This document shows, in pieces, positions 1 to 42,574 of a stretch of 42,574 nt of DNA. Every line of letters starts with the position of its first letter. The first letter of the stretch is position 1. The position numbers and the translations under genes are program-made. The stretch is from Deltaproteobacteria bacterium. GTDB lineage: Bacteria; Desulfobacterota; Syntrophia; Syntrophales; Smithellaceae. The notes beneath the pieces were generated by a model. The model searched no databases, was not told the origin of the DNA, and saw only the letters and a list, made by a program, of their open reading frames with translations. The stretch is taken from positions 1-42,574 of the forward strand of contig JANYAY010000058.1 in assembly GCA_025361065.1 (NCBI GenBank), given 5' to 3'.

Positions 1-121
1 TGGATAACTCTCACATGGGGGAGGGAAACTTTCTTCTGATAACAGCTTAATAATATAGATGTTTCAATGAAAATATTAAAGAAATTTTGACATTACGTCT
101 ATTCCGGCAAGGAGGTGGGAC

Positions 122-184
122 ATGAGAACTGAACTGCAACAGGACAAGATCAGTACAGACATTGGGTTTGATTTTATGATGTAA
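122..184 (+). CDS. possible 20-residue small ORF with strong ribosome binding site
   Basis: An ATG follows a near-perfect Shine-Dalgarno stretch (AAGGAGGTGGG) at a good distance and opens a 20-codon frame ending in TAA. A TTGACA hexamer lies at 87-92, but no convincing -10 box was found after it. The peptide is polar, with no signal peptide or membrane segment, and resembles nothing I recognise. It could be a leader peptide, a real small protein, or the 5' remnant of a gene lost by deletion. The strong ribosome binding site is the only real argument for it. Confidence 0.3.
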   Translation: MRTELQQDKISTDIGFDFMM

Positions 185-410
185 TTTCCCCTTTTTTATG
201 CTTTATGGGTTGCCGCAGTTTTGCCCAAAATGTTGGAAAAAACCGTCACATATAGGTCAGAGCGCCATAAACTAGCTGGAGCTGATCCTCCTTCCCCGCT
301 CCGACTGATTTTTTTGTCGGGCGGCGATAAGGAAAATCGCAACAGGATCAAAAAATGGGTGTTCCCCAAGAGAATATCAAAATAGTTCAGCTTTAATCAA
401 AAGTAAATAA
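185..410. other. intergenic stretch with no recognised gene
   Basis: No frame here has both a plausible start and length. The only structure noticed is a 5-bp hairpin (CCGAC 301-305, GTCGG 316-320) around a run of T. No promoter, RNA gene or mobile element is supported. With the repeat at 411-553 it makes up the non-coding 3' flank of the minus-strand operon that ends at 591. Confidence 0.5.
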
Positions 411-553
411 TACCAAGTTGCATTCAAAAGATAACGCGGCGGCAAGGAGGAGGCTACGCAGGCGTATTATACATACGTTGAGGAAGCCGACGACCCCGGC
501 CTGCGCCGGGGCAGGCTGTGCCAACAAAGTTAGCTAAAGAATGCGACTTGGTA
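411..553 (+). repeat. intergenic repeat family 1, copy 1
   Basis: A 143-bp element bounded by inverted arms TACCAAGTTGCATTC (411-425) and GAATGCGACTTGGTA (539-553), which pair at 14 of 15 positions, or all 15 with one wobble. The core (GATAAC, GGCGGCAAGGAGGAGG, then GAGGAAGCCGACGAC and CAACAAAGTTAGC) recurs at 6391-6511 and 31993-32112. This copy has an extra perfect hairpin CCCCGGC-ctgc-GCCGGGG at 494-511. It lies 37 bp beyond the stop codon of the glycosyltransferase gene. Confidence 0.8.
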
Positions 554-590
554 TAAGAACTGAATGAACCGAAGTAATAATACCAATTAC

Positions 591-1331
591 TTAATGCAGA
601 GAAAATATTCGAGTGAATATGAGGCGGGTGAAAGTCAGGGAGTTGCGAATAAAATCGACAAATGGGCGGAAGTGGGAAATTCTTGAGCCGTCAGGGCTAT
701 AGACAACCCGGACCGGAGTTTCCAAAACCGGCAGCCCCTTTCTTTTGGCCTGTACCAGGATCTCTACTTCAAATTGAAAGCGCTGTGCCCGGGTAGGCAA
801 AACGATGGCCTCGGGCAAAGGGTAAATGCGCATGCCGCTCTGAGAGTCGGAAAGAACAGGTCCACCCGACAGCCGGACCCAGAAATTGGAGAATTTCCGG
901 CCAAAGCGGCTCGTCCAGGGTACGTGTTTTCCAACCATGCCTTCTCTTGTCCCCACTATAATCGCCCTTGCTCCCGAAGGAATTGCGGCAATAAGATTTA
1001 GTGCATCCTCCGGGTAATGCTGGCCGTCGGCATCTATAGTAATCGCCCAGTCGGCTTCGACGGCAGCGGCGGCAAATCCGCTCATCAGGGCTGCACCCTT
1101 GCCCATATTCTTTTTATGGCCGATAATCCGAATATCTTTAATGTCTTTAATCTCATCTCGAGTATTATCAGTCGATCCGTCATTCACAACGAATACCGGA
1201 AAGCCCAGGGCCTGCGTCCGCCGGATAACCTGGGCGACAGTACCGGCATGATTGTAAACGGGGATGACAAAAGCGAAACGACCTTTCCGATTTATTTCCG
1301 GAGATAATATTTTTTCATGGACATTGCTCAT
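591..1331 (-). CDS. family 2 glycosyltransferase
   Basis: This is a GT-A fold glycosyltransferase of the dolichol-phosphate-mannose-synthase-like GT2 type, about 246 residues. The N-terminal segment FAFVIPVYNHAGTV, the nucleotide-sugar site VVNDGSTDNT and the metal-binding region ITIDADGQHYPED are all clear. No C-terminal membrane segments are obvious, so it probably acts at the cytoplasmic face of the membrane. It is the last gene of the nine-gene operon. The start chosen is the ATG two bases after the stop of the upstream FakAB-like gene. An in-frame ATG 36 bases further upstream (1367) would overlap that gene and is the alternative. GT2 genes are a regular part of aryl-polyene type clusters, so it may glycosylate the acyl product or its lipid anchor. 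That role is inferred from context. Confidence 0.85.
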   Translation of the reverse strand: MSNVHEKILSPEINRKGRFAFVIPVYNHAGTVAQVIRRTQALGFPVFVVNDGSTDNTRDEIKDIKDIRIIGHKKNMGKGAALMSGFAAAAVEADWAITIDADGQHYPEDALNLIAAIPSGARAIIVGTREGMVGKHVPWTSRFGRKFSNFWVRLSGGPVLSDSQSGMRIYPLPEAIVLPTRAQRFQFEVEILVQAKRKGLPVLETPVRVVYSPDGSRISHFRPFVDFIRNSLTFTRLIFTRIFSLH

Positions 1332-1333
1332 AA

Positions 1334-3052
1334 TTATTGCAACTCCGGCAGGAAGGCTATTGCCCATGTTCCCGGTCCCATATGGGCGCCCGAGGTCAGT
1401 GACAGCGGCTGAATAATTATTTCGGCATGCGGATAACTTTCCGCGATCAATGGCTTAATTGTATCATTGACCAAATCATAGTTATCAGAATACTCCAGCA
1501 TTATATATGCTTTTGCTTCTTTGGTCAGAGATGCCGCCAGCTTCTCCCGGGCCATCTTTATCTGATCTTCCTGATTGCGTACCACGCCGACTTTCTTTGC
1601 TCCTTCGGGTTGCGGTGATATAACCGGCTTCATCTTCAGCATGTCCCCGAAGAAGGCACTTGTTTTAGATAATCTGCCACCGGCGGCCAGATACTCCAGC
1701 TTATCCAAAAACACATATTCCTCGCAGGCCGAGACAGCCCTGGTGGCAAATATAATTGTCTTTTCCACATCATTTGTTTGATTTAAATAACGCTCAGCCG
1801 CCAGCACCATAGTCGCCAATCGGCCTGATGCGGCGCCGGTATCAATAACAATAAGCCGGTTTTGCGGATCGTGTTGTTTTTTCCATTCCACGGCAGTACT
1901 ATAATTGCCTGTGTAAATAGAACCAACACATAAATACAATACTTTTTCAAACCTCTCCAGGATGCTTTCGTAAAACTGATGTCGCTCAAAAATTGACGCC
2001 TGTGATGTTGATACTTTGATTCCCTGCCGCATTGCGGCATAAAGTTCCCCGGGATGAAGATGTGTTTCCGGCAGGCATTTTCCGCCCATATTTATATAGC
2101 TATGCAAAAGGGTGATGCCACTTTTTTTCGCATCGGCACGGGTCAGGGAACCGGCGGCATCGGTCATTATGTGCAGTCTTTTATTGGATTGGGCATTGCG
2201 CAATTCATTAATTTGCTGATTCAGATTATCGTCTTCCCAGTTTACCATGCGCCCGAGTTTTGCCGCTTCGCTTCTTATCCTTTCTCTGTTTTCCGTATGC
2301 AGATGTATTTTATAAAGATCACCTTCGGGAATAACAATCACGCTCTCTTGCTCATTGGTTATGTTCGCCAATTTCTCTGCCGATAAATTTTGTGCGGAAA
2401 CAACAAAATCAACACAGTAGCCGGTTTCCGCCTCTTCCTGAAATGCCGGAGAAATATGCAGACGATTTTTGAACAGTTCCATGATCGGCCGGTATTCGCG
2501 CGCGGTTGGGGCGAGGGAAGAGAAAAAACCTTCAAAGAAAATATACATTCCTAAAGCACCGGCATCCACAACCCCGGCCTTTTTTAATTTCGGCAGCATT
2601 TCGCAGGTGTCGTGGACTGATTTTTCCAAACGATTAATCAGGGAATCGATTGCCTCCTGATCGAAGATAGCTGCACCGGATGTCAGGGATTCCGCCAGTG
2701 CATCGAATACTGAAAGCATTGTGCCCGGACGGGGATCATTTACAGCCTTCCAGGCGCGCGCGCGTCCTTCCTGCGCGCAATCATAAATGTTTGCCGCAGA
2801 ATCAATCCGGTAGAATGCCGAAAAAAATCTGGAGGCAATATTGCCGGAATTACCGCGGGCGGACAAAAGGAGCTGGCGGATAATTGTTTCTTTTTCCTGG
2901 TGGTCCATCAGCAATGGTGTCAGGCTGATGAAGAGATTACGGCCGGTATCACCATCGGCTACGGGAAAAACATTAATCGAATCGAGTAAATCCGCCCAGG
3001 CGGCAACACGTTCCACTCCGGCAATAAAGGCTTTGCGCAATACCTCATCCAT
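1334..3052 (-). CDS. FakA-DegV fusion: DAK2-domain kinase joined to a DegV fatty-acid-binding domain
   Basis: This 572-residue protein joins two partners that are usually separate. Residues about 1-200 are a DhaL/DAK2 kinase domain with the ATP/Mg motifs DGDTGRN (33-39), ARGNSG and VDAGALG. Residues about 200-290 match the FakA middle domain. From about 295 to the end is a DegV domain, with ITDAAGS-like start (IMTDAAGS), a STSQAS lipid-head-group motif, GSIYTGNYSTA and AAGGRLSKTS. In the Firmicutes FakA/FakB system DegV proteins hold a free fatty acid while FakA phosphorylates the carboxyl group. Here DegV replaces the usual FakA C-terminal region. The start overlaps the thioesterase stop as ATGGATGA, so translation is probably coupled. 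In this operon it may make an acyl-phosphate from an acid released by the thioesterase; that is inference. Confidence 0.85.
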   Translation of the reverse strand: MDEVLRKAFIAGVERVAAWADLLDSINVFPVADGDTGRNLFISLTPLLMDHQEKETIIRQLLLSARGNSGNIASRFFSAFYRIDSAANIYDCAQEGRARAWKAVNDPRPGTMLSVFDALAESLTSGAAIFDQEAIDSLINRLEKSVHDTCEMLPKLKKAGVVDAGALGMYIFFEGFFSSLAPTAREYRPIMELFKNRLHISPAFQEEAETGYCVDFVVSAQNLSAEKLANITNEQESVIVIPEGDLYKIHLHTENRERIRSEAAKLGRMVNWEDDNLNQQINELRNAQSNKRLHIMTDAAGSLTRADAKKSGITLLHSYINMGGKCLPETHLHPGELYAAMRQGIKVSTSQASIFERHQFYESILERFEKVLYLCVGSIYTGNYSTAVEWKKQHDPQNRLIVIDTGAASGRLATMVLAAERYLNQTNDVEKTIIFATRAVSACEEYVFLDKLEYLAAGGRLSKTSAFFGDMLKMKPVISPQPEGAKKVGVVRNQEDQIKMAREKLAASLTKEAKAYIMLEYSDNYDLVNDTIKPLIAESYPHAEIIIQPLSLTSGAHMGPGTWAIAFLPELQ

Positions 3053-3470
3053 TGGAAAAACCTAAAGCCCGGCGGATATCATCCGGAATCTTGAAGATCG
3101 TTTCCATTTCCGGAGCCTTTACCGTCACCTGTTCGGTGCGGCCGCGGGCGCAGATTTTACCATCATCCGCCTTATGAATTTCAAAATCGACAACAAGTTT
3201 TACGCGTGCGTCCACAAGTGTCGCCTTGATAATAATTTCATCGCGGTAGCGCAACGGATAGATATGCTTTGTTGAAGTTCGAATTATGGGGAAAATTAAT
3301 TTATATTGCTCATAGTAGGAATATAAATTTACACCGCAACTATCGAAAAGTGCGGCACGGGCAATTTCAAAATAGTTCAGATAGTTGCCGTGCCAGACTA
3401 TCTGCATGGGATCGAGATCAAAAAAAGGCACACAATATTTTACTTCGATACTTTTTCTATTTTCATCCAT
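3045..3470 (-). CDS. hotdog-fold acyl-CoA/ACP thioesterase (4HBT family)
   Basis: A 141-residue single-domain hotdog protein. The family signature is complete: PFFDLDPMQIVWHGNYLNYF with the catalytic Asp of the 4-hydroxybenzoyl-CoA-thioesterase class, followed by IARAALFD. Near-identical DxDPMQxVWHGNY signatures are familiar from thioesterases of aryl-polyene clusters (recalled, not searched). It would hydrolyse an aryl- or acyl-thioester to the free acid. The gene is locked between its neighbours: its ATG shares one base with the lyase stop (TAATG), and its stop overlaps the FakAB-like start by 8 bases. A free acid released here could feed the fatty-acid-kinase fusion encoded next; that order is inferred. 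Confidence 0.9.
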   Translation of the reverse strand: MDENRKSIEVKYCVPFFDLDPMQIVWHGNYLNYFEIARAALFDSCGVNLYSYYEQYKLIFPIIRTSTKHIYPLRYRDEIIIKATLVDARVKLVVDFEIHKADDGKICARGRTEQVTVKAPEMETIFKIPDDIRRALGFSNG

Positions 3471-5056
3471 TATTTAATCCTAAAGAAATCAGAATACCTG
3501 ATGGCAATGCACATACGTTCAATGTCCGCATCCAATGGCCTGTCTTCAATTACCGGTTCACTGACCAAGCGGATTTTTTCGTGAACCTTGGCCAATAATG
3601 GCCTTACTTTCACATTCTGCCGAATATCACAGGCCTGTGCTGCCGCCAGAAGATGTATCGACAAAACGCGTTCCGTTAAAGTGCAGATTCTTTCTGCATC
3701 GCGTGCCGCAATTGTCCCCATACTGACCTTGTCCTGATTATGCGATTCCGTAGAACGCGAAAACGATGCCGCGGGCATTGTTCCTTTTAAAGCCTCCGCC
3801 GTCAGAGCTGATGAAGAAATAGACATCGCCTTAAAACCATGACGCAGACCGGCTTCCTGGGCGGACATTCTTACTAAATCACCCGGCAATCCCCTGTTTA
3901 AATTCGGATCAACCAAGAGCATCGTCTGGCGGTCACACATATCGGCAACTGAAGCCAATGCCGCTTTCAGTCCGTCCATGGCAAAAGCAATATGTCCGCC
4001 GTAAAAATTGCCGCCCATGATAACCGTACCCGATGCCGGATCAAATATAGGATTGTCATTGGAACTATTGGCTTCAATTTCCACCCATTTCCTTATCCAG
4101 GAAAGAGCGTCGCACAATACACCCAATACCTGCGGCGCACAGCGCAGGGAGTAAGGATCCTGAAGTGTTTCCAGTGTATCATCTTCCAGTTGATTTGCCG
4201 ATACTTTTGCCGCGAGCAAGCGGGCAATCTGCGCGGCCACAAAAGTCTGGCCGGGAAAAGGTTTAGCCTCCGCCAGAACCGGATGGTAATGATGAGCGTT
4301 ACCTTTTAAGGCATGAACACAAAGCGCCGTGGAATAGACGGCGCCATTTAAAATACGGGTTGCTCTTTCTACGGCCAGCGCGGCAATTCCGGTCATGGTA
4401 GTAGTACCGTTGACCATGGAAAGCGGCTCTTTGGGCAAATACTTATACGGTTTGAGTCCGGTTTTTTTTAAGGCGCGAACCGTCGGCATTCTTTCGTCGC
4501 GATAAATAACTTCCCGTTCACCGGCGAGGCAGGCGCCAATATAAGACATCGGCGTCAAATCGCCGGACGCTCCGACGGATCCTTCACAGGGAACGACCGG
4601 CGTTATTCCGGAATTTAAGAAATCCGCCATTTGCTGTAACAGCGCGACAGACACCCCCGAATACCCCCGGGCGAGGCAAATTATCCGGCACAACATCGCA
4701 CCGCGCGTTTCCTCAATACCGATGGGTTCCCCCGTGCCACAGCCATGAAAACGGAAAATATTTTCACCGTTTTTCAGGGCTACATTCAGGGACATCCTGC
4801 TGCCACATGATTTACCATACCCGGTGTTCACTCCATAAACAGGTACATCCCGGCGCAGCGATTCCATGAGCATTTGCTGCGTTTTTTTCATCCGCTGCAA
4901 AAAGCCTTTATCTTTGCTTATCCTGACTCCAACGCCATCGCGCGCGACGCGGATGATATCATCAAAACAGATATTGCCTCCGTCGATAACAACAACGGGC
5001 CGGCTGCCAAATTTCTTCACGGTTAAATCATCACTTTCTGTTTGAATCCCGCTCAC
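3470..5056 (-). CDS. aromatic amino acid ammonia-lyase (HAL/TAL/PAL family, MIO enzyme)
   Basis: A complete 528-residue MIO-dependent lyase. The Ala-Ser-Gly triad that forms the electrophilic cofactor is at 163-165 in GSVGASGDLTPMS, and the catalytic Tyr lies in YGVNTGYG (Tyr74). The segment that sets amino-acid selectivity reads NIFRFHGCGTG, giving Phe103-His104 where bacterial tyrosine ammonia-lyase has His-Leu. No hut genes are nearby. The neighbours (CoA ligase, KS/CLF, thioesterase) point to a biosynthetic lyase making cinnamate or coumarate as a starter, not histidine breakdown. The longest frame starts at a GTG that sits in the loop of a repeat-borne hairpin with no Shine-Dalgarno. A GTG at 5020 (giving VKKFGSRP) is a real alternative start. 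Product specificity cannot be fixed by eye. Confidence 0.88.
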   Translation of the reverse strand: MSGIQTESDDLTVKKFGSRPVVVIDGGNICFDDIIRVARDGVGVRISKDKGFLQRMKKTQQMLMESLRRDVPVYGVNTGYGKSCGSRMSLNVALKNGENIFRFHGCGTGEPIGIEETRGAMLCRIICLARGYSGVSVALLQQMADFLNSGITPVVPCEGSVGASGDLTPMSYIGACLAGEREVIYRDERMPTVRALKKTGLKPYKYLPKEPLSMVNGTTTMTGIAALAVERATRILNGAVYSTALCVHALKGNAHHYHPVLAEAKPFPGQTFVAAQIARLLAAKVSANQLEDDTLETLQDPYSLRCAPQVLGVLCDALSWIRKWVEIEANSSNDNPIFDPASGTVIMGGNFYGGHIAFAMDGLKAALASVADMCDRQTMLLVDPNLNRGLPGDLVRMSAQEAGLRHGFKAMSISSSALTAEALKGTMPAASFSRSTESHNQDKVSMGTIAARDAERICTLTERVLSIHLLAAAQACDIRQNVKVRPLLAKVHEKIRLVSEPVIEDRPLDADIERMCIAIRYSDFFRIK

Positions 5057-5143
5057 GCGGGACGAACGTTAATGCTCCGCAGCTTGCTGCAATATAATGA
5101 CGCTCATTTCATGCCTCGCAAGCGAGCTCGCGAGATGGTTGAT
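5043..5143 (-). repeat. intergenic repeat family 2, copy A
   Basis: A 101-bp stretch whose reverse complement matches 22567-22668 along its whole length, by eye about four bases in five. Shared blocks include ATCAACCA, CTCGCTT, CGTCATTATAT, ATTAACG and GTCCCGCGTGAG. It contains several small hairpins, one of them perfect with a GNRA-type loop (TCCCGC-gtga-GCGGGA, read on the minus strand). It fills the gap between the radical SAM stop and the lyase gene and runs over the first codons of the lyase frame. Confidence 0.75.
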
Positions 5144-5147
5144 AAAA

Positions 5148-6377
5148 CTAATCGCGTTTACGCGGTTTATATGTATTGTCCGCTTTTTCCTTTTCCATAA
5201 CTTTTTTCAGAAGTTTAAACATTTTGTAATTTTGCGGCTCTTCCTCGTAGAACTTGTCCCAGACATAATAATACATTTCCTGAAGCTTCTCCGGGGCCAT
5301 CAACTTGGGCTGGAATACCACTTTGCCGCAGGTGTAATTGTTCCAGTCGTAGGAAAATATTCTGCCGGCGTTATGCAAATCGTCAAACGTCCGGGTGTGC
5401 GGAAACGGCGTCAATACTGTAAACTCAGCCATATCAAGCTCAATTTCGAGCAGAAAATCAACCAGCCGCTTGATATAATCTTCCGTATGATAATCGAGTC
5501 CCAAAAGAATGCTGCCTTCCACGCCGATGCCGTAATCGTGATACCGTTTAATGCGGTCACGGATAAAATCGGAAGAATCAAATATCGCCTGATAAACAAA
5601 CCAGGCACCCGCCTGTGCCGCCAGATCCAATACCTTATCATCATCTTCAATAGGATGGCAGCACCATTTCTTTTTCAGGGGAATCATTTCTTTAAACAGA
5701 CCAATTTCCCAATCTTTGTCCTGAGCCAGCGAATTATCGACAATGAAAAGCCGGTTGTTATCAATGCTCGCCATTTCTGCAATGACTTTATCAAAAGGGC
5801 GGGGCCTGAAATTACGTCCACCTAAAAAATTAACACAACAGGGATAGCAATTGAAACGGCAGCCGCGGGAAGCATGAACCAGATCGACCATCTGCACACC
5901 GCGGTAATTATACATATCCCGGTTTAAAATGCTGCGCCGGGCCGTTCCGACACTTTCAATCGGCAGAAAATCATGCATGTAGTTATAAACTTTTTGCAGT
6001 TTGTTGTTTTTTAAATCGGTAAAGACTTTTTCCATCCGGCCTTCCGCCTCGCCCAGGAAAACGGCATCCGCATGCAATTCAGTTTCTTCGGCATGCAGCA
6101 TGGTGGCAATGCCGCCGAATATTACCTTGATGCCTTTTGCCCGGAAAGTGTCGGCAATTTCCCAGCCGCGTTTGGTCTGCACGGTCAACATCATGGATAT
6201 GCCGACCAGATCGGCTCCCGATTCGAAATCAATGGGTTCAACGTTTTCATCGATGAACTCCACTTCCACATCGGCCGGCAGCGCTGCGGCCATCACAACC
6301 GGGCCATGCGGCGGCAGGGTGAAGCGCGTCTGACGTTCCAGTTTTTCCCATTTAGGATATATTAGTTTGAATTTCAT
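5148..6377 (-). CDS. B12-binding-domain radical SAM protein
   Basis: 409 residues. An N-terminal Rossmann-like cobalamin-binding-type domain (about 1-130, with DLVGISMMLTVQ and IKVIFGGI) is followed by a radical SAM barrel. The [4Fe-4S] motif is CX3CX2C at Cys173, Cys177 and Cys180 in HASRGCRFNCYPCC. The N-terminal domain lacks a DxHxxG motif, as is common in this class, so cobalamin may bind base-off without a protein His, or not at all. Family members methylate unactivated carbons, rearrange rings or couple radicals; this one's reaction cannot be read from sequence. It lies in the same direction as the lyase/KS operon, flanked on both sides by intergenic repeats. Its GAGGGG ribosome site lies just outside the repeat at 6391. 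An oxygen-independent tailoring role is inferred. Confidence 0.85.
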   Translation of the reverse strand: MKFKLIYPKWEKLERQTRFTLPPHGPVVMAAALPADVEVEFIDENVEPIDFESGADLVGISMMLTVQTKRGWEIADTFRAKGIKVIFGGIATMLHAEETELHADAVFLGEAEGRMEKVFTDLKNNKLQKVYNYMHDFLPIESVGTARRSILNRDMYNYRGVQMVDLVHASRGCRFNCYPCCVNFLGGRNFRPRPFDKVIAEMASIDNNRLFIVDNSLAQDKDWEIGLFKEMIPLKKKWCCHPIEDDDKVLDLAAQAGAWFVYQAIFDSSDFIRDRIKRYHDYGIGVEGSILLGLDYHTEDYIKRLVDFLLEIELDMAEFTVLTPFPHTRTFDDLHNAGRIFSYDWNNYTCGKVVFQPKLMAPEKLQEMYYYVWDKFYEEEPQNYKMFKLLKKVMEKEKADNTYKPRKRD

Positions 6378-6390
6378 TTCCCCTCTTTTA

Positions 6391-6511
6391 TACCGCTTCG
6401 CTTTCTTCGGCTAACTTTGTTGGCTACGTCGTCGGCTTCCTCAGCGTATTGGTAATGCGCCTGCGGAGCCTCCTCCTTGCCGCCTCGTTATCCTGTGAAA
6501 TCGAAACGGCA
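6391..6511 (-). repeat. intergenic repeat family 1, copy 2
   Basis: A 121-bp element in inverse orientation to copy 1. Read on the minus strand, the arms are TGCCGTTTCGATTTC (6511-6497) and the complement of TACCGCTTCGCTTTC (6391-6405). They pair at 14 of 15 positions if G-U pairs are allowed, although both arms differ from those of copy 1. The core is almost identical to copy 1. It begins 6 bp beyond the acyl-CoA dehydrogenase stop codon and ends 13 bp before the radical SAM start. Confidence 0.8.
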
Positions 6512-6517
6512 TGATGT

Positions 6518-7660
6518 TTATGATGTTATTGCCTTGGCAATAATAACCTTCATTATTTCATTAGTGCCGGCAAGAATGCGCGTGATGCGGATGTCGCGCC
6601 AGGCACGGGCAATCGGATATTCTTCACAATAGCCATAGCCGCCAAACAGCTGCAAACAACGGTCGGCCACGCGCCAGGCCATCTCGGTGATCCAGAACTT
6701 CGCCATGGAGACGTCAATGACGACAGTGTTTTTCTGCCAGTGTTCCACTATCATTTTATCTACAAAAGTCCGGCCAATCCTGACTTCCGCCGCCATCTCC
6801 GCCAGAACAAACTGTGTGTTTTGAAATCCGGTTAACGGTTTGCCAAACAGCTGCCGGCTTTTGCAATAGCGAATCGTTTCTTCCAGCATGAATTCTGCCG
6901 CAGTCTGTGCACCGATGGTGCAGATCAGGCGTTCCTGCTGGAGATTGGTCATCAGATTTTTAAAGCCGGTGCCTTTTTTGCCCAAACGGTTTTTCTTGGG
7001 AATCCGGCAATCGGCAAAAAATAGTTCCGCCGTATCCTGGCTGCGCCAGCCGATTTTGTTGAGCCGTTTGCCTTTGACGAAACCCGGCGTTTCCGCCTCC
7101 GCCAGAAACAAATCAACCGCGGCGTGGGGATTGGCTTCCCGGGGATCTTTGGCCGCCACAATCACCAAATCGCAATTGATTCCATTCGAAATAAACGTTT
7201 TCTGGCCATTGAGAATAAAGAAATCGCCGTCTTCCACAGCAGTGGTCTGAATACCGGCCAGGTCGCTACCTGTCTGAGGTTCCGACATGGCAATCGCCGT
7301 CAGTAAATCACCACTGATGCAGCCCGGCAGATATTTCTTCTTTTGCTCTTCGGAGGCCAGTTGGACAATATAGGGCACCACTACGTCGCCATGCAGGCGC
7401 GCGGAAAGCCCATAAAAGTTGGCTTTGGCCATCTCTTCAATCAATATGGCTGAATAAAGAAAGTCGGCACCCTGACCACCGTATTCGGGCGACACGGACG
7501 TGCATAAAAACCCATTATCTCCCAGTTTCTTCCAGGCCCAGCGGGGAACAATTCCGTCTTCTTCCCACTGGTCCACATGGGGAACAATTTCTTTTTCCAG
7601 AAATCTCCGGAAAGACGCCCGAAAAATGCGATGTTCTTCCTGATAAGGTACAATTTCCAT
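6518..7660 (-). CDS. acyl-CoA dehydrogenase (long-chain type)
   Basis: A 380-residue FAD enzyme of the acyl-CoA dehydrogenase superfamily with all three domains: N-terminal helices, the beta domain with AIAMSEPQTGSDLAG and NGQKTFISNG, and a C-terminal helical domain with QLFGGYGYCEEYPIAR. The position of the usual catalytic Glu (IYEGT in MCAD) is ILAGT, so Ala replaces it. A Glu pair in MLEETIRYCKSRQLFG suggests the base sits in helix G, as in long-chain enzymes. The gene starts 7 bases after the ligase stop. In the operon it would introduce a 2,3-double bond (or the reverse) in an acyl-CoA, presumably passing electrons to ETF. Its exact step in a polyketide-like pathway is unknown. Classical aryl-polyene clusters do not carry such a gene. 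Confidence 0.88.
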   Translation of the reverse strand: MEIVPYQEEHRIFRASFRRFLEKEIVPHVDQWEEDGIVPRWAWKKLGDNGFLCTSVSPEYGGQGADFLYSAILIEEMAKANFYGLSARLHGDVVVPYIVQLASEEQKKKYLPGCISGDLLTAIAMSEPQTGSDLAGIQTTAVEDGDFFILNGQKTFISNGINCDLVIVAAKDPREANPHAAVDLFLAEAETPGFVKGKRLNKIGWRSQDTAELFFADCRIPKKNRLGKKGTGFKNLMTNLQQERLICTIGAQTAAEFMLEETIRYCKSRQLFGKPLTGFQNTQFVLAEMAAEVRIGRTFVDKMIVEHWQKNTVVIDVSMAKFWITEMAWRVADRCLQLFGGYGYCEEYPIARAWRDIRITRILAGTNEIMKVIIAKAITS

Positions 7661-7667
7661 TATCTGC

Positions 7668-9188
7668 CTAATTTTCTTCCAGCCGGTTTTTTAAAATTCT
7701 CTTTAGAACCTTTCCTGATTGATTGCGAGGAAATTCTTCCACAAATATTATTTTTTTGGGTATTTTGTAATGGGCTATTTTCCCCTGGAGGGCGGCCAGA
7801 ATTTCATTTTCCGTAAGGGGCGCATTTTGCTGCAAGATAACAAAAGCAGCAACAACTTCGCCCCGTTTGGGGTCAGACATGCCGACGGCGGCGGCCTCCT
7901 TTATCTGCGGCAGTGTCTGAATTGCCCGTTCTACTTCCACCGGATAAATATTTTCGCCGGAAGAAATTATCATCTCTACTTTCCGCCCGACAATATAAAC
8001 AAACCCGTCTTCATCGCGCCGGCCCATGTCGCCGGTGTGAAACCAGCCGCCTTTCATCGCAACTCCGGTTGCGGCTTCTTTCCCCCAGTAACCGGCAAAT
8101 ACATTGGGTCCTTTGACAAGGATTTCTCCGGATGCAAGCGGAGGAAGATCATTGCCCTGGTCATCGACAATGCGCAAGTTAACATGAAATACTTCTTTGC
8201 CGACGGATCCGGCCTTACTGATCGAATCTTCCAGGTCCAGTGAAGTCAGGCGTCCAGTTTCCGTCAGGGCATATCCCTGCACGAATCCGACACCCTTTTC
8301 CTCCTGATATTTTTTAATTACCGGCAGGGGGATGGGTGCGCCGCCGGAAATAAAGAAATGGACATGGGAAAGGTCGGCACTTTTCCATTCTTCCGCTTCG
8401 GCCATAAGCTGAAACATTACGGGCACGGCAAACATGTAGTTTATTTTTTCTTTGCAGATCATGCTCAGTACTTCGGAGGCATTATAAAAGCTGCTGATCA
8501 CGATGCTGCCTCCGGCATAAATAATCGGTGTCACCGAAGCCGCCAGGGCGCCGATGTGAAAGAGCGGAGCAACAACCAGCGATTTGTAGGAACGATCAAC
8601 ACCGTAACCTAAAAGGGAATGAATCGCCCCGAATAAAATATTTTGATGGGTTAACACCGCGCCTTTCGGGTCACCGGTGGTGCCGGACGTATACATGATG
8701 AAAAGCGGGTCTTGCAGGTCCACCTCATCGATAATCGGCGGTTCGGCGGCGGAATATTGATTTACATAATCAGAAAATAACGCATCTCCGGGAAGTTCTC
8801 CTCCCTGCCGTAGATACTTTTTTACAAAAACACCTGCTGCTTTAATCTCCTCAGTTTTCGCGGCAAATTCGTCACAATAAATTAACAGGCAGGGTCCGGA
8901 ATCTTTAACGATGTATACCAACTCCGGCACTGCCAGCCGGAAATTCAGCGGTACCATGATGGCGCCAGTTTTAGCACAGGCAAAGAATATTTCCAGAAAC
9001 TCGCTGCAATTGGACATGAGCAGGGCTACGCGGTCGCCCTTCATAACCCCCAGATTGCCAAGGGCGTTGGCTGTTCTATTCACACGCTCATTGAACTGCC
9101 GGTTGTTATAAACTTTCTCTTTGTCGGTCAAAAAGGGCTTTTCCGGCTGAATTATGGCCCGCTTGCTGATCCATTCACCTATATTCAA
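7668..9188 (-). CDS. AMP-forming acyl-CoA (aryl-CoA) ligase
   Basis: 506 residues of the ANL superfamily. The P-loop-like A3 motif is YTSGTTGDPKGAV, followed by the GYALTETG motif, the hinge region WFHTGDMGRRDEDGF and the C-terminal catalytic Lys in QSGKVLKR. It would activate a carboxylic acid to acyl-AMP and then to the CoA thioester (or load a carrier protein). The translation start is a TTG; the AGGAGG ribosome site ends about 10 bases upstream, and no better in-frame ATG exists near it. The gene lies between the chain-length-factor gene (15-base gap) and the acyl-CoA dehydrogenase (7-base gap). Given the ammonia-lyase in the same operon, cinnamate or coumarate is the natural substrate guess; this is inferred and the substrate pocket was not analysed. 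Confidence 0.88.
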   Translation of the reverse strand: MNIGEWISKRAIIQPEKPFLTDKEKVYNNRQFNERVNRTANALGNLGVMKGDRVALLMSNCSEFLEIFFACAKTGAIMVPLNFRLAVPELVYIVKDSGPCLLIYCDEFAAKTEEIKAAGVFVKKYLRQGGELPGDALFSDYVNQYSAAEPPIIDEVDLQDPLFIMYTSGTTGDPKGAVLTHQNILFGAIHSLLGYGVDRSYKSLVVAPLFHIGALAASVTPIIYAGGSIVISSFYNASEVLSMICKEKINYMFAVPVMFQLMAEAEEWKSADLSHVHFFISGGAPIPLPVIKKYQEEKGVGFVQGYALTETGRLTSLDLEDSISKAGSVGKEVFHVNLRIVDDQGNDLPPLASGEILVKGPNVFAGYWGKEAATGVAMKGGWFHTGDMGRRDEDGFVYIVGRKVEMIISSGENIYPVEVERAIQTLPQIKEAAAVGMSDPKRGEVVAAFVILQQNAPLTENEILAALQGKIAHYKIPKKIIFVEEFPRNQSGKVLKRILKNRLEEN

Positions 9189-9203
9189 TTTCCTTTATCC
9201 TCC

Positions 9204-10454
9204 TCAATTGGAACAGTTACCCAACACCAGATAAACGTAAGTGCCGCCGAAAGAAATACCGGCCAGCAGCGCATTATCGATTTTAATTGCCTCTTCACGT
9301 TCCCGGACGAATGCCAGTGCGATCAGGGGATCTGTCAGTCCGACAGTCGGCGGCAAAGCGTTTTTTTCGAAAGACAAGGCCAGAGCACAGGCTCTGATTC
9401 CGCCACCGGAAAAACTTTCTCCGAGAGCGCCTTTGAGAGAAGTAATCAAAGGCCGGCTGCCTTCCCCGGCAAACACTTCGGCATAGGCTGCCGCTTCGCT
9501 GCGGTCCAGTATTATGCCGCCGTTGGCTGCGGCGGAAATCACCATGATATCCTGCGGGCCGACCCCGGCATTTGCCAGCGCCCGTCCGATGGTCTTTTTT
9601 ACGCCTGCGGCGTCATTCGGCCAGCTGGTAGGCCCGGTGGGCGAGGAGCCCTGTCCAAAACCCTTTATTTCACAATACGCTTTTCGCCCTCTGGCCGCTG
9701 CCGATTCCCAGCTTTCAATACACACGATGCCGCAACCTTCTCCGGCGACTGTGCCGTTGCGGTGGAGGTCAAAAGGACGGCAGGACTCGATTTTCCCGTC
9801 TAAAGGGGAAAGCGTGGAAAACCGGGTCAGCGCTTCATAATAAAATTTGGATAAAATGTCCACACCTCCGGCAAGCATGAAGTCTGCCGCACCGCGGCGT
9901 ATTTCTGATACGGCATAGGCGATGGCCGTTTCCGCGGAAACGGCAAAATGAGTCACTGTGGTATTGACCCCGCGGAAACCAAGCTCAATGGAGGCATGCC
10001 CGGCTGGCGCATTCATAACCGTGTTCGGAACCAAAATCGGGTTGACAAAGGCGGGACCTTCTTTAAATAGTGTTTCGGCAAACTGGCAGGTTACATCGGT
10101 TGCGCCAAAAGATGTTCCCAGCAGAATGCCGATGCGGTCGCGGTTGTCGGGATTGACCGTAAGCCCGGCATCTTCCAGCGCCAGACGGGCGGCAGCTGTC
10201 GTCAGCTGTGAAATCCTGTCCATCCGCCGGATGTTTTTCACCGAGATAAAATCGCGCGGTTGAAAATTAGTAACTTCCGCACCCAGATGCGCGGGGAATG
10301 CCGATGTATCAAAAGATTGAATTGGGGCAATGGCACTCTCGCCGGCAAAAATCCGGCGGTTGAATTCTTCCTTGCCGATTCCCAGGGGCGTCACCATGCC
10401 GATACCGGTGATAACAATTCTTTTGGCGGCTCCGGTCAGTTGTTGATCATCCAT
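9204..10454 (-). CDS. chain-length-factor-like ketosynthase lacking all catalytic residues
   Basis: A 416-residue thiolase-fold protein aligned end to end with the KAS II encoded just upstream, but the catalytic triad is gone. The nucleophilic Cys is Ala171 in THFAVSAETAIAYA. The first His (NAHGT in active enzymes) is replaced in ISAAANGG, and the second His (MTAHTLG) is Glu in GALGESFS. This is the pattern of a chain-length factor, which pairs with an active ketosynthase and sets product length, as in type II PKS and in the KS-CLF pair of aryl-polyene systems. The ATG chosen overlaps the KS stop as ATGGATGA, behind AAAGGGGTG. An in-frame ATG seven codons earlier (10475) has a weaker ribosome site. 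The tight overlap fits stoichiometric production of a heterodimer. Confidence 0.88.
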   Translation of the reverse strand: MDDQQLTGAAKRIVITGIGMVTPLGIGKEEFNRRIFAGESAIAPIQSFDTSAFPAHLGAEVTNFQPRDFISVKNIRRMDRISQLTTAAARLALEDAGLTVNPDNRDRIGILLGTSFGATDVTCQFAETLFKEGPAFVNPILVPNTVMNAPAGHASIELGFRGVNTTVTHFAVSAETAIAYAVSEIRRGAADFMLAGGVDILSKFYYEALTRFSTLSPLDGKIESCRPFDLHRNGTVAGEGCGIVCIESWESAAARGRKAYCEIKGFGQGSSPTGPTSWPNDAAGVKKTIGRALANAGVGPQDIMVISAAANGGIILDRSEAAAYAEVFAGEGSRPLITSLKGALGESFSGGGIRACALALSFEKNALPPTVGLTDPLIALAFVREREEAIKIDNALLAGISFGGTYVYLVLGNCSN

Positions 10455-11697
10455 TGTGGACACCCCTTTGGTCATACTTGCCGAAGATTACCGTCGTATT
10501 ATTGCCGCCAAAGGCAAACGAATTGGAAAGCACGATGCGCAGGTCGGCCGGCCGTGCGCCACTGGTCACGTAATCCAGGTCGCACAGCGGGTCAGGATTG
10601 CGATAATTGATAGTCGGCGGTATAAAGCCCTGCGAAAGTGCGAGGATGGAAACAATGCCTTCCAGGGCACCGGCCGCACCCAGCGTGTGGGCAGTCATGG
10701 CTTTGGTCGAACTTACCGGAAGGGATTTGGCCCGCGGGCCGAACACTTCCTTAATCGCTTTTGTTTCCATGATATCATTGACCGAAGTTGCCGTTCCGTG
10801 GGCATTGATGTAATCAATATCTTCGCTTGTAAGGCCGCTATCTTTCAGGGCCGCCTGCATGGAACGGACGGCGCCGGAGGCTTTTTCATCAGGCGCCGTC
10901 ATATGGAAAGAATCGCAGGTGACGCCGTAGCCGAGAACTTCACCATATATTTTAGCTCCTCTGGCCAAAGCCGCATCCAATGATTCCAGAACCATTATTG
11001 CCGCCGCTTCGCCCAGAGATAAGCCCGCGCGGTCTCTATCGAATGGATGGCAGGTTCCCGGGTCGAGTGATTTTAAAGCATTAAAGGCCGCGTAAGTAAT
11101 CCGGCACATGGGCTCCACTCCACCTACGATCATCGTCTGCGCCTGGCCGCCCGCAATTAAATCCCGCGCATAACCGATGGCCGTGGCTCCCGCCGAGCAG
11201 GCCGTCATAAATGTTGCTTTGGGGCCGGACAGTCCGAAACCGGAAGCGATACGATCGGCGGAAGATGCGCAGTAGACGGTGGAAAGCTTGGAAAAACGTG
11301 CATCTCTGCCGTTTTTTTCCAACAAATCTTTATAAAATGATTCCGCTTCGAGAAGCCCGCCGGAACCGCCGCCGATTACTACACCCGTTTCTTCAGTCAA
11401 CTGTCGCGGCATTGGATAAAGGCCGGCATCGCTCAGTGCTTCCAAAGTGGCGGCAAAGGAGAGCATGTCCGCCCGGGACATTCTCTTGAGGGAAAAATCT
11501 TCCGGAATGTAATCGCGGGGAGCAAAATTCTTGATTTGGCCGCCGTTTTGACAGCGAAATCCGGCAGTTTCAAAAAGGTCTACCTGTTGGATACCGCAGA
11601 CTCCTTTGCGCAGTGCCGCAGCAAAATCAGGAATATTGTTGGCAATCGCGTTTAGCGTTCCCAATCCGGTTATTACAATTCGTTTCTTTGTTTGCAT
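10447..11697 (-). CDS. beta-ketoacyl-ACP synthase II (active ketosynthase)
   Basis: A complete 416-residue KAS II/FabF-type condensing enzyme. The catalytic residues are Cys167 (MTACSAGATAIG), His300 (INAHGTATSVND) and His337 (TKAMTAHTLGAAGA), with the conserved Lys332 and the C-terminal NSFAFGGNN loop. It would extend acyl-ACP by two carbons using malonyl-ACP. No acyl carrier protein, ketoreductase or dehydratase lies in this window, so those partners must come from primary metabolism or elsewhere. The open frame extends to 11826, but residues before MQTKKRIVITGLG are not conserved in the family. The ATG at 11697 follows GGGATTGGGA. It is the first gene of the minus-strand operon, so the promoter should lie between it and about 12000. 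Confidence 0.9.
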   Translation of the reverse strand: MQTKKRIVITGLGTLNAIANNIPDFAAALRKGVCGIQQVDLFETAGFRCQNGGQIKNFAPRDYIPEDFSLKRMSRADMLSFAATLEALSDAGLYPMPRQLTEETGVVIGGGSGGLLEAESFYKDLLEKNGRDARFSKLSTVYCASSADRIASGFGLSGPKATFMTACSAGATAIGYARDLIAGGQAQTMIVGGVEPMCRITYAAFNALKSLDPGTCHPFDRDRAGLSLGEAAAIMVLESLDAALARGAKIYGEVLGYGVTCDSFHMTAPDEKASGAVRSMQAALKDSGLTSEDIDYINAHGTATSVNDIMETKAIKEVFGPRAKSLPVSSTKAMTAHTLGAAGALEGIVSILALSQGFIPPTINYRNPDPLCDLDYVTSGARPADLRIVLSNSFAFGGNNTTVIFGKYDQRGVHNG

Positions 11698-12036
11698 TCC
11701 CAATCCCGAGATTATTATTTGCGGCCGTTTTTCAAGTGGCTGAAACTTAGATTGGGCGGGGGAAAAAGTCAAATAAATATTACAATTGATAATATCACAG
11801 TTCCCGCCGGCACGCCGAAATAACATCTCAATCTTGATTATTGCTTCCTGTGTTTAAGCAGCCATGAGGTCTTTCCCGGCAGGCGCCAGCCGAAAGGGGT
11901 TCTTTTAAAAATCGTGATGGGCAGAAAAAGCGCTTGACACGATAATATAATTTTATTACTGATATGAATAAGATTCATAATATGAACAATATAATGTTTT
12001 AAAATTTAAATCATGGCGCCGGAGAAGGGGGTCTTT
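11698..12036. other. divergent promoter region between the two large operons
   Basis: 339 bp separate the ketosynthase start (minus) from the carboxyltransferase start (plus). The part near 11930-12010 is strikingly AT-rich compared with its surroundings. A TTGACA hexamer at 11934-11939 could serve the plus operon, but the best -10 at 17 bp (TACTGA) is poor. On the minus strand no clear -35/-10 pair was found. The palindromes at 11963-11986 are the strongest regulatory signal. No RNA gene or riboswitch fold was recognised. Confidence 0.55.
11963..11986. promoter_or_regulatory. two overlapping palindromes, probable operator
   Basis: TATGAATaagATTCATA (11963-11979) is a perfect inverted repeat with 7-bp arms. 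Its right arm is shared with a second perfect one, TTCATA-a-TATGAA (11974-11986). AT-rich palindromes of this size between divergent operons are typical targets of TetR-type acyl-CoA-responsive repressors. A TetR gene lies at 22901, but the same motif was not found in front of it, so the pairing is a guess. Confidence 0.5.
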
Positions 12037-13653
12037 ATGGATGTCATCGAAACAAGAATCGATACCCGCTCGGATGAATACCGAAAGAATTACGAAGCGA
12101 TGGAAGTCCTGGTGGCTAATCTGAAAGAGGAACTCCGGATCGCCCGGGAGGATCGTTCCGGGGCTGCCCGGAAACGTCTTCTTTCTCAGGGAAAGATGCC
12201 TGTCCGGGAAAAACTGGATTTCCTGCTGGACAGAAACACCCCATTTCTGGAGATCGCGCCGCTGGCGGCCCGCGGCATGTATGACGGAAAGATCCACGGT
12301 GCCGGTCTCGTCTCGGGAATAGGCGTCATTGCGGGCAAAGAAGTGCTGATTACCTGCAATGACGCGATGATCAAGGGGGGGGCGACCTATCCCCTGACCG
12401 TTAAAAAAAGCCTGCGCTGCCAGACGATCGTGATGGAGAACCGCCTGCCTTGCGTCACCCTGATCGATTCGGCCGGCGGTTTTTTACAGCTTCAATCCGA
12501 GGTTTTTCCGGATATCGATGACGGCGGGAGGCTTTTCTATAACCAGGCGAAAATTTCCAAGATGGGGATTCCACAGATCACGGCCGTGATGGGTTTGTGC
12601 ACCGCCGGTGGCGCTTATATACCCGCTATGTCCGATGAAGTCGTTCATGTCAAGGGAACAGGCGCAATTTTTTTAGGCGGCCCCCCTCTCGTCAAGGCGG
12701 CCACGGGTGAGGAGGTGACGGCCGACGAACTGGGGGGTGCGGACCTGCATTGCCGCGAATCCGGCGTGTCCGATTATTTTGCCGAGGATGACCGGCATGC
12801 CCTCGAGATTTTGCGTAAGATCATCAAAAATCTTCCCGCTACGGAAAAATCCCGCCTGTCCATGCAGGAGCCGGCTCCGCCCCTCTATGACCCGAAGGAG
12901 ATATACGGCATTGTCAGCCGTCAACTTAAAGTACCTTACGATGTCAGAGAAGTGATTGCGCGGATGGTTGATCGGAGTGAATTCCTGGAGTTCAAGGAAC
13001 TGTATGCCCCGACTCTGGTCTGCGGATGGGCTTATATCCATGGCTATCCGGTGGGGATCATCGGAAATAACGGCATCCTGTTTTCCGATAGCGCCCTGAA
13101 AGGCACCCAATTCATCCAGCTGTGTGACCGGCGCCAGATACCGCTCATTTTCCTCCAGAATATCAACGGGTTTATTATTGGCCGTGAGTACGAGCGGCTC
13201 GGCATTACGAAGGACGGTCACAAAATGGTCAATGCCGTGGCCAACGCAACTGTTCCCAAATTTACGGTGATGATTGGTGCATCGTACGGTGCGGGCAACT
13301 ATGCCATGTGCGGGCGGGCGTATTCACCGCGTTTCCTCTGGATGTGGCCCAATGCCGAAATTGCCGTCATGGGAGGGGAACAGGCCGCCGGTGTTCTTGT
13401 CACGTTGAGAAATGACCAGCTGGCCAAGGAGGGGGCGCCCCCGATGTCTGCCGAAGAAGTGGAACAAATCAGCGGACCGGTAATTGCCGCCGCGAGGACC
13501 GAAAGCAATGCCTATTATAGTACGGCCCAGCTTTGGGATGACGGCATTCTCGATCCGGCCGATACACGAGATGTGCTGGGGCTGGCCATATCCGCCGCCC
13601 TGAATGCTCCTATCCGCGACGATATCCTGGGATACGGCATTTTCCGGATGTAG
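12037..13653 (+). CDS. acyl-CoA carboxylase carboxyltransferase subunit (methylcrotonyl/geranyl-CoA type)
   Basis: A 538-residue biotin-dependent carboxyltransferase. The N-terminal crotonase-like half carries GKMPVREKLDFLLD, the oxyanion region DSAGGFLQLQSEVFPD and MGLCTAGGAYIPAMSDE. The C-terminal half has NGFIIGREYE and GASYGAGNYAMCGRAY. These fit MCC-beta (LiuB) and GCC-beta (AtuC) better than propionyl-CoA carboxylase. It transfers CO2 from carboxybiotin to the gamma-carbon of a 3-methyl-2-enoyl-CoA. The start at 12037 follows GGAGAAGGGGG; a further ATG 24 bases upstream lacks a ribosome site. It is the first gene of the plus-strand operon, next to the biotin carboxylase and biotin carrier genes that complete the enzyme. 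Methylcrotonyl and geranyl substrates cannot be separated here without a pocket alignment. Confidence 0.88.
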   Translation: MDVIETRIDTRSDEYRKNYEAMEVLVANLKEELRIAREDRSGAARKRLLSQGKMPVREKLDFLLDRNTPFLEIAPLAARGMYDGKIHGAGLVSGIGVIAGKEVLITCNDAMIKGGATYPLTVKKSLRCQTIVMENRLPCVTLIDSAGGFLQLQSEVFPDIDDGGRLFYNQAKISKMGIPQITAVMGLCTAGGAYIPAMSDEVVHVKGTGAIFLGGPPLVKAATGEEVTADELGGADLHCRESGVSDYFAEDDRHALEILRKIIKNLPATEKSRLSMQEPAPPLYDPKEIYGIVSRQLKVPYDVREVIARMVDRSEFLEFKELYAPTLVCGWAYIHGYPVGIIGNNGILFSDSALKGTQFIQLCDRRQIPLIFLQNINGFIIGREYERLGITKDGHKMVNAVANATVPKFTVMIGASYGAGNYAMCGRAYSPRFLWMWPNAEIAVMGGEQAAGVLVTLRNDQLAKEGAPPMSAEEVEQISGPVIAAARTESNAYYSTAQLWDDGILDPADTRDVLGLAISAALNAPIRDDILGYGIFRM

Positions 13654-13749
13654 AAGCGCAGCCGGGGGAACGCCTCCGGCGAGCGGCCAAAGTAAAGAGA
13701 ATTAAAAGAATTAAATGATCATTGCGGACCGTCCAACAGGAGAGACAGT

Positions 13750-15240
13750 ATGTTCCAGAAGATCCTGATTGCCAACAGAGGAGAAATTGCCCGACGCATT
13801 ATGAATACCTGCCGGGAGATGGGGGTGGCCACCGTTGCCGTCTATTCTGATGTGGATTGCCGGGCGATTCATGTCCTGGAGGCGGACCAGGCCGTCGCTT
13901 TGGGTGATGCCGAACCGGCGGCAAGTTACCTCAATATCGATAAAATCATTACTGCGGCAAAAGAAAGCGGGGCCGAGGCGATTCATCCCGGTTATGGATT
14001 TCTGGCCGAGAACGCAGATTTTGCCGAACGTTGCGAGCAAAACGGCCTGATCTTCATTGGTCCGCCGTCGCCAGTGATTCGTGAATTGGGGGATAAAACC
14101 GTCGCCCGGCAGACGATGATTAAAAATGGTGTGCCCGTCATTCCCGGCATGACTTCCCCCGAGTCCGACCCGGAGACCATTGCCCGCGAGGCCGATCGCC
14201 TGGGATATCCCGTCCTGATTAAAGCAGCGGCGGGAGGCGGGGGAAAGGGAATGCGCGTTGTACAAACACATGCGGAAATTCGCGAGGCCTGCCTGTCTGC
14301 CGCGAGCGAAGCGGCCAGTGCATTCGGCAACGGCTCAATCTACCTGGAAAAGTATCTGGCCCGACCCCGGCATATCGAGTTTCAGATTCTGGCCGACCGC
14401 TATGGGAATGTTGTCCACTTGCTCGAGCGGGAATGTTCCATCCAACGGCGCCACCAGAAAATCATCGAAGAAACACCGTCGCCTGTGATGACGCCGGAGC
14501 TCCGGGAGCGGATGGGAAAGGCGGCCGTCGCGGCGGCCCGCGCCTCCGGGTATGTAAATGCGGGTACGGTCGAGTTTCTGCTGGACGCCGACGGCAGCTT
14601 CTATTTTCTGGAAGTCAACACGCGCCTCCAGGTAGAACATCCGATCACCGAGATGGTGACCGGTATCGACATTGTCCGCCACCAGCTTGCGATTGCCGCC
14701 GGCGATCCGTTGACTCTGGTCCAGGAGCAGATTCAAGGACGGGGGCATGCCATTGAGTGCCGCATTTATGCGGAAGATCCGGAACAGGGATTCTATCCTT
14801 CTCCCGGCAAAATTACTTACATGAAAGAGCCGTCAGGTCCGGGAATACGCAATGATTGCGGTGTCTATTCCGGGTTTCAGGTTCCGATGGAATATGATCC
14901 CATTCTGTCCAAACTAATAGCTCACGCCGAAAACAGAGACGCCGCGATACAGCGCATGATTGCGGCGCTTTCGAGCTACGTCATTGCCGGAATCCGGACC
15001 GCCATTCCCTTTTTAATCGATGTTCTGAGGTCGGAAGCCTTCGTTGCGGGGGAGACATTCACCGATTTTGTGAGCTCCCATTTTGCTGACTGGAAACCGG
15101 AAAGAAAGGATGTCGATATCGCCCGAATTGCTTACATCATCGATGATCTGGCCTCTCAGAGAAGAACAAAAAACTTTTCCGGTGCGGGTGTCGGTGTTCC
15201 GATGTCCCCCTGGCAGAGCCTGGGCAACTGGCGACGATAG
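13750..15240 (+). CDS. biotin carboxylase subunit of acyl-CoA carboxylase
   Basis: 496 residues, a complete ATP-grasp biotin carboxylase. The N-terminal domain begins KILIANRGEIARRI. The ATP lid glycine loop is KAAAGGGGKGMRVV, and the metal and bicarbonate site is EFLLDADGSFYFLEVNTRLQVEHPITEMVTG. It carboxylates biotin using ATP and bicarbonate. MCC-alpha and GCC-alpha proteins are usually about 650 residues because the biotin-transfer and BCCP domains are fused on; here the protein stops after the carboxylase domain plus a short unconserved tail. The missing parts are encoded 44 bases downstream. The ribosome site is AGGAGAG. The 96-base gap before it holds no visible terminator, so cotranscription with the carboxyltransferase gene is likely. 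Confidence 0.9.
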   Translation: MFQKILIANRGEIARRIMNTCREMGVATVAVYSDVDCRAIHVLEADQAVALGDAEPAASYLNIDKIITAAKESGAEAIHPGYGFLAENADFAERCEQNGLIFIGPPSPVIRELGDKTVARQTMIKNGVPVIPGMTSPESDPETIAREADRLGYPVLIKAAAGGGGKGMRVVQTHAEIREACLSAASEAASAFGNGSIYLEKYLARPRHIEFQILADRYGNVVHLLERECSIQRRHQKIIEETPSPVMTPELRERMGKAAVAAARASGYVNAGTVEFLLDADGSFYFLEVNTRLQVEHPITEMVTGIDIVRHQLAIAAGDPLTLVQEQIQGRGHAIECRIYAEDPEQGFYPSPGKITYMKEPSGPGIRNDCGVYSGFQVPMEYDPILSKLIAHAENRDAAIQRMIAALSSYVIAGIRTAIPFLIDVLRSEAFVAGETFTDFVSSHFADWKPERKDVDIARIAYIIDDLASQRRTKNFSGAGVGVPMSPWQSLGNWRR

Positions 15241-15284
15241 ATCAATAACGTGCCGGATGATCGCTATTATGAGGTGAGGAAACA

Positions 15285-15809
15285 ATGAATTACAGATTCA
15301 AGACGGGTGAAGAGACGCTGACTTTTAATGCAGATCCGATCAAAGAAAATCAGCTGAAGGTTTTCACCGGGAAGAAAACGCTCGATGTTCGTTATACTGT
15401 CATCAATGACCATCACGTTCATTGCGTGGTGGACGGCGTCGGTATAAATGCCTTTATCAGCGGCGAAAAAGGCGAAAGAACCATCCTGATTCGCGGTGTG
15501 TCCTATGTCGTTTCTGATGCCGATCTTTCAGCTCAGACCAGAAAAGGTGCGCGGGATCTGACAAAACTTCCCCAGGTGATTACCCCGCCGATGCCGTCGG
15601 TCGTTGTGCGCATAATGGTTGCCGAGGGCGACAGCCTGCAGCGAGGAGACGGCGTCATTGTCCTGACGGCGATGAAGATGGAAACGACCTTGACCGCCCC
15701 TTTTCCGGGACGAGTGGCGGGAATCAACGTGTCCGTGGGTGAAAAGGTCATGCCCGGAAAGATCCTGGTGGACATCGAGAAGGAAGCGGAGGATGCCCCG
15801 GCAAAGTAA
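15285..15809 (+). CDS. biotin carboxyl carrier protein with a BT-like N-terminal domain
   Basis: 174 residues. The C-terminal 80 residues form a biotinyl/lipoyl domain with the biotinylation motif TAMKMETT, where the middle Lys carries biotin. The flanking turns PMPSVVVRIMVAEGD and PFPGRVAGINVSVGEKV are typical. The first 90 or so residues are beta-rich (RFKTGEETLTF, LDVRYTVINDHHVHCVVDG) and look like the biotin-transfer barrel that in MCC-alpha lies between the carboxylase and the carrier. Together with the preceding gene this makes a split alpha subunit. The ribosome site GAGGTGAGG precedes the ATG. The product needs a biotin protein ligase from elsewhere in the genome. Confidence 0.88.
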   Translation: MNYRFKTGEETLTFNADPIKENQLKVFTGKKTLDVRYTVINDHHVHCVVDGVGINAFISGEKGERTILIRGVSYVVSDADLSAQTRKGARDLTKLPQVITPPMPSVVVRIMVAEGDSLQRGDGVIVLTAMKMETTLTAPFPGRVAGINVSVGEKVMPGKILVDIEKEAEDAPAK

Positions 15810-15835
15810 ACATCATATATCAAGGAGGAAATCTT

Positions 15836-16606
15836 ATGAACGATCAACATTTACTCTACGAGGTCGCAGACGGTATCGGCACCATTACGATCAATCGCGA
15901 ACAGCAGCGAAACGCGATTACACCCGAGGCGATTGATCTTTTCCATGCGTATCTCGATGAGGGAGAGAAGGATGAGCGCGTGAAAGCCCTTCTGATCACG
16001 GGGGCCGGCGACAAGGCCTTTTGCACCGGTGCCCAGCTCGCCTCGGGCATGGCGACGGAAGGAAAAGACGTGTTCGGATATTATGCGAGTCTTTTAAACA
16101 GGCTGGCGGGCTTTCCCAAGCCGACGGTGGCGCGCATCAAGGGCTTCTGTCTGGCCGGCGGTATGGGTTTTATGCTGGCCTGCGATATCGTGATCGCCGC
16201 CGCCGACGCCAAATTCGGCACACCGGAAGTGAATGTCGGGCTGTGGCCGATGATGATCGGCGCCCTGATATTTCGCAATGTTCCACAGAAAAGGGCGATG
16301 GAGATGATTCTTCTGGGCGAGCGGATGACCGCCCAGGAGGCCCTGGCCATGGGATTGATCACCCGCGTTGTGCCGGTAGACAAACTGGATGAAGAAGTGA
16401 TGACCGTTCTTACGAGTCTTGCTTCCAAAAGCCCGATCGGAATGCGGCTGGGCAAGCAGGCTTTTTACACAGCAGCAAACATGCCGTTGAAAGATGCCTT
16501 GAATTATCTTTCCGAAAAGCTCAAGGAAGTGGTGAGCACGGATGATGCCCGTGAAGGCATCACGGCCTTCATGGAAAAACGGCCGCCTGTTTTTACCGGC
16601 CGATAA
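15836..16606 (+). CDS. enoyl-CoA hydratase/isomerase family protein
   Basis: 256 residues of the crotonase fold. Oxyanion-hole segments are GDKAFCTGAQLAS and IKGFCLAGGMGFMLACD. In the catalytic region the first Glu is kept (GTPEVNVGLWPMMIG), but the stretch where canonical hydratases have their second Glu is changed to LWPMMIGALIF. Crotonases acting on branched glutaconyl-CoA esters (LiuC, AtuE) diverge in the same area. Next to a methylcrotonyl/geranyl-type carboxylase the expected reaction is hydration of 3-methylglutaconyl-CoA or its isohexenyl homologue to an HMG-CoA-like product. That is inferred from context. The ribosome site is AAGGAGGAA, 26 bases after the carrier gene. No HMG-CoA-lyase gene is visible in the window. 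Confidence 0.85.
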   Translation: MNDQHLLYEVADGIGTITINREQQRNAITPEAIDLFHAYLDEGEKDERVKALLITGAGDKAFCTGAQLASGMATEGKDVFGYYASLLNRLAGFPKPTVARIKGFCLAGGMGFMLACDIVIAAADAKFGTPEVNVGLWPMMIGALIFRNVPQKRAMEMILLGERMTAQEALAMGLITRVVPVDKLDEEVMTVLTSLASKSPIGMRLGKQAFYTAANMPLKDALNYLSEKLKEVVSTDDAREGITAFMEKRPPVFTGR

Positions 16607-16633
16607 ATCATAATCATCGAATAGGGGGAATGT

Positions 16634-18421
16634 ATGAGTACGAAAGATCCGAGAAGAAAAGACAAGGTCATCATCGCCAACTGCAGCGGTTATTTCGGCG
16701 ATCGCCTGACGGCGGCCAGGGAAATGGTGCAGGGTGGTCCGATTGACATTCTGACCGGAGACTATCTGGCGGAACTCACGATGGCGATCCTCTTCGGCCA
16801 GAAGATGAGGAAACCGGAGACGGGTTACGTGCCGACGTTTCTGAAGCAAATGGAACAGGTGATGGGGGAATGCCTCGACCGCGGCATTCGGGTGGTCTCC
16901 AACGCCGGCGGATTGAATCCGCAGGGAATGGCCAAAGAACTGAAGAAGATCGCGGACACCCTGGGCCTTCATCCGAAAATCGCCTGCATTGAAGGTGATG
17001 ATCTGATGGGACGGCTGGCGGAACTGCAGGAAAAAGGGGAAGCGTTTATTCACCTGGATAAGGGAATCAGCCTGAAAGATGCTGCCGCGATGCCCATTTC
17101 TGCCAATGCCTATATGGGTGGCTGGGGTGTCGCGGAAGCCCTGACCCAGGGAGCGGATATTGTCGTGGGCGGCCGTCTTGCGGATGCCTCGGTCGTGATG
17201 GGTCCGGCCGCCTGGTGGTTCGGCTGGCAGCGTCAGGATTGGGACAAGCTGGCCTCGGCTGCTGTTGCCGGTCATATCATCGAATGCGGCGCCCAGGCGA
17301 CAGGCGGAAATTATTCTTTTATCGAGGAAGTGCCCTCGTTTCTCAATGTCGGCTATCCCATCGCGGAAATCTTCGCGGACGGTTCCTTTGTAATCACCAA
17401 ACATCCCGGCACCGGAGGTCTCGTTTCGGTCGATACCGTCAAGGCCCAGCTGCTTTATGAAGTAAGGGGTCCGCAGTATCTGACGCCGGATGTGGCAGCC
17501 AGGTTCGATACGATCGAAATTTCTCAGGAGGGACCGGACCGGACGAAGATTACCGGTGTGAAGGGCGAGCCTCCCCCCGCGACGACTAAAGTCTGCATCA
17601 ACAATGCGGGCAATTATCGCAATTCGATGACAATCGTGTTGACGGGGCTGGACATTGAAAAGAAGGCGAAGATATTTGAGGATGCATTGTTCGACAGTCT
17701 CGGCGGTCGGGGAAAATTTGCCGTGGAGAATGTGCAGCTGATCCGCTCCGACAAGGAGGATCCCCAAACCAACGACGAAGCTTTTGCCTATCTGCGCGTC
17801 TCGGTGATGGATCCCGATGCGAAGAAAGTCGGGAAATTCTCATCGAAAATCGTTGAACTAGGTCTGGCCAATATTCCCGGTTTTACCGCAACCGCTCCGC
17901 CGACAAAGGGCGGACCAGCCATCATCCATTGGCCGACACTGATTTCGACCAAACATATCCAGCAGAAAGTTATGATCGAGGATAAAGTTGTGCTGATAGA
18001 TTCCGTTTTGCCGGACCCCGCAGCACCGGTGCCGGCTGCCAGAGAGATTACCATTCCACCGCTGCCCGCGGGAAAGATGATCAGAATGCCTCTGGGTCGA
18101 GTTTTCGCCACGCGTTCCGGCGACAAGGGCGGCAACGCCAATCTTGGGGTATGGGCGAAGACACCCGAGGCCTTCGCTTTCCTGAGAGAATTTCTGACGA
18201 CGGAAAAATTGAAGGAGCTCCTGCGCGACATGAGCGGATTTGAGATGGAGCGTTACGAATTCCCCAATCTCCTGGCTGTCAATTTTTATATCAAAGGAGT
18301 GCTGGGAGAAGGTGTGGCGGCGTCGCTCCGCAGTGACCCCCAGGCGAAGACACTCGGCGAATATCTGCGGGCAAAAGTCATCGACATGCCGGAAGCGATT
18401 GTTAGAAAGGATAAAAGCTAA
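16634..18421 (+). CDS. AtuA-family protein (acyclic terpene utilisation, DUF1446)
   Basis: 595 residues. The first 450 or so match the AtuA/DUF1446 core: IIANCSGYFGDRLTAAREMV, DILTGDYLAELTMAIL, VVSNAGGLNPQGMAKELK, CIEGDDLMG and the glycine-rich IVVGGRLADASVVMGPAAW. From about 490 on is the small AtuA-associated ferredoxin-fold domain, with GRVFATRSGDKGGNANLGVWAKT. AtuA is essential for citronellol/geraniol growth in Pseudomonas, but its biochemical role was never clearly settled. Its place directly after a split carboxylase and a crotonase reproduces the Atu gene neighbourhood. The start follows AGGGGGAATGT. The gene is complete, with no frameshift. Confidence 0.85.
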   Translation: MSTKDPRRKDKVIIANCSGYFGDRLTAAREMVQGGPIDILTGDYLAELTMAILFGQKMRKPETGYVPTFLKQMEQVMGECLDRGIRVVSNAGGLNPQGMAKELKKIADTLGLHPKIACIEGDDLMGRLAELQEKGEAFIHLDKGISLKDAAAMPISANAYMGGWGVAEALTQGADIVVGGRLADASVVMGPAAWWFGWQRQDWDKLASAAVAGHIIECGAQATGGNYSFIEEVPSFLNVGYPIAEIFADGSFVITKHPGTGGLVSVDTVKAQLLYEVRGPQYLTPDVAARFDTIEISQEGPDRTKITGVKGEPPPATTKVCINNAGNYRNSMTIVLTGLDIEKKAKIFEDALFDSLGGRGKFAVENVQLIRSDKEDPQTNDEAFAYLRVSVMDPDAKKVGKFSSKIVELGLANIPGFTATAPPTKGGPAIIHWPTLISTKHIQQKVMIEDKVVLIDSVLPDPAAPVPAAREITIPPLPAGKMIRMPLGRVFATRSGDKGGNANLGVWAKTPEAFAFLREFLTTEKLKELLRDMSGFEMERYEFPNLLAVNFYIKGVLGEGVAASLRSDPQAKTLGEYLRAKVIDMPEAIVRKDKS

Positions 18422-18473
18422 AGGCTGAAGGCTGAAGACTGAAGGCCGAAGACTGAAGGCCGAAGGTGAAGGA
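18422..18473 (+). repeat. short tandem repeat, heptamer GRCYGAA
   Basis: About seven imperfect copies of a 7-bp unit (GGCTGAA, GACTGAA, GGCCGAA) begin right after the AtuA stop codon. A shorter run of the same unit lies at 25061-25083, also just after a stop codon. No coding or promoter role is visible; the copies look like slippage-prone intergenic filler. Confidence 0.7.
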
Positions 18474-18600
18474 GATGCAACAGTCTGGTGCAAGACAGGG
18501 GGAAGAAGGCGGTTTCCGACGTCCCAACCGCTTCCATTCCCTAAAAAACGTATCACAGAGCATGAAAACAGTATTCCTGGAAACAGGAAGGAGGTGTTCA

Positions 18601-20313
18601 GTGACAGTTTACGATACCAAACCATGGTTGCGATCTTATGACCCCTGGGTGGAGCCCGAGATAACGATTCCCAATGAAACTTATGTGGATATGTTGGAAA
18701 AAGCCATTAGTCACGATCCGGAGCGGGCCGCATTTCATTTTCTCGGCAGCACTTGCAGCTACAGAGACCTGGACAGTTTATCCGGCAGTTTTGCCGGATA
18801 TCTGGCCTCCCGGGGCTGTGTTCCAGGCGACGTGGTCGGGGTGAATCTTCCCAATACTCCCCAGTATCTGATTGCCCTGGCCGGCATTCTGCGCGCCGGT
18901 TGCGTGGCCAGCGGGGTTTCTCCCCTCCTGACGCCCAAAGAAATGGCCAATCAGATCAATGACACATCCGTAAAGTGCCTGGTCACGCTGGATGCCATTT
19001 TCGAAAATCGCGTGCAAAAAATACGCAATGACGTTCCGTCCCTGAAAAGTTGCATTGTAACAAATATTACCGACTTCCTGCCGTTGCATAAAAGATTTCT
19101 GGGAAAGTTACTGAAAAAAGTTCCCGTGGGGAAGGTGGAGCCGATCATCGGCAAAGAGATTATCCCGTTCATGGATGTTGTCCGGAAATATGGAGCATCA
19201 AGGCCGAACGTGCGTATCGTTCCGGAAGATACCTGTCTGATTCAGTATACAGGTGGAACGACAGGACTGCCCAAGGGAGCTGTACTGACTCACCGTAATA
19301 TGGTGGCTAATGTAACTCAGGCCACAAGATGGTTCGATCTCAAATTGGGTGGAGGGGTAGCCTGTTCGGGATTTCCGTTTTTTCATCAGGCGGGTCTCTA
19401 TCTGGGGATGATAACCATGTCCATGTCTTACACTCAATGCCTGATTCCCGATCCCCGCAACACCGACCATGTCTGCCGGGAAATTTCCCAACACCACCCC
19501 AGCATCATGTTGCATGTCCCGGCTCTCTATCAGATGCTGATGGATAATCCGGCTTTTGCAAAAATTGATTTCTCAACTTGTGATGTATGTATTTCCGGTG
19601 CGGCGCCGTTTTCGAAAAAAGCTATCATTGCCCTGGAAGCGATTGTCGGCGAAGGGAAAGTTGTGGAAATCCTCGGCATGACCGAAGCGAGCCCCCTCAT
19701 TACGATGAATCCCCGCAAAGGGAAAAAGAAGCTCGGCTCTGTCGGACTGCCCTTGCCCAGCACAAAGATTAAAGTGGTCGACGTGGAAACTGGAATGGCA
19801 GAGATGCCGGTTGGTGAAGTTGGCGAACTGATCGTAAACGGGCCTCAGGTGATGAAGGGGTATCACAACAAGCCCGGGGAAACTGCCAACAGCCTGCGGG
19901 AGTACCAGCAGGAAACGTGGCTCTATACCGGCGATGTGGTCAGGATGGACGAAGACGGGTATGTTTTTATCGCTGACCGTTCCAAGGATATGCTCATCGT
20001 GGGGGGCTATAAGGTGTTTTCCCGGGAGGTTGAAGAGGTTTTGAGCCAGAATGCAGCAGTCCAGTTTTGCGCCATTATCGGAATGCCTGATCCCAAGAGG
20101 CCGGACAGCCAGGTGGTCAAGGCGGTAATCCAACTTTCCGCCGGGGCTGTGGGTAAAGATCCGGAAGCCGTGAAGAAAGAACTGCTTGATCATTGTCGGG
20201 AAAACCTGACGCCTTATAAGGTTCCCAAGATCATTGAGTTTACGGATGCCATGCCGCTGACGGCAGTGGGGAAGGTGGATAAGAAGGTGCTCAGGGCAGC
20301 CGTCGGGAATTAG
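18601..20313 (+). CDS. AMP-forming acyl-CoA synthetase
   Basis: About 570 residues of the ANL superfamily: core motif IQYTGGTTGLPKGAVLTH, ILGMTEASPL, the WLYTGDVVRMDEDGYVFIADRSKDMLIVGG hinge region (written here in parts: GDVVRMDEDGY and DRSKDML) and the C-terminal Lys in TAVGKVDKK. It activates a medium/long or branched fatty acid to its CoA ester. The open frame begins at 18466, but the ribosome site decides for the GTG at 18601, which follows AAGGAGGTGTTCA; the earlier codons are low-complexity and unconserved. Placed between the AtuA-like and acyl-CoA dehydrogenase genes, it is the probable entry step of the catabolic cluster. The substrate is unknown; a branched or isoprenoid acid would fit the rest. 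Confidence 0.88.
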   Translation: MTVYDTKPWLRSYDPWVEPEITIPNETYVDMLEKAISHDPERAAFHFLGSTCSYRDLDSLSGSFAGYLASRGCVPGDVVGVNLPNTPQYLIALAGILRAGCVASGVSPLLTPKEMANQINDTSVKCLVTLDAIFENRVQKIRNDVPSLKSCIVTNITDFLPLHKRFLGKLLKKVPVGKVEPIIGKEIIPFMDVVRKYGASRPNVRIVPEDTCLIQYTGGTTGLPKGAVLTHRNMVANVTQATRWFDLKLGGGVACSGFPFFHQAGLYLGMITMSMSYTQCLIPDPRNTDHVCREISQHHPSIMLHVPALYQMLMDNPAFAKIDFSTCDVCISGAAPFSKKAIIALEAIVGEGKVVEILGMTEASPLITMNPRKGKKKLGSVGLPLPSTKIKVVDVETGMAEMPVGEVGELIVNGPQVMKGYHNKPGETANSLREYQQETWLYTGDVVRMDEDGYVFIADRSKDMLIVGGYKVFSREVEEVLSQNAAVQFCAIIGMPDPKRPDSQVVKAVIQLSAGAVGKDPEAVKKELLDHCRENLTPYKVPKIIEFTDAMPLTAVGKVDKKVLRAAVGN

Positions 20314-20371
20314 ATAATGGGCAAAGGAAAAGCACCTGCGCCCAGTTGAATTTATCCATTAGGAGGAGAAA

Positions 20372-21508
20372 ATGTATTTTGATGAGACACACAATGCGTT
20401 CCGGGAATCGGTGAAAAGATTTATCGACAAGGAGATCAATCCCTATATAGACGAATGGGAGGAGAAGACCGCTCCGCTGCATGACCTGTTTAAGAAAATG
20501 GGGGATCTTGGCTTCCTGGGGATTCGTTACGATCCGCAATATGGCGGGCAGGGGCTGGACTACTGGTATGAGACAATTCTCCTCGAAGAAGCCGGACATA
20601 TTCACGGTTTAGGTGTTTCGACGGCGATTGCCGTACAGACCAATATGGCGACACCCGCGATCGACGCATTTGGCAGCGAATACCTGAAGGACAAATATCT
20701 GAGGGGCGCAATTGCCGGCGATATGGTTGCGGCCATTGCCGTCACGGAACCCGATGCCGGCTCGGATGTGTTTGCCATCAAGACAAAGGCGGTGAAGAAG
20801 GGGGATCACTATATCATCAACGGCTCCAAGACCTATATCACCAACGGAACCCAGGCCGACTTTCTGACCCTGTTGGCGAAGACGAGCGACGAGGGGGGAT
20901 ATCATTCGTTCGGTCTTTTCGTCGTACCGACAAATCTGCCCGGCTTCGTCGTCAGCAAGAAACTCGATAAGCTGGGTTTGCGCAGCAGCGATACGGCGGA
21001 GCTCTTTTTCGACAATGTTGCCGTGCCGGTGGAGAATTTAATCGGTGCAGAGGGAGAGGGCTTCATCTATCAGATGAAACAGTTCCAGCATGAACGGTTT
21101 ACGATTCTACCGGGCGTCCATGTGTGCGTTCAGGATATGATCGATATGACGGTTGATTATCTGAAACAGCGGATCGTCTTCGGCAAACCTCTCATCACCA
21201 AGCAGGTCCTGCGGCATCGGCTGGCCGGGTGGCTGATGAAAAATGAATGCTTAAAACAACTCACGTATCATATCGTCCGCATGAAAATGGAAGGACGCGA
21301 CGTAACCCGCGAGATATCGATGGGGAAACTGTTTGCCGGACAGTTGATTGCCGAGGTTGCCAGCGGCTGTCTCCAGATGTTCGGGGGCATGGGGTTTATG
21401 AACGAGACACTGATTTCCCGATATTTCAGAGATTCCCGGATTATGTCGATCGGGGCTGGGGCGGACGAGGTCATGTACGAAGTCATTGCCCGAACTTCAG
21501 GATTTTAG
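20372..21508 (+). CDS. acyl-CoA dehydrogenase (isovaleryl/citronellyl-CoA type)
   Basis: 378 residues with the standard layout: IAVTEPDAGSDVFAIKT, NGSKTYITNGTQADF, then the helical domain with QMFGGMGFMNETLISRYFRDSR. At the usual catalytic Glu position the sequence reads SIGAGADEVM, i.e. Ala. The same GAG pattern occurs in isovaleryl-CoA dehydrogenase and, as I recall, in citronellyl-CoA dehydrogenases, where the base comes from another helix. Here that helix (MIDMTVDYLKQRIVFG) has Asp but no Glu, so the base is not assigned. It would make the 2-enoyl-CoA that the upstream carboxylase needs, so it fits the LiuA/AtuD slot. The ribosome site AGGAGGAG lies just before the ATG, 58 bases after the synthetase stop. 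Confidence 0.88.
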   Translation: MYFDETHNAFRESVKRFIDKEINPYIDEWEEKTAPLHDLFKKMGDLGFLGIRYDPQYGGQGLDYWYETILLEEAGHIHGLGVSTAIAVQTNMATPAIDAFGSEYLKDKYLRGAIAGDMVAAIAVTEPDAGSDVFAIKTKAVKKGDHYIINGSKTYITNGTQADFLTLLAKTSDEGGYHSFGLFVVPTNLPGFVVSKKLDKLGLRSSDTAELFFDNVAVPVENLIGAEGEGFIYQMKQFQHERFTILPGVHVCVQDMIDMTVDYLKQRIVFGKPLITKQVLRHRLAGWLMKNECLKQLTYHIVRMKMEGRDVTREISMGKLFAGQLIAEVASGCLQMFGGMGFMNETLISRYFRDSRIMSIGAGADEVMYEVIARTSGF

Positions 21509-21575
21509 ACCGGCGAAGGCCCGAAGGCTGTCGGATGGAGGATATGCTGTACAAACAGGAAACGAGGGAAAAAGG

Positions 21576-22550
21576 ATGTTCAAAACAAGACTAACGGAAA
21601 TGTTGGGGATTCCTCACCCGATCATGATGGGGGGAATGCAGTGGTTGTCAACCGCCGAGTTTGTCGCGGCGGCGGCGAATGCGGGCGTGATGGCTTTTCT
21701 GACGGCAGAAACATTTTTAACCGCTGATGAATTTCGGGAGGAAATCCGGAAAACACGTCGTCTGACGGATAAACCTTTCGGGGTGAACATCAGCATGCTC
21801 CCCGAATTGGGGCGCGGGGAACGCTCGCTGGGTTTTGCGAAAGTAGCCGCTGAAGAGAGGGTAACGGCGGCGGAGACAGCCGGCAATGATCCGGCATTTC
21901 TTGTCCCTGTGCTCAAGGACGGAGGGATCAAAATATTTCATAAGGTGCCCACGCTTCGTTTTGCCAAAAAAGCCGTTGCCAGTGGTGTGGACGGGATTAT
22001 CATAGTAGGTTTTGAATGTGGCGGCCATCCCGGTATGGATGATGTCCCTCTGTCGATCATGCTGCCCCGGGCTGTGGATGAACTTTCGGTTCCCATTATT
22101 GCTGCCGGTGGTATTGCCGATGCCAGGGGGTTCGCTGCTGCGCTGTGCTACGGGGCATCAGGCGTCCTCATCGGAACCCGTTTTGTGGCGACATCCGAAA
22201 GCACGATGCATGAAACGATGAAGAGACGGTATCTCGAGGTAACGGAAAGAGATACGACGCTCATCATGAGAACCCTGAATAACCCCATGCGCTGCATGAA
22301 AAACCGGGCTACCGGGCAGGCGCTGGAGATGGAAGCCCGTGGTGCAGGACTGCTGGAACTTCTCACAATCGTTGGTGGAAAGATAGGCCGGGAAATGTAT
22401 GCCAAGGGAGACCCGGAAGGCGTCCCCATTGCTTGTGGTCTGGCGGCATCGCTCATTCATGAGATCAAACCGATCGCCGCAGTCGTAAACGAGATTATCT
22501 CGGGCGCCCATGCTATTTTGTCGCGCATAAGGACTCTGGAAGTCGCATAA
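21576..22550 (+). CDS. nitronate monooxygenase / FabK-like FMN protein
   Basis: 324 residues forming an FMN TIM barrel of the 2-nitropropane-dioxygenase family: HPIMMGGMQWLST at the N-terminus, VDGIIIVGFECGGHPGMDD in the middle, VPIIAAGGIADARGF and the phosphate-binding ASGVLIGTRFVAT near the C-terminus. The family includes true nitronate monooxygenases, FabK-type enoyl reductases and many flavoproteins in acyl-CoA pathways of anaerobes whose reaction is unknown. An oxygen-dependent activity is unlikely in a strict anaerobe, so an enoyl-CoA or other reductase role is more plausible here; that is inference. The frame opens at 21486, overlapping the dehydrogenase stop, but the ATG at 21576 follows GAGGGAAAAAGG and begins the conserved region. 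Confidence 0.8.
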   Translation: MFKTRLTEMLGIPHPIMMGGMQWLSTAEFVAAAANAGVMAFLTAETFLTADEFREEIRKTRRLTDKPFGVNISMLPELGRGERSLGFAKVAAEERVTAAETAGNDPAFLVPVLKDGGIKIFHKVPTLRFAKKAVASGVDGIIIVGFECGGHPGMDDVPLSIMLPRAVDELSVPIIAAGGIADARGFAAALCYGASGVLIGTRFVATSESTMHETMKRRYLEVTERDTTLIMRTLNNPMRCMKNRATGQALEMEARGAGLLELLTIVGGKIGREMYAKGDPEGVPIACGLAASLIHEIKPIAAVVNEIISGAHAILSRIRTLEVA

Positions 22551-22566
22551 CGATCCGCGAGGCAGG

Positions 22567-22668
22567 ATCAACCACCTCGCGGGCTCGCTTACGAGGTAGG
22601 AAATGAACGTCATTATATCGCGAGCGAGCTCACGAGAATTAACGCTTGTCCCGCGTGAGACGGATTGA
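22567..22668 (+). repeat. intergenic repeat family 2, copy B
   Basis: Matches the reverse complement of 5043-5143 over its whole 102 bp. It begins 16 bp after the stop of the flavoprotein gene, as copy A begins within a few bases of the radical SAM stop. It holds small hairpins (CTCGC...GCGAG-like and CGCGAGC-ga-GCTCACG) at the same places as copy A but with different bases. Confidence 0.75.
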
Positions 22669-22900
22669 AGCCGGGGTGAATCGGCTCAGGGGGAAAAATA
22701 TGCGGACATAAGTGTATGGAGGTTTTTCGCTGCTCTTGATGTTAAACGAAGAATATGATAGGAGCGTCAACGCAATAAGCTGAGCTGGTTCCCCTGGTTT
22801 TGGCGAATTTTCAATGCTGATGGGCCGACGTAACGTCCATTTTCCGGTCAGTCGGGGCACAGAAAAGAAAGCTCAGTAATTTTTAAAGCAGGTGTATGAA
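22669..22900 (+). promoter_or_regulatory. upstream region of the TetR gene with a small palindrome
   Basis: With the repeat before it, this makes up 350 bp without a gene. GACGT-a-ACGTC (22827-22837) is a perfect 11-bp palindrome about 65 bp before the TetR start, at a distance that suits autoregulation. No convincing -35/-10 pair was found. The palindromes seen at 11963-11986 do not recur here. Confidence 0.3.
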
Positions 22901-23602
22901 ATGACTAAGGTAAACAATAATGATGACGCCCTTCCAAGACGGTCGATGAGGCGTCTCCGGGAAAAGGAAAATCGCTGTAATACCATCCTGAAAGCGGCTG
23001 AAGAGTTGTTTGGCCGCAAAGGCTACCATTCGACAGGCATTGAAGAAATCGCCGATCTGGCGGAGGTGTCGACTGGTTCCGTGTACTTCTATTTTAAAAA
23101 CAAAGAGGAACTCCTGATCAAACTGATGCAGGAAATCGGTCATGACCTCAGAAAATTCATGGGTGAGGAGTTTCAGAAAACCGAGTTTTCCCTCGATAGC
23201 TTTCGGACAATTTCCTATGCCTTTCTGGGTGACTTCTGTTTGCGCCATCCGGAGAAAATCGCTATTTTTTTCCGGGAATCGGTCGGTCAGAGCGTGGAAG
23301 TCGAAGAACAAAGAAAGCAGGTGTTTGTCAAGCTGACACAGGACATCAAAGATGCCGTGATCAAGATCAGTGAGGGACAGGGCAAACATTTTGTGACGAA
23401 ATTATCGCCGGAATTGATTGCCGTCTGCATTGTCGGGATTTATGAGCGCATCGCCTGTTATTACCTGCTTTGGCAGGACCGTTCCGCAGATGTCATGCAA
23501 ATGGCCCAGGAATCGGCATCATTCATGCTGGGCGGAGTGAACAACCTCTTTGTTCCGGATGCCCCGATATCCGGTAAACGGGGAAAAGGCATCAACAAAT
23601 AA
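22901..23602 (+). CDS. TetR/AcrR family transcriptional regulator
   Basis: About 233 residues. The N-terminal helix-turn-helix is clear: ILKAAEELFGRKGYHSTGIEEIADLAEVSTGSVYFYFKNKEELL lies at about residues 30-75, with the diagnostic ST(G)SVYFYFKNKEEL recognition helix. The C-terminal ligand domain is helical and unremarkable. The ATG at 22901 follows AGGTG at six bases; a GTG nine bases earlier is also in frame. Related TetR proteins in fatty-acid clusters (FadR, PsrA, LiuQ-like) release DNA on binding acyl-CoA. Candidate targets are its own promoter and the divergent region near 11970. It stands between the catabolic genes and the transporter, so control of the whole cluster is likely but inferred. 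Confidence 0.88.
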   Translation: MTKVNNNDDALPRRSMRRLREKENRCNTILKAAEELFGRKGYHSTGIEEIADLAEVSTGSVYFYFKNKEELLIKLMQEIGHDLRKFMGEEFQKTEFSLDSFRTISYAFLGDFCLRHPEKIAIFFRESVGQSVEVEEQRKQVFVKLTQDIKDAVIKISEGQGKHFVTKLSPELIAVCIVGIYERIACYYLLWQDRSADVMQMAQESASFMLGGVNNLFVPDAPISGKRGKGINK

Positions 23603-23758
23603 ACGGTCGCATCCGGAGCTTTGCCATCTCTGCACACCCTGCCTGCAATCATCGGCACAACATACTGCATTTTTAGCCAGTTTTTCATTGACAGGCAAAA
23701 CCTTCTCAGCCTATCCTGTATCCATAAAAAAATGCCTTATCAACCCCGGGAGGTGGAG

Positions 23759-25048
23759 ATGAAAGATAAAGAAATCAGCTCTGCGGAATACAAGACAGGT
23801 GGATGGCGGGCACATTATGTCTTAATTGTTTGCACCTTGCTTTATGTGGTCAATTATATGGACAGGCAGGTCTTCTCCGTAATCCTGCAGCCGATGAAAA
23901 TCGATCTGGGATTGACTGATGCGCAATGCGGCCTTGCTTCCACGGTCTTGATTCTCGGCATGGCCTTTTTTTCCTTTCCCATCTCCTATCTCGTTGACCG
24001 CTGGAGCCGCAGGAAGGCGATCGGCATCATGGCCATTCTCTGGAGCGTATTTACCTTTGCCACGGGACTGGCCAGGAATTTCGCCGGTGTTCTGATTCCG
24101 CGCTCCTTTGTGGGCTTAGGCGAAGCCGGTTTTGTGCCCGGCGGCACGGCCATGATCAGCGCATCGTATCCGAAAGAGAAACGGGGCTGGGCCATGGGCA
24201 TATTTCATATCGCCATACCGCTGGGAGCAGCGGCGGGCGTGATTCTGGGGGGTATTCTTTCCGCCAGGATGGGCTGGCGGACACCTTTCCTTTTTTTCGC
24301 CATTCCCGGTGTGATCCTGGGAATTATGGCTTTCTTCATGAAGGATTATAAAACGGTCGACCAACCGCAAAACGCCGGAGGCATGAAAGGCTTTTTTATT
24401 GCACTGGTCGATGTTTTCCGGCTGCCCACGATGCGCTGGTATTATCTGGCATTGGGCATGGCCGTTTTCATGACTTCGTCGGTCTTAGTCTGGCTGCCCA
24501 GTTTACTGATGCGCATTCTGAATATTTCCGAAGCAAAAGCAGGCGTGTTAACAGGCGGAATCGGCCTGGCCGCGATCATCGGCGCCCCGCTGGGGGGATT
24601 TCTTGCCGATTACTGGCAAAAGAAAAATCCGCGCGGGCGGATGTATATTCCGGTCATAGCCTATTTTTTCGGTGGATTGCTGGTGATAATTGCTGTTTTC
24701 ACCCGCTTCAGTCCTCTGGGCATCGGGCTGGCCGTGGTCTACGGCATATTGTCGGCAATGGCCATGCCGGCGATCGCCGCTATCTCACAGGATGTTGTGC
24801 CGGTGGCGCATAAGGGTCTTTCCATGGGGCTCGCCGTCTTTGCGCAATACATGCTGGGAGGTGCCTGGGGACCTTATATTGTGGGCATTGTCTCTGACCG
24901 GCTCGGAGGAGGCACTCAGGGACTGAGTATAGCCGTGATGCTCTGCGGCATATTTGGCATTGTTGCGGCAGTGTTATTTTTTATCGCATCCCGGACCTAT
25001 CCGGAAGATTTAAAGAAAGTGAAGGATGAGGCGATACTGGCGGAATAG
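23759..25048 (+). CDS. MFS transporter (anion:cation symporter-like)
   Basis: About 429 residues with roughly 12 hydrophobic segments. The first helix reads YVLIVCTLLYVVNYMDRQVFSVIL, and the loop 2-3 MFS signature is present as DRWSRRKAIG. Helix 4-5 carries RSFVGLGEAGFVPGGTAMIS, typical of the ACS/spinster-like branch that moves organic anions. The frame opens at 23621, but the codons before 23759 are not membrane-protein-like and the ATG at 23759 follows GGGAGGTGGAG. It probably imports the acid degraded by the preceding cluster, or the amide cut by the peptidase encoded next. The substrate is unknown. The inner-membrane location is clear from the sequence. Confidence 0.88.
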   Translation: MKDKEISSAEYKTGGWRAHYVLIVCTLLYVVNYMDRQVFSVILQPMKIDLGLTDAQCGLASTVLILGMAFFSFPISYLVDRWSRRKAIGIMAILWSVFTFATGLARNFAGVLIPRSFVGLGEAGFVPGGTAMISASYPKEKRGWAMGIFHIAIPLGAAAGVILGGILSARMGWRTPFLFFAIPGVILGIMAFFMKDYKTVDQPQNAGGMKGFFIALVDVFRLPTMRWYYLALGMAVFMTSSVLVWLPSLLMRILNISEAKAGVLTGGIGLAAIIGAPLGGFLADYWQKKNPRGRMYIPVIAYFFGGLLVIIAVFTRFSPLGIGLAVVYGILSAMAMPAIAAISQDVVPVAHKGLSMGLAVFAQYMLGGAWGPYIVGIVSDRLGGGTQGLSIAVMLCGIFGIVAAVLFFIASRTYPEDLKKVKDEAILAE

Positions 25049-25060
25049 GAAAGGGAATTA

Positions 25061-25083
25061 GGCTGAAGGCTGAAGGCTCGAAG
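25061..25083 (+). repeat. short heptamer repeat, second site
   Basis: Three units (GGCTGAA, GGCTGAA, GGCTCGAA) of the same heptamer as at 18422-18473 lie 12 bases after the MFS stop codon. A degenerate remnant (GTGAAGACTGAAGG) lies just before the peptidase start near 25121-25135. The pair of sites suggests a dispersed simple repeat of this genome. Confidence 0.55.
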
Positions 25084-25139
25084 ACCGGCAGGGAACCCCG
25101 GCGAATGCCTGGGTATGACGGTGAAGACTGAAGGATAAA

Positions 25140-26468
25140 ATGATGGATGATAATAAGATAACGGAAGACGCGGTAGCAACATTGAGTCGTTATGTTCAGT
25201 TTGATACGACCAATCCACCCGGCAATGAGATGGTGGCTGCCACCTGGCTTTATGAGCAACTGGTCAGTCGCGGCATAACAAAGGATATCAAAATATATGA
25301 GCCAGTCTCGGGCCGCGGGCTCGTTGTCGCGCGCATTCCCGGTGCGGATAAACTCAAGCCGCTCATGATCAATCATCATATGGATGTGGTTGCCGCCGAT
25401 CCGGCCAAGTGGACTTATCCGCCCTTTAGCGGCACCGTTGCCGACGGCTTTGTCTGGGGACGCGGCACGCTTGATACCAAAGGATTGGGCGTCATTTTTC
25501 TGCTGGCGCTCGATTCACTGATTAAAGAAGGCGTACGCTTTCGTCGTCCGATTATCCTGACGGCTGTACCGGATGAAGAGCCGGGCGGCGATAACGGCAT
25601 GCGCTGGCTTGTGGACAATCACTTAAAAGAAATCGATCCCGAGTGGGTCTGGGATGAAGGCAGCGGAGGACTGAAAGGCGTTTTTGGCAATGATATTATG
25701 TTTGCCATTGCTGTTGCCGAAAAGCAGATTTATCGGGTAAGACTCATTGCCACAGGCGATCCGGGACACGGCTCGATGCCGCATGCCAACAGCGCCAATG
25801 TGACACTGCTTGCCGCTCTTCAACGCATTATTGAGAAACCAAGAGAACTATGCGCCGATCCGGCCGCGATGATGATGTTTAAGTCCCTGGCCGCAACGCA
25901 GAAGTTTCCCGCCTCTTTTCTGCTGAGGCATTTGTCTTGTCCTCCGGTTCTGGCAATTGCCGGCGGAAAGCTGACCGCTGATAAATTCACTAACGCTCTT
26001 TTACGTGATACGGTCAGTCCGAACGTCATCCAAGCGGGCTACCAGATTAATGTTATACCGGAGCAGGCCCAGGCCGAGCTCGACTGCCGTTTGCTTCCCG
26101 GAACGGATGCCCGGGAGTTTCGCCGCTGGCTCGATTGCCGCATAGCCGATGAAAGAATTCGGGTCGAAATGATTCAAAGCTCGCCGCCATCAGGGATTGC
26201 GCCGCCGGATAACCGCTTCTATCAGACGATTCGTGATATTGTCATGCGGCACGTACCGGGTTCCCGGGTGTTTCCGCTTTTGATGGCCGGAGCAACAGAC
26301 GGCCGATACTGGCGGGAGCGTGGCTACCCCGCTTACGGCTTCGCGCCGTTTATCCTGGAGCGCGAAGATGTCGGCCGCGTGCACGGCATCGACGAGCGCA
26401 TTTCCATCGATAACCTGCTTTTGGGAATTAAGATGACAAAAGATATACTGGCAAATCTTTGCGGATAA
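25140..26468 (+). CDS. M20 family metallopeptidase / amidohydrolase
   Basis: 442 residues of the M20 (ArgE/DapE/PM20D1-like) family. First metal ligands are in NHHMDVVAADPAKW, the bridging Asp in WGRGTLDTKGLG, and the catalytic and metal Glu pair in AVPDEEPGGDNG. The dimerisation lid domain follows (GDPGHGSMPHANSAN), then a C-terminal GATDGRYWRERGYPAYGF. The family removes N-acyl groups or hydrolyses dipeptides with two zinc ions. The length fits the long PM20D1/carboxypeptidase-S group better than ArgE. It follows the transporter by 91 bases, so an imported N-acyl amino acid is one possible substrate. That link is inferred. No signal peptide is present, so the enzyme is cytoplasmic. Confidence 0.85.
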   Translation: MMDDNKITEDAVATLSRYVQFDTTNPPGNEMVAATWLYEQLVSRGITKDIKIYEPVSGRGLVVARIPGADKLKPLMINHHMDVVAADPAKWTYPPFSGTVADGFVWGRGTLDTKGLGVIFLLALDSLIKEGVRFRRPIILTAVPDEEPGGDNGMRWLVDNHLKEIDPEWVWDEGSGGLKGVFGNDIMFAIAVAEKQIYRVRLIATGDPGHGSMPHANSANVTLLAALQRIIEKPRELCADPAAMMMFKSLAATQKFPASFLLRHLSCPPVLAIAGGKLTADKFTNALLRDTVSPNVIQAGYQINVIPEQAQAELDCRLLPGTDAREFRRWLDCRIADERIRVEMIQSSPPSGIAPPDNRFYQTIRDIVMRHVPGSRVFPLLMAGATDGRYWRERGYPAYGFAPFILEREDVGRVHGIDERISIDNLLLGIKMTKDILANLCG

Positions 26469-26478
26469 TACAGTAAGA

Positions 26479-26820
26479 TTAGCCATTGCAGCTCAGCGCC
26501 AAGCGAATACATTCCAATCCATCAAGGCCCATATGAACCAGTAAGCCAATGGCGACAAATCGTAACTGGGGTATGGCGAGCATCAGCAGATAAGCGGTAA
26601 TAGCCGGATAAGAATGAAGGGGATGAAAACCGATGCTGCAGCGAAGAGGATCAAAGACCGGATTGGCCAGAAAATGATCCAGATCGACTACCATCGTCAA
26701 TACCATAATACAGGAAAGTCTTATCCATCGATCAGGGAAAGCAAACCTCGCCAGTACGATAGGTGTTATGATATGAAGTGTTAAATGAATGATCAACCAT
26801 GTCATATGGAAATAAATCAT
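26479..26820 (-). CDS. DUF6122-like small membrane protein
   Basis: 113 residues with three or four hydrophobic stretches. The conserved core reads MVVDLDHFLANPVFDP followed by RCSIGFHPLHSY, which I recognise as the DUF6122 signature (DLDH and RCSxxFHPLH). Its function is not known. The Asp/His-rich motif beside a membrane segment suggests metal binding or hydrolase chemistry at the membrane, loosely like YdjM/YfhO-type metal-dependent membrane proteins; this is only a guess. It converges on the peptidase gene with a 10-base gap. It follows the DmeF-type efflux gene in the same direction, separated by 115 bases. The ribosome site is weak (CCAGGAT). Confidence 0.75.
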   Translation of the reverse strand: MIYFHMTWLIIHLTLHIITPIVLARFAFPDRWIRLSCIMVLTMVVDLDHFLANPVFDPLRCSIGFHPLHSYPAITAYLLMLAIPQLRFVAIGLLVHMGLDGLECIRLALSCNG

Positions 26821-26935
26821 ATCCTGGTGGTGGCGTCAACTTCTCTTGGGGGGGGATGTGAGAAGTAAATAAATATGTCCGGTCTTGCCATACATAACCC
26901 CTATTTCGGTACTCATCGCACATTTAAGCAACGCT

Positions 26936-27883
26936 TTAATTTTTACATTCATTAATTTCTATTGTTACGTGCGCTAATTCATGCACCTTATTTAATCGTG
27001 CTTTATATTCTCCAATTGAATAATTTTTTGATGTTACTAAAGCCACAATACAAGAATATTTATTTTGTGCTATTTTCCAAATATGTAAGTCACTTATTTT
27101 TGAATCTCCATCGGATTCGATTTCGTTTTTTATCTCATTAACTATTGAATCATCTACTTCACGTTCCAGCAAAATACCACCTGTATCCCTCAGTAATAAA
27201 AATGACCAGCGAATGATTAAGCCTGCCCCTAGAATTCCTATAAACGGGTCAAGTAAATTGAAATTAAAATATTTAGCTCCCAGTAATGCTGCAATTGCCA
27301 ATACCGAGGTTAAAGCATCTGCCACAACATGCAAATATGCCGACTTAAAATTCCAATCTTCATGATTGTGTTGATGATGAGAACGTTTATCATCTTCAGG
27401 ATGATTGTGTTCATGTTCATGAGAATGACCGCCACTATTGAGAATTGCTGCGCAAACAAGATTTACCAACAATCCTAAAATTGCTACAAACAACGCTTGA
27501 TTGTAATGAATATTCAGAGGATTAATAATTCTTTCCACAGAAGAAAAAATCATTATCACTCCAACAATGCCGAGCACAATAGCACTTGTGTAAGCCCCGA
27601 GAATTTCAATTTTCCATGTTCCGAAAGTAAATGTTTTATCTTTTGCGTATTTTCTTGCCATGATGTATGCAATCAGAGATATTCCCAGGGCAAAGGCATG
27701 AGTTCCCATGTGCCAGCCATCAGCTAGCAATGCCATTGAATTGGAAATCCAACCAAATAATATTTCGGCAATCATTGTGACAAAGGTAATAATCACAACA
27801 ATTAAAGTTCGTTTTTCAATGGCCTTTTTATCAATATTGAATATGTGATGATGTTGCCATAGCTCTATTTGTTCGTTATGCAT
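26936..27883 (-). CDS. dmeF: CDF-family Co/Ni efflux transporter, DmeF type
   Basis: 315 residues, a complete cation diffusion facilitator with six membrane helices and a cytoplasmic C-terminal domain. The N-terminus (LWQHHHIFNIDKKAIEKRT), SMALLADGWHMGTHAFALG and FTFGTWKIEILGAYTSA follow the DmeF branch closely. The first metal site uses the His and Asp of LLADGWHMGTH, the second HVVADALTS. A His-rich loop between helices 4 and 5 carries 11 His in about 25 residues. DmeF exports Co(II)/Ni(II) in exchange for protons. The gene is far more AT-rich than its neighbours, with Lys as AAA and Ile as ATT, so it was probably acquired. The ribosome site is GAGAGGA. A 24-bp palindrome lies in its upstream region, shared with a divergent ribbon-helix-helix gene. 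Confidence 0.88.
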   Translation of the reverse strand: MHNEQIELWQHHHIFNIDKKAIEKRTLIVVIITFVTMIAEILFGWISNSMALLADGWHMGTHAFALGISLIAYIMARKYAKDKTFTFGTWKIEILGAYTSAIVLGIVGVIMIFSSVERIINPLNIHYNQALFVAILGLLVNLVCAAILNSGGHSHEHEHNHPEDDKRSHHQHNHEDWNFKSAYLHVVADALTSVLAIAALLGAKYFNFNLLDPFIGILGAGLIIRWSFLLLRDTGGILLEREVDDSIVNEIKNEIESDGDSKISDLHIWKIAQNKYSCIVALVTSKNYSIGEYKARLNKVHELAHVTIEINECKN

Positions 27884-27956
27884 TTTATAGTCCTCTCGTT
27901 TCTTGCTCTATTTCAACGTCTTTATCTGTGCATATAACTATCTATGTCTATTTAGC

Positions 27957-27980
27957 ATATAGACAGCATGCTGTCTATAT
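27957..27980. promoter_or_regulatory. perfect 24-bp palindrome between dmeF and a small regulator gene
   Basis: Each 12-bp half is ATATAGACAGCA, meeting at a central GCATGC; symmetry is complete over 24 bp. It lies 74 bp upstream of the dmeF start and 9 bp before the -35 box of the divergent gene. An operator for both genes is the simplest reading. Confidence 0.65.
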
Positions 27981-27988
27981 TTTATTTC

Positions 27989-28017
27989 TTGACAGCAAAG
28001 TGCCAACAGTGTAAATT
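27989..28017 (+). promoter_or_regulatory. sigma70-type promoter of the RHH gene
   Basis: TTGACA (27989-27994), 17-bp spacer, TAAATT (28012-28017). Transcription would begin about seven bases after the -10, that is at or next to the ATG at 28024, so the message would be nearly or fully leaderless. Confidence 0.6.
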
Positions 28018-28023
28018 TCAATT

Positions 28024-28194
28024 ATGAAAAAGAAAAATGAAGAATCAATGAAGAAGACCACGATACGAATCCCTCTGGACGCATATAAAAAGATTGCTCA
28101 TTATTGTATTGATAATGATGTTAATGTTCAGGATTTTCTGAAAATGGCAGCTCTGCATTGGATTGACCATAAAATTAATCTGAAAAAAGATTAA
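28024..28194 (+). CDS. 56-residue ribbon-helix-helix protein
   Basis: A small basic protein. KKTTIRIPLDAYKKIAHYC gives the beta strand and first helix, and a second helix follows (VNVQDFLKMAALHWIDHKI). This is the Arc/MetJ-type ribbon-helix-helix layout, where the strand of a dimer enters the DNA major groove. An internal ATG (codon 9) would give a 48-residue form. There is no Shine-Dalgarno before either start, and the promoter at 27989-28017 predicts a leaderless message. The gene is divergent from dmeF with a 24-bp palindrome between them. DmeF operons normally use an RcnR/CsoR-type repressor (DmeR), so an RHH protein in that place would be unusual. It could instead be an orphan antitoxin; no toxin gene adjoins it. 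Composition is AT-rich like dmeF. Confidence 0.65.
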   Translation: MKKKNEESMKKTTIRIPLDAYKKIAHYCIDNDVNVQDFLKMAALHWIDHKINLKKD

Positions 28195-28211
28195 GATTGA
28201 TACTAAGACAA

Positions 28212-28237
28212 GAGACCTACCCCCGTCTCCTGTTTTT
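28212..28237 (+). terminator. weak terminator-like hairpin after the RHH gene
   Basis: GAGAC (28212-28216) pairs with GTCTC (28225-28229) around an 8-base C-rich loop, followed by CTGTTTTT. The stem is short, so its termination strength is doubtful. It lies 18 bases after the RHH stop. Confidence 0.4.
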
Positions 28238-28315
28238 AACGGCAAATCGTCAGGTCTGGCTTTGACTTTTTGAGTGGGGTGCTGAACCCCTATAACCTCG
28301 TTGGGTGTATACTTT

Positions 28316-28343
28316 TTGACGGCAACCCCTTTGAGGATATAAG
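28316..28343 (+). promoter_or_regulatory. promoter of the PAS-LuxR gene
   Basis: TTGACG (28316-28321), 16-bp spacer, TATAAG (28338-28343), about 30 bases before the ATG. A small hairpin GGGGT-gctga-ACCCC lies upstream at about 28277-28290 and might be a binding site. Confidence 0.5.
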
Positions 28344-28373
28344 TCAATAAGCAAAATCAGGAGAGGTGCAAGG

Positions 28374-29321
28374 ATGACGGAAGGCAACAGAAAGAATACT
28401 GACATTTCCAGCCCCAGGCTTTCGTCGGAGATGGCCGAGATAGAAAAGGTCCACAGCCTCATCAGTGACCATGTCCTGGACATGGTCAGTCAGATCAGCC
28501 TGGATGGGATTTTTTTTTATGTCAGCCCGTCTCATGAGAAGGTTCTTGGATTCGAACCCGCGGCACTCCGGGGAACCTGTGCCTATGATCTGGTTCATCC
28601 GGATGATCTGGAGGCGACCTTGTCCATCGTCCGGGCGGGCATCGCGAACCGGACTCCCCTGAAATTCGAATACCAATCGCGGCACCGGGCGGGACATTAC
28701 ATCTGGACGGAAGCGAATGCCAATCCCCTGTTCACTGATGACGGCCGTCTTTGGGGGGCCATTCTTGTCACGCGCGATATTACCCAGCGCAAAGAAGCAG
28801 AGACGGCCCTATGGCAGACGCGCTATGAACTCGAGCAGAAGGTCCGGGAAAGGACTGAAGGGATTCGCCGGCGTCAATTGGAACTGGAGACCAAGAATCG
28901 GGAGCTCGAGGAGCTCAACACCACCTTAAAAATACTCCTGAACCAGAGAGAGAAAGACAAGCGGGACATGGCGGACAATGTCCTGGCAAATGTTCGTGGT
29001 CTCATCCTCCCCTGCATCGACAAAATGAAGTCTCACCGTCTCGATGCCGGTCTTGTGGCCTGTCTTACTGCTATCGAGACGAGCCTTGCCCAAATCGTGT
29101 CGCCCTTTTCCCGCCGGCTCACCTCCCAATATACGCTCTTGACCCCTCGGGAAATCCAGATCGCTTACCTCATCAAGGAAGGCCGTAATTCCAAAGAGAT
29201 AGCCGGACTGCTGGACATCTCTCTGCCTACGATCGAATTCCATCGTCATAACCTCCGACAAAAGCTCGGCATCGACAAGCAAAAGATCAACCTTCGCACC
29301 TATTTGATGACCCTCGATTGA
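28374..29321 (+). CDS. PAS domain LuxR-family transcriptional regulator
   Basis: 315 residues. Residues about 28-140 are a PAS domain of the PAS_3 kind (QISLDGIFFYVSPSHEKVLGF, YDLVHPDDLEATLSIV, then GHYIWTEANANPLF and GAILVTRDITQRKEAE). Residues about 140-200 are a strongly charged coiled coil (EQKVRERTEGIRRRQLELET). The C-terminus is a LuxR/GerE helix-turn-helix: LTPREIQIAYLIKEG, SKEIAGLLDISLPTIEFH, RHNLRQKLGI. No receiver or kinase domain is present, so it is a one-component sensor, cytoplasmic, sensing through the PAS fold. It precedes and points towards a dehydrogenase and an acyl-CoA synthetase gene. Proteins of this build are abundant in Syntrophales-type genomes. The ligand is unknown. 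The ribosome site is GGAGAGG. Confidence 0.88.
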   Translation: MTEGNRKNTDISSPRLSSEMAEIEKVHSLISDHVLDMVSQISLDGIFFYVSPSHEKVLGFEPAALRGTCAYDLVHPDDLEATLSIVRAGIANRTPLKFEYQSRHRAGHYIWTEANANPLFTDDGRLWGAILVTRDITQRKEAETALWQTRYELEQKVRERTEGIRRRQLELETKNRELEELNTTLKILLNQREKDKRDMADNVLANVRGLILPCIDKMKSHRLDAGLVACLTAIETSLAQIVSPFSRRLTSQYTLLTPREIQIAYLIKEGRNSKEIAGLLDISLPTIEFHRHNLRQKLGIDKQKINLRTYLMTLD

Positions 29322-29540
29322 ACCTTATCCCGCCCTTTCTCGGCATGCCCCGTGATACCCTTGGCTTTTACCTATGGATAACCCCATTTTTTTCCCGGGT
29401 TGAGTTCTGGATGGGATCTGTCATGGTAAGGGTATATCATTTCGCTTTTCAGGGATCAGCTTCGTTCTCCGGACAGGTTCCACCAACAAAGTCATCCTGC
29501 GGGCGGGAATCGATATCAACGCCATATCAAGGAGGGTATA

Positions 29541-30356
29541 ATGGAACCATTGTCAGGAAAAAATGTTCTGATCACCGGAGCGGGAAGCGGCATCGGCCGT
29601 TTGATGGCCCACTATTTTGCCGATGAGCGCGCCAATGTCGCCCTGGTCGACATCAATGAGCAGGCCGTAAAAAGTGTCGCCCAGGAGGTTGCGACCAGGA
29701 AGGTCCGAACCTCTCATTATCTCTGCAACATCGCCGACCGGGCGGCTGTGGTTCAGACGGTCGAGAGGATTCGAAAGGATTTCGGACAAATCGATATTCT
29801 TGTCAACAACGCCGGCACCGTCGTCGGCAAATCTTTTTTCGACATCACCATAGAAGAGATGGAACGGACGATGAACATCAATTACTGGGGACATCTCTAC
29901 TTTACAAAAGCGCTCATCGGTGGCATGATTGCACAGGGAAGAGGCGCCATTGTCAATGTCGCCTCTTCCAGCGGTTTGATCGGCATGCCCATGCTTTCAG
30001 CGTATGCCGCGAGCAAATTCGCCGAGGTCGGATTTTCTGAGGCCCTGCGCAGGGAACTCAAAAAATTCGGGCATAAAGGTATCACTGTCACCTGTGTCTG
30101 CCCGTATATCATCGATACGGGGATGTTCAAGGGATTTAAACCCATGCTTTTGAGCCCCGTCCTCAAACCGGAATATGCCGCCAGAAAGATCGTCAACGGC
30201 GCCAAAAAAGGGAAACCCTACGTCATGCTCCCCCCCCACAGCATATACAGTTCGATGATGCTGAAACTCCTCCCGACACACTTGTTCGACCGGATTCTGA
30301 AAATGTCCGGCGCCGAGAAAGCGATGGACTGTTTTGAAGGAAGAAAAGCCTCTTAA
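29541..30356 (+). CDS. short-chain dehydrogenase/reductase
   Basis: 271 residues of the classical SDR fold. The cofactor loop is TGAGSGIG (12-19), followed by LVDIN, whose Asp at the end of beta-2 favours NAD(H). NNAG lies at 89-92, the catalytic Ser near 143 (ASSSG), and Tyr155/Lys159 in YAASK. The C-terminal part (VMLPPHSIYSSMMLKLLPTHLFDRIL) is longer and more hydrophobic than in FabG and looks like the membrane-associated retinol/hydroxysteroid-dehydrogenase branch (RDH10/DHRS-like). It would oxidise or reduce a lipid alcohol or hydroxyacyl group. The gene lies 35 bases before the acyl-CoA synthetase gene and probably shares its message. The ribosome site is AAGGAGGG. Confidence 0.88.
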   Translation: MEPLSGKNVLITGAGSGIGRLMAHYFADERANVALVDINEQAVKSVAQEVATRKVRTSHYLCNIADRAAVVQTVERIRKDFGQIDILVNNAGTVVGKSFFDITIEEMERTMNINYWGHLYFTKALIGGMIAQGRGAIVNVASSSGLIGMPMLSAYAASKFAEVGFSEALRRELKKFGHKGITVTCVCPYIIDTGMFKGFKPMLLSPVLKPEYAARKIVNGAKKGKPYVMLPPHSIYSSMMLKLLPTHLFDRILKMSGAEKAMDCFEGRKAS

Positions 30357-30391
30357 ATACCGGGGCTGATAATAACGGAAAGGAGAGAAAC

Positions 30392-31927
30392 ATGAAATTT
30401 GAATTTGCGAACATCGGGGAAATGGTGGCGACTCAGGCTAAGCGCTACCGGGAAAGAATCGCTATCCGCTATTACGAACGTGATATCACTTACCGTGATC
30501 TGGATGAACAAAGCAACCGGGTGGCAAGTGGTCTTCTTCAACTGGGAGTCCAAAAAGGCGATAGGGTTTGCCTGCTCATGGATAACAGTCCGGAATTTTA
30601 CTATACCTATTTCGGAATTAACAAAATCGGGGCTATTGCCGGTCCGGTCAACTGTTGGTGGCAGACCGGAGAAATCCATTACCTGCTGAACGATTCGGGG
30701 GCGGTGGCAGTGTTTTGCGATCACAACTACCGGGGGCACATCGACAAGATTATCGACGGTACGCCGGCCCTGAAACACGTTATCGAACGTGGGGCAACTG
30801 ATGATCGCTTCCTTCCCTTGGAAAAAATGTTGACGGAGTCGGCCGAACTCCCCGCAGTGGAGATCGGCCTCGATGATGTGTCGACGATCGTCTATACCTC
30901 GGGGACGACGGGCAATCCCAAGGGGGTTTTGCTTACGCACAGGAATATTCTGACCAACTCCTGGCAGGCGAGCCTACTGGCCAATATCGATGAGAACGAC
31001 GTCATCATGTGTTTTCTCCCCCTGTTCCACGTCAACGGGCTGGTCATCACCGGAATCTCCCCTCTGACTCAAGGTTCCCAGATCATCCTGCGCCGGAATT
31101 TTTCCGCCTCCGAGTTCTGGGAATGCGTCGCGAAATATCGCGTCTCGATTTTCAGTGGCGTGCCGACGGTCTATCAGATTCTTCTGAGTACACCGGGTTT
31201 TGAGGGTTTGGACGTGTCCTCGCTCCGTTATGGTGTCTGCGGCGCGGCCCCTATGCCCGTGGAGACCATCCGGAAGTTCGAGGAAACCTTCAACATGATC
31301 ATCGTCGAGGGGTATGGACTGACCGAAAGCACGGCCGGGGCAACGGCCAATCCCATCAATGGCGTCCGGAAAATCGGTTCCATCGGAATCCCTTTCGCGG
31401 ATAGTGAAATAATGATTCTGGACGAAGAGGACAAAGAGGTTCCCCAGGGAGAAGTGGGAGAAATCTGTATTCGGGGCGACAACGTCATGAAGGGGTACTT
31501 CAATAAGCCGGAGGATACCGCCCAGACGCTGCGCGGCGGATGGCTGCACACGGGGGACATGGCCTACCGCGATGAGGATGGTTACCTGTTTATCGTTGAT
31601 CGCAAGAAGGAAATGATCATCCGGGGCGGGGAAAATATCTACCCCAAGGAGTTGGAGGGTATCATTTTCTCCCATCCCCAGGTTGCGGAGGTCGCGGTGG
31701 TCGGTGTCCCCGATGCGATCTACGGAGAAGAGGTCATGGCCTGCCTGGTTCTTCATCCGGGTCAGGTGCTGACGCAAGAAGCATTTCAAGAATGGTGCAA
31801 GGCCAACATGGCGTCTTATAAAGTGCCGAAATACGTCGATATCCGGACAGCGATTCCCAGGAACCTACTGGGAAAGATCCTCAAGAAAGAGCTGAAGGCC
31901 GCCCTGAAGTCGGAGGGGAAAATCTGA
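30392..31927 (+). CDS. long-chain acyl-CoA synthetase
   Basis: 511 residues, ANL superfamily: VYTSGTTGNPKGVLLTH, the EGYGLTEST motif, WLHTGDMAYRDEDGYLFI with the hinge Asp/Arg in DRKKEM, IRGGENIYPKE and the catalytic Lys in NLLGKILKKE. It resembles FadD/menE-like medium to long chain synthetases. Following the SDR gene, it may act on the acid formed from an alcohol or aldehyde. That pathway link is inferred. The ribosome site is GGAAAGGAGAG. The operon ends 20 bases later in a strong terminator. It is one of three acyl-CoA synthetases in the window and is closer in layout to the ligase at 7668 than to the one at 18601. Confidence 0.88.
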   Translation: MKFEFANIGEMVATQAKRYRERIAIRYYERDITYRDLDEQSNRVASGLLQLGVQKGDRVCLLMDNSPEFYYTYFGINKIGAIAGPVNCWWQTGEIHYLLNDSGAVAVFCDHNYRGHIDKIIDGTPALKHVIERGATDDRFLPLEKMLTESAELPAVEIGLDDVSTIVYTSGTTGNPKGVLLTHRNILTNSWQASLLANIDENDVIMCFLPLFHVNGLVITGISPLTQGSQIILRRNFSASEFWECVAKYRVSIFSGVPTVYQILLSTPGFEGLDVSSLRYGVCGAAPMPVETIRKFEETFNMIIVEGYGLTESTAGATANPINGVRKIGSIGIPFADSEIMILDEEDKEVPQGEVGEICIRGDNVMKGYFNKPEDTAQTLRGGWLHTGDMAYRDEDGYLFIVDRKKEMIIRGGENIYPKELEGIIFSHPQVAEVAVVGVPDAIYGEEVMACLVLHPGQVLTQEAFQEWCKANMASYKVPKYVDIRTAIPRNLLGKILKKELKAALKSEGKI

Positions 31928-31946
31928 CTCCGGGAAAAGTAAGATT

Positions 31947-31983
31947 AAAAAGCCCCCGATCCGGAGGATGCGGGGGCTTTTTT
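31947..31983. terminator. strong bidirectional intrinsic terminator
   Basis: A stem of AAAAAGCCCCCG pairs with CGGGGGCTTTTTT around a 12-base loop. T-runs lie on the 3' side of both strands, so it can stop the plus-strand synthetase operon and transcription from the minus-strand kinase gene. Confidence 0.9.
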
Positions 31984-31992
31984 CTATCCTTC

Positions 31993-32112
31993 TACCAGTT
32001 CTCAATCAAAGCTCTATCTTTATCGGCCGGGTCGTCGGCTTTCTCAGCATACATAAAATACGCCTCGTTGCCCCCTTCTTGCCGCCTCGCTATTATCCTT
32101 AATTTAGAAGTA
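31993..32112 (-). repeat. intergenic repeat family 1, copy 3 (diverged)
   Basis: A 120-bp element that begins 9 bases after the terminator. Read on the minus strand, the core (GATAATAGCGAGGCGGCAAG, GGCGTAT, GAGAAAGCCGACGACC) matches copies 1 and 2. The outer arms (TACCAGTTCTCAATC at 31993-32007 and AATTTAGAAGTA at 32101-32112) pair with a three-base bulge and again differ from the other copies. It lies between the ends of two convergent operons. Confidence 0.65.
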
Positions 32113-32145
32113 TCAGAGCCCGCTGTTTTTCAGCGATAACCATTA

Positions 32146-33708
32146 CTACTCAGCGGGGTATCCAGTGATTTGGGCGATCCGGCGATATATGGGATCCAGG
32201 GCGTGAAATGACTTCTTGTATGCGTCGTTGAACAGTTGGGTGTAAATGCGGTGGTGGTGTGGATCGGGCTGAAAGGTTTTGCCCTTGTGCACCATGGCTG
32301 CTACTGCTTCTTCAAATGTGGCATACATGCCCGTGCCTACTGCCGCATCCATGGCCGCGCCCAGGGCCGCAATCTCGGAGGTCGCCATGCGCGAAGCAGG
32401 CAGATTGAACATGTCGGCCGCAATCTGAACCACCACGTCGCTGCGCGATCCACCGCCGCCGACACGAATTTCCCTGATGGCGATTCCTGTTTTATCCTGA
32501 ACGATCTCCTGCAGGCGGCGCAGTTCGAAACAGATGCCTTCAAAAATTGCCCGGTAGATATGTGCCCGGGTATGGATATCCCCGAATCCGATAATCGCCC
32601 CTTTGGCGTACTTGTTGTTTACCGTGGGAGACCAGTATGGCTGGAGCATGAGACCCATGGAGCCCGGAGGTATTTCCCGGATCACCTCGTCGAGCACTAC
32701 CTCGGGAGCCACCCCGCGTATTTGCGCTTCGATGGCCTCGCGGTGGCCGAACTCCTGCTTGAACCAGGTCACCATCCAAAAACCGCGATAGATGAACATT
32801 TCAATATCCCAGGCATTGGGGAGGGCGGCAGGCCAGGTAAAAAAGCGCAGCTGCCTGTCATTAATGTATTTGTGTGTGATCACCTCCATGGCTGTGGCTG
32901 TTCCGAAACTGATCACGGCAATGAACGGATCGATGGCGCCGGCGCCGAGGAGCTCGCATTGTTTATCTCCTGCTCCGACCACGACCGGCAATCCTTGCGG
33001 CAATCCTGTGGCTTGGGCGGCCTGGGGGGTTATATGTCCCAGTATTTTGTCCGGGGGGTAGAGTTCGACACAGTGTCTGCGCTCGATCCCAAAAGCTTTG
33101 TAGATGAAGTCAAATCCCGCACCATACCAGCGCATGGCCTTGTAATCAAAGGGCCAGATACCGGCGATCATGCCGCAGGAATCATGAAAATCACCGGTAA
33201 GCTGGCGGACGAAGAATCCCGTAGCTTGAACGAACTTGTGCGTCTTGCGGTAGATCTCGGGTTCGTTCTGCTTGATCCACAGGAACTTGGAGTTCTTTTG
33301 CGAATAGCGAATGGCCTCGTTCATGCCCAGCATTTTAGTGGCGAAGGTAACGGCCTTGCCGAGGGGTGGAAAATTCGCCACTGTGCGCTGATCGAGCCAG
33401 ATAATTCCTGCCCGCAAAGCGTTGCCGTCCTTGTCCATGGGGATGACTGTGCTGCGCTGGCTGGTCAGGCCGATCCCGCCAATCTGGCGGTGATCGATGT
33501 CGATCTTAGCCATAAGCCCCCGGCATACCTGGCAGAGCTTGGCCCAGTAATCTTCGGTCCGCTGTTCAGCCCAACCGGGCGACAGGGAAAAGTATGGTTC
33601 ATAGTCGGCCTGTTCCAAAGCGATTTGAGTGCCCTGCCGATCAAAAAGCACCGCGCGTATGCTCTGGGTTCCGGAATCGATAGCTATGATATAGTTCTTG
33701 TCGTTCAT
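32146..33708 (-). CDS. FGGY-family carbohydrate/polyol kinase
   Basis: 520 residues of the FGGY fold: N-terminal ATPase motif AIDSGTQSIRAVLFD, substrate-side GLTSQRSTVIP and IIWLDQRT, second-domain GAGDKQCELLGAG and the C-terminal ADP site RVGGGGSRSDVVVQIAADMF. The size fits glycerol kinase, xylulokinase or related enzymes; the usual glycerol-kinase signature stretches are only partly matched, so the substrate is left open. It is the last gene of a minus-strand cluster with a GlpD-like dehydrogenase and an alkyl-DHAP-synthase-like flavoprotein. Phosphorylation of glycerol, dihydroxyacetone or a similar polyol would therefore make sense. The ribosome site is AGAGGT. The 504-residue frame on the opposite strand is its shadow. 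Confidence 0.88.
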   Translation of the reverse strand: MNDKNYIIAIDSGTQSIRAVLFDRQGTQIALEQADYEPYFSLSPGWAEQRTEDYWAKLCQVCRGLMAKIDIDHRQIGGIGLTSQRSTVIPMDKDGNALRAGIIWLDQRTVANFPPLGKAVTFATKMLGMNEAIRYSQKNSKFLWIKQNEPEIYRKTHKFVQATGFFVRQLTGDFHDSCGMIAGIWPFDYKAMRWYGAGFDFIYKAFGIERRHCVELYPPDKILGHITPQAAQATGLPQGLPVVVGAGDKQCELLGAGAIDPFIAVISFGTATAMEVITHKYINDRQLRFFTWPAALPNAWDIEMFIYRGFWMVTWFKQEFGHREAIEAQIRGVAPEVVLDEVIREIPPGSMGLMLQPYWSPTVNNKYAKGAIIGFGDIHTRAHIYRAIFEGICFELRRLQEIVQDKTGIAIREIRVGGGGSRSDVVVQIAADMFNLPASRMATSEIAALGAAMDAAVGTGMYATFEEAVAAMVHKGKTFQPDPHHHRIYTQLFNDAYKKSFHALDPIYRRIAQITGYPAE

Positions 33709-33727
33709 GTTTTTACCTCTATCTGCC

Positions 33728-35050
33728 TTAAATCAAAGGGACGATATTAGCTTGAGAACCTTTGAGTTTAGCAGTAATTAACAGCGCCGCAGAACGTACC
33801 GGACCCACCCTCGACAAACGGAGGGGATGGATCCCCATTTGCTTGCACAGGCCGGCGGTTGACAGCGCCAGGTCGTTGCATCCGGGACTCATGGTCACAT
33901 TGCGCTTGCCCAGGCGCCGCAGGAGAGCAACACCGTAATCCTGGACGGCGCAGCTGCCGGCGATATGTACCCGGCCTTTGATATTATCGACTGCCTGCTT
34001 GTCAATGCCCTTGCCCATAAGGATCGCGAAACCGCCTTTGCCGTCATGGTCGCGATAGATCATCTCGACAATGCTTTCCGTGTTACGGCGGCAGCCCTCT
34101 TTGCAGCAGCGTTCATTGCCCCTGAAAAACTCGATGTCCGGTGGATAATCATCGAGCAGTTCGCAGGTGAAATTCTGTTTGCGTTCATCGAACAAGAGCC
34201 GGTTAATGATATTGATCCGGGACATGTCGCTTTGGCCGATGCCGGTGGCGCGGCATAAATCCAGGTGTTTGACCTCAGTCAAACCGAAGCCAATCAGGGC
34301 TGCTCCCACCACATCCGTGGCCAGCGGGTCGGGCCCGCCGATGAGGATGTCCATGGGCACCACGCATTTGCCGGCATTATACGTTGTGGGGTAATGGCCA
34401 TGATTGGTGGCGACCAGGCCGTCGATCAGGGCGAAGTCCGGCCGTAGTAAACGGTAAATGTCCGCGAATTTCTGGTGGAGGCGGTAGTTGTGATCCGCGA
34501 TGCGGCTCTTCTGGTGCACAAGTCCGAACTGGTTCTTGATGGACAAGGTCACCTGGGACATGCTGTGGGTCTTGAGCTTGGGCAGTGAGAGATAGAAGTT
34601 TTCATCGCGCTGTTCGAGGAGTCTTTCCAACACAAAGGCCGAGATGTCGATGAATTCCTCCAGGCCTTCCAGAAAGACTGGAACGGCCGCAGTTTCGTCC
34701 AGAAAGACCGGAACGGCGCCCGTTGCTTTGCAGATTCGGAGATATCCGGTACTCTGGAAAACCAGGCGTGTGAAGTTGGCCTGGGTGCAGTTCTCCATAA
34801 CAAAGACCTTACGTGCTCCGCATCCGCGGAAGTAGAGAATGGTCTGGCGCAGCACTTCCGGGTCAGTGTAGACGTAAGGCTCAGAGCCCACACCATTGAT
34901 CTTGATATAGACATCCCGGCTGGAACGGAGAAATTTTCCTCCTCCGCCGAAATGTTCGAAAACCTCGCTTACCGCCTGCGCCAAGCCGCGCTTTGTGTCT
35001 GTCAGAATAACCTCTGTTATGGTTTTTTCTATAGGTTCGGTTTTCTTCAT
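33728..35050 (-). CDS. DUF362 domain protein
   Basis: About 440 residues. The N-terminal two thirds match DUF362: KINGVGSEPYVYTDPEVLRQTI, VFVMENC, the LSLPKLKTHSMSQVTLSIKNQFG stretch (here given as SLPKLKTH and SIKNQFG) and ALIDGLVATNHGH, then GADPLATD-like GGPDPLATDVVG. The C-terminal part holds a Cys cluster (RCCKEGCRRN) and AGSCAVQDYG that might bind metal, though no ferredoxin motif is complete. DUF362 proteins accompany many redox enzymes of anaerobes and their function is not established. The start at 35050 follows GGCAGGTGAAC; a longer frame to 35122 would overlap the flavoprotein gene upstream. It lies 19 bases before the kinase gene. Confidence 0.82.
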   Translation of the reverse strand: MKKTEPIEKTITEVILTDTKRGLAQAVSEVFEHFGGGGKFLRSSRDVYIKINGVGSEPYVYTDPEVLRQTILYFRGCGARKVFVMENCTQANFTRLVFQSTGYLRICKATGAVPVFLDETAAVPVFLEGLEEFIDISAFVLERLLEQRDENFYLSLPKLKTHSMSQVTLSIKNQFGLVHQKSRIADHNYRLHQKFADIYRLLRPDFALIDGLVATNHGHYPTTYNAGKCVVPMDILIGGPDPLATDVVGAALIGFGLTEVKHLDLCRATGIGQSDMSRINIINRLLFDERKQNFTCELLDDYPPDIEFFRGNERCCKEGCRRNTESIVEMIYRDHDGKGGFAILMGKGIDKQAVDNIKGRVHIAGSCAVQDYGVALLRRLGKRNVTMSPGCNDLALSTAGLCKQMGIHPLRLSRVGPVRSAALLITAKLKGSQANIVPLI

Positions 35051-35099
35051 GTTCACCTGCCGGGTTTTATCGTAAAATGGATTAAGAGGCCATGCTGAT

Positions 35100-36803
35100 T
35101 CACCGCCGTGCGGGAATATCATCGAGCCCCAGCTGGCCGCCCGGGTTCATTATGTTGTGCGGGTCGAAGTGCCTTTTCAGTGCCCGCAGGACTGACATCT
35201 GCTCCCGACCAAGGTGTGTTTCCATCCATGGTCCGATCATGCGGCCCACACCATGGTGATGGCTCAATGAACCGCCGAATTTCTGGATCTGGTCGATGAT
35301 GCCGCGCTGGAATGCGCGGTACTCGTCCGGATTGTTCATGCGGGCGATGAAGATGAAATACAGGTTGGTTCCCTGGGGATAGAAATGCGAGGCGTGGGTC
35401 AGGCACATGGTATCCGGACGGCCCTTGATGTAAGCGCGCACCCCCTGATGCAGGCGGTGAAGGTTATCCCAGGTAACACCAGCCTCCAAAGTGTCGATCA
35501 GAATGCCGTAATCGTTCAGATCTTCGCGCATATATGGTTCGGTATAGCGGGTATGTTCCCATTTGCGCGCCGCATAACCGCTCAGGGAAATGGCGCCATA
35601 TTTACGGGCGATTCGTTTGATCTTGCGCGCCACCAGGCGGGTGTAGTCACGGTCGCCTTCGACATTGCCCAGGCTCAGGCAGCGCTGCATCGTCAGGAAT
35701 CCCCGGTGGGACAGGTAAGTATTAACGAAACCCGGCATGCCGTATAGCTTCAAGCCCCGGTCGGTTTCCTCCGGGTCGGAGATGCGATAGATGGCTGGTT
35801 TGCCGAACTCGGACTGCATGATTTCGCGGCTGGCATCGACTGCGGCCTCCCAGGTGGGGTACATGAAGCTGAAGTGTTGCCGGTTCTCGGGCATGAAGCG
35901 GAATATCTTCATGGTGACCTCGACTAAGATGCCGAATGCGCCTTCCGAACCCTTCATGATGTCGTTTACCTTGGGGCCGGTGGCTGATGCCGGATAATCC
36001 AGGGTTTTGAAGGCCCCGGCCGGAGTCACATATTCCTGGCTGAACACGATATCGCCGGCGTCGCCGTAATAGGTCGATGCCTGACCCGAGCCTAATGTTA
36101 CGATCCACCCGCCCACAGTGGAATATTCGAAAGACTGCGGAAAATGGCCGCAGGTATAGCGCTGTCTGGTGTTAAAGATGTCCGGGGCGCGGTTCAGGGC
36201 CTCCTCGTAGGCGGGCCCGAACATGCCCGGCTGTACGCGTGCGGTTTGGTTGAGTTCGTTGATTTCCAGGAGCTTGTTCATGTGCGTGCTCACTACCAGG
36301 GAGATGCCGCCCCGGACCGGACGACAGCCGAAGTTTACGGATGAACCGCCGCTGAAAACGGTGAGCGGAATGCACAATGCGTCGCAGTATTCCACGATCT
36401 TCCGCACATCATGCTTGTCCCGCGGATGCACCACTGCATCGGCCACCTCCCGGATGATGCCCGAACTGAGCTCCAGAATTTCCTCAGCGGTTTTGCCCGA
36501 GGCGTATTTGACGCGGCTGTAATCATCTTGGGCCACGTTTTCCGGGCCGACTATGGCCTTGAGCGCGTCGATCTGTTCGGGTTGGAGCCCGGATGGCCTG
36601 TTTAACACCACCGGCATCAGACCCTCCGACTGTCTGGCGGAGAAATCACCATCGCTCAGGTGGAAATCCTGCTTCATCATTTTATACCAGGCGTCGCTGG
36701 GATGCTTGAAATAGTGAGGATCGCCGTATTTGAAAATGGAGCGAAACGTTCCCGGCGCCGGGGCCTTTTCCGTCCAGTCAGGCCGAAATGGTTTGAAATT
36801 CAT
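35100..36803 (-). CDS. FAD-binding oxidoreductase similar to alkyl-DHAP synthase
   Basis: 567 residues of the VAO/PCMH flavoprotein family. The FAD domain shows VVHPRDKHDVRKIVEY, TVFSGGSSVNFG and STVGGWIVTLGSGQASTYYGD. The C-terminal cap has the triple-His loop SHHHGVGRMIGPWM and ends DPHNIMNPGGQLG. SHHHGVG is the hallmark of alkylglycerone-phosphate synthase (AGPS), which swaps the acyl chain of acyl-DHAP for a fatty alcohol to form an ether bond; bacterial relatives also include lactate/glycolate-type dehydrogenases, where this His run is normally shorter. With GlpD-like and kinase genes alongside, ether-glycerol metabolism is a good hypothesis. The ribosome site GGAGGAT is clear. No signal peptide or membrane helix is seen. 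Confidence 0.85.
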   Translation of the reverse strand: MNFKPFRPDWTEKAPAPGTFRSIFKYGDPHYFKHPSDAWYKMMKQDFHLSDGDFSARQSEGLMPVVLNRPSGLQPEQIDALKAIVGPENVAQDDYSRVKYASGKTAEEILELSSGIIREVADAVVHPRDKHDVRKIVEYCDALCIPLTVFSGGSSVNFGCRPVRGGISLVVSTHMNKLLEINELNQTARVQPGMFGPAYEEALNRAPDIFNTRQRYTCGHFPQSFEYSTVGGWIVTLGSGQASTYYGDAGDIVFSQEYVTPAGAFKTLDYPASATGPKVNDIMKGSEGAFGILVEVTMKIFRFMPENRQHFSFMYPTWEAAVDASREIMQSEFGKPAIYRISDPEETDRGLKLYGMPGFVNTYLSHRGFLTMQRCLSLGNVEGDRDYTRLVARKIKRIARKYGAISLSGYAARKWEHTRYTEPYMREDLNDYGILIDTLEAGVTWDNLHRLHQGVRAYIKGRPDTMCLTHASHFYPQGTNLYFIFIARMNNPDEYRAFQRGIIDQIQKFGGSLSHHHGVGRMIGPWMETHLGREQMSVLRALKRHFDPHNIMNPGGQLGLDDIPARR

Positions 36804-36889
36804 GAGCCTATCCTCCCCTTATAAATATTTCTCCCGTGTTGCCGATGTCCGGCGTTTTTGCAGGGTTCAGCATACTCCTGCATTGCCGC

Positions 36890-38536
36890 TTATGCTTCCG
36901 GCAGCGTGAGCAGTTCGGTGGTTGCCGCCATTTCCTGTTCCATCCGGTTTGCATCCCAGTGCAGCTCCCGGGCTGCCAGAGAGGCTACTTTAAGCAATAC
37001 TTCCTTGCCGGGATGGCCCAGTGTGCCGATACCCGTACGGCGCATGACGATATCGGACAGAGTGCGGGCCATTTCATATCGTACGGCATACGTGACCTGG
37101 GCCAGGATCTCGCCGTCGGCATTGAGAGTTTCGGTGAGCGTCGCATCTTCGCGGGCCAGCTTGAGGATCAGTGCATATTCGGTGCCGTAGTTGCGGCTGA
37201 GGTACTCCAGCGTCGGCGCGCTGAAATCCTTGTTGTCCCGGTGGACGTCACGGACAAAGGCATTCATGTCCTGAATGTCACACCCGGCCAGATGATGTCC
37301 GGCTGTAACGCTCCGACCCGGCGGGCGCCCCAGTTTAGCGGTAACTATTTTGAGACAGTTCTCAGCCAGTTTACGGCTGGTGGTAAATTTGCCGCCTTCG
37401 ACCGTAATCAGGCCGTCGAACCCGTCGCCCTTATTATCATAAATTTCATATTTGCGCGAGCAGGTGTAAGTCTCCTCCGTCTGGTTTTCCACCAGGGGAC
37501 GCAAACCTCCGTAAGTGTGACGGACGTCGGCATAACTGAGTTTACCGTCTCCGAAGGAACTATTGACCTCATCAATCAGATCCTGAATACTTTGCCTGGT
37601 TACATGGTACTTGTCAGGACTCCCGGTGAAGGGTTTATCCGTGGTGCCAATGAGTGTATGACCGCGCCAGGGGATGAGGAAGAAGTGGCGTCCTGACTGC
37701 GTCATGGACCCGACAACATACTTGCCGGATATCAGGCTTTTGTCCGTTATGATATGGATGCCCTCGGATCTCCGCAGAGCGGCGCAACCGTTGCCGTTCG
37801 CTTTGGTCAGGCCGAGTACGACATCCGCCCAGGGACCGCCGCAGTTGATAGTGACGGTACCGTTGATTGTCTGCATGGCGCCGCTGAATATATCTTTGAT
37901 CTTTACACCCGTAACTTTGTGCCCGGAGTCGATAACGAATCCCTCGACCTGGGCGTAGTTGGCCACTTTGGCGCCGTAAGCCACGGCGGACTTGAGAAAG
38001 GCCAGTGTCAGCCGTTCGGGGAAAATGCTGGTGCAATCATAGTAGACCGAGGCTCCGGTGAGGCCTGATGCTCTGACATTTGGTTCGCTTTGCAGCACCT
38101 CTTCTCGGGAAATGGTCCGGTGCATGGGGATGCGCTTTCCGGCATCCCAGGTGTAATTCTTGCCGTAGGACAGGGCATCGTAGAGCAGCATGCCCGCCTT
38201 GACGGCCCACTTGTTGTTTTTCAGGGGCTTGGCGTTGTGCGTTATGATCATGGGCTGGGGATAGACGAAATTGGGGGCGATATTTTCCAGCACCCGGCGC
38301 TCACGTAATGATTCGCGCACCAGACCGATCTCGCCGTTGGCCAGATAGCGCAAACCGCCGTGGATCAGCTTGGAGGTAGCGGCCGAGGTAGCCCAGGAGA
38401 AGTCCCGCATCTCCAACAGCGCCACCTTCAATCCGCGGGTGGCCGCTTCATAGGCCACCGAGGCCCCGGTAATCCCTCCACCGACAACAATGACGTCAAA
38501 GTGCTCTCCTGCGTAATTCTCGATAAACCTTTGCAT
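36890..38536 (-). CDS. glycerol-3-phosphate dehydrogenase-like FAD oxidoreductase
   Basis: 548 residues of the GlpD/GlpA family. The FAD motif is DVIVVGGGITGASVAYEAATRG (core GGGITG). The GlpD signature DFSWATSAATSKLIHGGLRYL is complete in its SKLIHGGLRYL part. Further features are INCGGPWADVV, TDKPFTGSPDKYHV and a C-terminal helical domain (about 400-548). It oxidises sn-glycerol-3-phosphate, or a close analogue, to DHAP and passes electrons to quinone at the membrane. It lies 174 bases from the GntR gene and 86 bases before the AGPS-like gene. An inverted repeat, ATAACTT-N12-AAGTTAT, sits 57 bases upstream of its start. DHAP made here could be the backbone used by the AGPS-like enzyme; that is inference. 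Confidence 0.87.
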   Translation of the reverse strand: MQRFIENYAGEHFDVIVVGGGITGASVAYEAATRGLKVALLEMRDFSWATSAATSKLIHGGLRYLANGEIGLVRESLRERRVLENIAPNFVYPQPMIITHNAKPLKNNKWAVKAGMLLYDALSYGKNYTWDAGKRIPMHRTISREEVLQSEPNVRASGLTGASVYYDCTSIFPERLTLAFLKSAVAYGAKVANYAQVEGFVIDSGHKVTGVKIKDIFSGAMQTINGTVTINCGGPWADVVLGLTKANGNGCAALRRSEGIHIITDKSLISGKYVVGSMTQSGRHFFLIPWRGHTLIGTTDKPFTGSPDKYHVTRQSIQDLIDEVNSSFGDGKLSYADVRHTYGGLRPLVENQTEETYTCSRKYEIYDNKGDGFDGLITVEGGKFTTSRKLAENCLKIVTAKLGRPPGRSVTAGHHLAGCDIQDMNAFVRDVHRDNKDFSAPTLEYLSRNYGTEYALILKLAREDATLTETLNADGEILAQVTYAVRYEMARTLSDIVMRRTGIGTLGHPGKEVLLKVASLAARELHWDANRMEQEMAATTELLTLPEA

Positions 38537-38593
38537 AATAAATACTCCATTTTAGGGGGAGACTCAAATTCCCAAAGCGAAGTGCCTAACCTG

Positions 38594-38619
38594 ATAACTT
38601 GAATGTTACGGAAAGTTAT
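38594..38619. promoter_or_regulatory. inverted repeat upstream of the GlpD-like gene
   Basis: ATAACTT (38594-38600) and AAGTTAT (38613-38619) are perfect 7-bp arms with a 12-bp spacer. The position suits an operator for the neighbouring GntR protein, but it does not resemble the motifs in front of that gene. Confidence 0.35.
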
Positions 38620-38710
38620 ACGAGGTTACGCGAGGTCGCGTGTTGAAATTTGTCAAGCGAACAATCCCGCTGCCAGCGGAGGGTATGAATCCCGAAACGT
38701 GTTGCAGGGA

Positions 38711-39427
38711 TCATACCCGCGGTTGATTGCCGGCGAGAGATTCCTTTACCGCCTCTTCCGCATACAGGAGCACATCCAGCATAATCCGGCGGGCTTCTGC
38801 CGGTTTCCGGCGTTTGATTGCCTCAAAGATGTCACTATGAAACTTGCGGGATCGCTCGAGATTTTTTTCGCTATTGAAATAAAGGTAGTAGTACTGGCGA
38901 TTGAATCGATTAAAGAAGTTCAGCATGATGGTATAAACCAGGTTGCGGGTGGCGCGGGCAATCATCTCGTGAACCCTGATGTCGCGCTCCGGCATGGCCA
39001 GGCCCTGATGAAAGATGACTTGTTCGAGCTCGGCCAAGTCGGCGGCCGTGCGCCTTTGCGCCGCCAGACAGGCCATTTCCGGCACGGTTATCCGGCGCAC
39101 TTCCAGAACATTGAGGATGGTTTCGTTGCGTTCATCTATGGTAGACGAGGCCTTGATAAGATCGAAATTGCCGCTCTCCAGAAAGTTTTTTGCATACACC
39201 CCGTCACCGTGGCGAATATCAATGAGTTCCAGATTTTCGAGTTTACGCAAGGCCTCACGCACTGTGGCGCGGTTGACCTTGAAGGATTCTGCCAGTTCCC
39301 GTTCCGTCGGCAGTTTGTCACCCGGGACGACAGCGCCGGACATGATCTGCTTCTGGATAATGGTCACGATTTCCTCGCTGAGGCGCGAACGCGTGAGTGG
39401 CTGGGCAAAGACCGTATCGGCCGGCAT
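38711..39427 (-). CDS. GntR-family regulator, FCD (FadR) subfamily
   Basis: 238 residues. The winged helix lies at about 18-75: IMSGAVVPGDKLPTERELAESF, KVNRATVREALRKLENLELIDI and GDGVYAKNF. The all-helical FCD ligand domain follows (VLEVRRITVPEMACLAAQRR, MPERDIRVHEMIARATRN), with Asp and His residues positioned as in members that bind a metal and a carboxylate ligand. It heads a minus-strand cluster for glycerol-phosphate-like metabolism and probably controls it in response to one of its intermediates. FadR-type half sites (TTGGT/ACCA) lie 30-60 bases upstream, consistent with autoregulation. The ribosome site is AGGAGA. Confidence 0.88.
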   Translation of the reverse strand: MPADTVFAQPLTRSRLSEEIVTIIQKQIMSGAVVPGDKLPTERELAESFKVNRATVREALRKLENLELIDIRHGDGVYAKNFLESGNFDLIKASSTIDERNETILNVLEVRRITVPEMACLAAQRRTAADLAELEQVIFHQGLAMPERDIRVHEMIARATRNLVYTIMLNFFNRFNRQYYYLYFNSEKNLERSRKFHSDIFEAIKRRKPAEARRIMLDVLLYAEEAVKESLAGNQPRV

Positions 39428-39457
39428 GCGTAATCTCCTTTTGGGCTAACCCGGGTA

Positions 39458-39488
39458 ATTGGTACAGTGAACCATTGGATCGACCAAT
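39458..39488. promoter_or_regulatory. two adjacent FadR-type operator-like palindromes
   Basis: ATTGGT-N7-ACCATT (39458-39476) overlaps ATTGG-atcga-CCAAT (39474-39488). Both match the TTGGT...ACCAA style bound by GntR/FCD proteins such as LldR and FadR. They lie 31-61 bp before the GntR start. Confidence 0.5.
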
Positions 39489-39517
39489 AAATCATTATTC
39501 AGATCTCGTCAAGATAT

Positions 39518-39537
39518 TTTTAGTCGGGAGACTAAAA
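39518..39537. promoter_or_regulatory. perfect inverted repeat TTTTAGTC-ggga-GACTAAAA
   Basis: Arms of 8 bp with a 4-base spacer, 91 bp upstream of the GntR start. It could be a second operator or a small hairpin. No -35/-10 pair was assigned beside it. Confidence 0.4.
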
Positions 39538-39540
39538 TTT

Positions 39541-40186
39541 CAACTGATTTCCTAAAGGTCGCGTGAGGTCGCGTGAGTTCACCGTTGAAGTTTGGAATAC
39601 GACATTCCCTTCAAGGGATTAGATGCGGCTGGAAGGAGGCATCTGAGGTATTGCATGTTTTATTATAATTCATTGTAATTAATCATTATTTTAATGTGTT
39701 ACTACCTTTTCTTACACTGCGGGAAGTTCTTTTTATATCCGGCGAAATGGTGGATAGTGCGCTTATCTAAATGCTAAGCCATAGTCATCAGGATAATGAG
39801 GCGGCAAACTATGGGTTCCTCGACAGGCGAGACCGCGTCACAATAGCAGATAAAACCATCAACACCGTCATGCCGGTGAATACCCTGAGGGGCACGCGAA
39901 TCGGCATCCAGACGTCGTCCCGACGAAAGAGACTGTGTCGTAATAGAATAAATTGCCATTTCGTGTCCTCCGCTGGCGGAGGTGTCACGAAGTGACGGAG
40001 GTGGACTAAGGGAGTGCCAATGTGTAAATTATTAATATTACAGTCACTTAAAAAACATCCACCCCTTTGCCCCCGCCAGCGGGGGACATTACACAGGTGC
40101 TACAATCAGCACCTGTGATTTGCGACATAATCTCTTGGTCGATGTGACAGGATTTTACTGATGTACAACACTAGCAAAAGGCTAAT
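39541..40186. other. non-coding, hairpin-rich stretch between the GntR gene and argJ
   Basis: No credible gene was found; the 74-codon frame at 39771-39995 has no ribosome site and its codons look random. The stretch starts with a direct repeat of GGTCGCGTGA (39557-39578, also near 38628), passes through AT-rich DNA (39655-39710), then holds four perfect hairpins: CCTCCGC-tg-GCGGAGG (39967-39982), GTCAC-gaa-GTGAC (39984-39996), CCCCCGC-ca-GCGGGGG (40070-40085) and CACAGGTGCT-N6-AGCACCTGTG (40092-40117). None is followed by a T-run, so they are not ordinary terminators. Confidence 0.6.
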
Positions 40187-41434
40187 ATGATTATCGTTAA
40201 CGGTGGAGTAACTGTTCCAAAGGGGTTCCTGGCCAGCGGCATAAGGGCCGGCATCAAGAAGTCGGGCAACCCGGACCTGGCTCTCCTTTATTCCGAGACA
40301 CCTGCCGTGGCCGCCGGGGTATTTACGACTAACGCTTTTAAGGCATCTCCGGTAGAGCTGAGCATCGCGAATTTAAGGAATAAAACCCACCGGGCCATAG
40401 TCGTCAACAGCGGTAATGCCAATTGCGCCAACGGCCGTCAGGGCGATGCCGACGCGCTTGCGATGGCCGGATATATAGCCGAAGGTCTGGCACTGGGCAG
40501 GAGTGAAATATTGGTGGCTTCGACCGGGATAATCGGACACAGGCTTCCGGTGAAGAAGATAGAGATGAAGACGACAGAGCTGATAGCGGGGCTGTCGGCA
40601 AAAGGCGGAAGCGACCTTGCAGTGGCGATAATGACTACCGACACGGTGAAGAAAGAGATAGCAGTTAAGGTTAAGCTTGGCGGTAAGGTCGTTAAGATAG
40701 GCGGCGCGGCTAAAGGCGGCGGGATGCTGCATCCGCTCATGAAGAAGGCGGGCAGATCCGCCGGAATGATTGTGGACAAGCATGCGACGATGCTCGGCTT
40801 TATTACTACGGACGTATTGATATCCAAGGCGATGCTCGAAGGTGCGTTGGCGGAGGCTGCCGATGAGTCCTTTAATATGATATCGGTCGACGGGGATATG
40901 TCGACAAACGATTCTTTGTTCATCATGGCCAACGGCCTGGCCGGCAACAAAAAGATAACGCGAACCGGCAAAGATTACAAAGTATTCCTCGAAGCGTTGC
41001 GCGGCTTATGCATAACGCTCGCCAAGATGCTTGCAGGCGACGGCGCAGGCGAGACAAAATTAGTCGAGATAAAAGTCTTGGGCGCCAAGACCGATGAGAG
41101 TGCGCGGATTATCGCCAGGAAGATATCGACATCGAACCTTCTCAAATGCGCCCTTTTCGGGGAAGACCCGAACTGGGGACGAGTGGCGGCATCGGCCGGG
41201 TCGGCAGGCGTGGATTTCGATCCGGGCAATACAGATATCTATCTGGGGCCGGCTAAGGTCCTCTCCGGAGGGTCGAGCATGAAAACCTTTGATAAGGAGA
41301 AGGTCAGGAAATATATAAAGGGTAAAGAGGTATTTATCAAGGTGGATCTGAAAAGCGGCAAGGGTTCAGCCACCGCCTGGACCTGCGACTTTTTGAAAGA
41401 GTACGTAACTATAAACTCGGAGTATTCGACATGA
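40187..41434 (+). CDS. argJ: bifunctional glutamate N-acetyltransferase / ornithine acetyltransferase ArgJ
   Basis: 415 residues, an ArgJ-family Ntn-type enzyme. It recycles acetyl from N-acetylornithine to glutamate in arginine synthesis, and if bifunctional also uses acetyl-CoA. Conserved segments are KGFLASGIRAGIKKSG, FTTNAFKASPVE, NSGNANCANG, STGIIGHRLP and the self-cleavage site ATMLGFITTD, where Thr201 becomes the nucleophile. The stretch just before it is odd: about 14 extra residues separate the GMLHP motif from ATML, which are nearly adjacent in the family. The C-terminus (GEDPNWGRVAASAG) is normal. Isoleucine is very often ATA, unlike the genes to the left. The stop overlaps the argB start as ATGA. 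The ribosome site is AAAAGG. Confidence 0.88.
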   Translation: MIIVNGGVTVPKGFLASGIRAGIKKSGNPDLALLYSETPAVAAGVFTTNAFKASPVELSIANLRNKTHRAIVVNSGNANCANGRQGDADALAMAGYIAEGLALGRSEILVASTGIIGHRLPVKKIEMKTTELIAGLSAKGGSDLAVAIMTTDTVKKEIAVKVKLGGKVVKIGGAAKGGGMLHPLMKKAGRSAGMIVDKHATMLGFITTDVLISKAMLEGALAEAADESFNMISVDGDMSTNDSLFIMANGLAGNKKITRTGKDYKVFLEALRGLCITLAKMLAGDGAGETKLVEIKVLGAKTDESARIIARKISTSNLLKCALFGEDPNWGRVAASAGSAGVDFDPGNTDIYLGPAKVLSGGSSMKTFDKEKVRKYIKGKEVFIKVDLKSGKGSATAWTCDFLKEYVTINSEYST

Positions 41435-42288
41435 TAAAAGAGGCCATCAAGAAGAGCGGTGTGTTAATAGAAGCACTTCCGTATATAAAAAAGTTCTTCG
41501 GTAAGATCGTCGTGATAAAGTACGGCGGCGCGGCTGTGGATGAAAAGGGCATCGATCGAGGGATACTCGAGGACATCATGTTCATGAACTATGCCGGGAT
41601 GCACCCGGTTGTCATACATGGCGGCGGGCCGTTCATCTCTAAGATGATGAAAAAGGCCGGTATGGAACCGAAGTTCATTAATGGCCGGCGCTATACCGAC
41701 GATCGCACCATCTGGATCATCGACAAGGCCCTGCACATCATCAATAAGAAGATAGTCGGCGAGCTGAAAGGAATGGGTGCCCGGGCGTTCGGTCTGAGCG
41801 GCAGTGAGAACAACCTGATCACAGTGAAGAAGCTGACACCCGGCTATGACCTCGGATTTGTAGGAGAGGTTACATCCGTAGATACGACGGTGGTAAAAAG
41901 GCTTTTGCAGGACAATATGGTACCCGTTATCTATCCGCTTGGTCAGGACAGGAACGGAGAGTTATATAACGTGAATGCGGACGACGTGGCCAGCGCGATC
42001 GCGGCAAAGCTCAAAGCCGAGAAGTTCGTCCTGCTGACAAACGTCATGGGTATCATGAAAGACAAGAATGATCCAAAAACGCTTTACAATACAGTGAAGT
42101 CTTCTGATGTTGAGCACCTTATCAAAGATCAAGTCATCAATTCCGGCATGATACCGAAAGCGGAAGCATGTGTCAGGGCCATCAAGGGGGGAGTCAAGAA
42201 GGCCCACATCCTCGACGCCGGTATCAAACATGCGATGCTTCTGGAAATATTTACGGACACAGGAATAGGAACGGAAATAGTGAAATGA
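41431..42288 (+). CDS. argB: acetylglutamate kinase ArgB
   Basis: 285 residues, a complete amino-acid kinase. VIKYGGAAVDEKG holds the ATP-binding Lys and Gly residues, VIHGGGPFISKMMKKAG binds acetylglutamate, VNADDVASAIAAKLKAEKFVLLTNVMGI covers the catalytic Asp region (core VNADDVA), and SGMIPKAEACVRAIKGGVKKAHILD closes the C-domain (core GMIPK). It phosphorylates N-acetylglutamate, the second step of arginine synthesis. It is translationally coupled to argJ through an ATGA overlap. About half the Ile codons near its start are ATA by eye. The N-terminal helix seen in arginine-inhibited hexameric forms seems present (EAIKKSGVLIEALPYIKKFFG), suggesting feedback control. The usual next gene, argD, is not intact downstream. 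Confidence 0.92.
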   Translation: MIKEAIKKSGVLIEALPYIKKFFGKIVVIKYGGAAVDEKGIDRGILEDIMFMNYAGMHPVVIHGGGPFISKMMKKAGMEPKFINGRRYTDDRTIWIIDKALHIINKKIVGELKGMGARAFGLSGSENNLITVKKLTPGYDLGFVGEVTSVDTTVVKRLLQDNMVPVIYPLGQDRNGELYNVNADDVASAIAAKLKAEKFVLLTNVMGIMKDKNDPKTLYNTVKSSDVEHLIKDQVINSGMIPKAEACVRAIKGGVKKAHILDAGIKHAMLLEIFTDTGIGTEIVK

Positions 42289-42368
42289 CGAATTTGAACC
42301 TTGCTCTCCGGCATGCCCACGCATTCGCCGCGGTTCCCTGCTGGTCTCAACCCTTGCATTTCTGTTGA
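42285..42368 (+). pseudogene. ATGA-coupled 27-codon frame, possible remnant of a third arg gene
   Basis: The argB stop overlaps an ATG in the same ATGA arrangement as argJ/argB. The frame it opens closes after 27 codons, at the edge of the tandem repeat. The first residues (MTNLNLALRHAHAF) show no recognisable domain. It may be the cut-off beginning of a gene such as argD, or a chance frame. There is no strong internal ribosome site. Confidence 0.3.
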
Positions 42369-42370
42369 TA

Positions 42371-42574
42371 CGGCGTCTAGCCGCCGGTATTAAAGCGCAG
42401 TCAAGCCTGCGCACTCCAAAAAACATGGAGTGCGGCGACGCGGCGCCGCTTTGCATTCAGGTTTTGCTTTTGGTATTGATCCGGCGTCTGGCCACCGGTA
42501 TTAAAGTGCAGTCAAGCCTGCGCACTCCCAAAAATATGGAGTGCGGCGACTCGGCGCCGCTTTGCATTCAGGTT
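42371..42574 (+). repeat. tandem 111-bp repeat, about two units, running off the window
   Basis: CGGCGTCT at 42371 and 42482, and GGAGTGCGGCGAC at 42427 and 42538, give a period of 111 bp. The units are about 90 percent alike by eye. Each unit holds a hairpin (CGCACTCC ... GGAGTGCG) and the sequence CGGCGCCGCTTTGCATTCAGGTT. The second unit is cut by the window end, so the array may continue. No coding frame runs through it. Confidence 0.85.

Follow-up and report, generated by a model that had tools for sequence, protein, structure and literature searches.

In the well-studied fatty acid kinase systems, FakA and FakB are separate proteins. The acyl-phosphate that such kinases produce is known to be used by PlsY, and PlsX is the known enzyme leading from acyl-phosphate to ACP. 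FakA of S. aureus is built from three domains, of which the first two are enough for catalysis, and its third domain (FakA_C) shows a FakB-like fold without a tunnel and docks FakB (PMC9136124). Fatty acid kinases have been described as a Gram-positive strategy (PMC10146087). In E. faecalis, the sequence of thioesterase, FakAB, acyl-phosphate and PlsY is established with ordinary fatty acids and rescues plsX mutants (PMC10449490). Aryl polyene (APE) clusters rank among the most widespread gene cluster families of bacteria, and the transfer of the APE from its carrier protein to the membrane anchor is an open step (PMC8253772).

Here, we analyzed a stretch of 42,574 nucleotides from a deltaproteobacterial contig (JANYAY010000058.1; hereafter the window), which carries at positions 1334..3052 of the minus strand a DhaL-FakA_M-DegV fusion. 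The open reading frame, Pfam and an AlphaFold model predict this protein to be a single-chain fatty (acyl) acid kinase. We favor, with a probability of roughly 0.55, that it is dedicated to an APE-type lipid pathway, in which it would activate the released polyene acid for attachment to the lipid.

Architecture of the fusion and its relation to known fatty acid kinases

The minus strand of positions 1334-3052 forms one unbroken frame of 572 amino acids, and the plus strand of the same stretch contains stops throughout. Pfam assigned Dak2 to residues 30-176 (E 3.8e-18), FakA-like_M (PF21645) to residues 210-283 (E 4.5e-10) and DegV (PF02645) to residues 293-569 (E 4.4e-46), the last of these covering profile positions 2-279 of 280. 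On the minus strand, these regions correspond to the DhaL/FakA_N ATP-binding domain (2525..2965), the FakA-like middle domain (2204..2425) and the DegV/FakB fatty-acid-binding domain (1343..2176), so that DhaL, middle domain and DegV do lie in one chain, as the original prediction had proposed. It had also placed DegV where FakA carries its C-terminal region. Indeed, Pfam found no match to the FakB-docking domain FakA-like_C (PF13684) in the fusion protein or anywhere in the window genome, and a full DegV domain is located in its place. The same domain order is present in 75 distinct relatives of ~39-84% identity, which together with the uninterrupted frame rules out a chance reading frame or an assembly artefact. 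Moreover, the window genome contains no DhaL or DegV gene besides the fusion.

The AlphaFold model of the fusion is confident (pLDDT 89.3, pTM 0.90) and superposes with S. aureus FakA_N (7rm7) at a Z-score of 23.6, with FakB/DegV crystal structures at 28-33 and with E. coli DhaL at 17.6. A closer inspection of the catalytic residues shows that the nucleotide- and Mg-binding residues N32, D38, D40, T41, N82 and D185 of S. aureus FakA correspond to N27, D33, D35, T36, N68 and D163 of the fusion, which are kept in 75/75 relatives. Likewise, the Cys-His-His set of the middle domain (C240, H282 and H284 in S. aureus) is found as C213, H250 and H252 and kept in 75, 74 and 73 of the 75 relatives, respectively. 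Arg173 of FakB, essential for phosphorylation, is represented by R460 (75/75), T62 by T349 (74/75) and H270 by H557 (74/75); T381 is also invariant (75/75). In the FakB motif SSxxSGT, one of the two serines is replaced by an invariant G377, with the Ser95 equivalent being ambiguous between the two positions. As S. aureus FakA_NL alone is catalytically active (PMC9136124), the loss of FakA_C would not argue against activity of the fusion. Arginine 205 is described as fully conserved in FakB, where it docks FakA and meets the membrane (PMC8892158). Its equivalent is relaxed in the fusion clade (Arg in 63/75, His in nine), and in two remote fusions no Arg is aligned at this position, which lies in a variable stretch of the alignment. 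Such a relaxation would be expected once the partner is tethered.

The fusion scored below the curated cut-offs of the NCBIfam equivalogs FakA_VfrB (107/975 bits) and FakB1 (57/350 bits) and thus, as judged from these scores, is not orthologous to its Firmicute counterparts. With FakA and FakB of Staphylococcus, Streptococcus and Bacillus it has in common DhaL, the Cys-His-His middle domain, the FakB/DegV domain and the equivalent of Arg173. In contrast to these, it consists of one chain instead of two proteins, carries a full FakB in the place of FakA_C and resides in a Gram-negative polyketide-lipid cluster.

Single-chain proteins of the same three-domain order also occur in Listeria innocua (WP_207577344.1), E. 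raffinosus, Acetoanaerobium noterae and two genomes of the window's own order (G012 and G094), which rules out that the fusion is unique. They are 25-28% identical to the window fusion and have no APE genes nearby. Public records already contain this single-chain architecture, annotated as 'DegV family protein'. The suggestion that the fusion is peculiar to the pathway therefore stands in part: the window's clade is bound to APE clusters, but the fusion as such also occurs in Firmicutes and, in a same-order genome, beside plsY. It is the APE-type context, not the single-chain architecture, that sets the window's fusion apart.

In separate trees of the DhaL plus middle domain part and of the DegV part, the APE-linked fusions form one fully supported clade with long branches that is separate from split FakA/FakB, with the DegV half being separated from known FakB by a branch of 3.8 changes per column. 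The G012 and G094 proteins and the three Firmicute fusions group together in both half-trees as a separate, well-supported clade. Since both half-trees part the APE-linked fusions from the remote and Firmicute fusions, single-chain Fak proteins represent, as judged from these trees, at least two separate families. The fusion of G012 (27% identical; L093:694-1302 and L093:1332-3134 for the gene pair) adjoins plsY without APE genes, which suggests, as an independent hint, that such fusions make acyl-phosphate. The Listeria innocua fusion (L191:6007-7740) scores 175 bits against DegV and 57 bits against FakA-like_C and is thereby intermediate between FakB and FakA_C.

The aryl-polyene-type gene neighborhood

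As anticipated in the original prediction, the fusion is part of a lyase/ketosynthase operon, a co-directional run of genes on the minus strand from 11826 down to 591. It begins with a FabF-type ketosynthase (KS) with active-site Cys (10447..11826) and a KS-like protein without this Cys, i.e., of chain-length-factor (CLF) type (9204..10475), followed by an AMP-forming acyl-CoA ligase (7668..9188), an acyl-CoA dehydrogenase (6518..7660) and a B12-binding radical-SAM protein that marks the cluster lineage (5148..6377). Next in line are an aromatic amino acid lyase of the HAL/TAL/PAL type with an ASG motif, the probable source of an aryl starter (3470..5056), and an ApeK-like 4HBT thioesterase, the probable release step (3045..3470), whose gene shares its last 8 bp with the beginning of the fusion gene. 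The run ends with a GT2 glycosyltransferase (591..1367), the conserved downstream partner of the fusion, whose likely start is an ATG at 1331, 3 bp past the fusion stop. This operon combines a KS and a Cys-less CLF with a thioesterase, a GT2 and an aryl starter enzyme, which assigns it to the APE-type clusters, and the gene content suggests an aryl polyene as the product. KR, DH, ACP, LolA, DUF3261 and MMPL are present in the clusters of relatives and in none of the window's genes; window base 1, just past the GT2 gene, is also the first base of the contig, so that whatever lies further downstream in the cluster is cut off here. No Rfam or tRNA match was obtained within the window, and promoter-like matches occurred in it only at chance level. 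A divergent operon on the plus strand (12013-22550) encodes, as read by eye from the translations, acyl-CoA carboxylase-, enoyl-CoA hydratase-, DUF1446-, acyl-CoA ligase-, acyl-CoA dehydrogenase- and nitronate-monooxygenase-like proteins.

The closest named relatives of the fusion derive from Desulfobacterota metagenome genomes of the Smithella and Syntrophaceae type. Within the window's family, the fusion was matched in 47/51 genomes. In an even sample of the Desulfobacterota it was found in 30/395 genomes, a count that leaves out G341, G450 and G484 (split FakA and FakB), two DegV-only genomes and one spurious match. A search of the phylum sample with the FakA middle domain returned the same 30 genomes, the three genomes with split FakA and FakB and one borderline match. 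Fusions of the window type form one clade, seen only in Desulfobacterota in the searches made, which outside this phylum comprised one named-genome scan with a single query sequence and plasmid records. We found no paper on an aryl polyene with DegV or on a DegV-DAK2 fusion in a literature search that mostly covered open-access journals.

We read the neighboring genes in 78 loci, many of them from metagenome assemblies. All 46 well-covered loci, i.e., those flanked by 7 kb or more on both sides, belong to APE-type clusters, and the number of APE gene families in their vicinity ranges from 3 to 11 (median 9), so that scattered occurrence without biosynthetic context, named beforehand as an argument against a pathway role, was not seen for this clade. 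Split FakA/FakB loci and the two remote fusions had 0 or 1 APE gene family nearby, some of these controls being short-flanked. The gene directly upstream of the fusion encodes a thioesterase in 49/75 loci and an acyl synthetase in 16/75; directly downstream, GT2 is found in 50/71 loci and a PlsC-like or LpxL-like acyltransferase in 7/71.

A putative kinase step after thioesterase release

Domain make-up, conserved catalytic residues, the exclusive APE-type context, the gene order and the presence of PlsY were all read from sequence and comparison, and a pathway can be proposed on this basis, in which the polyene acid substrate, the acceptor and the kinase activity itself are predicted features. 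The lyase would provide the aryl starter, from which KS/CLF and partner enzymes would build the polyene on ACP, and the 4HBT thioesterase would release it as the free polyene acid. The FakB-like DegV domain would then hold the free acyl chain and offer its carboxylate to the fused DhaL and FakA_M domains, which with ATP would form the acyl-phosphate of the chain. Finally, PlsY or an acyltransferase of the cluster, with GT2, would generate the membrane anchor carrying the chain. With its binding protein tethered, such a kinase would have no need of the FakA_C docking domain. The neighborhoods strongly back the suggestion, already part of the original prediction, that a self-contained kinase takes over after the thioesterase, with the kinase activity itself being predicted.

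The fate of the acyl-phosphate can be narrowed down by the enzymes at hand. PlsX (PF02504) was found above cut-off in 0/51 genomes of the window's family, and PlsY is present in 30/30 good genomes of this family. Without PlsX, acyl-phosphate cannot return to ACP by the known route, which therefore leaves PlsY or a cluster acyltransferase. Tentatively, and with slightly less than even odds, the locus might represent a third route by which a polyketide-type lipid chain is completed, namely thioesterase release followed by re-activation as acyl-phosphate through a dedicated one-chain kinase, which would mark a distinct anaerobic APE lineage whose lipid is built by an acyltransferase using acyl-phosphate. 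Three observations count against the favored pathway: the acyl synthetase in the upstream position of 16 loci, the sister and E. coli APE clusters without a kinase (see below) and the invariant G377 at a serine position of the SSxxSGT motif.

The kinase could also phosphorylate the product of the lyase, i.e., cinnamate or coumarate, and prime the assembly line instead of acting on the finished chain. Lyase, thioesterase and fusion are consecutive in the window's relatives, and several Smithella-type clusters have no acyl-CoA ligase beside the lyase, both of which would fit this role. However, a lyase lies within 10 kb of the fusion at just 29/46 well-covered loci and is missing from many Desulfobulbales-type members of the clade, while 30/46 have a nearby acyl synthetase that could load starters. 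The full-length match of the DegV domain to long-chain fatty acid binders and the absence of PlsX from the window's family also speak against starter activation, which we consider unlikely. A further candidate substrate would be fatty acids recycled or scavenged to provide the APE lipid with its ordinary acyl chains, as distinct from the polyene chain. Known Fak enzymes take ordinary fatty acids (PMC9136124), and LpxL-like and PlsC-like acyltransferases are encoded in the cluster; but the expected donors for these are acyl-ACP or acyl-CoA rather than acyl-phosphate, and the very long branch of the DegV half suggests an unusual ligand, making such recycling rather improbable. That the DhaL part phosphorylates dihydroxyacetone or glycerol for the head group is hardly credible. 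DhaL is common to dihydroxyacetone kinase, and E. coli DhaL reaches a Z-score of 17.6, yet FakA_N (23.6) and FakB (28-33) score far above DhaL and DhaK, and the Fak-specific middle domain and the Arg173 equivalent of FakB are kept. We therefore rejected a dihydroxyacetone kinase on fold and residues.

A housekeeping role would have the fusion stand in for PlsX and feed PlsY with ordinary acyl-phosphate for membrane phospholipid. This would agree with PlsY being present and PlsX missing in the window's family, with the fusion as the sole Fak-type gene of its genome and with the related but distinct fusion adjoining plsY in G012. However, none of the 16 genomes that represent the window's order in the phylum sample has PlsX, eight of them with and eight without the fusion, and 19/22 fusion genomes outside the window's family possess PlsX. 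Mere replacement of PlsX is for these reasons unlikely, and we rejected it as the main role. In addition, genome G063 (96% complete) contains PlsY and no DegV at all, and the fusion is always located in an APE-type cluster. The window's order lacks PlsX but retains PlsY.

Activation of the released polyene acid thus is the reading we retain. With a kinase placed after the thioesterase and before the lipid-attachment genes, the anchor-transfer step of APE biosynthesis becomes testable, and the predicted activity would extend fatty acid kinases to Gram-negative anaerobes. Moreover, a one-protein fatty acid kinase, whose covalent link replaces the transient contact of FakA and FakB, would be useful for structural work.

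The sister lineage and the E. coli cluster

The radical SAM protein splits the APE-type clusters of Desulfobacterota into two lineages. The fusion is present in 22/22 genomes with the clade-A radical SAM protein (68-100% identical) and in 0/21 genomes with only the sister protein (59-64% identical), counts that are not independent as the genomes are related. Nearly all of the 14 sister loci read (L170-L183) contain KS, thioesterase, LolA, MMPL, acyltransferase or GT2 genes, and no kinase gene was found among them. The sister clusters are of the same kind as those of clade A and share the radical SAM family, but their GT2 comprises ~400 amino acids instead of the ~250 in clade A.

The E. coli CFT073 cluster, compared within the coordinates of apeA-R, shares with clade A the KS and CLF, KR, DH, ACP, acyl synthetase and 4HBT thioesterase as well as homologues of GT2, acyltransferases, the MMPL exporter, LolA and DUF3261. 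GT2 and acyltransferase are combined in one protein (ApeJ) in E. coli, and beyond apeA-R the clade-A clusters carry the B12-radical-SAM proteins and the fusion. As neither the sister clusters nor that of E. coli CFT073 includes a kinase, the kinase is an addition of one APE lineage rather than part of every APE pathway, and APE chemistry as such can proceed without it. The B12-binding radical-SAM protein (5148-6377, minus strand), at ~70-100% identity, is the most conserved protein of the fusion-lineage clusters, exceeding even the ketosynthases.
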